Below, in pieces: positions 1 through 64,000 of a stretch of DNA of 64,000 bases; the first letter of the stretch is position 1, and each line of letters begins with the position of its first letter. The notes under the pieces are model-generated. The model worked only from the letters and a program-made list of their open reading frames with translations. It did not search any database and was not told the DNA's origin. Source of the DNA: Chrysomallon squamiferum (taxonomy: Eukaryota; Mollusca; Gastropoda; Neomphalida; Peltospiridae); contig CM022678.1 in NCBI GenBank assembly GCA_012295275.1, forward strand, positions 1,096,191-1,160,190, read 5' to 3'. A program made the translations under genes and the position numbers.

Positions 1-233
1 AATTATTTGTATGCACCAGTTCAGTGTTACATTTCTTACAAAGTACATAGAGATTATAAGAATATTTCAGATTTTCTGGCAGTCTTGGTCCTGGAGCATT
101 TTGCTGAACTGAAAACATACAATAATAATAATCGGATAAACCTCAAACTCACTACTTTCACATGTAAAATAACTATACTGCTGAAAGGGTTGTAGATTTT
201 ACAGTTTTAAATAGATTCGTGTTGTTTTTGCAG

Positions 234-2783
234 TTACCAGTGAAGAGGATGTTGATGAGATGCAGGTTATAACTGTTGGAGATGGCAAGTTTTGTTTTTT
301 AATACTTACTGCAATTCTGTAGCTTAATTAGCTGACCTGCAGAAGAGAAGCAGATATTAAAATGATCTCTCAAAAGTGTTACATAAAGTGAAAAATACTT
401 AACTCTGGCTGGTAAACAATCTCAGATTTTTAAGTGTGTACAGAGAATGGTATGTGGAATTCTCTAGCTATCAGACTGAAAATATTTTAAAAGCTAATAA
501 CAAAGATTTGTTTTAAATTACAAACAACATTTAGCAAGTCGCTCCAAGATTGTCAACTAGCAAAAATTATCAAAGTTTTAAATTATTGTGACATTTTTAT
601 TCTACAATTACAGTGATCACAGGAGAGAAACAGTATTATGATGCCTTCGTGTCTGTCTGTAGTCCAGATTCACGAGATTACCAGTTTGTCACAAATGTTC
701 TTATCCCCAAGTTAGAAAGTGCAGAGGTTGGCTTGAAACTCTGTGTGCCGTGGAGGGATGATTTGCCAGGAGCCTCCAAATACGCAACCAACGCACATTT
801 AATCAGTGAGAGGTAAACAAAAAATCAGACACAGTTGGTCATAATTCCATATTCACCTGTCAATGTAGGTGATATTAGAGGCCATTTTATCACGTCTTGC
901 AATCTTGAGTTGCCATGACCACTGTAGATTTCTACTGCTTCTTGAATGAAAAAAAAATCAGCAGTCCATCAAATTTCAGAAATTGTTTGATCATCCAGTA
1001 TTAAAGTGTTTTGCTGGAATGTCACATGGAAAGACACCACTGATCACAATAATCTAGTGAGAAATTTAATACATCAACTTTATCCATTCTGCATTATTAT
1101 TTTCTCATAGTTGAACATGCTTATTTAGTTGAAATGTGGTGACAAGAAATTCTTTATCTGGTTTTGTTTAGGTGTACCTGCTTTCAGTGAGGACTTTCAT
1201 CTTACAAATTTTATTTTTAAAAATTTGTTTCAGGTGCAGAAGAATTATTCTGATCTTGTCACCAGAATTTCTAAAGAGTCAGATTTGTGAATTTCAGTTG
1301 AAATTTTCCCACAGCTTATCACCATGTAAGTTAAAATAGGTGAAAAAAAGAAAATATTTATTGTTGTTTTAAACAGAAAATAAAACCTGAGCTCATGCTT
1401 CAGTATTTTAATGCAGACATATTTACAGAAATATATAATAAAAATATTTTGATGCTAGAAACAAATTTGACATTTTTCAAAAATTATTGTTAATATTAAA
1501 TATCTGTAGTTTTTTCAGATACATTTGTAAAGGATGGAAAATAATGTTTACATTCTTACAGTTCCTTTGCACAGTTTGTCATTGTAGTGTACAGTGTACA
1601 CAATACATACACAGTATATAAAATTTAAATGATCTGTTAGAATTTTGAGAAACAGAAGTTTATAACAAAAATGCAGGACATCAAAATTAGTTTTCTATTG
1701 CACGTTATATGCCACAGACTATATTCTGTATAATTGATTTTCTGACAAATTTACATATAGCAAACATAGACATGTATAAAAATAAATAATATTAATAATA
1801 AAAATAAACAAATTCACAAAAACTACTGCCTCATTTTATCCTTAACGTCTGCTAAATTACTTGGATATATTTAGCATAATCTATTCATGGTTAATATCAT
1901 TCAGATGTTTCTGCTGTGTATTTTTCTTAGGTTCACGTGAAAAGAAGATTATTCCTTTAATCACTGAGCCTTGTGAAGTGCCTAAACTTCTGTACCAGGT
2001 TTCCACATGTGACTACACCAAGGAGAGTACCACACCCTGGTTCTGGCCACGGCTAGAAGCCTCCATCAAAGCTCCCATAAACATCATTCCAGCAACAGAC
2101 ACCAGCCTGCAAAACATCGCATTAAACATCAGTCCAGTCAGGTAAATAAATAATAAATAACATAAAACTCAATATCAGCTCAAGCATATTAATAATAAAT
2201 AACATAAAACTCAATATCAGCTCAAGTATATTAATAATAAATAACATAAGGCATAATAACACCTTTGTGCCAGGTAAGTAAATAATAAGCAGTATAAAAC
2301 TAGTAATAGCTACATTCCAGGTAAGTAAATAATAAGCAGTATAAAACTTAGTAATAGCTACATTCTAGGTAAATAAATAATAAGCAGTATAAAACATAGT
2401 AACAGCTACATTCCAGATAAATAAATAATAACAAGTATAAAACTTAGTAGCAGCTACATTCTAGGTGAGAGTTTCTTAAACTGGATTTTTCATGAGCTAT
2501 TATTTCCAGTTTGAGAGAAATATAAATTCTACTCCAACTGGATTTCATCACTTCTTTCTGAGATATATACTGTCCAGTACTATTTTAGTGTTACCTGATT
2601 TTATTTATTTCTGGAATCTTTAAGAACTTTAGGTTTCACGATTTTCCCCAAACATTGTATGACTTCCACAATTACACAAAAAGTTTGAGAAATTACGTAA
2701 TTGAAAAAAATTACCTGAATAGGTAGACATACAATAACACATAAAATGTGTGTATATCTATATATACTTCTCTATCTGTCTAT

Positions 2784-2854
<71 letters not shown>

Positions 2855-2992
2855 TTTAATTTCATATTTGTTTTGTTCTGTTACTTCTTGTTTCTTTTTA
2901 ACAGCTCTAGTTACGTATCTAGGAGTGACTCCACTAAAAGCAGCAATGACAACAGCAGTACAAGTGGTGAAAACGACCAGGAGTACCAGTGA
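234..2992 (+). CDS. MyD88-like TIR adaptor, 3' exons (5' part lies before the window)
   Basis: Five exons are joined in consistent phase: 234-284, 614-812, 1234-1325, 1931-2141 and 2905-2992 (TGA at 2990). The product reads a short acidic linker, a complete TIR domain, then a Ser/Asn-rich tail of about 28 residues. TIR box 1 is YDAFVS, the BB loop is WRDDLPG (RDxxPG) and box 3 is FWPRL. The segments RCRRIILILSPEF and FSHSLSP, and the CDYT...WFW pattern, match MyD88 better than Toll receptors, and no transmembrane segment is seen. MyD88 couples Toll/IL-1-type receptors to IRAK kinases through a death domain, which would lie upstream of this window. The first intron uses a GC donor (GCAAGT at 285). 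Paralogues are common in molluscs, so orthology is not certain and I give no symbol. Confidence 0.85.
2142..2466 (+). repeat. Intronic minisatellite carrying splice-donor copies
   Basis: It starts exactly at the donor of the TIR exon ending at 2141. Degenerate units of about 45-50 bp repeat the donor-like string AGGTAAGTAAATAATAA (near 2271 and 2320, weaker near 2370 and 2420), each followed by AGCAGTATAAAAC and GCTACATTC. Confidence 0.75.
2787..2851 (+). repeat. (AG)n microsatellite
   Basis: About 32 uninterrupted AG dinucleotides, in the intron just before the last MyD88-like exon. Overlapping open frames of R/E or S/L are artefacts of this repeat. Confidence 0.95.
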
Positions 2993-3230
2993 TAAAAACA
3001 ACCAGGAGTACCAGTGATAAAAACAACCAGGAGTACCAGTGATAAAAACAACCAGGAGTACCAGTGATAAAAACAACCAGGAGTACAAGTGGTGAAAACA
3101 ACCAGGAGTACCAGTGATAAAAACAACCAGGAGTACCAGTGATAAAAACAACCAGGAGTACCAGTGATAAAAACAACCAGGAGTACCAGTGATAAAAACA
3201 ACCAGGAGTACCAGTGATAAAAACAACAAC
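2977..3230 (+). repeat. 25-bp minisatellite spanning the stop codon of the MyD88-like gene
   Basis: About ten copies of a 25-bp unit (CCAGGAGTACCAGTGATAAA plus about five bases). The first copy contains the last codons and TGA stop of the MyD88-like gene; the others lie in the 3' UTR. One internal unit has the variant ACAAGTGGTGAAAA, which also occurs just before the stop. Confidence 0.9.
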
Positions 3231-3239
3231 AGTGGCAAA

Positions 3240-5180
3240 CTGAAGTAACCCATGAGGCATATTAGAAAATAGCCCAGTGATACAGACAACTCTTTTTCTT
3301 TTATTTGTAACTAGATGTGCATTTACTTGTTATAACTCTAACCACTGTCAGTTAACTTTGTAATAACTGCAGATCTGTAAAACAAATCTATTTATTTTTT
3401 CTTATTTTTTCTTATTTTCCTTTTCTTTTTCTTTTATTAATTTTCTATTTTTTTTTTTTTTTTTTTTTTTTGTTCTTGGAAATCTTTTTCAGCAGAAGTT
3501 GGTTGTACCAAATTAGCGATCAGTTGTTGAAATCTAATGAAGACACTTTATTATTAATTGTTTGTTTTCTTTATTTAAACTCTCCACTCTTATTTAATTT
3601 AAATTTTTAAACTTATTTGTGAGTTAACATGCATGAGGCCACATGATTTGTGAGATCAAAAAAAAAAAAAAAAAAAAAAAAAATGAAGATTAATTTTAAT
3701 AAAAGTCCTTAAATTTATCACTCTTCTGAAAAGCAAAATATTGTGTACACAACCATTTTTGATACTTCATTAAAGAAGGAGACTTCCATTAAAATGATAA
3801 CAAACTATTCATAATAATAATAAGGTTGAGGTGAGAAATAAATAAAAAATAATAACTTTTATATCCTCTGACTGGCACAGGTATACGAAATTCTAAACTT
3901 TTTTTTATTGCGTTTCAAACGTTTATTATGTGCATTTCTTCATAGTATTTAACTCAGGAAAATACCGTAGAATAAAGAAGAATAAAGTTTCGTTACTTAT
4001 TAATTTTAATTTCTTTATGTGATTATTATAATAAGTTCAATATAAAAATGAATGTATCATTAAAAATATAATTACCTCCCCTTGATTTCCGAAGTCTTAT
4101 GTCTGAGTAACTGCAGTTGTTTTGAACAAAACTGTTTTGTTACCTGCAGCATTACCTGTATGGTATGTTAAAATACACGTTCTGTACATAAAACTTTTAT
4201 ACGATTAACATCATTAAAATGAATGTACATCATAATTATTTTTAATAAAATCGGAGATATTTAATTTAACCATCTATTTACGTTCGATTATGTGTTTATT
4301 TATCACTGACATCATCATCATTATTATTGTAATAATTGCACATATAAAAATAAACGAATGAATTAAAAAATATAAGATATTTGCTCATATATATTAAATT
4401 TAGTAAATAAAAATGTATCATCAATGTATTAGTATTTTAGCAGCATGCAGACATTTAACAAATTAAAAAATTACCTATGTAGTGATGATGTAGTCATGAC
4501 AAAAATGAAAGAGTCCTACCTGGACGTTGTTCACGTCTTTCATGTTTACAACGTTGTTAATATTCGTTTACAGATATAAAATACAAACAGTTTTAATCTA
4601 TTAAATATTTAATAATTAATTAATGTTGCTGTTTGATTTTTAATATACGTGATATCAATAAAGAAAGAAATATCACTTGAATATAGGAATAATGTATTTA
4701 ATAATATTTAATTTAGTTTGCTTACATATTAAAAAACTGAAATTACCCATGTTATACAAAATATAAATGGGTAAAAATAAATAATACATGTCAGAAAATA
4801 TAGGTTACAACAAAAGTTACATGTTCACTTATCAATAGGATAAGTATAGCTACAATTAAAAAACCTGTAACTAGACAGAAACGTTTGTTTTTGTCTAGTA
4901 AGTATTTGCGTACTAAGGGCATGTACATTAAACTGAACAAAACATTATCTTTGTTTTCTGTTAGTAAAGTAAAAAATGTGTATATTTATAATTAAATACA
5001 ACATTTAATATTAATGTGATCTCAGGTGAATCCTACAGTAAAAATTAAACAAAAACATATGTCTTTGTTTAATAAAACGTATATTTAAATTCAATTAATA
5101 TAATAACAGGAACAAGTAATATAAGAAAATAATGAATCATTATGTTTCACAATTTGCATCAGGAACAATAACTTTGTTTC
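3240..5180. other. AT-rich stretch without recognisable gene
   Basis: Contains poly-T near 3450, poly-A near 3660 and several AATAAA strings (for example near 3698) that could end the MyD88-like transcript. No coding pattern is seen on either strand. Confidence 0.6.
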
Positions 5181-5185
5181 CAGAT

Positions 5186-5610
5186 TTAGATTCTCAAAAG
5201 GCAGCTATAGAGGAGTAGAGAGAGAAAAACAGATCACTAGAGAAAAAAACAGAGAGTATTTCCGTGTGTGTGCGTGTGGAAGTGAAACAAAAAAACGAGC
5301 TGAGAAAGTGTGTATGTGTGTGTGTGGAAGTGAAACAAAAAACGACCTAAGAAAGTGTGTATGTGTGTGTGTGTGTGGAAGTGAAACACAAAACGACCTA
5401 AGAAAGTGTGTATGTGTGTGTGTGTTACATATAAACATTATGTTCTCTTTATTTCAACTTACTCGGGTCTACACGACAGTATCTGAGAAGAGCGATTGAT
5501 AGTCCTGAAATTTGCGTCATGTAATTACCCTCCTGTGACCCATTCAGACACTTCGTACTTTGTAAACAGTCAAGAAGATAGAACAGTTTGCTGATAATGA
5601 AGACATTGGA

Positions 5611-5641
<31 letters not shown>

Positions 5642-7446
5642 CAGACATACGTCCCAAAATAGACAGTTAACTCATATTGAAAAAGCAATTTTAGTAATAG
5701 TACTGTATGAAAATCAGAATAAATTGTAAAATATTTACTAAATTTAACTGTTAGTAAATGACATGCATAAACACACACCACAGACAATGACACACAAACA
5801 CATACATACGTGCGTACATACATAAATGTAATATAAAAATTCACCTGCAAATTGAATTGGAGTTAGAAAAGGTGGACACGAAATTCAACACACAAGTTTG
5901 AAATGATGGGCAGGTCTGCAGCTGTCGTTTGATGTCAGGATCTGTAAAATTCACTTTAGGCTCAAAATAACATTTATCTAAGAGAAACAATAGAAATTAT
6001 TTTTCTTTCATCTACGATTGTTCAGTTATTTCTTATAAACAGAAACGTGCAAATTCATACTGTACAACAATAGCAATATTTACATTCAACCAACGTGATA
6101 CCACAATAACTAGTTTCGTTATATAATACACAGCTGTACGTTAGATACTATACGTACCACACGATATGTTGTAAAGTGTGATAAGCTTATAGACGCTCAG
6201 CTGGTCAAGAGAGGAACACGAGGATAATGTTTTCTCTAGACAAATTATAGATGGCTGAAAGTTGCTGGAACAAAACAAAATAAAAATAATAATAGATAAA
6301 AAATGTTTTTAAAAAGTCTACTTATTTTATAATAATTACTTAGATTTTATTCTTCAACACATTTGTACAACAGTTTAAACGACAAAAGTAAGGAGGAATA
6401 TGCACCAATGAAATTGAGAACCCGACAGTTTTATTTATCCTTTCCTTAATATTACGATTTACATCTTGAGTTAACATCAACATTAAACATAAATTATTTT
6501 TGCCGATAATATTTATCAACAACTATCGATCTACTACGTGTACTACTGTATTATTACTACTGCCTTACTACTTCGACAGTACTACTATTATTAAAACCAG
6601 TAATCGTAATACTAGTATTAATAAACTATAACATCTACTACTACTACCATACTACTTCCACACTATTGTAGATATTATTATTGTTACTACTACTTCTACT
6701 AAGCACTACTCCTCTACACCTCTGTGTATTTTGCTTTATTTGTACGTATTTCAAAAGGTAGATTCTAACACAGGCTATTGACCAAACCCACTGACATTTA
6801 CGAAAGTGAGAAATCAAACATAATTTGAACACGTGGTTACAACGAATCATATTATGAAAAATACACGGCTGTTGTACATCGTGTAAAGGAAGTAGGAAAA
6901 TAATATGTATATATGGATAAAACAGGTAACAAAGAAAAAACCCAACTTTTTATAGCTCTATTTAACCAAGTTCAGAATGTACGTTAAGGGAAATATAATT
7001 AAAAGTTTTAAGTGTGTAATTATCAAAATAGAATATTAAAAAAATAATAATAATAATAATTTTAATATTGACAAATTAAATCCTTTTCATGTTAATAAAT
7101 ACTAATATATTTCGAACATGTCTCCTACCTACAAAATGCGTTCGCGTCGAAATTACGAATCAGTGAAATAAATTCTGTTTGACAGTTCAAAAAACAGCTG
7201 TTGGCCTGCAAAACTAAGTAAGTTAAAATACATTATCAACAATGAAACCACAACATATTAACGGTAACGAAGATAGCAGAGACACAGTTATAATATAGTT
7301 ATTTTTGTAACTTTAAAACACAGACCAGTGTTACTTATTTTAATTACTTATCAGTGGTACACACACACACGTACATACGTTCATACATGATTACATATTT
7401 TACCTGTGAACACGGTCGCTAGGACAAGGAGCTGGTAGACAGCCAT
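5186..7446 (-). CDS. Small secreted cysteine-rich protein, six exons, 142 residues
   Basis: Minus-strand exons: 7446-7404 (ATG), 7213-7129, 6264-6158, 5977-5845, 5504-5463 and 5204-5186 (TAA). All five introns are GT-AG with matching phases (1,2,1,2,2). The N-terminus MAVYQLLVLATVFTVLQA is a signal peptide with plausible cleavage after QA. The mature part has 12 cysteines (3, 3, 4, 1 and 1 in exons 2 to 6), enough for six disulfides, and two NxT/NxS glycosylation sites. Exons 2 and 4 share a pattern of Cys-x3-Cys or Cys-x5-Cys, a hydrophobic F-x-S stretch, then Cys at the exon end, hinting at internal duplication. I do not recognise the family. Secretion is a safe inference; the function is unknown. 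The acceptor of exon 2 (CTTAG) was chosen over a nearby GCAG because only it preserves the frame. Confidence 0.72.
5262..5425. repeat. Intronic minisatellite, GT-rich plus spacer
   Basis: Three copies of a TGTGTGTGTGGAAGTGAAAC-type unit with an AAACGACCTAAGAAAG spacer, inside the last intron of the secreted-protein gene. Confidence 0.8.
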
Positions 7447-8586
7447 GTTGTCAGCTCCAACGCTAAATATATCTACGTAATAAAATATTCAGTTTTATTT
7501 TTGTTATTTGTTTGACAATAACTGTGTGTGCGTTTATTGAATATTCTTACAGAGATTTATTATGAATGCTTAATGCACCGTTCATTTTAAATGGCAAGAA
7601 ACATGTAAGCAACTGTGCTCTTAAAAATAAATTAAATAGAGCGAAACAAAATACATACAATCATACATACAAACATACAAACATATATTCAAAATGCATG
7701 CATACATACATACATACATACATTACCATAACCATTTGTTGTACCTCCACAATATGTGCATTGTTCGTAACTGTAGTATAGTGGCTTCACTAACTACATT
7801 AATTTTCAAATAGAAAACGTGGAACAAGGTTGTGTTGAAAACTGTACACTTACAGTGTATAATCTCAGCTGAATCATGCAGGCTATGCAAGCAAGTGAAG
7901 CAGAATACACAGTTTGTAACTACTGAGTTAGCATGTTATAAAAAAAAGAATGACTCATAATAAAGTTATCGTTTTAAATGGAAAACGAATAAGGGTTTAA
8001 ACGACGACTGAAAATGAACATGTTAGTGATGATGTTAGAAAATAATAACCAGTAAACAACATCCTGATAGAGTTTGCTGAAAGCTACGCAAATCAGAAAC
8101 CAAGACAAGCCAGCTGAAGAAGCAAATCATGGATCTTTGAGGAAAACTTTGGCACCTGCTTGAAGAGACAAGTCTACTACACGCACACACACGAACACGC
8201 ACACACCACTTTAATGTTGTAAAACAAAACAACTATTTCAAAATGTACACATTTCATTTACTTTTCATCACAGCTATAGATATACATTACTATGCCAGAG
8301 AAAATACAAAATATACAACAATGTAATTAATTTGACACATTATCTTTTGATATTAAACTGTTCACGTAATATGTCAATTTGAACAGTTTTCAGAATTCAG
8401 TACTAATAAAACAATATACTAAAATTTTCACAATACATTGAATAGAGATTGAAGTATGAATTATATATACAAAATTATTACAGAAATATGTTTTCATTTT
8501 TAGAAATGTTTCAGAATATTTGAACAGAAACTGCATTACATATTTCGATAAACTATGTCTGTTTGAACTGACTTATTATTATGATG

Positions 8587-8631
<45 letters not shown>

Positions 8632-8690
8632 GAGGAGCATGCGATGTACAACACAACAAAGAGTAACATTTCCCTTTTCTAAAGCCCACT
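7447..8690. other. Upstream region of the secreted-protein gene; no gene seen
   Basis: Presumed promoter side of the minus-strand gene. Contains TACA-type repeats near 7660-7725 and an (ATA)n run at about 8580-8631. No open frame looks coding. Confidence 0.5.
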
Positions 8691-9410
8691 TTCTTTTTGT
8701 TCGGATTAAAGTGAGTGATTCTTAATTAATTTTTGAAGAATTATTCCCTTTCAGGTGACATGCCTCTGTATCTGTCGGAAATAGATATGGTTTCGTTCCT
8801 GCCTTCCGGCGTTTTCACCCATTCACGTTAAAAAGGCTAAAATTAATCTCATATGGAAGAGCATAGAAATGATATTTTCCTCTAATAAATCGAACAAAAC
8901 TTTGATTTGAAATTTTAAAAGACAGGTGTTTGAAATGAAAATTTTCTTTCTTTCCACAAAAAATTCCCAATCAAGCATAATTCTCGAAAAGAACAATTTC
9001 CGCGCTTTCTGAAAAGCGTTGCTCGTTGTTCAGAAGTGAACTTTGACATGGATCAGTGTTCTCACTAAGCAAGTGGATGGAATTGGATTGTGAAGGAAAG
9101 TTTAAGAGTTTACCTTAATAATAATAGAATGAAGCGTTGCATGAATTTAAAACATAAAAAAAAAAAAAAAAATAATAATAATAATATTGTTATGATATCT
9201 CCTCTTGTTAAAAAGTAATAATAGTTTTTGTTCGAGGAAGTTGATGTTAGCGATTTCAAGGGAGATAATTTGTGATCGCTGTGCTGAGAATTTTAATCAG
9301 TTTCAGACTTTAACATTAGCTTCTTTTGACCGTAAATTTCAATTCATTCTACTAAGTAATTACATACATTCAGTAAGACAGACCAGACAGTGTTTACTTA
9401 GTTGTATAAT
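8690..9410 (+). repeat. Duplicated non-coding block X, left copy
   Basis: Aligns by eye with 59340-60085 over about 700 bp. Shared strings include TGAACTTTGACAT...GATCAGTGTTCTCACTAAGCAA and TTGATGTTAGCGATTTCAAG. No open frame is conserved between copies. Confidence 0.85.
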
Positions 9411-9701
9411 TTGTTTTCACAGCTCACACTAAATTCTATATACATTTCCTGACAATGTTATTGCATAAATATTTTAACATACACAGATTTTTTTTTATTA
9501 GTTTATTTTAGATATCCTATTACAGCTGAATTAAAGATCATTCTTGTTAATCTTGACTGTCTAAGTGCATTTTGTTCTATTTTTCCAATTCTTTCCTTTT
9601 TTCTTTTTCCGTCTTTTTTATACAGTGTATGATATTCTGCTTCGAAAGAAAGCAGAAATAAAATAAATATTCCAAATTTAGTTATTTCATTCACGTATAA
9701 C

Positions 9702-9950
9702 AATCTTTCGAAAGTAATTAAGAAAGTAAAGAAACAAAGTTTAATTTTCCCATCTGTTAGTGCGCGATAAATTCAAGTTGAATCTACTGAATGTAGGACA
9801 AAAAGGACAGCCCCCCTCCCAGTCCAAAAATGCACAGACAGACAAAAGGCCACCAGTGAATTTGCAAGTTGGGACAAAAGCTCCCCATAGACTAAAACAA
9901 AAAAAAGAGAGAAAAAACAAAGAAAAAGAAAAAAAGAAAATTCTCTAACA
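9702..9950. repeat. Dispersed repeat, copy 1 (SINE- or MITE-like)
   Basis: Shares about 220 bp with 23744-23965. It begins AATCTTTCGA, contains AAGTTTAATTTTCC and CAGTCCA..AATGCACAG, and ends in an A-rich tail. The class is not determined. Confidence 0.7.
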
Positions 9951-10348
9951 ACCACTTTATTAAAGTGACAAAATCTTTTCATATTTTCTAAGCTACGCTA
10001 TGTTACCTGTAATGCTAATTATGTGGGTTACTTTCAAAGTTACTCATTAACAAAACCTGGTGACACCTGTTTACTGAACCGAATAACTGCGTAAATCCCA
10101 TGATTTAGAAAATATCGGGAAAAATATCAAACAACGACAGATTATTATTTTTTTTTTTTCATTTTTTTTTTTCTCGGTGTGGGATCGTTTATACTACTTT
10201 TTTATGTATGAAAGGTTTTTGCTGGTCCATTTTGTCCGGCTGTGCAGTCTTGGTTTGGTGGGGGCCTCTTTCCTGTAGAGCATGTGGTCCGTAACTCGTC
10301 TCTATTTCATTCTTTATGAAAGGAAAACAGAGTACTCTTCCTTGCCTG

Positions 10349-10435
10349 ATGATTCACAGAGCAAGCAGACGGCAAAGAATCTGGGTCACTTCGTTAGTTG
10401 ACAAATTTCGAGTTTTACTTCCTTTTCTACTGCAG
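10349..10435 (+). promoter_or_regulatory. Candidate non-coding first exon, copy 1 of 4
   Basis: Reads GATTCACAGAGC..GCAGACGG and ends CTGCAG|GTAGGG, a good donor. Three related copies lie at 57566, 61008 and 62669. It sits 4.4 kb upstream of the nSTAND-ankyrin start codon and could be that gene's 5'-UTR exon and promoter. This is inferred from conservation of exon and donor. Confidence 0.5.
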
Positions 10436-10439
10436 GTAG

Positions 10440-10973
10440 GGAAAACTTATACTCTATTATTTTATCTAGACAATTTAATACATTAATCTTATGACAAATT
10501 AAAATTTCAGTTTCTTACTGCACGCATTTGCACAAAAATAATCCAGTTTGAAAAGTTTGGTTAAGTTGAAAAAGTAGTTAGGAAAGGTATCACTGTTTAG
10601 TAATATGAGCAACCATCCTTATCTTTATTAGCGCAAATCATTAAAAGAAATAAGAGGAAATGGACTTAAAAATGTTGAATTTGAAAGTTTAAAATCTCGA
10701 TGTGACGGTTTCCGAGCGTATACGGAAATTTCAGATCGAAATTCAAGATTGCGGACGGTTAGTGTTTACAAACTTTTAAACATATATTTCTTCATGATGC
10801 AGTCATTTCTACATGGATTATTAACGTATTTTAAAAAAAAATATGTCATATAATCAATGCCTCGTATATATAGACGTCCATTATTGAGTAGAAATAGTTG
10901 CAAAGATCGATAGATATTTTGTGGTTTTTGGGGGGTAACTTTGAAGATATATAGCCTTGTACCCATTTTGTAC

Positions 10974-11008
<35 letters not shown>

Positions 11009-12090
11009 CAAATATTATTACGACGTCGTCAGCAAAAAGATAAACAAAAAAACCACATACACACACACGCACAAAAAACAAAACACATCCAAAAACTTAA
11101 ATTAAATAATTTTAATAGACAGTGACACTGTCGCGTGTATATGAAAATGACTATTCTCATTAGGTATCATAATTTGGACCTTTACTCAACCGAAACTGCA
11201 TAGTGGACAGTTCTGAGTACGTTGTTGTAAAACAATGCTCTGGTACATTCATTACAGTCTTTGTTACCGATATTTGGTCAGAAGATTATTATTACTTTCT
11301 TTTTAGAGATCCGTCAGCTGGCTGTACGAGAAAAAAAAAAGTTAAAAATTAAATTTTCACTCTTTTTGGTTAAAACAAAAAGTGGTGTTACTTTGGCATG
11401 TGATCTACAAATCAAAGGGACACCTACAATCATCCCAAAAATTATCTATGACATTTCTATAAGATAACAGCATGATGAAACAGGATAATTATATTCCTTT
11501 TTACAGGATATGTCAGTTTATAGCAGACAGGTAAAGTAATACAACAGATTTCACCTAGCTTGGATTCAAAATTGACTGTTAACCAAATAAAATTAATAAT
11601 TAAAAACAACAGTAATAATAATAACTGTAGTTTCACACACCTGTAATTTACATTTCTGTATCTTAGACAAATTGCAATCCCACATACATGTACATAAACT
11701 AGCTGGTCCTATATTAAAACACTACAAACAAGTAGATTGTGTTTCTATATAGTTACTTAGACTTTCTTATTCTCTAGTTAATTTTATTTTCTTTGCATTT
11801 TGTAAATTTAATTTCTTGATATGTAGGTATTTGGATTTTTTTAAATTATATTATACTTGATTTATTTATTTTATTTTAATTTCTAAATGAGACACATAAT
11901 AATATGTATATTAAGAACTTGAAAAATTCTATGTTTTGTATCGTTGTGATAACTAATTCAGTAAATTATTTATAAATGTGAATTCATCTCTAAGTATTTA
12001 GATTTTCTCACTATGTTAGATAATATCTAGGTATTAAGGATTTCTTAGCCAAAGTAATATGTAGAAACTTCTGTGACAAATCTCCTGTTT
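10440..12090. other. Intergenic or intronic AT-rich DNA
   Basis: Holds an (AT)n run at about 10977-11007 and no convincing exon. If 10349-10435 is the first exon of the nSTAND-ankyrin gene, this is its first intron. Confidence 0.5.
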
Positions 12091-12382
12091 ATTAACTGAC
12101 ATTCTGTGTTGAAAAAGATAACATTATTTCATCAGTAATAATAAACATAACAGCTATTTTGATATGGAAAAACTTCCAAGATTTCATCCTGTCTTTTCTA
12201 ATTATAACTCTTTCAGTTTTTGAGCATGCAGATACATTTTTTGTTATAGTTTTCAAAAAGATGGGTTTTTAAAAAAAAAAAATTTAATTCTATTTTATTT
12301 TATTTATTTATTTTATTTTATTTTCTAAATATTAATAATAAATAAAATTTCAAAACATTTTTTTTTTGTGTTCTGTTGACAG

Positions 12383-12428
12383 GACTGAAGAGGTGTATGG
12401 TCAGTGACAATGGTTTAACATACAACAG
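12383..12428 (+). other. Candidate 5'-UTR exon
   Basis: Acceptor TTGACAG, body GACTGAAGAGGTGTATGGTC, donor ACAACAG|GTAAAA. Related copies lie at 12766, about 23514 (acceptor AG lost) and 24309. Confidence 0.4.
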
Positions 12429-12765
12429 GTAAAATCTAAAGATGTGTTAAACTGACTTATAAGTAAGTAAATGATTTTAGAGTAATGTTTCAATATACAT
12501 ATCTGATTCTGCAGTCAGTACTATGAAAAAGAACAACACAGTACATTAATTTTCATATTTTGAAAAATGCCAGTTACAATGGATTTTCTACTAAGTATTT
12601 TTCTTTCTTTTTTCTTAGCAGAAAATTCTTCATTTATTATTTTTTATTCGTATTTTGGGTAAATATTTTCATAATAATAAGAAAAGGAAAATGTATTACT
12701 TGACAATATTAATTTAAGAAGCAAGGTAAATCAGTATGTAAGTTTTTTTATTGTTTTATTGACAG

Positions 12766-12841
12766 GACAGAAGAGTTGTATGACCAGTGACAGAAACAGC
12801 TAAAATCTAAAGATGGGTTAAACTGAGTTGTGACGATATAA
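12766..12841 (+). other. Candidate 5'-UTR exon, second tandem copy
   Basis: Acceptor ATTGACAG, body GACAGAAGAGTTGTATGACC, donor GTAAGT at 12842. It lacks the internal donor of the copy at 12383 and extends further. It has no long open frame, so it is probably untranslated. Confidence 0.4.
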
Positions 12842-14829
12842 GTAAGTAAATGTTTTATTTGTTTGAATTACTTACATTTACAAACAAGCAGAAACACATA
12901 CATACATGTACACATTTCAAATTCAATTGTGATTGCCAGTAAAAATAGTAAAATTTAATATTATAAGCATACAGTGGAAGCTAATCACAAGCTAGTCAAA
13001 ATTTATTGAAAAATGACTTCAGTCTTGTTGTAGTTTGTTATTTATAATTCTTTCTTTACTAGTTTTCAACCTTTACATTAAGTATCGCATGCTGACTTCA
13101 GTAAGCAAATTTCATTTCTGTATCTGATACTAGAAATAATTAACATTGAATAAAATGAATTTTTACCTTAGTTACCTAATGTTTTCTTTGCTATTATTTA
13201 TTTATTTATACTTCAAACTTGATGTAACAGGTATGAGATCTTTATTGAATAGTGTCTAACTTGAAATTCTGATCAATGCTGTTTTTTGTGGGTTTTTTAT
13301 TTTGTTATTTTGTTATTATATTTTTTCCTAAGGTAGCAAATGACTGTGTCACCTGTTATTCATTTTAAGAAATAAAATAAGTTGTTACGCTTTGTACACA
13401 GTGTAACAGTATGATAAGGGCTATATACTGTACTATTTGTAGATGCTATTACTTCCTTAGTGGTTTGTCAGCTGCAGAACAGAAAAAAAACCATTCAGAA
13501 TAAATGAGTACATAAACATGAAATCACAAGATCAAGTTTTGGAATGAAGAATATTGCTGATTATTGAAAACTGAAGTTTGAAAATTATCAAAGTATGTTA
13601 TACTGGCATAGAAATAAATAAAAATTATCATCTAATATTTATTTAACAGATACAACAGACTTCTAACCCTGTTTTGAAATATTACCCTTGTACATACTAA
13701 TTTATTCCAAAACTTAAAAATTTAAGAACTTCTTATGGTATTAAATAAGTAAATATATTACAATATAATTAAACTGAGTACAAATAAATGTGAGTAATCT
13801 ACTAAAAAAAACAAAATCAGAACACAGGAGAGTATAATATACATCTGCGAAAATGTTTAGCATTCCGGTGTTAGAAGAGGGTTTTTTAATCACAGTATTG
13901 TCACATAATTAGTCCTATTTAACACTAATAACATATCATTCCAAAGTATGGCGCTGCAGAGTTTATAAAATAGTTTAAGAAATTGTTTTACAGAGAAAAT
14001 GTTATTTTGAGTCTCTATTACGTCTGTAGTTAAAGAGTTCAGTGACAAGTAAACATTCAACTGACTTCAACATCTGACTTGTCTTTACACTTACATATTG
14101 AATTGTCAGATGGTCATTCCCAGTGCTAAGCTGATTCACTTTCTCTGTGTATATAAAATGCTCACTGATGTGCTACAGTGGTTTCAAAGCTGGACTCGTA
14201 ACTGGCCAAGGCAGAAGTGTTACAGCTTTGTTAAAGGTGTATATTTGTGACATTTCCATTTGTATTGTTTATATCACATAATATACTATAGTGAGAGTAT
14301 AAATAAAACTCTTCCAATCTTATCTATATATTTATTTTGTTTTTTTATAATTTAATGCAAATGACAAAACTAATAATATAATTTAGTTATTATTCTGATG
14401 ATTATTATATTTATTACTTTGTCTTTGTCATAATTATAGACATAATTTAGTACTGTAGTTTAAAAGAATCCTGTAAATGTTTTGGGATAATTATTTGAGT
14501 TAATTATTACAAAATATTTTGAACGAACTGGCTCTATTATGATGCAAGAGTAATTAATTACAAGAATATTAAGTTTTCACATAAGCAATGCTCAACAAGT
14601 CATGTATGAAATTGTAGGGACTGTCTGTGGGTAGGTGTAAATGAAATATCACTTGTTAATAAGAAAGAGTAGATTGAAGTGACAGCAAAGGATTTTTCTT
14701 TTGTTGTCTGAATATTCCTAAATCTTATCTCTAACCTCATATAAATTAAATGAGTTCAATAAAACATTTGTTTTCTTCCTTCTGTATTAAAAATCAATCA
14801 TTATATTATTATTTTACAGCTCAACCAAT

Positions 14830-16466
14830 ATGGACAACAAAAACAAGAGTTCAGAAGTTTCTTCTAACAGCACAGCTGCTGCTTCCACAGACAATATCAG
14901 AGCTGTTTCTTCTGTAGAGACTGAGACAGCTGTTTCTCTCTTAGACAGTATGACAGGTGTTTGTCTCTCTAACATTGCATCTCAGTCTTCCTTTGATGTC
15001 GCAAAAACACAACATCATTTACAAGTACCTGTATCAAGCAGTTGTGGTAATATGCACAGTATTTTAATATAATGTTTACTTTTTTGATAGAATATTATAA
15101 GCATTAGAATTTTGTTTATATTTATAACAATAGAATATTTCAATGTATTGTTTATGTTATTGATGGTAAATTCTAAACTGACAAATGTATTATTTACATT
15201 TGGAACAAAACACTGTTTCAGTATATTGTTTAGTTCCGTCTTAGGTATTAGTTAAATTGACACTTTTTAAATTTATATTGATAATGAATTAGCAATTTAA
15301 AGTTTTACAGATTAAAACAGTAATTCAAAATACACACTACAGACTGTTTGATTATGACCATTATAATTATTCTTGTATTTATTGTTATACATTTTTATAC
15401 TGTAAAGTAATATTTATTTCATAACAGCTAGACATAATCAGTCAAAAACATTTTTAACATATATTGTTTTATTTAATAATGCTTTTGACAAAAACAGATT
15501 GTATTAATACTGTATGTTGTCCTTACAAACATTTTTAAAAATTATGCTTCTGAGTGGTAAATTTAAAAAATGTACTCTGTTTCACAGATACTCCAATAAT
15601 ACAACTTGTACAACGGAAACTAAATATATCTGACTGTGGAAATGTTCTAATAGGAGACAATAGCACTTTAATCAGTAAGTTGAAAACTAAAGTTGTTTTC
15701 TTTTCTCTAGATGTTTAGTTGATAACAGAACACACATGTGACATATTGATTCTCAAGGAGATGTGTCCAGATTCTGAGATATGAATAGATTTGGCATCCA
15801 CATGCAATGTTGTCTCTAATGTATCATGTATATATCTTGGAAACTGACTAAGTTGTACTAAGAAACACATTTGTTAAAAATCCCTTGAAAATTCATAATT
15901 AGCCTGCAACAGAATATCCTATCAATAACTTGCTGAATATATATATTTGTGAACTTGGTGGAGGTTTTGTCCTGTTTTTGGTGCTCATGAACTTACTGGA
16001 TGTAACCTAAAACAGCAGTGAACTACACAAGTAAAAGGTAAGTAACAGACAAGTTGATATCACCAAGCTCACCCAGTAACTGTTTAGAACTCATTTTTCT
16101 TTGTGCTGACCTACCAACTATATAGCTACATTTTCCCACGACAAAAACTACTTATTTTTCAAAAATTTAAATCAAATATATTTTAAACCATTAATGTTGG
16201 CCAGAATGCAAAGCCCACATGTCATATGTGACCTGTGTCAACCAATAACCAGTACACTTCCAAGGATTCTGTGATCTGCTATTCTTTGCTAAACTTTATT
16301 TCACCTGTTTCTGAACACTGCTTCTAAAATCGTCATTTTCATTATCTTACATGTATATGCATGTTTTACATGTAGGCTGTGAATGTAAATTATTTATTTT
16401 TCTACATTTGCAACAACATAAGCAGTGGTAGAACATAATGTAAAACAAAAATACAGTACAAAGAAC

Positions 16467-16521
<55 letters not shown>

Positions 16522-17005
16522 GCATAAGCATAATAGTAATAATACTAATAAAAATAATAATAATTATAATTGTACTAATAGTATGAACAATAACAATAAC
16601 CAAATAATAATAGTCATAAAAAACAACAGCAGTGGTTTTAATAATGGTAGTAATAATTACAGTAAAATAGATAATGAAGGTATAATAATAATGTTACGTG
16701 TTAACAGTTCCCTGAATAAAGTACAGACTAGTTGTACAGATCAGTTTCATCATTTCTTTTACTCATCATCAATAACACAAACTTGTTTTATTTTTATATT
16801 ATTTCAGCAAAGACTGGTGGACGAGTATCCAGTATCAAAGGTATTATTTTTATTATTATTATTTTTATTATTATTATTTGTATAGTTTTCAAACATAATC
16901 ATCTTGTTGCTTTTGCACCATCTGAAATTGTCACATCTTATTATCTTCATTAAAATCTATTGTAATTACTTTTTTAAACTTCATATCTAACAACCAGTTA
17001 ACAGT

Positions 17006-17057
<52 letters not shown>

Positions 17058-20000
17058 ATAGTAAAATATGCTCTAAACAATCATGATTTGTTTATTTTAT
17101 TTTATTTTTTTTATTTAATGTTGTGATCAGAGTGTACCAGGTCAGTGTTAAACTCAGTTGACTGGAGTGTCTATGTTGAAACAAGAGCAGAGAAAAGAGG
17201 TGTTGCACTTTTGAAGAAGAACGGTGTTGTCATTGTGATAGGATGTCCAGGTTCAGGAAAGACAACTCTTGCTTTGAGCATGATGAGACAGATGGAAAAA
17301 GAAGAAAAAAGAGTATCTTACTTGCTGACTCATCACTCTGAATTCAGTGACATCTCTCTATCTAGAAATAAGAAATATGTTGTTCTCATTGATGATATAT
17401 TTGGTAAGACTAATCTTGTTTCACATTTTAGAGACTCATGGAAAGAGAAATTTCCAGAGATATGGAGTCTTGTTCATGCTGGTTCTTTGAAATGTATTAT
17501 TTCTTTAAGAAAACAAATATATTCAGAAAGTGAAACTAGTTTGAAGGAATTTGACCTGTTTAATGAGAATCATGTTCTTGATCTGCAGAGTTATCACTGT
17601 TGTCTGTATGATTATGAAAAGGAAGAAATTCTAAACAAATATCTCAAAAAAAAGTATGTTCCAATGCATGAAACTGATAAAATGACTGTCATTAAAAGTT
17701 CATGTACAGAGTTAGGATTTCCTCAGGTGTGTGTGTATTATATTAATTCAAGTGATGCACAAAAACGAGGAGTTGAGTTTTTCAAGAAACCTGTAGAATA
17801 TCTCACACAACAGCTGGAAAATATGAAAAAAGACAAAACTTTACAGATCAATTACCTGGTTCTACTGCTGATTTTGTTCAAAGAAGGCTGTCTCAGCATT
17901 GATTCACTGGATCCATCTCAAAATGACTCTGACAGTGACATAATGAAATTAGTAAGACTGCTAGAGCGAGTCTGTCAGAGTGTGAAAAACACTGGTCTTA
18001 CAGAGATCAAGGAAACAGCTGATGTACTGTGTGGTACCTATTTGAAGTGTTGTTACAATGAATACACATTTATTCACCAGTCAGTGTTTGACTCTGTGTT
18101 TCTGATGTTTTCATCAAAGTTTCCAAAGAAAGCAGCAGAATTGCTAGAAGTGAGTCCTGTCTCCATGTTGTTAGAATATGTTGATACGCCTGGAGTGTCT
18201 AACAGAAGTCATATTACATTGACTGTGAGACCTGACTGCTTCGATTTTCTTGCTCGCAGATTCACTGACCTGCTGGCTTCAGACAATTTCATAGAAATTA
18301 TTTCACATCCATCACTGAAAGACGAAGACTTTTTAAAATACCTGATAGAGGAAAAATACTTTTATGGTAGATTATCTGAAATTCTACATCAAAGACTATA
18401 TCAAAATACTCCTGAATTGCAGCAAAGACTATATCGTTTACATACATTTGGGAGCCTTTATATATCATTTGTTTGTGTAAACACTGCTAATGAAATATTT
18501 AGAAATATTTCCTGTCTTCTTGACAATGAATCAAGGTTTCATTCTCATCACAAATGGTACTTAGAAGTTGAAGAAAAATTTGCATATTCGTCATCTGTTC
18601 CAAGTGAGTGTATTGTGAATGGACTAAGAACATTGTCAAAATGTTTCACATCAAATCTGTGTAACATGAAACTAACATTTGTGATGAAAGAGCTTTTGGA
18701 TATTTCTTGTTTGTTTGGTGATGAAGATGTTGTGAGAATGTTGCTAAAATCAGGTGTTATTCCAACATTTGATACATTCAGTGCAGCTGCTTGTTCAAAA
18801 ACAGACAGTGCTACCATACTCAAAGAACTGTTTTTTTATAAAAAGGTGGTAAACTTGAATTTGTATTCCCACTTGTTACATATTTCATTTTGTTCAGGTA
18901 ACATGAACATTGCCTGTCTGTTGGTTGAGATGATAAATAATGAGAAACACAACAGTGAAATCAAGGAAGAAGCTGTGAAACTGTTTTTGGTTAGATTCCA
19001 TAGAAAAGTAACATTTAAATCAAGCTGCATGTGTTTGGAAAAGGCTCTTAAAGTTGCTGATGTAAGCCATATTTTAAAGAAATTGGTTACCATTGATATA
19101 ATAAACAAAATTAAAGACATTGCTATCATTGCTGCTGGTCAGAGGTCTTCAAACATTATAAAAGAAATAGTAAAACTGAAACCTGATTGTTTAAATGATG
19201 AGAACAGAGATAAAGTACTTTTAGCAGCAGCAATGTGGGGATCTACTGATACAGTGAATTTTCTCATTGAGCAGAGATGTAATGACAAGTGGAAGAAAAG
19301 TCAAGTACTGAAAGTGGCAGTGATGTTTAACAGTGCAGATGTTGTTCAGTGTCTTATTGATAAAGGAACTGATCCTAATGTGAATGTAGCTGTTAACAAG
19401 AAATTGACTGAGTACTTTGAAGAGGAAATTGAATTGAAACTGTTGCCTGATTACAACATAAATATAAATAAACTGAAATTGTGGTGTAGAGATAAACCTA
19501 GTCTGTTGCCTTCAGACTCACCCCTCCACATTTCAGTTCTGTGTGGTGACTTGGATATATTAAAATCACTGATAAAGAGAAATGGTGATGTTAATGCTGT
19601 AAACATTGAGGGAAAAACTCCACTTCATGAAGCTGCAAAAGCAGTGACAAACAGAAAGGAACTAGCTTTGTTGTTACTGGAAAGTGGTGCTAATACTAAC
19701 ACTGCAGATAAACAAAAGAATTCAGCATTGCACATAGCTTGTCAAATTCACATAGATGTGGTGAAAGAAGTAACAAAAAGGGGTGTTGAAATAAATGCAA
19801 TTAACTCTGAAGGGGAAACTCCTCTTTTTTTATCCTTACTCTATGGCAGACCAGAAATCACTTTATACTTACTAAGACAAGGAGCTGATCCTAATTTAAG
19901 AGACCGTTATAACAATTCAGTTTTACACGTAGCAGCTCAACAAGAAAATACAGAAGTTTTGGCAGCACTGATTGAAAAAGGTGTTGATGTAAATAATAAA

Positions 20001-21902
20001 AACAGAAGTGGTGAAACTGCTTTTTTTACAGCAATGTATTCCTACAAACATCATTTTTATGGACATCAGAATATAGAGTCTCATAAGAACAAAGCTGTTT
20101 TGTATTTACTTCAACATGCAGCTGATCCTAATTTAACAGAGAACGATAAAGATTTTGTTTTACACATAGCAGCTGAAGAAGGAGATATAGACCTTTTGAT
20201 AGCACTGATTGGAAAAGGGTTTGATGTAAACATCAAAAACCTTCGAGGTGAAACTCCTCTTTTTACAGCTCTTAACTGCAAACATGATAAAGTGGTTTTG
20301 TATTTACTGGAACATGGAGCTGATCCTAATTTAACAGGTATTGGTAACAATTCTGTTTTACACTTAGCAGCTAAACAAGGAAATATAGAAATTGTAACAG
20401 CACTGATTGAAAAAGGTGTTGATGTAAATATTAGAAACACTTCAGGGGAAACTGCTCTTTTCACAGCTGTTCGGTATCAACAGAAGAAAGTAGTTTTGTA
20501 TTTACTGGAACATGGAGGTGATCCTAATTTTACAAACGATAGTAACAATTCTCTTTTAGGCCTAGCAGCTAATCATGGAAATTTAGAAATTGTGACAGCA
20601 CTGACCGAAAAAGGTGTTGATGTAAATATAAAAGAGAGTCTTCTTGGTTATACTCCTCTTCTTACAGCTACAAGATGCACATCGAACAAAGTATTTTTCT
20701 GTTTACTGGAACATGGAGCTGATCCTAATTTGACAGACAATGGTGACAATTCTGTTTTACACCTAGCAACTGAAAACGGAAAGAGAGAAATTGTAACAGC
20801 ACTGATTGATAAAGGTTTTGATGTAAATATTAGAAACAGAAGAGGTGAAACTCCTCTTTATACAGCTCTGAATTACCAGAAACCTGTGATTGGTACAGTA
20901 GATGATATATACTGTTGTAAGAACAAAGTAGCTTTTTATTTACTGGAACATGGAGCTGATGTTAATTTAACAGACAATGATAGCAATTCTGTTTTACATG
21001 TAGCAGCTATACATGGAAATATAGAAATTGTGAAAGCACTGATTGAAAAAGGCTTTGATGTAAATATGAAAAACACTAGCGGTGAAACTCCTCTTTTTAC
21101 AGCTCTGAATTATGATGTATTTCATTTTTGCGAACATCAAGATAAGAGTAAAGTAGCCTATTATTTATTGGAACATGGAGCTAATCCTTGTTTAACAGAC
21201 AGTGATAATAATTCTGTTTTACACCTAACAGCGAAACAAGAAAATATAGAAGTTTTGACAGCACTGATTGAAAAAGGTGTTGATGTAAATATCAGAAACA
21301 GTCGAGGTGAAACTCCTCTTTTTACAGCCATGAACTCTATACAGAATGAAGTAGTTTTTTATTTACTGGAACACGGAGCTGATCCTAATTTATCAGACAA
21401 TGATAAGAATTCTGGTTTACTCCTAGCAGCTAAACATGGAAGTCTAGACATTGTGACAGCACTGATTGCAAAAGGTGTAGATGTAAATATTAGAAACTGT
21501 AGAGGTGAAACTCCTCTTTTTACAGCTTTGATTTGCTACGACATATATTTTGGCCAAGATCAAGATATGTACTCTCGTAAGAGCAAAGTAGCTTTGTATT
21601 TACTGGAACATGGGTGTGATCCTAATGTAACAGACAATGATAACAATTCTGTTTTACACATAGCAGCAGAAACTGGAAATATAGAAATTGTGACAGCACT
21701 GATTGAAAAAGGTGTAGATGTAAATATTAAAAACTGTAGAGGTGAAACTGCTCTGTTTGCAGCTGACCAGTATAGACAGTGTGAAGTAATGTTGTATTTA
21801 CTGGAACATGGAGCTGATCCTAATTTAACAGACAAAGATAACAATCCTCTTTTGCACCTAGCAGCTCAACATGGAAAGAGAAATTTTGACAGCACTGATT
21901 GA
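14830..21902 (+). CDS. NLR-like receptor: amyloid-type motif + nSTAND NTPase + ankyrin repeats (about 1,702 residues)
   Basis: Exons 14820-15046 (ATG 14830), 15588-15674, 16808-16840 and 17131-21902 (TGA). All three introns are phase 1. Residues 1-72 are Ser/Thr-rich and low in complexity. Residues 73-102 carry the amyloid-like motif GNVLIGDNSTL. After an 11-residue linker comes an NTPase with P-loop GCPGSGKTT (about 150-158), Walker B VVLIDD (about 196-201) and a sensor-like CIISLRKQIY; this arrangement matches nSTAND (STAND-class) NTPases of invertebrate NLR-like proteins. An alpha-helical middle follows. From about residue 909, 22 full ankyrin repeats alternate as two 33-residue types (a 66-residue double unit). 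The expected role is ligand-triggered oligomerisation in the cytosol. A 2-nt deletion near 21873 ends the frame inside repeat 23. Function is inferred from architecture only. Confidence 0.85.
15588..15674 (+). other. Exon encoding an amyloid-type (HET-s/RHIM-like) motif
   Basis: An 87-nt phase 1-1 exon (29 codons) with acceptor TTCACAG and donor GTAAGT. It encodes NISDCGNVLIGDNSTLI, which lines up with the 21-codon exons at 51852-53948 (NISHSGSAQIGNNYV type). The downstream intron start (GTAAGTTGAAAACT..TTTTCTTTTCTCTA) is also conserved in all six related exons, so they arose by exon-plus-intron duplication. Confidence 0.75.
16468..16520 (+). repeat. (TAA)n microsatellite
   Basis: About 17 trinucleotides, in the intron before the 33-nt exon at 16808. 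Confidence 0.95.
17010..17055 (+). repeat. (TA)n microsatellite
   Basis: About 23 dinucleotides, some 75 bp before the acceptor of the large nSTAND exon. Confidence 0.95.
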
Positions 21903-22200
21903 AACAGGTGTTGATGTAAATATTAAAAACACTACAGGAGAAACACCTTTTCTTAAAGCTTTTAAGTGTCAACAGAATAAAGTAGTTTTTTATTTACTGA
22001 AACATGCAGCTGATCTTAATTTAATAGACAAAGATAACAATTATGTTTTACACATAGCAGCTAAACAATGAAATACAGAAATTCCATTGCACTGATTGAA
22101 AAATATGTTCATGTACAAATTAGAATTTTCTCTTGTTACAGCTATGAACTCTACACAGACTAAAGTAGTTATGGACTTACTGGAACGTATATTAAAATTA
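21871..22200 (+). pseudogene. Decaying 3' ankyrin repeats of the nSTAND-ankyrin gene
   Basis: Beyond the 2-nt deletion the ankyrin code continues in another frame (ALIETGVDVNI, then GETPFLKAF, then YLLKHAADLNL). It meets a second in-frame stop at 22069, where a GGA-type codon became TGA, and then degrades further. The ancestral protein was therefore at least two to three repeats longer. If the locus is expressed, the working protein ends at 21902. Confidence 0.85.
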
Positions 22201-22300
22201 AATATAAAGATAGTTTTAATTATTATTATTGTTGTTACTTCATAAAATATCTAAATACTTTTAGTGTGTCTATAATAACTAAACTGGTATCATAATGTTT

Positions 22301-22306
22301 AATAAA
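22301..22306 (+). terminator. Candidate polyadenylation signal
   Basis: AATAAA about 400 bp after the stop of the nSTAND-ankyrin gene; the first such hexamer in sense downstream of it. Confidence 0.4.
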
Positions 22307-22309
22307 AGA

Positions 22310-23310
22310 TTGATAATGTTTATTTTACTGTTACTGTAATTTGTTTTGTTGTCATACAAAAGAAAATATATGCATTTGTTTTTCTCTTATTAGTTAGGAG
22401 ATACATACAGATAATGTTTATATTTGATTAAATTATCATTACAAAATAGAGTAACAAAATTAATAAACAAGATGTAACTTTTCATCTATCTATCTGTGTG
22501 TGTGTGTGTACAAATTATATATATTTATAAAATTAGGAAACTGAAAATTTTCAGTAGGAAGCACTAAATAATCTATAAAGTAAACAAAAGTTGATTGTAG
22601 CAATAATTTTAATTAATGTGTGTGTATATGTGTTTATTTAATACTGTTTTTACACATGACTTAAGTCTTATGTCAGATGTTGAAAATAAGAGCCGCTTAT
22701 AGTTTTTATACTGTTCGTACATCTCCAATATCTTTGGCCTTTTATTTTAACTTTAAAATGAATTTGTATTAAAATTTGAAAAGCACGTTTGTTTTTATTT
22801 GTGTTATTTACAGCACTATTATTATGATTAAATCAATATTAATAGTATTATACTAATAGTAATATTGGATCAGCATTGACAGTAATATTATTCTGATTAA
22901 ATCAATGTTTGCTGAAGTATTATTCTGATTGGAAAAGTATTTGCAGTCATATTATTATTATTATTATTAATTCAGCTTTTACAGCAGTACTTCATTTGTT
23001 ATTATAAACATACATCTATCCCACTGGGTTAAAATGTTTAATAAATGATGAAATCTTTACTCTTTTACATTGGAAACTTTAAAAGTGATTTTCTCACACT
23101 CACACACATACACACACTACACAGTACATGCACAAACACTACAGATACTACACATGCATTAATCAGACACTGCACACACTATGTACAAACACACGCACAC
23201 TATAAACTAGGTGACCACTAAAACAATACAGGTGAGTTCATTGTCTCACTATCCAGTTATTTTGATTTTCTGGCCAATACGTGTACAGTATCTGATTTTA
23301 ACAACATTCC
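22310..23310. other. Spacer between the duplicated copies
   Basis: AT-rich, with GT and CA runs near 22495 and 23095. No coding signal is seen. Confidence 0.6.
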
Positions 23311-23743
23311 TGTTTATTAACTGAAATTTCCTAACAGTTAAAATTGTTATGAAATTAAACTATTAATACTTTTTTATGGAAAGGATTCAAAGATTCCATC
23401 CTGTCCCTTCTAGTTATCAGTCTTTCAATCTGAAACTTGACAATGTTAATTTAACAAGTCATTCAGTATGAAATGATAAATTTGAAAACATAAAAGTTTT
23501 CTTCTGTTGACTGGACAGAAGAGTCGTGTGGTAAGTAATCAAAACTAGTTTAACATAAAACAACTGAACTGTAAATTCTAAACAAATATCTTCATTACAC
23601 TGACTGAATATGACAAACAGATTATCAACGTCAGGATTTCGTCTGGTGTGTGTGTTTGTGTGTATGTGTGTGTCTCAGATTGTGAAATATTAAGAGTCAG
23701 GCTGTGAAATACTAATTAAAAATTTACTTTTTCCAGACACATA

Positions 23744-23965
23744 AGAATCTTTCGAGAGTGATTAGGAAAGCAAAGAAACAAAGTTTAATTTTCCTGTCTG
23801 TTCGTGCCTGATAAATTCAAGCTGAATCTAGCGAATGTAGGAGATACGCCTGAAGAGGATAGCCCCCCTACCAGTCCACAAATGCACAGGTACACAAAAG
23901 ACGACCACTGAATTTGCAAGGTAGGACAAAACAAACACCCGCACCAAAAAAAAAAAAAAAAAAAA
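23744..23965. repeat. Dispersed repeat, copy 2, with poly-A tail
   Basis: Matches 9702-9950 and ends in a run of about 22 A. The tail favours a retroposed (SINE-like) origin. Confidence 0.7.
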
Positions 23966-24308
23966 AACAGCAAAGAAAACCAACAAATAATTCAAGTGAT
24001 TCTGAGGTCAGTATTATGATAAAGAGCACCAAATAGAGATTATGAGTAATTCAGAAAATTATTTATAAATGTGAATGCTTCTCTTTTTCTGTGGATGATC
24101 TTAATTTTATGTCTCTACTGACTTTTGATACTTTGAAAAATTACAGTTATAACAGATAAGTTTTTAATTTTAGTAATGTTTCCAAATTTGGGTAAATGAT
24201 GGGAAATCTTTCATAATAATAATAGGAAAGGAAAATGTATTTCTTGACAATATTAATTTAAGAAGGCAGGTAAATCAGTATGTAAGTTTTGTATTGTTCT
24301 GTTGACAG

Positions 24309-24389
24309 GACAGAAGAGTTGTATGGTCAGTCGAAAACAACTGGTTTAACATACCACAGCTAAAATCTAAAGATGAGTTAAACTGAATT
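24309..24389 (+). other. Candidate 5'-UTR exon of the second gene copy
   Basis: Acceptor TTGACAG, body GACAGAAGAGTTGTATGGTC, donor GTAAGT at 24390. Homologous to 12383 and 12766. Confidence 0.4.
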
Positions 24390-26219
24390 GTAAGTAAGTA
24401 AATGTTCTGTTTGTTTTAATTACCTAAATTTAAACACAAGCAGAAGCAGAAACACACATAAACACACATACATGTACATATTACAAATTCAAATGTAACA
24501 AAAGCGATTCGTAGTAGAAATGCTAAAATTTACTATTATAAGTGTTCAGTGTACAGTATGAGACTGAAGTTGTCAAAGCTGGTCTCAGACTAGGTACAGG
24601 TTTTATAAAAATAAAAAAATAAAAGAAACAATTAACATTAAACAAAATGAATTTTTACCTTAGTTACCTAATGTTCATATTTATTTATTTATATATATTT
24701 AATTGATGTAATAGGACCTACTGAACTCTCTCTAACTGGAAATTCTGTTCAGTGTTTATTTTGGTCCTTTTTATATTTTAAAGATAGCAAAATGACTGTA
24801 TCACTTGTCATTTGCTTAAAAAAGAAAATAAGTTGGTATGTTTTCAGTCACTGAATATTTTTAACTTCAGTTTCTTCAAATATTTAATCAGTTTTCAGCA
24901 ATTATTATCAAAACAAGTTACCCAAGTTAGATGATACTAATTTCATCCAAACATTTTGAAGAATTAATATAATAATTTTGACTCACTTTGTCTTCACATA
25001 GTCTACCAAAGAAAAAGCTCATTTCAACTGGAGCTGTGAAGTCTTCAGATTCTCAAAATATGTTCATTCAAGCAGAAACAAAAGAGAAGAATAATTATAC
25101 AATATTTGAATATTTATTTAACAGACATAACAGTTTCATCAACCTGATATAAAGTATGACACATGTTCATACTGATTTATTGCAAAAATTAAATATATTA
25201 TGAAATAGTTTAAGAATTAAATGGAATATAAATTAATGTGAGTAGACATAATAAAAAAGAAACTGAGGAGAACAGGAGAGTGATAATATAAATGTTAGGA
25301 ATCCCAAGAATTCTTTTTTAATACCAACATTGTCAGAAAATTGCGAAGTACTATTTAACAGTTAAAAACATCAATCCAAAGTGAGGAGCTGCAGAGTTCA
25401 TAAAACAGTTTAAGGAATTGTTTTAGTGAGAAAATGTTATTTTGAGTCTCTAGATTACATCTGTAGTTAAAGGATTCAGTGACAAGTAAACATTCAACTG
25501 ACTTCAACATCTGACTCATCTCTACAGTTAAATGTTAGATTTGTCAAATGGTCAACTGATCTCATTCCAAGTTCTAAGCTCATTCCACTTCCATTGTGTA
25601 TATAAAATGCTTAATGATATGCTCATGACTGGCCAAGGCAGAAGTGTTACAGCTTTGTTTTGGATGTAGCCTGTTGCAGGTCATTAATGGACTGATGAGT
25701 ATAACTCACTAACTGTAGGCTAGCTGATGTCCTGTAGGTTTGATCTGTTGAATGCATTCATATTATGTCATCTTTGTGTTTCTGATGTCCACCACTCTGC
25801 CAAGAAGACTATGAATGACTGAGCTATTGAGTCAAAAATCCATATGATATGTGAGTGTACTGCAGTTTGAGAAAAAAAAAAACATGGAGACATAATACAC
25901 TGATGTGTCACAGTGAAATCAGTTGTAACTCATTCAGAAACATGGAACATCATTCTGTTGTTAATCATCACAAAGTTGTAATTACTTGACATATGTTGTT
26001 GCTCATTTTGTCAGTGTTTAACTTTTCTCCGGGTGTATATTTGTAACATTTTCATTTGTAATGTTTATATAATTTACTACAATTGATGAAAAGACAACAA
26101 ACTATTCTGATATTATCTGTACATTAATATTGTTTATGTAACATAATGTAATAAAATAACTGAGTTTGTTTTTCTGCTGTTACTAGTATAGCTCACCCAT
26201 CTGTGATTGTTCTGCATAT

Positions 26220-27600
26220 TTTAAACATTAATAGCAATGCAGTATTTTTCAAGAACTCTTATTATAGTGCACAGGCTTAGTTCAGTGATTTTTATTGTGT
26301 ATTTTTGTAAAGTTTAGTAAAATTTGGAATAGCACTAGTAAATCTGTGTGTTTCTGGTTGACTATATCTACTCAGCAAAGCAGCAGAACAGCTGAGAAAC
26401 ACAGCCAGAACCTGCCCCAGTCAGCTCACACCACACCCTCAAAAGAGAAAGAGCAAATCCAAAATGAAGTAATAAATTACAACTATGATTTTTCATTATC
26501 ATCCTTGTGAGATCAGTAAAATTTCATGATTTAAAAAAAAAAAAAATTAAATATTTCTTTTTTAATAATAACATCTAAAATTACTATTAATATTTTATCA
26601 TTTACAAAAAACTCAAACAAAACCTGTATATATTTATATTTCCGTAATTTATTTATTCAATAACTTTAAGACTACAGAGTACAACAATATACCTGGCAAA
26701 AGAATATAGCTATACACAAATTATATTTATATTTGTATTGTTTATATAACATGATTTAATACAATTCACAAAACTAAGAATATAACTTAGGAAAACTATT
26801 GACATGTTATATTTATTTTTGTACTGTTTATATCATATATGACATAATTTAATAGAATCCACAAAACTAATAATATAACTTAGTAAAACAATTCACTTTA
26901 TATTTATATTGTTTATATAACATAATTTAGTAACAGGATTGACAAGAGTAAGTGGAATTGATTCTAATATTATTTATATGATCCTGCACATAAATCTGAA
27001 ACCTGAACTATCTCACCTGACCAAGCTGTGATTGTTGTACATGCTTTTAAAATTATTATTTAAAATTGTGTTATTATTCAAAATAGAAAGATGTTTTTTT
27101 CACAAAATAATATGACATGGAGTTTGAAAGTCAAACACGAAAGTGCATGTCCACTTTAAATCAAATAGTCTGTCACTTATGTAACTGAATTCCGATGATG
27201 TGTTATTGCTGTTAAGTGTTTAGAATTTTTTTAAACTTTTATTTGTGTATGCAGACTGATTAACTAGTGTTTCGAGTACAAAAAAATGATTTAAATGGAA
27301 AGTTGATGGAAATCTAAAATATTGTCTGTGTAGTAATTTCACATTGCACAGGTTTAGTTAATTTCCAGTGATTTCTGACAACTGTTTCCTTTATTTCTGT
27401 CATGTATATTTGTAATGTTTAGAAACAATTGGAATAGCACTAGCAAACCAGTGTGTGTTTCAGATTGACTGTGGTTACTCGACAAAGCAGCAGAACAGCT
27501 GAAAAATACAAAAACCAGAGCCCATCACCACAGCCTAAAAAAACAATAAAGAACAAATCCACAACAAGGTGAGAGTAATTAATTAGAAGTAAGTTATTAC
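26220..27600 (+). repeat. Tandem duplication of about 1.1 kb in the second gene copy
   Basis: 26260-26470 and 27345-27575 share GGAATAGCACTAG and CAAAGCAGCAGAACAGCTGA. The second copy ends AACAAG|GTGAGA, a possible exon end. No frame is conserved in both copies, so coding is doubtful. Confidence 0.6.
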
Positions 27601-28017
27601 ATAACAACCTTGTAAAAATTGTTATTCATGAGAATTTCTAAATAACATAATCTAACACCTCTGCTCAAAAAATTAAAAAAATTAGGATGTTTATTAAAAC
27701 CATTTTTAATAAAGACAGTCTATAAGGCTAAGACTTGTATTAATACAAGGAACTAGATGTGCTCCAGTGTATTCAGATCTGTACTTAAGATTGGTTAAGG
27801 CAGAATTGTTAAAGATTTGTTTTGCACTCTGTCAAACTGTTAAGTTAAATAATAATGGCTTTTATGTGTGTATACTGCAGTTTGAGAAAAACCTGATACA
27901 CTAACATTGAAATCTGTTGTAAGTGTCGTTATGAAACATGAAACATTCTATTCTTAATCATCACAAAGTTGTAATTATTTTTTTATATTGTGAATTTAAA
28001 TAATTTCTTTTATTCAG

Positions 28018-28131
28018 TTAGACAAACACAACCAGTGGTAAAACACAATGTAAATATCAGCACAGTTCAGAATTACCAGGATGTGTCTAATAACAGGAAT
28101 GATGTGTTTGGAAATCAAGTTATTAATACCA
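28018..28131 (+). other. Diverged motif exon of the second gene copy
   Basis: A 114-nt phase 1-1 exon (38 codons) with acceptor TATTCAG and donor GTAAGTTAAAAACTGAAA, the same donor context as the other motif exons. It encodes NISTVQNYQDV and then NDVFGNQVIN, a weak echo of the x-V-x-I-G-N core. The similarity lies mainly in exon phase and flanks. Confidence 0.55.
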
Positions 28132-29099
28132 GTAAGTTAAAAACTGAAACTTTTCTTTCCTCTACCTGCTTAATAAATAACAGAAGACACACCACAGTAG
28201 TCATTAGTACTTTTCTGTCATTCACTGTGACATGACCAGCACAGAAAGATGCACATGCACACACAGACATATAAAAACGTACATACACACAGAATTTAAA
28301 TATTGTTAGTCTTACCAAGATTTTCCTTTTAATATAAGTTATTATCACTCGGAAACATTGAAATACAGTACAAGAACATAATAATAATATGAAGAGTAAC
28401 AGTACAAAAGTAAGAACAGTAATAACAGACAACAGCAATAGTTTTGATAATTATGTTTACTTCAGTTGACATAACTAATATACTAAGAACAATTAATGTC
28501 CTTGTTGTATTTACAACAAAATAAAAATATTACTTTGTATTAGTATTGTGATAATTAGTACGTTAACTACAAAACTAAGGTACAAGTTAAAATAATTATT
28601 GTGATAATTTTTATATTGATTATAAAACTAATATATATGGTAGTATAGCTACTGTCATAATTATATTTACTATAAAACTAAGATTATAACTTAGAATAAC
28701 TATTGTGATAATTATTACATTTACTACAAAACTAAGGTATAAGTTAATATAACTATTGTAATAGTTATATTTACAATCTAAGTATATCTATGTATGACTA
28801 TTGTGATAATTATTATTTTAATTATAAAACTGTAAATGTATATCTATCTAGATGTCTGTACATGTGTATGTCTATACATGTGTATTTCATGTGACATCCT
28901 CTGACATTCACTAGTGACATAGTGTTACAAACCTGCTGAGTCTGCTAATGGACTGGTCCTGATAAATACATTTTGGAAATGGACTCACAAAACAGAGGCT
29001 GTTTTATTTCAACTTATTTATTATCTTAATTTCATCATACAGGATAATTAATTATTGATACATATTGTTATGTTTCATGCAATCTTTCTGTTCCTTGAT

Positions 29100-29668
29100 A
29101 TGTTTCAATGTACATTCTCTGACATTGGCATGGAGTATGCTAAATGTTATGTTTGGTATATTTCAGTGTGTATTCTCTAGGTTGGGTAGAGTATGATAAA
29201 TGTAATGTTTGGTATGTTTCAGTGTATATTATCTAGACTGGGATACAGTATGATAAATGTAATGTTTGATATTTCTCAGTGTATATTCTCTTGGTTGGGT
29301 TGGAGTATGATAAATGTAATGTTTGGTATATTTCAGTGTATATTCTCTAGGTTGAGGTGGAGTATGATGAATGTAATGTTTGGTATATTTCAGTGTGTAT
29401 TCTCTAGGTTGGGGTAGAGTATGATAAATGTAATGTTTGGTATGTTTCAGTGTATATTCTCTATGTTGGGTGGATAAATGTAATGTTTGGTATATTTCAG
29501 TGTATATTCTCTAGGTTGGGGTAGAGTATAATAAATGTAATGTTTGGTATATTTCTGGGTATATTCTCTGGGTTGGGGTAGAGTATGATAAATGTGATGT
29601 TTGGTATATCTCAGTGTATATTCTCTAGGTTGGGGTAGAGTATGATAAATGTAATGTTTGGTATGTTT
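29100..29668 (+). repeat. 57-bp minisatellite
   Basis: About ten units of roughly 57 bp containing GATAAATGTAATGTTTGGTA, TATTTCAGTGTATATTCTCT and AGGTTGGGGTAGAGTAT. Because 57 is divisible by three it stays open and mimics a 19-residue protein repeat. Each unit holds an acceptor-like TTTCAG. Confidence 0.9.
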
Positions 29669-29699
29669 CAAGCTGGTTGCTCTGGGACTAAAGTTGGAA

Positions 29700-29765
29700 T
29701 GATGATTCCAAACAGCAGCATAGAAAACAACATATTCATCAATCCAAGTATATTGAATGTGTTGG

Positions 29766-29801
<36 letters not shown>

Positions 29802-30637
29802 ATAAATTAAAATACTCTTTAAAACACACAAACCCAATAATACATTTAAAAACTCATACCTACACAATAACCCATTAAAATGCTCGCAGACATAATAATA
29901 ATAATAATAATAATAGTAATAATAATAATAATATATGTACTCCACATCTGGTACTTTCTACACCTAGAGTAACACACTTTAATTATCAATACAAACACAC
30001 AATAAAAGTACATTAAATACTTGCTAAGTCAGATGTATGTTAAAATGCTCACTAACTTTTACTCATCAAAATACATTAAAACTATCACAGACATAGACCA
30101 AACAACCACTAAGAATATCTTCATTAACCTTGATGAAGAATTTAACAAAATTTCTCTTTATTAATTGAAAATATTGATAGGAAGAAGGAAATATAAATAA
30201 TTGTGTTATGGAATGATTCCTGTCATGTTTTTTCAGTGATTGAGAGGGTGTAGCTTATGTGCTGTATAGTGTGTTACAAAGAATGCAAGCTATAATTGCT
30301 TTTTTAAAATTATTTTTTTATTTTTTTATTTTATTGTTTTATAAAATCAGGTAGCAATACAGTGGAAATAAATTCAGTGGGTCTTAACAGCTATTGTGCA
30401 AAGAAAGAAATTATTGTTATTGCTATTATTATTATTATTATTATTATACTTGAGTTATTTCACTTTTTTATTTTCTCATTCTGTATGGCTGTTTCCCCCT
30501 CACACTTCAGTGTGTGTGTGTGTGTGTGTTTGTTCTAATTTGTATATAAAATGAACTGAACAATAAGTTAGTATATATGTTCGTAAGTATGCATGCATGT
30601 ATATATGTATGTAGGTATGTATGTATTGGTATTTGTG

Positions 30638-30717
<80 letters not shown>

Positions 30718-31031
30718 TGTGAAGAAAGTAACCAGTTTTTTTGTCCATGTTTTCATTCATGAAGGGGAAGTAACTATACCTTATTAGGATTTCAGTTAAT
30801 AAACAGGTATTATGTTTGAAATAAAAATAATAATAAAAAGAAAATAAAAAGTTAAAAAGTTAAAATAAAAATTATATATATAATAATAAAAGCATTGTAT
30901 GACTAAAGGGAAAAAATAATTTTATTTAATATTAACTGTTTCTAGTATCATAGACCGAGAAATACAGGTTATATAACAGGTTTGACTCTTATTATGGAAA
31001 TTATATTATTATTATAATTATTATTATTATG

Positions 31032-31074
<43 letters not shown>

Positions 31075-31496
31075 TCGAGTTATTTTGTCTTATTTCTTCC
31101 TCTTTCCACTTCCCAATTTAGAGTGTGTGTGTGTGTGTGTGTGTGTGTGAGATAAAAACATTTTATTTAATATTAAGAGTGTCTTGTATCGGAGACAGAG
31201 AAATACAAGTTGATTGTTGAAGTCATTGTAAGGTATTTGATGTAACTAGTGAAAACAGTCATACTAATTTACAAACTGCAACCAGAATGAAAAGTCATTT
31301 TGAATAAAACCTAGACACAACCTCAGTCTAGTTTTGAAAATTAAACATAACATTTAAGTATATTTTAGAATTTTAACTAACAGTCATGTTCTTATTGTTT
31401 TATTATAGTGAAGTATGTATATTTATAATTCAATTTAATCCATCTTTAGATTTTAGATGAGTGCATATTACTAAACATTGTACATATTTTATTTCA

Positions 31497-31540
<44 letters not shown>

Positions 31541-32019
31541 GAGGTAGTAGTAGTAGTAGTAGTATTGACATTTTATCACAACACTGTATTATATTTTTTC
31601 ATATAATTTTATTTATTTACTACTACTACTACTACTACAAATAAAATAAAAGTTAGAAGAAATTCATTATTTAGAGAATGTGTTGAAATATTAACACAGG
31701 AAGAATTAAATGTGTATCACTAAATGCTATGAACGATAAAGAATCTGATCAACTTTGCACTAACACGTCACTAAATATTTCTATTAATATCTAACAGATT
31801 TCCTCTTCAAAACAGGTGTATGACTGATCCTAGTTTTGTGTGGGTTTAAATATTTTATTTAAAAGTCTGGACTGTGTGATAAATTATTGCATTTGGATGT
31901 GTATGTATATCGGTGTGAGTGTAATAATATTGTTACCGGTGAATGCAGAAAAAATAAATTATCTATCGTTATTCTTTTCGTTTTCTTTTCTATTTGATTA
32001 ATTATTGTTAGCTCATTAC

Positions 32020-32065
<46 letters not shown>

Positions 32066-32990
32066 TGTTTATTATTTTATTTTTTTTGCATTTTGTCATT
32101 TTCAGGAAGAAATGGTGTTAGAATTGAATTTCATTTAATCTTATATTAAAGGTGCTTTGATTTTGATAGTGGAATTATACTAAAGAAAACGGATATTCTC
32201 TAAAAGAAGGAGCTCTCCTTTTAAGAGGAAGTTTAATGAACTTTTTGTAATGGCTGCTTCCATGTGGTAAAACGCTTTGTGTAGTACAAATCGTTATCGA
32301 ACGATCATGTCAAATGATACGAGAGGAATAAGTGGTCCTGAAGTTACACTAAACTGTCTGAATTCGACAGAGCTGCTATGATGGCTGATGCAGTGATAGT
32401 TAAAACCACAGCTCTATGCAATAATGAAAATCGTTGGCTCATTTATTTTATTAAATATTAAAAATAATGTTATATTTCTTTCAATTTTCAAAAGTTAAAT
32501 ACCAGTGTAAGTGTTCAAGAAGATAGACATAAAGCTGAAGAGGTTTGACCTTTGTGTAAGTTAATTTATTTATATTATTTTTAATTGTGTATAAATACAT
32601 TTTTTGGTTTCCAGTTCGTAGTTGGAAATGAACTATAAAGTCATCAAAAGTTAGAAATCTGAACTAGATTCATATACTTTTGAAAACAAATCAAGAACTG
32701 CTTAAAATTGAAAAATATTTGTAAATTGTCCAGTATTTTTACTTATTTAAGTCATTAATAAATCCGGAAATATTTTTATTTGTTTGCATATTACTAAAAG
32801 TTTTTTTAATATACCTGTCCTTGTCATACTATTTTCCTGGGCCGTAGACGATGCACATAAACTATTTTTTATTATTAATTTAAAAAACAAGATAAGCCAC
32901 TGCATTAAGGCTGTGAGTTTTCTCTTTCACTACTTTTGTTTCTGACAACACTGTATAATAATAATAATAATAATAAAATATCCTATCTTT
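29700..32990. other. Microsatellite-rich spacer
   Basis: Includes (AAAT)n 29767-29800, (TAA)n 29894-29931, (TC)n then (TG)n 30641-30718, (TTA)n 31035-31072, (GT)n 31122-31150, (TTA)n plus (TAG)n 31498-31565 and (TTA)n 32016-32065. The segment 30160-31150 is related to 42050-42690. No gene seen. Confidence 0.7.
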
Positions 32991-33000
32991 TGTCTTATAG

Positions 33001-33730
33001 TCAAAAATATTTCTGGTGTGATAAGTCAGGCTCATGAATCATCCTACATCGAACAAAGCCAGAACAAAACTATACTAAAGTTATATATATGTAAGTATTA
33101 ACAATTAAACACAAATAAACCATACTAAAGTTATATATGTAATTAATATACACAAAGAAATCATACTAAAGATATATTATGTAAGTATAATATACAAATA
33201 AACCATACAAAAGTTATATATATGTAAGAATTATACACATACAAAACTATACTAAAGTTATATATGTAAGTATTATACATCTACAAAACTATATTAAACT
33301 TATATATGTAAGTATTATACACATACAAAACTATACTGAAGTTATATATGTATACACAACAAAACCTTCAGCTAACCTGTACAGCATTGTATAACTAGTA
33401 TTTGAATTTACCTGTATTATGGTCAATGCTTGCAGGTGAAACTGTGGCTTTGCCTATGAATTTACCTGTGTTACACAGTTTACAGATGTGGCTTACAGGT
33501 AAAACTGTATAACCTGTTCAGTACCGTTACACCTGTACAGGTTATGTTTTGTTCACACAGGTACACGTGAAGTGTTAAGGAAGGAAGACTTCAGCATGAA
33601 GGGACAGCTGATCTGCGACTTCAAGTTTGCAACGTTTTCCTGCAGACAACGTCGACAACACCAGCAAGACAGCGAGGAGAAAGACTACTCACTTCAAATC
33701 CTGGAAGCTCTTGAACCAGCTGTCTGTCTG
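33001..33730 (+). CDS. EXOSC6: EXOSC6/MTR3-like RNA exosome subunit, two internal exons only
   Basis: Exon 33001-33090 encodes GVISQAHESSYIEQSQNKT; exon 33561-33730 encodes GQLICDFKFATFSCRQRR and ends ILEALEPAVCL. These match the start of the RNase PH fold in MTR3, where a SQA.GS.Y.E...TK segment precedes LLCDF..A.F and EALEPAV. The junction (T|GT) is in frame and both donors are canonical. MTR3 is a ring subunit of the nuclear and cytoplasmic RNA exosome. I find neither the N-terminal exon nor the remaining two thirds within the window. The frame read into the next candidate exon (34194-34223) stops soon after, so this is a partial copy, or a gene with long introns whose other exons I missed. 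Confidence 0.7.
33066..33355 (+). repeat. Minisatellite grown from the EXOSC6 exon donor
   Basis: About six units of 45-50 bp contain ACTATACTAAAGTTATATAT and GTAAGTATTA. The first unit is the exon end and donor itself (donor at 33091), so exon sequence and donor have been copied into the intron. Confidence 0.8.
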
Positions 33731-33885
33731 GTGAGTTTGTATGTGTGTGTCTCTGTCTGTCTGGTGAGTTTGTATGTCTCTATTTGTCTAGTGAGTTTAT
33801 ATGTCTCTATCTGTCTGGTGAGTTTGTATGTGTGTCTATCTGTCTGGTGAGTTTGTATGTCTCTATCTGTCAGTCTGTCTATTTA
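33721..33885 (+). repeat. Minisatellite grown from the second EXOSC6 donor
   Basis: About five units of 28-36 bp with TGTCTGTCTGGTGAGTTTGT. The first unit is the exon end CTG|GTGAGT at 33730. Confidence 0.85.
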
Positions 33886-34313
33886 TTATAATTTATAAAC
33901 TAATATATAATTTAACTTTAATCATTAAAACACTAATCTAAAAAATAATGATGGTAGAAACTTAAAACAAAATAAATTCACCATTTTGTTAAACACTTTA
34001 CTTTAAGAATTTTCTTTTTTGGCTGAGAAAATGTGATGCGTTTTTTCTTTATTTGTGTCTACACTAAATAAAAACTAAAATACAAGCCTAAATGATTTCC
34101 TGTGCTTTAAAGTAGTTGTATTACAGGTTTGTTGTTAAATTGTAGATTTGTTAATACTAACAAGAATTCAGAATATATTTTGTATAATTTCAGATGACTG
34201 TTGTGTTTTTCCATGAAATGTGGGTAAGTTAGTACTAACAATATACTGAAACAAGACTGTGCATATCTCCCAATCTCACCTTTTATTATATTTTATTTTT
34301 TATTTACAGATTG

Positions 34314-34338
34314 TCCAATGAGATGACTGGTGGGCGTG
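34314..34338 (+). promoter_or_regulatory. CCAAT and GC/KLF-type boxes before a small gene
   Basis: CCAATGAG followed about ten bases later by GGTGGGCGTGG, some 50-70 bp before the ATG at 34386. The spacing fits a compact promoter, but a TTTACAG just upstream (34303-34309) would also fit an acceptor. Confidence 0.35.
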
Positions 34339-34385
34339 GTAACAGTAACAAATAAAACAAAAACCTGTCAATCAAAATCTTTGAC

Positions 34386-35699
34386 ATGGGAGGTGGAAGG
34401 AAAAGCTCATCTGTTGACCCAGGTCAGTCCACTGCAGAGCTTGAAGTAGTGAGTAGTGAAGTAGTATAAGAAAGCAGCGTGTAGTTAAGTAGCATGAAAG
34501 CAGTATTCACTGAAGTAGTATGTAAGTAAAGTATAGTGAAATTGTTTGGAAATAGTGAAGTAGTATGAAAGTAGTGTATAACTAAATAGGAAGAAACTTA
34601 GTGAAGTAGTATGAAAAGAGTGTGTAGTGCAGTAGTGTGTAGTCAAGATGTATGAAATTAGTTTAAATTGCTGTAGTATGGAAGTAGTGTATACTGAAGT
34701 AGTATGCAAGTAGTGTATAGTGAAGTAGTATACAAGTAGTGTATAGTGAAGTAGTATACAAGTAGTGTATAGTGAAGTAGTATGCAAGTAGTGTATAATG
34801 AAGTAGTATGCAGGTAGTGAATAGTGAAGTAGTATTCAAGTAGTGTATAGTGAAGTATGTAAAGTAGTATGCAAGTAGTGTATAGTGAAGTATTATGCAA
34901 GTAGTGTATAGTGAAGTAGTATTCAAGTAGTGTATAGTGAAGTAGTATGCAAGTAGTGTAGTGAAAGTAGTATGCAAGTAGTGTATAGTGAAGTATGCAA
35001 GTAGTGTATAGTGAAGTATGCAAGTAGTGTATAGTGAAGTTGTATGCAAGTAGTGTATAGTGAAGTTGTATGCAAGTAGTGTATAGTGAAGTAGTATGCA
35101 AGTAGTGAAGTAGAATGCATGTAGTGTATAGTGAAGTTGTATGCAAGTAGTGTATAGTGAAGTAGTATGCAAGTAGTGAAGTAGTATGCAAGTAGTGTAT
35201 AGTGAAGTAGTATGCAAGTAGTGTATAGTGAAGTTGTATGCAAGTAGTGTATAGTGAAGTAGTATCAAATTCTCTCCGTATGTCTGTCTCTCATTCATGT
35301 CTCCCTTTGTATTATTAAAATAAAATTAATTCTTCAGAAATAAATAAATAAGTAAATAAATAAATTAGAAGGTAAGTAAATAAATAAATAAATTAGTAGG
35401 TAAGTAAATAAATAAATAAATTAGTAGGTAAGTAAATAAATAAATAAGTAAATAAATAAATTAGTAGGTAAGTAAGTAAGTAAATACAAAAATAAATACT
35501 GTTAATTATTTCAGTGACTCAGCATCTTCCTATTATCTCAGAAGATGTCAGTGATGTCATCCTGGACATTTCTGAAGATCTTTCCATGACTAAAATTGAC
35601 AGTTCTGACCTCAGCCAGGTCAAGGCCATGGCAACATGGTTAAACCTGAGAACCATGACAAAGCCTCGCTTTCATATCCATGAATGTAGCAAAAACTAA
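34386..35699 (+). CDS. Two-exon gene for a 73-residue protein with an N-myristoylation-type start
   Basis: Exon 34386-34422 reads MGGGRKSSSVDP. The intron runs 34423-35514 and exon 35515-35699 ends in TAA. The phase is consistent (G|TG) and the ATG context is strong (G at -3 and +4). The N-terminus MGGGRKSS fits an N-myristoylation site with a basic residue nearby. The rest has an acidic amphipathic stretch (DVILDISEDL) and a helical segment (QVKAMATWLNL). I do not recognise the family. The size, lipid-type start and amphipathic helix recall small membrane-anchored adaptors such as smAKAP, but that is analogy only. Its intron is filled by a 26-bp minisatellite. Confidence 0.6.
34440..35265 (+). 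repeat. 26-bp minisatellite
   Basis: About 30 units of GTAGTATGCAAGTAGTGTAT + AGTGAA, with deletions in some units. It produces long minus-strand frames of LHYTLLAYYF type, which are not genes. Confidence 0.95.
35330..35490 (+). repeat. AAATA-type repeat with donor-like GTAAGTAAATAAA
   Basis: Several units of TTAGTAGGTAAGTAAATAAA directly before the acceptor of the 35515 exon. Confidence 0.8.
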
Positions 35700-36969
35700 A
35701 AATGATAAATTAACTCCGGAACAAAAGGAACAAATAAACCATGCTTTGGAATGGATAAAAAACTAACTGGTATGTGAGACCACTGTTCCACTACTACTAC
35801 TATTACCATAGTAATAATAACAGTAATATTATTATCAATATAACTTCTATTATCGAGAGAGTTCAATTACTGTTACTACTATCATTACAGTGTTTACTAC
35901 CACTGCTATACTATCACATCTACTATTATTATTATTATTATTACTTGAACATCCATACTACTACTACTACTACTATTACTACTACTGTTACTAAATCAGT
36001 TCGGCAAGTCTTGATATGAAAAAGATATGTTTATAAATTTAGTTTGAGTAATAATTTAATTTTAGTTTATTTTATCAAATCACTTACATGTATGCTTTGA
36101 CAGTAGTTTGTTTTGTGTTGTATGAATAACCTCCCTTTATCTGTTTATTTATTTATTATTGTTATTATTATTGTTATTGTTATTATTATTCGTTTATTGA
36201 ATGGATAATCTCCTTTTAATTTTAATTTTATTTACTATTACTACTACTACTACAGTTGTATCATTATTATTGTCATCATCATCATCATCATCATCATTAT
36301 TATTGTTATTATTCCTTTGTTGTAGTAACGATAATCTCCCTTTAATAATCATCACAAGAAATGTAGTAGAAGTAGTAGTAGTAGCAGTAATAATAATAAA
36401 ATGAGCAAGATGTACGTGTCTATGTAAATAAGTCAGTAAACAAAGTCAAATGTTTTGATCAATGATATTTTTATTACAAATAATTATGGACAAAATACAG
36501 TGATTATCATGATTAAATTAGAACTTTTCGCAACACATTTAACCATATTCTATCAACACACACACACACACACACACATATATACAAATACATATATATC
36601 TATTACATGACATTTTTCTTTATTTAATAAAAACATTCTATATAAGTAAAGAATCAATATTTTACTTAATTAACTACATATTTTTTAAATCAGTTTTTAA
36701 ATTGATATCTTAACAACATTTCAATCTCAAATATATAAAGAGCTATTTTAATAAAGAACAGCAAAATCAGTTTATATTGCTGTATTTGTTTTACAACACA
36801 GGATAAACATTTGATCAATAATTAAATAATTACATCATCATCAAACACAATAATAATAATAATAACAAATTAATTAATAAATAAATTATATTAAAAATTG
36901 AAAAATAAGAAAATTAGATTAGAAACTTTGTATGAAATTTACTTGTATTTCTCTCCGTTTCTTAGACTG

Positions 36970-37039
<70 letters not shown>

Positions 37040-37980
37040 GCGTATCTTCATTTTCTTTCAAGAGACTCTTTATATTATTTACTTTGTCTTCATATAATTT
37101 GATTTCACTCAGTATTTTTTTCATTACCTTACTTTTTCATTTTATTATTATTGTTGTTGTTGCTATTGTGATTATGATTATGAATATTGTTGTTGTTGTT
37201 ATTATTATTATTATATTGTTGTTGTTGTTGTTGTTGATGTTGTTGCTGCTGTTTTTGTGGGTATTTTATGTTTTTTTACTGTGTTTATTAGCTCTACAGG
37301 TACTTAGATCGCATGTTAATTGTGTTCACTATTATTATTATTATTATTATTATCATCATCATCATCATATTTTGTACTGTTTATTGATTAATTTTAAGTG
37401 TGTTATTTATTTTCTTTCTTGCTTTAGTAGCCTGTTTCATTTTCCAAAATAGAGCGCTCGCAAACATGTATGTACAAACACACAGACATACATATACATT
37501 CGCAAATACAAGTATACACACTGCAGAAAACACATCTATAAAACAGACGTGTAGGTCGACTTCCAATAACAGCCACTTACGCATAGACAGACGGATAATA
37601 TATATATTAAATTATACAAACTCGTTATTTTATTTATTTATTTTTATTTTTATTTTGTTTCTTATAGTTATTATTTTTATTATTATTGTTATATATATAT
37701 ATAAATCAAGTTTTTCATTTAATATGTAGAATGGTGTACATTTCCTTAAAACTCGTAACAGTTTTGTCAATTGGTTACGTAAATTTTCCATTCATGACCG
37801 AATTTTCAAATCCCCTCTAATGTCGCTACTGTATAATCGAAATGGTAAAACCATGTAGTGAAATATTCTTAGTTGACACTGGATGAAAATAATATTTACC
37901 ATTTATACCATTGCTAATAAATGTCCCCCACACTGAATGAAAAGATTGCTGAAATCCATAAACGGACCAAAACAGTTTTT
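35700..37980. other. Microsatellite-rich spacer
   Basis: Contains TAC/TTA/ATC runs, (CA)n 36556-36578, (CT)n 36973-37036 and GTT/TTA runs to 37360. The 184-residue open frame at 36898 is built from these runs. No gene seen. Confidence 0.7.
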
Positions 37981-37989
37981 TCTTCCGTG

Positions 37990-38870
37990 ATTTCATCAGT
38001 TCGATTATACCGTATAGTGTAAAAATTGGGTCATTTGAGCAATAATCCTTCCTAATCCTGGTAGAACGTCAGTCAGTATATCAGTTTTTTCAAGAAACAA
38101 CTTTAGTCTATTATTTAACCCAGTGTTAAAGCGTTGCCGAAGACAGTTAAGTAATGTAATAAATCTATACTTTTCTGGATTATTTTTATCACCAATTTTA
38201 TAAATTGAGTAAGTGGAGATATCAATTTGAAACACAAAATATAACTGTTTCACACAATTTTGCATCATACAATCAAGAGTTTACTTAATATATTCATTAA
38301 TTATATTGTCTAGACCCAAAGTTTTGATGTTCTTTATAAATTTAACAACTGTAAGTATTTTACATTCTAAAATAGGGCTTTTTTGTGAACTATTACTTTC
38401 TGAATCTGTGGTAAATTTTTGTTGTGGAGGCTGTCATCACTGATGTTTACGTTAGTAAACCAATGCTACAGTCTTTCTAAAGGAGGTAGATTACATTCCT
38501 GAAATATTCGCGTGGTGTATTTGTAAGATCTGTAAATTTCTGTTCTATTTTCCAGTTATGTCTTCTTAAATGTTTTATTATTACATTCTTGTACTGTTTA
38601 CTGGCGTTTAGAAGTCGTTGGTTGTTTTCCATTGTTTTCTTGTGTTTTCCTATTGTTAAATGTTCTGGCTTCTGTGTATTTTCTTTTGTGTTTTTTCAAG
38701 TACATCCAAATGTGCTTGCTGCGGTTTCAAGAATAAATTACTGATATTGTTCACCATTGTATTAAATTGTTCATGTTAGAACAATCTCTTAAAGTAGTTT
38801 TACAATTATTTTTATCATTACCAACTCTTCCATTTAGAATATACATATTGCTAGTTTGAAAAATACAATC
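37990..38870 (-). mobile_element. LINE (non-LTR retrotransposon) reverse transcriptase fragment
   Basis: The minus strand reads KIGDKNNPEKYRFITLLNCL, then LNNRLKLFLEKTDILT: the RT motif with PIYKKGDKNNPxNYRPITLL-type sequence followed by NNRL..FLE...L. Upstream code (38280-38800) continues in broken frames. The fragment is 5' and 3' truncated, with several lesions. Confidence 0.8.
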
Positions 38871-38927
38871 TTTTTATCTATCTATCTATAAATAGATAGA
38901 CCAAATAGTCATGAATAGATCTATCTA

Positions 38928-39740
38928 CGGAGATAAAGTACTGTTAGCAGCAGCAATATGGGGTTCTGCTGACACATAGATTTTTCTCATTGACCAGAGA
39001 CATAATGATACAGATGAAAACAACTGGAAGAAAAGTGAAGTACTGAAAGTAGCAGTGATGTTTAACAGTGTAGATGTTGTTCAGAGTCTTCTTGATAAAG
39101 GAGCTGATCCTAATGTGAATGTAGATGTTAACCAGAAATTGATTCAAGTGTTTGAAGAGGAAATTAGATTAAAACTGATCCGATGAACACACTAGATTGA
39201 AACTGTTTCTTCTATGTAAACCTAGTTTGAAATTGTTGCCTTCAGACTCACTACTCTACATTGCAGTTCTGCGTGGTGACTTAGATATGATAAAATCACT
39301 GATAGAGAGAAATGCTGATGTCAATGCAGTAAACATTGAGAGAAAAACTCCACTTCAGGAAGCTTTAAAAGCAGTGACACACAGAAAGGAAGTAGCTTTG
39401 TTGTTACTAGAAAATGTAGCTGATACTGATATAACTCTTAAACAAAACAATTCAACATTGCACATGACATCACAAATTAACATAAATATGATGAAAAAAG
39501 TAACAAAAAGCGGGGTGGTTGAAATAAACGTAATTAACAGTGAATGTAAAACTATTTTTGTATCCTTACTCTATATTATACCAGAAATACCATTATATTT
39601 ACTAAAACAAGGAGCTGATCCTGATTTAACAGATAATGACAACAGTTCTGTTACACATGTAGCAGCCAGAAATTGTGACTGCACTGATTAAAAAAGATGT
39701 TGATGTAAATATTAAAAACAGTCGAGGTGAAACTCCTAAT
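38928..39740 (+). pseudogene. nSTAND-ankyrin pseudogene fragment (second copy)
   Basis: Matches about 19200-20300 of the main gene: KVLLAAAIWGSAD, VLKVAVMFNSVDVVQSLLDK, then LLPSDSLLYIAVLRGDLDM and ankyrin repeats up to RGETP. It has stops at TAG 38977 and TGA 39183, frameshifts near 39185 and 39670, and an internal deletion at the end. It begins abruptly beside the LINE fragment at a TATC-rich inverted repeat (38870-38925). Confidence 0.9.
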
Positions 39741-40400
39741 TTTTTTTTTATTAAAATTATTTTGTGGAATGTATTGGTCTTTAAATTACACTGAATGATT
39801 ATTTTGTATAAATATATTGTTTCTTTTGGTTTTCGTGATGTTTCTTTGCTTGCAAGAGCAATTTTGTTATTGAATGTTGTTGTTGTTGTTCTTTCTTTCC
39901 TTCTTTCTTTATTTATGTATTTTTATTATCATCAAATAATAATAGAATGTGAATTTTGTAGATGCGAGGTAGTTTGTTTAATTACTTTCAAAAGATTCTT
40001 ATGAATGAGAAAAAGAAGCAAATTTAAAATGTTTATTTTATTTTTGTTTTCGATATATATTTATATATAGAGAGAGGGGTTAGCTTTGGTTTACATTTGT
40101 TTTGACTGACGTTTAATTATGAACATCTCACATTAAATAATTTTCTCAAATATTATTCATGCACTATAAAGATGACTTTAACTACTACCAATAACTAAAC
40201 GCCAATAAGCAATAAAAAGTATTTTTCAGGTGCCATTTTTTCCAAATCTGCACAGTCCATTTCTTCCAAGTGCCATTATTTCCGTACCCCACGATGACAG
40301 TAACGTTGTCTCCTCCCACTTTCCATCAAGTTAAAACTGTACCCATCACTATCCTTACCTTGCAAACTTCACCCAACCTATTCTACAATTTTCTTTTCAT
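39741..40400 (+). repeat. 3' flank shared with the third copy
   Basis: GGAATGTATTGG..TTTAAATTACA and CTCCTCCCACTTTCCATCAA also occur at 56350-57105, so the two pseudogenes share one downstream flank. Confidence 0.8.
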
Positions 40401-40665
40401 GTAGTGTATGACATTTGTTTACATTGTTATTATGTCTGTACATTGCTACTACATTACTTTGTTACTGTATTATGTAGCTGCTATCTGTAATGAAATTTTG
40501 TATTTCCGTTAATTTTAGGTTTCATGTTTTCAGGATATTTGCATTTTCCGGACAGGCGCTTCTCCGAAAGTGTCAATATAATCTTAAATTACGTGCCACC
40601 ATTTTGTTTAAAATTTAATTTAATTTTTTATTTTATTTTTTTATTTCTTTTCCTTTTTTCTTCAT

Positions 40666-40728
<63 letters not shown>

Positions 40729-40779
40729 GACGAAAGAAAAAATCCTCCAATAATGGAAGCGGTGTTTAAGTAAAACCGC

Positions 40780-41600
40780 TGTTGACGAAGTACACTTTGT
40801 TCAGTTGTCTTATGAAATAGGCGATGGAGGAATAACATGTCTACGGAATAACTCTTTCTTTATTAAGAGAAAATTGAAATAAATCAGTTTCCTCAAATAC
40901 TGATACAGATTTATTTCACTAAATTCGGGAATTGCAAAAAAGGTAGAATAATTATGATAAACCATTGGTTAAAAATATTTTCAGCGTTAATAAAGTAACA
41001 GGTTAATTTCTGTATTCTGATTTGATTCAATTATAATCTAAAACTGAGCTCAAATTTAAAATGGCTATCGTGGATATTCCTTATTACAATTATATTCATT
41101 AGTTGATTTTGTTCATGATATTTATCATTTTGTTTTATCTGGGGGTTTTTTATAATTATAATTATTATTGTTATTATTATTATTTGTTTTAACTGTTTAA
41201 CATAGAGTATCTTTTTGTTAAAATAATTTTTTGACAAGTGGTAACGAAATATTCAAGTTAGCTTATTGTTAAATTTCTTGTTTTCATTAAATGAAATTAT
41301 TTATTAAATTACAATAATGCGATGAATTAAGAAATTAAATCAAAAATAAATAGTACAATATCTACTGACTTGGTAAGTGTTTAAGAATGAACAGTTTATT
41401 ATTAATACTCAGTTTTCTTTGTCGTTAGATTTTAAAATAAACAAGCTCACTAGTCAATGTCATGTTAGTTTAAGATCAAATCATTGTCACATGATCTAGA
41501 CATGTATTTGAAATATTTAACATGAGTTTTGTCATGTAGAAATGAATTAGCAAAGAACAGGCTATTGTTTTACAAGTCTTTATTATTTTTATTATAAATC
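40780..41600 (+). repeat. Duplicated block Y, copy 1 of 5
   Basis: Related blocks lie at 54450-55250, 58050-58540, 61330-61510 and 63070-63880. Shared strings include GATGGAGGAATAA, TGTCACATGATCTAGACATG and TTTAACATGAGTTTTGTCA. No coding frame is conserved. Confidence 0.85.
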
Positions 41601-41945
41601 GATTTAATGGAAAGTTTTAGTTTTGAACTCCGAATGTGATTCTTCTTTTCATTTTTTTGTGTAATATCATATTATGTGTGTCTATAATTATCATATACTG
41701 TAATGTAGATACGAATTAGGGAAAAACTAACTTTATTGTTTTGCAAATGTTCATTATTTTTATTATAGAAAATGAAATTTTGCCAGTTATAATAATAAAT
41801 GGTTTAATGGATTTTTTTTTTTGTTGATCTACAAGTGTGATTATTTATTTGTTTACTGATTTTTCTTAAATAGTTTGTTATCTGTATATATCATTAACAT
41901 TGCTAAAAATTATATCGTAAAAGTCAGTCTTGTGTTCCGAAGAAG

Positions 41946-42020
<75 letters not shown>

Positions 42021-42049
42021 AATAATAAATTTGCTATTCTTGATGAGGA

Positions 42050-42557
42050 AATTAAGAAAGTTCCTGTTTATTAATTGAAATTATCGGTTGCAAAAGCAAA
42101 TACAAATGATGCCATTGTGGAAAGATTTCTGTTATGTCCCTTCTAATTATCATTTTTCAGTTGTTTGAGTGGCTTGTGTGCTTTATAGTTTATTACAAAG
42201 AAAGCGTTTTTTCTTTTGTTTTCTTTTTGATTATGAATTTATGCCGCGACTTACACACCACATCTAGGATTTTTCTAATACTCGCTAACATTTACTCAAC
42301 AACATACATTAAAACTATCACAGATGTAGCCAAAGCACCATGGAGAAAATCATTAGCCCTGATTAGCAAATTAACACAATTTTTGTTTATTAACTGAAAT
42401 TGTCAATAGTAAAAGGAAATATAAACAATTCATGTCATCTCGCTTCTAATTACCATTCTTTTAGTGTTTGAGGGTGTGTATTGTTTTTTGTACACAGTGT
42501 ATAATTTTTTTATTTTAAATTATATAACAGGTTTGACTCTTATTATGGAAAGAAAAA

Positions 42558-42603
<46 letters not shown>

Positions 42604-42649
42604 TCGAGTTATTTTGTCTTATTTCTTCCTCTTTCCTCTTCCGAATTTG

Positions 42650-42690
<41 letters not shown>
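42050..42690 (+). repeat. Segment related to 30160-31150
   Basis: Shares AACAGGTTTGACTCTTATTA and CGAGTTATTTTGTCTTATTT, with (TTA)n and (GT)n runs in the same order. Confidence 0.8.
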
Positions 42691-42784
42691 AACTGTTATA
42701 TAGAAATAAACACGTGACCTAGAACGAACTGCACTTAGAAGTTCATAGGCTAGATTAAGCATGAAATATCTGCATGTCAATCAC

Positions 42785-42789
42785 GTAAC
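42785..42789. repeat. Target-site duplication, left
   Basis: GTAAC, repeated at 47467-47471 on the other side of the element. Confidence 0.9.
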
Positions 42790-42975
42790 TGTTACGTTTT
42801 ATCATTAAAACATAAAGTTCATTTCAGTTTCCAAACAATTTATTTGTTTCAAAAATGTCTACAAACAAAAACTAACGCACTCTCCCGGTGACTTCATATA
42901 ACACTCTCTTATTCCGGTTCCCCTAAACATTGTAAACTGTAACAATGTTAACCCTAACACCATTTAGATATAACA
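42790..42975 (-). repeat. 3' LTR of the retrotransposon
   Basis: Starts TGTTACG and ends ATAACA on the plus strand, giving TGTTA/TAACA inverted ends. 186 bp. Confidence 0.95.
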
Positions 42976-42990
42976 CTTCCTCCCCTCAAA
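42976..42990 (-). other. Polypurine tract
   Basis: On the minus strand TTTGAGGGGAGGAAG abuts the 3' LTR, the primer site for plus-strand DNA synthesis. Confidence 0.9.
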
Positions 42991-43304
42991 ATTTTCAATT
43001 TACCCACAAATTATCTTATATCTAAAATTCTAAAATACATTTGTGTGCTTTACTAATTAGTAATAATTAAACAACTGAACTTTGAACTTAAAACAAATAA
43101 ACTTTTTTTATTTTTTTCATTGGACACCATAATAGTTCAATTACAGTTTACCAGGTATGTCCATTGGTCACATATGGAACTTCAAATAACAATATTATTT
43201 TTTTTTTAAATATAATAAAAAAAAACACTAATAATTCTACAATCTTTCAATGAATTCTGTATTACACAGATTCAGATTAAATCACTTTAAATAGTTTCTA
43301 TCAG

Positions 43305-44561
43305 TCATTGAGTTGTTTTTCGAGCACGTCTAGGATATCTTGGGGTTGACGGTATTGGTAGTTGCGGTACATCGTCAACAGTATCGTCGATGGCATTAGA
43401 AGCATCCTCTACGGCATTAGAAGTAACTGTTCTGTTTTTCATCTCAGTCTCTTCCACCTGAACGGTTGGTTCAACAAATTCCATTTCAGACTCAGTACCA
43501 ACTGCAGACAGTTCTGGGGAAGGGTTCCTATTATCCTCAGAATACGCACATTTACAAAGTTGATCCACATGTCTTTTACACACAAAATCTCCGACTTTCA
43601 CTCTGTGGGTAACAGGCCCTAGCTGACACAGTACTTTTCCACTCAACCACTTGTCAGATCCTGTGTTGTTCTTCACTTGTACTGAATCTCCAACATTGAA
43701 CACCCGTGTTTTACTTGCTTTTGGAATAGTTCTCTTTTTAACAGAGTTCTCCAAACTTGGACGCAAAATATCCAATCTCGTTCAAACACGTCTGCCAAGA
43801 AACAATTCTGATGGGGTACATTTTGTAGTACAGTGCGGAGTGTTCTGATATGCAAACAAGAATGATGAAATCTTCTGGTTCATGGTTCGTGACTCAACTG
43901 TTTTCATTGCAGTTTTGAAAGTACAAACAGCTCTTTCTGCCTCACCATTTGAACTTGGATGGTATGGAGCTGATTTGATGTGTTTTACTTCATTTTTCTT
44001 AAGAAATGTTTCAAATTCCTCTGCAACAAACTGAGGTCCATTATCAGAAATCAACTGCTCTGGCATTCCATAACTTGCAAAGAGATTTCTCAATGTCTCT
44101 ACTGCATGCTTTGCTCTGGTACTGGAAAAACTTCCATCCATTTAGAATGTGCATCCACCACAATAATGAACATTTCTTTCATGAATGGTCCAGCAAAATC
44201 AACATGTATTCTTTGCCATGGTTTGTTGGGTCAAATCCAATCTAGCCAAAGATTTCATATGCACAATTCCTATTTGATTTTCATGAAGATAATACAGAAT
44301 ATCTGTTCAATATTTATCGGGAATAATCGCTCGCATTCCTCTGAGAAGACAGTGTTTCTCCACTGTTAATTTATCTTTCACTCTGAAATAAGGTAACAGC
44401 TCGGGTGAAATAGAAGATTCTTCTGGCCATCCAGACATGTTATAATGTACAACCCGAGATAATACTTTGTCAACTTCAGTTGCTTTCACAATGTTTCTTG
44501 CAGTGATAGGTAATCCATTGACTTGATTTCTCATTGCTTGCTTGACTTCATGCCAAAACAC
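43305..44561 (-). pseudogene. Retrotransposon integrase region
   Basis: Three open pieces (44561-44307, 44141-43782, 43775-43305) cover the N-terminal part, the catalytic core and the C-terminal SH3-like part. The DDE residues are visible: VDAHSKW near 44160, DNGPQF near 44040 and GEAERAV near 43945. They are in separate pieces, so the gene is non-functional. Confidence 0.9.
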
Positions 44562-46033
44562 ACTTTCAGATATTTCTTCAGTTTGCAGAAGTGGTAGTCA
44601 GGACAACGCATCAGCATTTCTATTTTTGTAGTTTTTCTGTATTTAATGTCAAACTGATATGCGGCTAACTGAATAGCCCAACGCTGTAGTCGAGAGGCTG
44701 TCAGAACAGGAATATTCTTTTTAGGTCCAAGAATCATTGTCAGTGGTTTATGATCTGTGAACAAAGTAAATCTTCTACCATACAGGTACTGATGGAACTT
44801 GTGTATTCCAAAAATTATTGCCAATGCTTCTTTCTCAATCTGGGAATACTTGCGTTCTGCTGATGTCAGAGTTCTAGAAGTGTATGCTTGCTATTGGCCT
44901 ATCTGATCCTTCATTTCCATGTGATATTACCACTCCAAGACCATGCGCAGATGCATCTACTGCCAACATTACTGGTTTCATCGAGACATAGTGGACAAGA
45001 ATTTTAGATGATGCTAACAGTTTTCCCACTTTGGAAAATGCTTGGTGACAATCATCACTCCATTTCCACTCTGAGTCTTTGGTTAACAACGCTGTTAGCA
45101 GTGCCACCACTGTTGACGTGTTGGGTACAAACTTGCGATAGTAATTCACAATACCTAACCAAGATTGCAACTCACTCTTGTTTTAGGTTCAGGCACTTTC
45201 AGAATAGCTTCAACTTTTCTTTCAGAGGTTGAATCCCATTTTTGTTCACAATAAATGCAAAGTACTCAACTTCATCTTTCATCAGTGCACATTTGGACCT
45301 TTTCGGTTGAATTCCATATTTTTCTAGGCGTTTCAAAGTGTTTTTCAATGTTTCAAGTGTTCGGTGTCATCCTTTCCAGTGACTATGATGTCATCCAAAA
45401 TGTAACCTACACCTTTTAGCCCTTGAAGCATTTTGTCCATAGTTTGTTGAAAAATAGCAGGCGCTGCAGCAACTCCAAATGGCAACCTTGTATAGCGATA
45501 AAGTCCAAGGTGAGTACTGATTGTGACATAGTTCCTCGACTCTTCATCAAGCAACACTTGCTGGTATCCATGTGACAAATCCAGTTTGGCACTTCCAACA
45601 CAGGATTTACGGTAACCTTGTAATCGCCACAAATGTGAATGGTATTGTCAGGTTTTAAAACAGGTACAATAGGAGAAGCCCACTCTGAAAAATCCACCTT
45701 TTCTACAATTCCTTCTGCTTCAAGTCTGTGAAGTTCATCAGCAATCTTTTCCTTCAAAGCATAAGGTACTGGTCTAGCCTTGAAAAACTTTGGAGTAGCA
45801 TCCTCTTTCACTTTCAGATGAGCTCTTATGCCTTTTACTGTTCCCAACTCATTTGAGAAAACTGAATATCTACTGAACAAATCTTCAGAGTTTCCATAGG
45901 CTTTCATAATCTTAATACTGTTCCAATCCAACTGAATGTTTTGGAACCAATTCCGTCCAAACAAAGTTGGTCCATTTCCTTTCACCACAATTAAAGGTAA
46001 AAGTTTTTTCTGCTTTCCATATTTAACAGTCAC
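44531..46033 (-). pseudogene. Retrotransposon reverse transcriptase and RNase H
   Basis: RT pieces 46033-45416 and 45632-45345 carry ADELHRLEAEGIVEK, the LPFGVAAAPAIFQ segment and YILDD. RNase H follows in 45170-44874 (LAVDASAHGLGVV) and 44824-44531 (LFTDHKPLTMIL). Confidence 0.92.
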
Positions 46034-46482
46034 TCAATTTGCTCCAGGACTGGCACCACTTCATCTGTATAAGTTTTCAACACAATCGATGTTGATTTCA
46101 ATGGCACTGTTTTCTTCAATCTTTCCTGATAATTCTTATTAGAAATTATCGATACAGAAACACCTGTATCTACTTCCACTTTGAATGGCACACCATTGAG
46201 TTCCAATGAAATTTGAATTTCTTTCGCTTTCATAGATTTCACTGTGAAAATTGACTGTTCAAAATCACTGTCATTTCTTTCCATTGCAATCTCTTTATTT
46301 TCTAGAACAGCTTTTATAATTTCTGATTCAGTTGTGTTACTTCCAGATTCTTCATGAATTTTTAAACCTGTCTCAAATTCAGCATTTTCAATTTCCAAAT
46401 CACTGGTACCACTTTCTGATTCCGTAAGGTCCCTATCAGAATCTTGATTCACAACATTCAGTTTAGAATTTTTCTTTTTCAA
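46030..46482 (-). pseudogene. Retrotransposon protease region
   Basis: Contains the aspartic protease motif VEVDTGVSVSII with DTG. An acidic Glu/Ser-rich stretch precedes it. Ends at a TGA overlapping the RT frame by a 1-nt shift. Confidence 0.9.
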
Positions 46483-46499
46483 CTATTGAAATTTCTTTT

Positions 46500-47220
46500 T
46501 TCCTTTTTCCATCTGTTTGCTTTCCTGTCTTTCTATTTTTTTCTTTTGATTTCAACATTTTCTACTCAAATGTCCTGTTTCATTACACTTGTAACAGTTT
46601 GCCTTTTTGTAAAAACAAGCATCAGGATGATGATTAGTTTCACTGGAAGCATTCAATGACAGAAACTTTGTGGAACTTTTCTGTTTCTGACTTAATTCCT
46701 ATTTTCAGCTTGTCAGTTTTTCTAGCTGCCATTTCTATACTAACAGCTGTTTGCAAGGCTTTCCTCAGTGATAAGTCATGTTCAGAGAGAAGTTTTTTCT
46801 GTACTGACTTTTCAGACAGACCACAGACCAAAATGTCTCTTAATGCTTCAGTCAAAAATGCACCAAATTCACAATGTTCTGTCAATTTTCTTAATTCAGC
46901 CAAAAATTCACTTACAGTCTCTCTTGTTTCCATTGATAGAATTTGAACCGTTCCGCAATCATCAAAGGTTTTGGTTTAAGATGATTTCCTATCAAGGTTT
47001 TCAATTGTTCGTCAGTTTTACTTGCCGGTTTCTCAGGCGAAGTCAGATTTCAAATCAACCTGTAAGTCGTGGCACCACATACGGACAACAAAATGGAATG
47101 TTTCTTTTCAGCATCATCTACATCATTCGCCAGCAGATACTGTTCCCAACGTTCGATGTATTCATCCCAATCAGAATTTTCTAGATCAAACTCTTCAACT
47201 TTACTGTAGGTAGCCACATT
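46500..47220 (-). pseudogene. Retrotransposon gag region
   Basis: Open piece 46933-46640 reads RETVSEFLAELRKLTEHCEF and DILVCGLSEKSVQKKLL, the typical retrotransposon gag capsid pattern. A CCHC zinc knuckle lies at 46602-46555. Upstream gag code to about 47210 is in shifted frames. Confidence 0.88.
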
Positions 47221-47260
47221 TCATAAACAGTTAATTTCAGGAAACAGTTTAACAAGTGTT

Positions 47261-47278
47261 ATCCCATCCTCGTCGCCA
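47261..47278 (-). other. Primer-binding site, tRNA-Ser(GCT)
   Basis: The plus strand reads ATCCCATCCTCGTCGCCA, which is the 3' end of eukaryotic tRNA-Ser(GCT) including CCA, two bases from the 5' LTR. Eighteen consecutive matches to the tRNA end as I know it. Confidence 0.85.
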
Positions 47279-47280
47279 GG

Positions 47281-47466
47281 TGTTATGTTTTATCATTAAA
47301 ACATAAAGTTCATTTCAGTTTCCAAACAATTTATTTGTTTCAAAAATGTCTGCGAACAAAAACTAACGCATGCTCCCGGTGACTTCATATAACACTCTCT
47401 TATTCCGGTTCCCCTAAACATTGTAAACTGTAACAATGTTAACCCTAACAACATTTAGATACAACA
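47281..47466 (-). repeat. 5' LTR of the retrotransposon
   Basis: 186 bp, TGTTATG...ACAACA on the plus strand. Differs from the other LTR at about seven positions. Confidence 0.95.
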
Positions 47467-47471
47467 GTAAC
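47467..47471. repeat. Target-site duplication, right
   Basis: GTAAC, matching 42785-42789. Confidence 0.9.
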
Positions 47472-47800
47472 TGTTGCTGAGATTATAGAGGGGGGATTTA
47501 AACGGCATACAAAAAAGATTAAAAAATAAAACGTACAATAAAAATTTTAAAGTTTAAAGAAATGAAATTTTTTAAAATAAAGTTGTGGTTAGGATAATAA
47601 ACGTATTTATCCAGTAACACAGTTAAGAGTGGAAATGTATATTAAACGTAATGTGAGCTGTGACAGGAAATGAAACAAGTTAACAAAGAATGTCTGCCTT
47701 GGCTTGCTGAATGTAGAACATGCTGTATATATTTAAATTTACTATTGTTATATCATGGATAAAAAACATGACTTTACTAATATCTATATCTGTGTATAAC

Positions 47801-47851
<51 letters not shown>

Positions 47852-48640
47852 ACAGAGATATATATTAGTAAGGTCATGTTCTAAGCCATGACATAACATA
47901 GTAAATTCGGACTTCAGGCGGTGTTATCGCGATGTGAACTCGAATCCTCTAAAGAGTTAACTGAAAGTAATATAATGATGATGATGATGTATGCAAACAA
48001 AAGACCGAGTCGTTTAAAGATTTATGATATTTTATTCTATAAAGATAAAGTTGAAGAAAAACTAACTGAAAGAAATTCCATGTTGGTTTATCTGAAGTCA
48101 AAGTTCAGGAATCATTTTATGTCTTCAATATATTTCTGGAGTAAAGGTTCACAGATCCCAGAACATTTACCGTTGACTGATGAGCGAGCGAATGATGTTA
48201 GGTCAATCTTTGGCAAAATAATGAAAATACGATTTCTCGCTAGACTTCGACGGTGTCGGCCCGGGAAGTCGACAAATCTCTTTTGTTTAGGACCGGGACG
48301 TAGAATAATAAAAGTCCCAGGACGTAGACAATTCTAGTTGTTTGTAAGTTCTGAGCTGCAGTTACGAGGCGCCTCTTTTGTTAACAACGAGATGAGAACC
48401 CTGAAGTAGAATATTATGTGATTACTCTCCTGGATAGAATTTGTAAATAGGCTATCACTAACTGAGTATGTACCTGTGTGTTTTTGTTTATTGTTTATTT
48501 GCTCGTATTATGCTCTACCAATTTACTGTTTTGGGTTGTAAATTTATCTTTCTCTTATACTGAGCACGCACTTGTTCATTGGTTCTTTTAGGGTTTAATC
48601 TATATAAAGTTTTATATCAAAATGAAAAAACTATTTCACG
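47472..48640. other. Spacer with a (CA)n run and one unassigned open frame
   Basis: (CA)n lies at about 47804-47848. An open frame of 138 codons at 47921-48337 starts inside a (ATG)n run and has a basic end (LARLRRCRPGK). I recognise no domain and no splice context, so I leave it unassigned. Confidence 0.4.
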
Positions 48641-48649
48641 TTTAACAGT

Positions 48650-49206
48650 ATGCTAGCTGCACAAGTTAGAGTGACTTGTATCGACACATTAATAGGCGGA
48701 CAACATTTGTATTACAACCAACACAAATTTCGAGTGAATAGAAAGTGTGGAGAGGAAATGCAGAGACTACGTTGTGACTGGACAACGTACTCCAGATGGC
48801 AGACCAGATACAGCACAACCACACATCGCTGTAATTTGTTAAGCTGTTGATGCGTTTAAGGTGAAAGTCATGGACCGAGCTAAAATGGAAACAACGCCAG
48901 TTCCTAAGATTTACACCGATGAGATTTCCAATCTAAGGAAAAACCATGATTTCTTTCCTAACGGTTTGTCAGCCGAGATTCCACATTTTAGTGCCATTAA
49001 GACGATACTATACCGACAGTGACACAAAACTCTACCCGACTACCCCAGACAAGACAGGATATCAATTTAGAAGGAGAGAGGACCCGCACCAAGGGAGGAG
49101 ATCCTTTTCTACACAGAGTTGAAGGAGTAGACAATACTGATCTTCACAACTGACAAGAACTTGGAGTTGTTGTGTGATACTGATGTTGTATTATCAGATG
49201 GAACAT
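48650..49206 (+). pseudogene. FLYWCH zinc-finger / MULE transposase-like remnant
   Basis: 48675-48840 reads IGGQHLYYNQHKFRVNRK, then RLRCDWTTYSRWQTRYSTTT, a FLYWCH-like pattern in which the expected CxAR is degraded. After a stop the code continues: VDAFKVKVMDRAKMETTPVP, SAEIPHFSAIKTILYRQ, LIFTTDKNLELLCDTD and LSDGTF, the linker and start of a MULE transposase as in FLYWCH-MULE elements. Stops at 48848, about 49020 and 49069 disable it. It is cut off at a (TTTA)n run at 49207. Confidence 0.7.
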
Positions 49207-49245
<39 letters not shown>

Positions 49246-49401
49246 CTAGTACTGTAATACCCATAACGTAACCAGCGACATGAATCGGTAGAGCCTTTAT
49301 GGTGGGTAACTTGACACATAGGATCGAACCTTCTTAGTGGACCCATTGTTGTGTGTGTGGGGTTTGTTGTTGGTTTGAGAGTGAGTGTGTGTGTGCGTGT
49401 G

Positions 49402-49444
<43 letters not shown>

Positions 49445-49579
49445 GTGTCATTAGAGGCATTGAAGATGAATTCCATTTTCATCAAAATGTTTATTTTATA
49501 ATGATAATAGAGCATCATATTTAAAGAAATATTTGTATACAAGACCATCTACTTTTAACATAAACAATCTTGTGTCATC

Positions 49580-49612
<33 letters not shown>
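49207..49612 (+). repeat. Simple repeats
   Basis: (TTTA)n 49207-49243, (GT)n with variants 49381-49448, and a run of about 30 A at 49580-49610. Confidence 0.95.
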
Positions 49613-49619
49613 AAAGGAA

Positions 49620-51850
49620 TCTTTATAAATATGTAATTTAATTTGTAACTACATAGATATAACAACTATATGTTTATATTTTTATTATCCTAATTCATAC
49701 GTTTAATTTTTTATTCCTGTCTTTGTATACTAAAACCTAATACACAACTGTTTCTGTTTTATAACTGTAGTCATGTCTGTTTTGTGTTTATAGCCATGCT
49801 GACCTTGGCAAATAAATAAACTGAACAGGAAACTGAATTGTAGAAATAGTAGTAGTAGTAGCAATAGCTGCAGTACAGTATCGTCTCGTTGTTACTTTTT
49901 GACTGCGCACACCGTCAACCAGGTAAAACGTCAATTAATGAATCCCGGGACATTGGCAGATCCTCACTGGTACATTTCAGCTTGTCCCACTAAGTAGACA
50001 CAATTTTAAGATCATTTACACAAGTTTTTGATTTCGCGGGCCATAATGACTTCGACGACTATCCATTAAATAAGGAAATGTATGTGAACAGTCTTTCCGT
50101 TAATTGAAAAGTCTTTTTGTTAATTGAAAAGATTGCATATGAGACGAGACCAAACGAAATGGAAATTGTTTCAGTCATGTTAACGGCTTAGTGAGAATTA
50201 AAAACATTGTCTTTATGTAATTTGTCCAGAGTTAACTAACAACTTGTTTACTACAGAGCTGGACCAAACAACGCTTTGACATCAAAGGTTATTGAGTGGA
50301 AGAAGAAGAAGGAGAATAGATAGATAGATAGATAGATATGGATATTTAATGTTCAAAAAATCATCTTTTAATTACATAAAGAAATTATTTGTAAAAAAAT
50401 AACATCATGTAAAGGTTTTAATGGTTGAATACTTTAATATTTACAGATCTTTATAAAGCTGCCAACAACGTCGGAGACGAAATTGGGACTCATACCTGGC
50501 CAAGACAGAATTGTTAAAGTGTTGTTTTAGAGGTGGGCAATGACAGTGAGTGAATAAATTTTGTGGACATCACTTCTGTATCATTCCTTTTGTCTGCCAT
50601 ATTTGTGCTTCTGACGTTCTCCTTCTTGTCATTTTTACTGTGAATGACTCAGCTGTTGAATACAGTGGAGGTAAATATTCATATCTGATGCATGAACATT
50701 CTATAGTTTGGAAAAAACAAACATGGGTGCATATTGGTAAGTTTTCATTGATAGTTTTTGTATAACAATTTAGTATAGATATTGAGAAAACTGAGTATTA
50801 TAACTTACTGAAACTATTCTGTATATTTTTCTTATTTATATAATACAATTTAGTGGTAGTGTTGAGAAAACTAAAAATATGCTTACTGAAACTATTTTGA
50901 TGTTATCTATAATTTGCATTGTTAATATTACAATTTAGTGTTAGTATTGACAAAACTAAGAATATATCTTTCTGAAACTATTCTATACATTTTCATTGTT
51001 TATTTAACTTAATTTAGTATTAGTGTTAATAAATATGTAAATATAAATTGTTGAAACAATTTCTCATTGTTTGTTCTACTTAATTTAGTAAAATTATTCT
51101 TATGATATGTACATTTACATTGTTTATATAGAATAGGTTGATATTAGGGTTGACTAAGAATATAATTTATTAAGACTGTTTTGATAATTACTAGGTTTAT
51201 GTAATTTAATAGTGCAGTTCAGAAAACATACTGTATATGCTTTGTGATAATGATTACATTTTTGCAGGTCAACCATTAGAGATTTAACGAGAGTTGTTTT
51301 AGAATTTATTTTAACAAGAGAGATGATTCTTCGTCAGGGAGTATGACAAATTTGTTTATATCTTTATCAATACCCTATACATCAATATAATGTTAACTAT
51401 TTTTACTATTTCTAAACTAACACTTTTTTATTTACATTGATAATAAATATACAATTTAAAGAGGTTTAAGTACTGTCTGACAGCTAAAAGCAGCAAAAAT
51501 AAAAAATAAATAAATAACTAAATAAAAACACACACTAATTATTGTTTCCTCATGACAGTTATTATTATTCTTATATTGGCTTTTTTTTGTTTTAATGTTG
51601 TAAAATAATGTTGAGGTCATCAGTCAGTGTATCTATGTGTAATTAGTTAACAGTATTAAACACATTTGTTAAAACATACATTGCTCTATTCAGTAATACT
51701 GTTCAGATAGACTACGAATTTGTTCTGTGTTTGAAACACTGCTATTACATCCAATAATTATATCTTATTCTCAGTATTTTGTAGGTAAAAACATTTTTAG
51801 AAATTATGCATTTGTGAATGATAAAAAAGTATTTGCTCTGTTTCACTTCA
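49620..51850. other. Upstream region of the third copy; no coding exon identified
   Basis: 50490-50760 resembles 14190-14230, 25620-25850 and 27780-27890 (ACTGGCCAAGGCAGAA-type string), so it is the counterpart of the 5' region of the main gene. A (GATA)n run lies near 50317. No initiating exon was found. Confidence 0.5.
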
Positions 51851-51851
51851 G

Positions 51852-51914
51852 GACAACTGACAGCAAACGTATCTCATTCTGGTTCTACTGAAATAAGCGG
51901 TAACACTATAAACC
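51852..51914 (+). other. Motif exon 1 of the right-hand array
   Basis: 63 nt, phase 1-1, 21 codons. It encodes QLTANVSHSGSTEISGNTIN; the core I-G-N is interrupted by an extra serine. Acceptor CTTCAG, donor CC|GTAAGTTAAAAACTG. Confidence 0.7.
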
Positions 51915-52190
51915 GTAAGTTAAAAACTGAAAGTTTTCTCTTCTCTACATGTTTAACAGATAACACAGTACTTAGTAGACATTAGTACTTTTGTCAGACA
52001 TTGTGAACAACATAGAAACGTGCACATCAAGACATAGACACAATATATAAAAAAGAAAATTAGTATTTCAACCACTGCTATACATCCGACAGTGATATCT
52101 AATTCTCAGAATTTTTCAGCTAAAACGTTTTTAGAAATTATGCATTGAAGTTGTGAGTTATAAATAGGTATTTACTTTGTTTCGCTGTAG

Positions 52191-53043
52191 GACTGTATAT
52201 TAATAAATGTACCTCTTGGTTTTATGATCTATGGTGAACTAGGACGGTATCCCCTTGGTATTTCTATAAAAGTAAGAATGACAACCTTTTGGAGGAACCT
52301 AATTTGCAAAACAAAAAAAAAAAAAAATATTTCCTCACAACTATATTATTTAATGCATGTTATCGATTCTCCTTGGAACAGATTTGTAAAATATATTTTA
52401 GATGATTGTGGTTTAACATATATTTGGATATATCTCAACTTTGATAATGTTAAATGGATACGAGAAACGATATCCAAAATATTACATGATCAATTTCAAC
52501 AGTTTTGGAAAAATTCTAAATGAAACATCTCCAAAGGGTATTAATTATAAACATTTAAAAGATGAATTGAAATTATAAACTGTCTTACTTTGCTGTCTCA
52601 AAAGAATGCCAATGTCTTATGTAAATTTAGAACCTCGAAGGCTAAACTTCCTATTGAAACTGGACAATGGTCTAATATTCTAAGAGAAAACAGAAAATGT
52701 CATATCTGTAATCTTAACAAATCTGGAGATGAATATCACTATATATTTGAATGTAATGTATGTATTATTAAATGCGAGAAAGGGTATACCAGACAAATAC
52801 ATGAGACATCCAAATATAATTTCATATAGCTATATTTGTTAATAAGAACTATATGTGAGAGATTATGTCCTCCACGTTAAACTTCCACGCTTCTGCATTT
52901 TAATTTTGTTTCTATATATCTGTAATACATTCTTCTCTGTACTGCAACCCTACAATTTATGAGAATAAAATCATTGTAATTGTCATTGCCAGCAAACACA
53001 ATTCATTCTGGTTCTACTGAAATAGGAAATAGGCATGAATCCG
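52191..53043 (+). other. Motif exon 2, split by a LINE insertion
   Basis: The exon start (CTGTAG|GAC) is at 52191-52193. The rest, CAAACACAATTCATTCTGG onward, is at 52988-53043 with donor GTATGT. It encodes NTIHSGSTEIGNRHES. Compared with 53493, only about four bases are missing around the insertion. A CCAG at 52989-52992 could act as a new acceptor and would keep phase 1. Confidence 0.75.
52194..52987 (+). mobile_element. LINE 3' fragment inserted in motif exon 2
   Basis: Encodes the C-terminal part of a non-LTR retrotransposon: LGRYPLGISIKVRMTTFW, then SKAKLPIETGQWSN and the zinc-binding CHICNLNKSGDEYHYIFEC (C-x2-C...H-x4-C), followed by a short 3' UTR ending AATAAAATCATTGTAATTG. It is 5' truncated with stops and a frameshift near 52560. 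Confidence 0.85.
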
Positions 53044-53492
53044 GTATGTTATAAACTGAAAGTTTTCTTTTCTCTACATGTTTAATAGATAACAGACTAC
53101 TTAGTAGTCATTAGTATGTTCTCTCAGACACTGTGACGTGAACAATGTAGAAACGCGCAAATAAATACACGGACCAATACATATAAACATACATATCTGT
53201 AACTAGTCTTAGCACATACACAGAATACATACACACAACACATACACACATATATGCACACACATACATATGCATACATGCATTACACAGACACACAAAT
53301 TTAGACACAGTGTATGTATATTAAACTGTATGCTGCCATGTTTCTACATATACACTAAAAATGTGTTTCAAACACTGGAACTACATTTAATAATTATATC
53401 TAATTGTCAGAATTTTGTATGTAAAAATATTTTTAGAAATTATGCATCGAAATTGTGAATTATAAAAATGTATTTAATCTGTTTCACTGCAG

Positions 53493-53555
53493 GACAACAG
53501 CCAGCAAACATATCTCATTCCAGATCTACACAAATAGGAAATATGTATTTACCCG
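53493..53555 (+). other. Motif exon 3
   Basis: 63 nt, phase 1-1, encodes QQPANISHSRSTQIGNMYLP. Acceptor ACTGCAG, donor CCCG|GTAAGT. Confidence 0.78.
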
Positions 53556-53885
53556 GTAAGTTAAAAACTGAAAATGATCTCTACTCTATGTGTTTGATAG
53601 ATAACAGAATACATAGTAGTCATTAGTACATTTCTGTCTCACACTGTGACTTGAACAACATAGAAGCATGAATATAAATACATAGACACAATACACATAA
53701 ATATACATACCTGTACCTAGATGTAGCACATACACAGAACACATACATACATACATGCATGCAGAGGTTCATTACACATTCAGTAATTATTTCTAATTCT
53801 CAGTATTTTGTAGGTAAAAAGATTTTCAGAAATTATGCATTGAAATTGTGAATTATAAAAATGTATTTGCTCTGTTTCACTACAG

Positions 53886-53948
53886 GACAAGAGTCAGGAA
53901 ACATATCTCATTCCGGATCTGCTCAAATAGGAAATAACTATGTATCCG
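53886..53948 (+). other. Motif exon 4
   Basis: 63 nt, phase 1-1, encodes QESGNISHSGSAQIGNNYVS. Acceptor ACTACAG, donor TCCG|GTAAGT. It starts 393 bp after exon 3; the preceding intron is also duplicated. Confidence 0.78.
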
Positions 53949-54449
53949 GTAAGTTAAAAACTGAAAATTTTCTTTTCTCTACATGTTTGATAGATAACAG
54001 AATACCTAGTAGGCATTAGTACTTTTCTGTTTCACACTGTGACCTGAACAAGCTGCACGTGTGATTCACTGTGGCTAAAGGAGACGAGTGCAGATTGTTA
54101 TACATGAAAATATTTAGAATCCTGATGTAATATCTTTTCCACTACATCATGTACAGATCTTGAAATTGACTAAGTTGTAACAATTTCCAATACTGATGTC
54201 ACCATTTCATCACAAGAAACACATTTGTTAAAAATCCCTTAGAAAGTTATAAGTAGCCTGCAACAGAATACCCAACCAATAACTTGCTGAAACACTGAGA
54301 AATTTTATATCATAGAATTGAAAAACATTCTTATGTTGATTACAGCAGGTCAGAAATATGAAAATGTTTGTGTCCAGATGCTAAAAGGCATGGTCTGTGG
54401 CAGATTAAAAACAGCCTGTTGATGAAAGAATGTTTGCAAAAATAATAAT

Positions 54450-55250
54450 GTGTACTTTTCTCAGTTGCCTTATAAAATAGTCGATGAAGGAATAAAATGT
54501 CTAGGTAATAACTTATTATTTAAGAATACATCTATTGAAATTAATTGATATCTTCAAATATTGATGCTGATATAATTCAGTCTATTCGGGAAGCTGCAAA
54601 AAGTGTAGAATAATTATGATAAGTCATTGGTTAAAAATATTTTCAATGTTTAGTCTACATTAATAAGGTAATAGTTTGATTTCTATCTACTGATTTAGTA
54701 TAATTATAACCTAATACTGAGCTGTAGTTTAAAATAACTAAATTTGATATTCCTTTTTACAGTTATATTTATTAGTTGATTTGGTTCTTGTGTTTTGGTT
54801 ATTGTCGTAGTTTTATTTTTGGAATGTATTTTTTAAATCTTTAATAGGGAGTATCATCTCTTTGAATATCATTTTTTATTATTTATTTTTTTGGCAGATT
54901 CAAATTATTTTATTGTTTAATTTCTTGTTTGCTTTATAACAAATTATTTGTTAAATTACTTTACTGCTATGAATAAAGAAATAATACGATATATCAGCTG
55001 ATTTGGTAAATGTTTGAGAAGGAAAAGTTTATTATTAATATACAGTTTCTGTTGTCACATTCTAAAATAAAAACAAGCTCACTGGTTAAGATCATCGTCA
55101 CATGATCTAGACATGTACCTCATTCAAATATTTAACATGAGTTTTGTCACGTAGACACGAATTAGTAAAGAACACACTTTATTGTTACAAGTGTTTATTA
55201 CTGAAAACAAAATTTGGCCCGTCTTAAAAACAAATGTTTTAATTCACAGT
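54450..55250 (+). repeat. Duplicated block Y, copy 2
   Basis: Shares GATGAAGGAATAAAATGTCT and TCACATGATCTAGACATGT with the other Y copies. Confidence 0.85.
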
Positions 55251-55259
55251 TTTAGGACT

Positions 55260-56120
55260 GAACTACGATTGTGACTATTCCATTTTTATTTCTTTTTATT
55301 TTCAAATACTTTGTGTATCATTGTCTTATTTACATATTTCAAAAATGATATCATATTATCGGTGTTCCGAACATGATGATGATGATGATAATAATAATAA
55401 TAATAAAATATATATATTTCATTTCATGAATTTGACGTTCTCTTAGTTGCAAGTCTACTTCAGTGTTAAATAGTAATACTTTTATGTAACGGCTTGTGTG
55501 CGTGCGTGCGTGTGTGTGTATTAATTAATCTGGTTTCTTTTGGAGGCTATGATTAAATGTGAGAAAATGTTCACAATGTTTTGTTTGACTAAATTTACGA
55601 GACAAGCGGCAGATACATTTTTCAGTAATGTTTCGTTTCCTTCAGTTTATGTTCCTATTCTTTATTATAAAACAGATATCAACACTGTTTACGGAACTTT
55701 CGTGGAGCTAACTGTTCAGTTATTAAAGAAAATTCACCTATTTTCATTATTATGTTCTTGTTGTTTTCCTTATATTTTGTTGTTTCTGTAAGTCTTTGTT
55801 CCCTCTCTCTGCATTCTATAAGCACATGACTTTTAATGTGTATACAGTTACATATGTGTCCAGTAAACAGGACAAGGTGGTGCAAAGTCTGTGCATGTCT
55901 GATACAAATAATTTTATTGCATCAATCATTTCAGACTATACTTAATCACTCACTGTGTGTGTGTGTGTGTGTGTGCGTCTGTATGTGTGTGTGTGTGTGT
56001 GTAATCTTTTTTCATCTCATTACAATAATTTTTGACTGAGGGTCTGTCAACAAATAATATTATTTATATTTAAAAGGTAAAAGGTGTTGAAAAGAGTTAA
56101 CAACAGATGTTAATTTCTTA
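55260..56120. other. Spacer, no gene seen
   Basis: Contains (GAT)n/(AAT)n near 55375-55405 and (GT)n at 55951-56002. The 83-codon frame at 55540 shows no domain and no splice context. Confidence 0.55.
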
Positions 56121-56123
56121 AAT

Positions 56124-56330
56124 GCTGTGATACAAAGTCTAGCAGTCAGTGTCTATCACTAAACAAGAGCAGAGAAAAGAGATGTTACACTTTCTATTAC
56201 AACAGACAACAAAAACAGTTCTGTTTTACATCTAGCAGCTTTTTGTGGAGCTTTGTTTGAAAAACGTGTTGATGTAAATATTATTAACTGCGATGGTTAA
56301 ACTCCTCTTGATAAAGTTTGAATAATAGTT
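56124..56330 (+). pseudogene. Third nSTAND-ankyrin remnant, internally deleted
   Basis: Begins with the acceptor region and first codons of the nSTAND exon (GTCTATC..AAACAAGAGCAGAGAAAAGA, cf. 17165-17206). It then jumps at about 56196 into ankyrin code (SVLHLAAFCGALF, then VDVNIINCDG) with a stop before TPLDKV. More than 3 kb of the parent exon, including the whole NTPase, is missing. Confidence 0.88.
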
Positions 56331-56349
56331 AATTTATTTTTTTATTAAA

Positions 56350-57250
56350 AACTATTTCGAGGAATGTATTGGACTTTAAATTACATTGAATGGTTATTGT
56401 GTATAAGTATTGTTTCTTTTGCTTCTAATGATGTTGATTTCATTCTAAACACGATATTATTATCTATTATAATCGTTGGTGTAGTTCAACCCGCTGTCCT
56501 GCTCTGTTGCTTTCTGACTTCGTATTGAAACCAGTTTTGAGAAACGTGATATATTAGAACATTCAGTGACGTCACAGAGTCACAATAGCAACACACTGTA
56601 TTGAAATAAACGGGTGACCTAGAACGAACTGCAGTTAGAAGTACACAGACAAGTTAAACATGAGATATCTGCTTGTTAGTCTTGTGACATTTCTTCAAGT
56701 CTTGTGTAGCGTAGTTAAATATCTGCATTTATCCATCAGCTAATTTGGTTTCAGGTGTTTCTGTGTAGTTCTGTATACGTGAGTGTTTGTGTGTGTGTTC
56801 GTCTGTGTGCGTGTTCGTGTGTTTGTCTGTCTCTTTATGTTTGTGTGTGTTTGTATACGTTTTTGTTTGTGTGTGTGTTCTGTGTGCGTGTTTGTGTGTC
56901 TGTCTCTGTATGTTTGTGTGTCTGAATGTGTATGTGTCTGTCTGTTTGCCTTTGTGTCTCTGTGTTTATGGCTGTGTGTGTGTGTGTCTGTGTGTTTGTG
57001 TGTTTTTATGGTGTGGGTGTGTTTATGTGTACCTCTAAATACTATTAAGTTATTGCGAGGCTCGATGACAGTAATCCTGTCTCCTCCCACTTTCCATCAA
57101 GTTAAGAAAAATAAAAGTTTCTGCATCCCAAGACGACTCCACTTTGTAGAAAATTAGACCAGTCAGTCTCATTACGCGATGACGTCATGATTTCAGCTAG
57201 GATGTGCTACAGTCGTTAAATGTTTTGTAATTGTTCCTGTCAAACTTTGT
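56350..57250. repeat. Flank shared with 39741-42790, plus GT-rich repeat
   Basis: 56604-56680 matches 42706-42789 (TGACCTAGAACGAACTGCA), the sequence into which the retrotransposon inserted. A TGTGTGTT-type repeat fills 56780-57035. Confidence 0.8.
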
Positions 57251-57565
57251 TTTGTGTAATGAAAAGTCGCTCTAAAGAAAGAAATAATAACATAAATCTT
57301 AGTAATAATAATAATAATGAAAAGGATGATGACAACAATATTTGTGTGTGTGTTATTTTAAGCTATATTTAAGCTTACTATAAGCAAATGATATATAGCT
57401 GGCCCCTGTATACTGGGTCATATCTTTTCGATCACGTATACAAACCAGTTTGACAAATGTTATTCTTAGAACTTATGTAAAACGTGTTTACACTGTCACC
57501 AAGCAACCACACTACGTGCAAACCAGTCACGTGTCGTCTTACAAAAACACCTTTGTGTTTAAGTG

Positions 57566-57653
57566 GACGATTCACAGAGTGAGCAGACGGTGTAGAATTT
57601 GTGACAGTTCGTTAATTGTAAAGATTCCAATTTTATTTCGATTTCAACTACAG
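57566..57653 (+). promoter_or_regulatory. Candidate non-coding first exon, copy 2
   Basis: GACGATTCACAGAGTGAGCA...TTCAACTACAG|GTAGGC. The 130 bp upstream (TTTACACTGTCACCAAGCAA) matches 60920-60950. Confidence 0.5.
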
Positions 57654-57669
57654 GTAGGCAAACCTTTTA

Positions 57670-58567
57670 CTACACTGCTATTACTTCACTGTTGATTGTC
57701 TGCTTATTTCATTTGTTTTACAAACTTAATTATGTTATTTTAGTTTAGTTTATTTACTTCTGGTTTTTTTGTTATTTTTGCGGCGAACACGGAATGTAAC
57801 ATCAGAGACTTGGCTCACTTTTGCGTTTTCATTTTAAAATAATATATCAACAATTATCTGCTAATAAAACTGCATTATAAATAAATAAATAAATAAGGAT
57901 TTATTTTTATATTATATTTTTCATCGAATAATAAGTCGAAATATATCTTTGTGTAAACAAAAATATAATTAATACATAATAATAATAATAAAATAATAAT
58001 AATAATAATAAATAAACAAATAAATAAATAAGCAGCATCTACGAATATGTTGTTCAGTTATAAAGCAGTACAAAGATGAATAAATATCTACGGAATATCT
58101 GCTTTAAACAATAGAAAGGAATTGACTTGTTTCGTCAAATGATAATGCTGATGTATGGTTTGAATTTTATTTTTTATTTGTTTCTTTGTTATTGTTTTTC
58201 TTTTTTTCTTTTCTTTTCTTTTCTTTCTTTCTTTTTTTTTTTTTTTGTTTTTGGTCGCTTAATATGGAATTTGTGTTTTGACTAGGTCATGAAACATTCG
58301 CATTGTTAAATATTTCGACTTCATTAAATGAAAATTTAATTATTTGTTTAATTACATCTCTACGATAAATTAAATCAATTGATAAATAGTTCGATACAAA
58401 TCATTTTGTAAATGTTTATTAAAACTTAATAATAAAATCAACAAGGTCTGTGTTACTCTCCGGTGAGATCATTGTCACGTGATCTAAACATTTTGAAATA
58501 CTTAACATGAGATTTGTCACGTAGACACCACTATATAATAATAATAATAATAATAATAAAAATAATC

Positions 58568-58630
<63 letters not shown>

Positions 58631-58815
58631 TAAATAAATAAATCATTCAGTGTAGAATTTTTAAACTGGAAATGTTTTTGTCTTTGAAATAATTACAGTT
58701 TATTATGTGTGTATTTTATGTGATATTTACATACTTTTAAATGATATCGTACAAAAAAATTGTTCTGAGTATGTGAATAATAATAATAAATGTATATTTT
58801 CTCCACTTTATCCTT

Positions 58816-58846
<31 letters not shown>

Positions 58847-58964
58847 TTATTAGTATAAACTGGATTTTGTGATACTGGTGCACACAGTGTAACGTTTTCA
58901 ATCTCCGTCAGTTCTGAAATAAATAAAAACTACTACTGCTGCTAACAACAAGAACAACACAGTA

Positions 58965-59005
<41 letters not shown>

Positions 59006-59087
59006 GTAAAAGATAGACGCAGATATTGTTTGTGTTCAGAATGTGTACTAAATGTGTTTTTTGTAATCATTTATTTCCTATTTATTA

Positions 59088-59131
<44 letters not shown>

Positions 59132-59335
59132 AAATACTATTTACAATATTGACGAGCCATTAAAATCTTTTTCTTTTTTTTTTGCCCCAGTATCTACATT
59201 TTGAAATTTAAGGTGGGGGGAAGCCTGCCCTAGGCAAGTTGAAAACTGCACTTTTCCCGGCTCGGCACAGATAAAGTTTTATTCAAAGGAGCGTGCAATA
59301 TGCATCACAATAATTAGTGGCAATTCCACTTTCTA
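57670..59335. other. Repeat-rich spacer with block Y copy 3
   Basis: Block Y copy 3 lies at about 58050-58540. Also (AAT)n 58538-58625, (TTC)n 58812-58845, (AAT)n 58967-59005 and (TTA)n 59090-59130. No gene seen. Confidence 0.7.
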
Positions 59336-59339
59336 ATGC

Positions 59340-60085
59340 ATACTTTGTTTTTGTTCGGATTAAAGTTTGTGATTCTTAATTAGTTTTTGAAGAATTATGT
59401 ACTTTCACGTGACTTTCTTTTGTATCTGTCGGAAATACACATAGTTTCGTTCCTGCTCTCCGGCGTTACCCCCTTTCGCGTTAAAAAAGGCTAAAATTAA
59501 TCTCGTTTGAAAGAGCGTAGACTTCACTTCAAAATGATGTGTTCCTCTCATAAATCGAACAAAACTTTGATTTGAAATTTTAAAAGCCAGGTTTCCGAAC
59601 TGAAAATGTTCTTTGTTTCCACAAAAAATTCCAGATCAAGCATAATTCCCGAAAAGAGCGATCTCGGCGTTTTATATAAAAACAAAATAATAAAAAAAAA
59701 TAAAAATCACGGAGTTTTTTTCCGACGATATCACGGCGAAAATGCGGGAAACCTTAAAAGCGGCCAATTGTTGTTCAGGAGTGAACTTTGACATCGATCA
59801 GTGTTCTCACTAAGCAAATGTATGGGAATGGGTTGTGAAGCAAAGTATAAGAGATTACCTTAAAAATAATATAATGAAGCGTTACTTGTTTTATTTTTTA
59901 TTATTATTGTTTTTATCTCCTCTTGTTAAAATATTGATAGTTTTTGTTCGAGGATGTTGATGTTAGCGATTTCAAGGCAGGTAATTTGTGATCGTTGTGT
60001 TGACAATTTTAATCAGTTTCGGTTTGACTTTAACATTAGTTTGTTTTGGGCGTATATTTCAATTCATTCTACTCAGTAATTGTAT
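59340..60085 (+). repeat. Block X, right copy
   Basis: Matches 8690-9410; see that entry. It carries about 60 bp of extra sequence near 59660-59750. Confidence 0.85.
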
Positions 60086-60089
60086 ATAT

Positions 60090-61000
60090 TTTCATCAATT
60101 TGTCAAGACAACGAGGTAATAAATACAGTGCACCCGAAATAAATCTTCCCCATGATCACAAGAGATTTGCGTCTTAGTGAAGTGATTAACAGTTATTTAT
60201 TGATAATTGTAATTTGATAGCAGGAGAAGAAATAAATATTAATATGAAAGCTTTCAATATAAAATGTATGAGTTAAGCTTTTTGTTTGGTTCCAGTGTCG
60301 TATTCAGTTTGGCAATAATTAATGTTAAGCCTGATGTTAGATGCGATATATAAATAAATACATAAATAAATAAGAAAGAAAGAAAGAAAGAGGGAAGCAA
60401 GGAAAGAAATAGACAGAACTTAAATTACTTAATCATTTATAGATTAGATGACAAAAATACTAAAGTATAAGACAAAAACTAAAATAAATAAATAAATCAA
60501 TCAATTTAAAAAAAGTCAAATAATGAAATATGAAATGTAGAGTTGGATGAAAGGTTATGAAATAAAATTGTGAGTTAGTGTATTTTACTAGTACCGTGTT
60601 CGAGAGGGGTGAATGAAGATTAAACTCAGAGTGATAAATAAAATTAAATAATTAAATAAACGATGTCTGCCCTCACTTCTAAGACACGAAAATAAAGTAG
60701 TCTTCTTTCCTGAATGAAGAACGTAACTCTTAATACCAATAATTATATATAAGAATCTGTGTGTGAGTGTCTGTCTGTGTGTTATTTTAAGCTATCTGTA
60801 AGCTTACTATAAGAAAATGATATGCTACTAGCTCCTGAATACTGCTCATATATCTTTGTGCAAGAATACACAGGAGTTTGACAAGTGTATTATACTTAGA
60901 ACTGATACAAAACGTATTTACACTGTCACCAAGCAACCAGAGTAACGTACTACGTGCAAAGTTGTGACATGTCGTTTTACAAAAATATCACGTGTAGTGT
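60090..61000. other. Spacer leading to first-exon copy 3
   Basis: AT-rich with GAAA repeats near 60373. From about 60770 it matches the region upstream of first-exon copy 2. Confidence 0.55.
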
Positions 61001-61007
61001 CTAAGCA

Positions 61008-61084
61008 GACGATTTACAGAGCGTGGAGTTTGTGTCAGTTTGTTAGTTGACAAGATTCGAGTTTTACTTCGATTTGTATTAGAA
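61008..61084 (+). promoter_or_regulatory. Candidate first exon, copy 3 (degenerate)
   Basis: GACGATTTACAGAGCGTGGA... with the GCAGACGGC segment deleted and the donor changed to AGAA|GTAGGC. Probably weakened or dead. Confidence 0.45.
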
Positions 61085-61329
61085 GTAGGCAAACTTAAAA
61101 TATACTGTTTTTAGTAGTGACTGTTGACTGTTTATTTAATAATTTTAAATTTATAAATTGTTGACAGTGATCCCGGCTTTCGTTTCAGTTTTCATTTAAA
61201 AATAATTATGAACTAATAAAATTATATTTCTTTTTTTCTTTCTTCCTTTTTTTCTTTTTTTTAGTTGATTTATAAAGCAATAAATATACGACCAAAAAGT
61301 GTATTATCATCATCCCATTATATTTAATT

Positions 61330-61510
61330 TTGCGCTGTATTAACTTGTCGAAGGTTTAGAAACGGACAAAGATGGCACCAGTAACGGTTTAAATTATCGA
61401 AAGAGGAATAAAATATCTAGGCAATAACTGATTGTTTAAAAGTACAAAACTGAAATCAGTTGGTTTTGTCAAGTATTGATACTAATGTAAATCAATCTTT
61501 TCAAGAAGTT
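61330..61510 (+). repeat. Block Y, copy 4 (partial)
   Basis: Keeps GAGGAATAAAATATCTAGGC and the sequence after it, then diverges. Confidence 0.75.
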
Positions 61511-61734
61511 TCAAAAATATATTTTTTTCTCTTGGTCTTCTTTCCGTCTCTCTGCATTCTATAAGTAATGTGTATCTTGTTACATATAAATCCAGTAAAG
61601 ATGATAAAGTAATACAAGGTCTGTGAGAGAAAACACAAAACAAAATTAAATTTGCTTGGAAACTAGTTTACTATCCAGACGGTAAAAGTCATGCACCTCC
61701 ATAAATGATGTTCACACATATAGTAGAAGCATCA

Positions 61735-62440
61735 CACATTTTTGACAGTGATGGCGCATGCTGTTAACCAGACGTTGGAAATAATGTTGAGGAATCGCTT
61801 GTCCTGGAACCAAGCTCCTGGTCCAATCCGCTGCAGAAGTGGAATTACAAAAGCTTGAACAATCTCGTTCAGATAACGCTGACCAGTCAAATATTCAATA
61901 ATGATGTACACTTACTCCTCCAAAATGGCAGCACATATTTTTTCTTGAAGACGGTAAACACAAATAATGTGTGTGAATAATGTATCTGCCAGTTGTCCAC
62001 GGTTCCATCAGATATCACGTCCGCACCAATCAAGATGAGCCATTCTGCGACGGACAAGTGGCTGTGGTCGGACATTGCAAATCTCGGTCTCGCAGACGAC
62101 TCCTAATGGTCCCGTCAGACACAGTGTTGCCTGTAGCAGCTCTGAGTTGATCACAAATTCTACGTGCGGGAACAGAATGCTGTCGCAACCCTTTTATCAT
62201 CAGGAAACGGTATTCTCGTTTTGTTGTTGATCGTAGTCGTCCACAGTCTTTCGATAAACACTTTGGTTTACATTTAGACAGTGAGCCACAGATCTTTGAG
62301 TGTGTCTTTCTTGTAGCCAGCCAATGACTCTTCTCCTGCCTTGCAAACTGAATTGTTGTCGAACCATCTTCAAATTTAAAGTGATGATGAAAGCAAAATG
62401 CTGATCCCGTTTAGAACTAAAATTTGTCTGCACTGAATCA
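61735..62440 (-). pseudogene. Tc1/mariner-type transposase remnant
   Basis: Minus strand: N-terminal HTH part GRRRVIGWLQERHTQRSVAH (62433-62200), a degraded middle (IGADVISDGTVDNWQ near 62030) and TGQRYLNEIVQAFVIPLLQR (near 61890-61830) followed by an FQD. The last piece corresponds to the Tc1 segment before the second catalytic Asp. Frames are broken. I did not find terminal inverted repeats. Confidence 0.75.
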
Positions 62441-62668
62441 CACTCATGCTAAGCACGTGCAAATAGATCAAGAGCTGTCACACTGCGTGTAACAAGGCAC
62501 GTTGTCAGCTGAGTCTGACCATATTTTTGGTTCACATCCACGAAAATAAAATCTGGGTGAATTTAAAAGCTTTCAAAAGATTATGGGAACGATTGAATTC
62601 CCCTTAATAATGCAATGTCTTTAGTCCAAAGGTAGTCTTAGAAAAATATCACGTGACGTGTCTAAACA

Positions 62669-62756
62669 AACGATTCACAGAGCGAGCAGACGGCGTAGAA
62701 TTTGTGTCAATTCGTTAGCTGACAAGATTCGAGTTTCACTTCGATTTCAAATACAG
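62669..62756 (+). promoter_or_regulatory. Candidate non-coding first exon, copy 4
   Basis: Reads CGATTCACAGAGCGAGCAGA...AATACAG|GTAGGC, preceded by TATCACGTGACGTGTCTAA with an E-box CACGTG. A target gene would lie beyond the right end. Confidence 0.5.
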
Positions 62757-63069
62757 GTAGGCAAACCTTACACTATATTCCGGTCCGACATCCGAAACTT
62801 GGCTTTCGTTTCAGTTTTCATTTAAAAGCTATTATGAACTAATAATATTATAATATATTTTTTGCATTGTTGTATTTGTTGGTAACTGCTAATGCCCGCA
62901 TTGGTAACACAGGAAAACATTAAATATCCAAACAAACGGTATATTTTAAGTAGGTATGCAGGAAGTAGGCCTGACTCTGTGACCGGTTTTGTTCTGCCTT
63001 GCGCATCAGTCGCTGCCTTTTTGTTGTATTAATCGGCCGTAGTTTTAGGAAGATGGTATCTGTAAGGGA

Positions 63070-63523
63070 TCAATCATCTCATAAAACCAGTCGATAGAGG
63101 AATAAATGTCCACGGAATAACTCATTATTTAATAATACAAAATTAATATTAATTGATTTCGTCAAATATTGATGCTGATGAAAATCAGTTTATTCAAGAA
63201 GTTACCAAAAATGTAGACATTGATTGAAACTATTTTCAATAGAGAACGTTTAGTCATTTTTAATAACAAAAATCAATTCCATGTGCATTGACTTGGTATA
63301 ATTATAATTTAATATTGAACTCTAAGGTGAAATGATTAAGGATATTCCTTTCTAAATAATAATAATAATAATAATAATAATGATGATGATGATGATGATG
63401 ATAACAATAATAACAATAATAATAAAATAATAATAGTAATAATAAAGTAATAAATAAATAAGTAAATAATGAAATAAAAACAGTTGACTAAACAAAGGAA
63501 AAACAGATTGTGATAACAGTAAG

Positions 63524-63555
<32 letters not shown>

Positions 63556-63880
63556 AAAATTTAGTTTTTTTAATTTGAAATTTTAATATGGAGTTTTTTC
63601 TCATTAAAATTATTTTTGACATACCAGGTTATATAAGATTCACAATAGCCATGTTCTAAATTTCTCAACATTATTAAACGAAAATTAATTATTTATTAAA
63701 TTACATCCCTAAGATAAATTAAATCAAAAGATAAATACTAAAATACAATTTTGTAAATATTTGTGAGTGAAATGTTTATTATTAATGTTGTCGCTGTCGT
63801 TAATTTTTGAAGTGGACAAGTTTGAACTTGTTAATCACGATTTCCGGTGATTGAACAGAACCACGTGATTTAAAATGGAG
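63070..63880 (+). repeat. Block Y, copy 5
   Basis: GATAGAGGAATAAATGTCCA...; includes an AAT/GAT run at 63353-63480 and (CT)n at 63523-63541. It ends with ATGGAGAAATTATTGCATCC, then AAAG|GTAAAG near 63895, which could be a small coding exon of a gene beyond the window, but I cannot support it further. Confidence 0.75.
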
Positions 63881-64000
63881 AAATTATTGCATCCGAAAAA
63901 GAAAGGTAAAGAAATTTGTAATGCACTTTATGTATTTTATATATATATATATATATTTTATATATTTTAATCCCGATAAACATTGAAATTACTTTGATTC

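Follow-up and report, generated by a model that had tools for sequence, protein, structure and literature searches.

A candidate RHIM-like motif on a phase-symmetric exon of predicted STAND-ankyrin genes in the gastropod Chrysomallon squamiferum

Can an NLR-type receptor of an animal carry an amyloid signalling motif at its N-terminus, on a small exon of its own? N-terminal amyloid motifs have already been described in NLRs of fungi and bacteria, and RHIM proteins in animals; in the portion of PMC9815663 drawn on here, amyloid signalling associated with NLRs is described as apparently confined to these two kingdoms, the fungal and the bacterial one. Passages of PMC7889193 state that the amyloid motifs of mammals sit in other protein architectures than the fungal and prokaryotic ones, and ask whether the RHIM is the sole signalling amyloid of metazoans. 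Among the literature matches listed (titles and abstract openings, with most subscription papers outside the scope), no report of a molluscan STAND receptor with a RHIM was found. The question arises from a stretch of 64,000 nucleotides of Chrysomallon squamiferum (contig CM022678.1), hereafter the window, to whose first letter all coordinates refer. In this window, a first-pass annotation made from the letters alone had described an array of small exons (51852-53948) encoding HET-s/RHIM-like amyloid motifs.

The array had been characterized as four tandem exons, all in phase 1-1. This holds for three of them. Copy 1 (51852-51914), copy 3 (53493-53555) and copy 4 (53886-53948), all on the plus strand, are intact 63-nt exons with AG/GTAAGT borders and an open phase 1-1 frame; their translations are QLTANVSHSGSTEISGNTIN, QQPANISHSRSTQIGNMYLP and QESGNISHSGSAQIGNNYVS, respectively. 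The motif tetrad is TEIS in copy 1 and TQIG in copy 3, and copy 4 contains the core SAQIGNNY. The fourth exon, copy 2, to which the NRHES ending belongs, is broken, however. In a DNA comparison with copy 1, its homology is lost after 52193, where the acceptor side stops, and comes back at 52987, so that only the 3' part with the donor (52987-53043, plus strand) follows the break. The two halves are separated by 793 bases (52194-52986), as against an equivalent gap of 3 bases in copy 1. By eye, this insert looks like the tail of a LINE, a resemblance without Pfam confirmation; its longest frame yields only a sub-threshold match to UPF0236.

The array exons belong to a family of direct repeats whose repeat unit takes in the flanking introns. 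DNA matches between the copies reach E 1e-98, and the identity between copies 3 and 4 amounts to 88% across 276 bases. Two further members of the exon family, both detected via the shared surrounding DNA and not via the motif, are located at 15588-15674 and at 28018-28131; the genes to which they belong are called gene 1 and gene 2 here, and the array-bearing gene is called gene 3. Within the array, divergence is higher in the exons than in the introns. Pairwise comparisons of copies 1, 3 and 4 give 20/63 exon differences versus 20/143 in the adjoining intron for one pair (Fisher p 0.004), 19/63 versus 13/143 for the second (Fisher p 0.0003) and 10/63 versus 16/148 for the third (Fisher p 0.36), i.e. 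the excess is significant in two of the three pairs. Moreover, pN is above pS in all three. These values give a hint of diversifying selection on the array exons, drawn from pairs that are not independent of each other and from exons that are short. For primate RIPK3, a section of PMC12119088 describes fast-evolving sites that surround a conserved tetrad.

Gene 1 (14830-21902, plus strand) is, as far as can be judged from its sequence, apparently an intact relative of the array-bearing gene. Its predicted model consists of four exons. Exon 1 (14830-15046) provides the ATG and 72 codons, ends in phase 1 and has splice borders and an open frame. Exon 2 (15588-15674), with 29 codons in phase 1-1, is homologous to the array exons: on the DNA level its region matches array copy 4 with E 6e-14 and copy 1 with E 3e-11, and copy 3 in two flanking pieces only (E 2e-7 and 3e-5); the intron after copy 4 is likewise similar to intron 2 of gene 1 (54075-54291 versus 15752-15937). 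A 33-nt linker exon with splice borders follows as exon 3 (16808-16840), again in phase 1-1. Exon 4 (17131-21902), identified by Pfam and tblastn, codes for an nSTAND3 NTPase (PF20720, E 1.7e-27) and then for many ankyrin repeats, a tail that scores 458 bits with Pfam Ank_2. With splicing as predicted, the four exons form one continuous frame of 1,702 codons, closed by a stop. The predicted product thus combines a STAND NTPase with C-terminal ankyrin repeats, as expected of a STAND/NLR-type protein, and the RHIM-like exon is placed N-terminal of the NTPase. The join of exons 3 and 4 is spanned by an alignment with protein P0003 from the deep-sea snail Gigantopelta aegis (25/61 identical residues, E 3e-11), to which exon 3 contributes 3 identical residues out of 9. 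The frame stops at 21902; according to tblastn, ankyrin homology runs on in another frame (21880-22185).

How similar are these exons to a RHIM? A BLOSUM62 profile was built from the 12-residue cores of human RIPK1 and RIPK3, as given in a part of PMC9918910, and applied to the 59,395 stop-free 12-mers in all six frames of the window. The first rank, with a score of 22.0, is taken by the core of gene 1 exon 2, NISDCGNVLIGD, which corresponds to residues 85-96 of the predicted protein. Rank 2 (20.5) goes to a 12-mer outside the family, at 46994 on the plus strand and at the edge of a retrotransposon; it is the sole non-family 12-mer of the window with a score above 20. Array copies 3 and 4 are tied at rank 3 with 20.0 each, copy 2 is placed at rank 36 and copy 1 at rank 120, while the diverged exon of gene 2 scores weakly (5.0 in register, 6.0 at best). 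Because copies 3 and 4 had been chosen earlier by eye as RHIM-like, their ranks are biased; the rank of gene 1 exon 2 is not. For gene 1 exon 2 and for copies 3 and 4, similarity to the RIPK1 and RIPK3 cores thus stands above the background of the window. The next-best 12-mer of gene 1 reaches 14.5, and the best in the related proteins P0002-P0009 reaches 16.0.

The resemblance is in register over the 12 residues of the core. Gene 1 exon 2 and RIPK3 are identical at 6 of 12 positions, which is also the number shared by RIPK1 and RIPK3. When the columns of the five aligned family members were permuted jointly, 110 of 200,000 orders resembled the RHIM no less than the real order did; with the exon of gene 2 added, 120 of 200,000 did. 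The tetrad itself is less typical: in register, the family has VLIG, TQIG, AQIG, TEIG, TEIS and DVFG, all of which deviate from the RHIM tetrad V/I-Q-V/I-G, and VLIG of gene 1 lacks the RHIM glutamine. TQIG, the tetrad of copy 3, is the natural tetrad of lamprey RIPK3, and in human RIPK3 it keeps ZBP1-dependent death and loses NF-kB activation, as reported in the part of PMC12119088 consulted. Taken together, we tentatively interpret the family as molluscan STAND-ankyrin receptor-like genes in which an exon of its own codes for a RHIM-like motif at the predicted N-terminus, a motif that would act as an amyloid relay; we place this interpretation just short of an even chance. Of the HET-s/RHIM-like reading proposed initially, it is the RHIM half that gains support, from the first rank of exon 15588-15674 and from the column permutations; the place of this exon in the predicted gene, ahead of a STAND NTPase, is also the one that amyloid motifs take in fungi and bacteria.

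The small exons could instead encode a fast-evolving, disordered linker ahead of the STAND domain, whose likeness to a RHIM would be coincidental, and we consider this a serious possibility, if somewhat less than an even one. Pfam gave no family up to E 10 for the N-terminal 125 residues of gene 1 or for the joined array exons, although the filters of HMMER may discard matches this short. A PDB search with the motif peptides and their profile returned no RHIM or HET-s chain; its only match was an antibody fragment with E 1, and as a control the human core 12-mers recovered 8 RIPK1/RIPK3 sequences. The profile comparison that the first-pass annotation had put forward as a check therefore came out negative. 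In line with a linker are also the high S, N and G content of the array peptides and the results of shuffling, in which a score of 22 was attained in 217 of 5,000 trials (4.3%) with the entire gene 1 protein and in 65 of 20,000 with its N-terminal 112 residues. On the other hand, a mere linker does not readily account for a first rank in the window by an exon that lies outside the range originally reported, nor for a family match in register that so few permuted orders equal, nor for the position of the exon directly ahead of the STAND NTPase.

Related proteins of other molluscs were searched for the same motif. In protein searches, the first of which scored the 7,990 candidates with most words in common, the nearest proteins came from Gigantopelta aegis (P0003-P0006, with a STAND region 40-44% identical to that of gene 1), followed by scallops (P0002, P0007); an animal, probably molluscan, origin of the DNA is thereby supported. 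These Gigantopelta nSTAND3 proteins, P0009 in the same identity range among them, resemble gene 1 in their STAND region and in their ankyrin C-terminus. They differ in what precedes the STAND domain. Among the five Gigantopelta homologs (P0003-P0006 and P0009), P0005 and P0006 possess almost nothing ahead of it, while P0003, P0004 and P0009 possess a long segment, in none of which did the 12-mer scoring reveal a convincing RHIM-like core – a further point on the side of the linker. Candidates picked by eye rank 12th of 1,927 in P0003 and 29th of 1,300 in P0009 with the human profile, and 142nd and 107th with a profile of the window exons; the best pre-STAND 12-mer of P0004 scores 12.5. A Pfam scan of P0003 and P0004 up to E 10 gave no RHIM. 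Conservation of the motif in Gigantopelta was hence abandoned: NAVALGD in P0003 and NTLVLGP in P0009 are plausible by eye and unsupported by the scoring. The QGIGN repeats of P0004 and the N-terminus of P0002 also look similar by eye and were set aside for want of a high score. A separate observation concerns residues 1-27 of P0003 and P0009, a hydrophobic start reminiscent of a membrane anchor, in which they are unlike gene 1.

The HET-s half of the initial proposal suggested a different fold, a beta-solenoid of HET-s type in which each exon supplies one 21-residue layer. The length of the array exons, 21 codons, agrees with this idea, as HET-s has two pseudo-repeats of 21 residues (PMC5485727, in the part used here). 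Yet the equation of a 63-nt exon with one solenoid repeat fails in the rest of the family, since the exon of gene 1 has 29 codons and that of gene 2 about 38. The HRAM pattern described in the same part of PMC5485727 comprises 21 residues, of which positions 3, 6, 8 and 14 are hydrophobic and position 17 is G. One of the four hydrophobic positions is present in each of the three intact array exons, and one in the exon of gene 2. The exon of gene 1 has three, a number matched or exceeded by 186 of the 829 21-mers of the window with G at position 17. Furthermore, a RHIM-like fold of the PP motif would differ from the HRAM solenoid, according to a passage of PMC7885112. As the family exons do not follow the printed pattern, the solenoid was dropped, and we regard it as very improbable. 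The fungal PP pattern, printed as NxGxQxGxN in a section of PMC9815663, is likewise not found in the family; copy 4 carries its right half, QxGxN, only.

We return to the amyloid-relay reading and to the fate of the array itself. Gene 3 has its STAND core deleted: its STAND/ankyrin remnant (56148-56435, plus strand) fuses the start of the STAND exon to the end of the ankyrin repeats and contains in-frame stops. A tblastn search of the window up to E 1 detected no second copy of gene 1 exon 1; a stretch at 51268 resembles the start of that exon by eye and has no ATG. Because no start exon was found, the STAND core is missing and the frame has stops, the array looks, on the DNA evidence, to be part of a dead receptor paralogue, unless it is spliced to something beyond the window. 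We therefore think it quite probable that the array is a non-functional relic, created by local exon duplication in a pseudogene, an explanation that is compatible with the main reading of gene 1. That one of the four copies is split by the 793-base insert fits this picture as well. Against it, three copies retain splice sites and open frames, pN is in excess of pS as described above, and, beyond the window, a different first exon or a partner further downstream is conceivable.

Gene 2 is broken as well. Its motif exon (28018-28131, plus strand), a diverged family member of 38 codons by a reading of its borders, was recognized by the homology of its downstream flank to the array. An ankyrin remnant at 38927-39745 (plus strand) is 78% identical to gene 1 in its DNA and has a broken frame; no nSTAND3 match was seen near it. 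Upstream of the motif exon, a piece of DNA is duplicated (26298-26508 and 27403-27613, 74% identical); it may contain a small lysine-rich exon, recognized by eye, and is a further hint of local exon duplication.

Beyond the exons, their homology and open frames, the STAND and ankyrin matches and the likeness to the human RHIM cores, all of which the sequence shows, we infer how gene 1 is spliced, that it acts as a receptor and forms amyloid, and with which partners and output. The proposed steps are these. Ligand would be bound by the ankyrin repeats, whereupon the nSTAND3 NTPase would switch and oligomerize. The N-terminal motifs thus gathered could nucleate a cross-beta stack of RHIM type, and this stack could recruit RHIM partners, e.g. 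RIPK1-like kinases of the kind reported in molluscs, with NF-kB activation or cell death as the possible outcome. A phase-symmetric exon can be duplicated without a frameshift; this symmetry would account for the fourfold presence of the exon in the neighboring paralogue, which has apparently decayed since. As to the partners, a part of PMC12119088 reports RIPK1 homologs with a RHIM in the zebra mussel and other spiralians, and a part of PMC12452177 a bivalve iridovirus predicted to encode a CARD-RHIM protein; RHIM proteins on which such a receptor could act thus seem to exist in molluscs. No effector gene was recognized in the window, which has 31 listed frames of at least 110 aa; 9 of them were covered by the Pfam scan. 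Nor was a partner effector with a matching motif seen in the window, the high-scoring 12-mer at 46994 being located at the retrotransposon edge.

Compared with RIPK1 and RIPK3, the predicted arrangement differs in several respects despite the common core: the motif would sit at the N-terminus of a STAND-ankyrin protein and not in a kinase, there is one motif per exon, with copies of the exon present, and the tetrads VLIG, AQIG, TEIG and TEIS depart from the consensus. The closest parallels in architecture are the fungal NLR amyloid systems (PNT1/HELLP with the PP motif, NWD2/HET-S with HRAM), in which, as far as the sources cover them, a short N-terminal motif also precedes an NLR-type NTPase that carries superstructure repeats; according to parts of PMC7885112 and PMC5485727, the PP motif and the RHIM have a G-x-Q-x-G core in common. 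The present case is distinct from these in that it concerns an animal gene with introns and without the PP pattern, and in that no adjoining gene for an execution protein was recognized in the examined part of the window. Bacterial BASS motifs are associated with NLR-type NTPases as well, and BASS3 is described in a section of PMC12261475 as homologous to PP and RHIM. They differ from the present family, for which no pairing with an effector gene was seen.

More generally, animal NLR-type receptors might signal via an N-terminal RHIM amyloid motif, as those of fungi and bacteria do with theirs, on a duplicable exon, with motifs gained or changed by exon shuffling; we advance this as a speculative generalization, somewhat below an even chance. 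If true, it would contradict the view in the cited part of PMC9815663 that amyloid signalling of this kind appears to be fungal and bacterial only, and it would tie the RHIM of animals to an origin in NLRs. A STAND receptor of an animal whose N-terminal exon is RHIM-like would be the missing arrangement. Shared versus convergent origin of the RHIM and the fungal PP motifs would then become directly testable. The layout as an exon cassette would, in addition, offer a simple route to altered signalling specificity.

Neither a tRNA nor an Rfam family at gathering score was found in the window. On the minus strand, an LTR-type retrotransposon with several broken frames occupies 43305-46975 (integrase PF00665, E 1.2e-9; RNase H PF17917, E 1.1e-24), and a frame at 62030-62410 shows a weak match to the helix-turn-helix of a Tc-type transposase (PF01498, E 0.0065, under the curated cut-off). 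In addition, a short stretch of DNA is present in four copies (10348-10458, 57566-57671, 61031-61111 and 62672-62779), with 76-86% identity in the listed pairs; two of them, near 57.6 and 62.7 kb, end at a likely donor, CAG|GTAGGC. These stretches are possibly non-coding first exons of the receptor family, in which case a further gene may begin outside the window.
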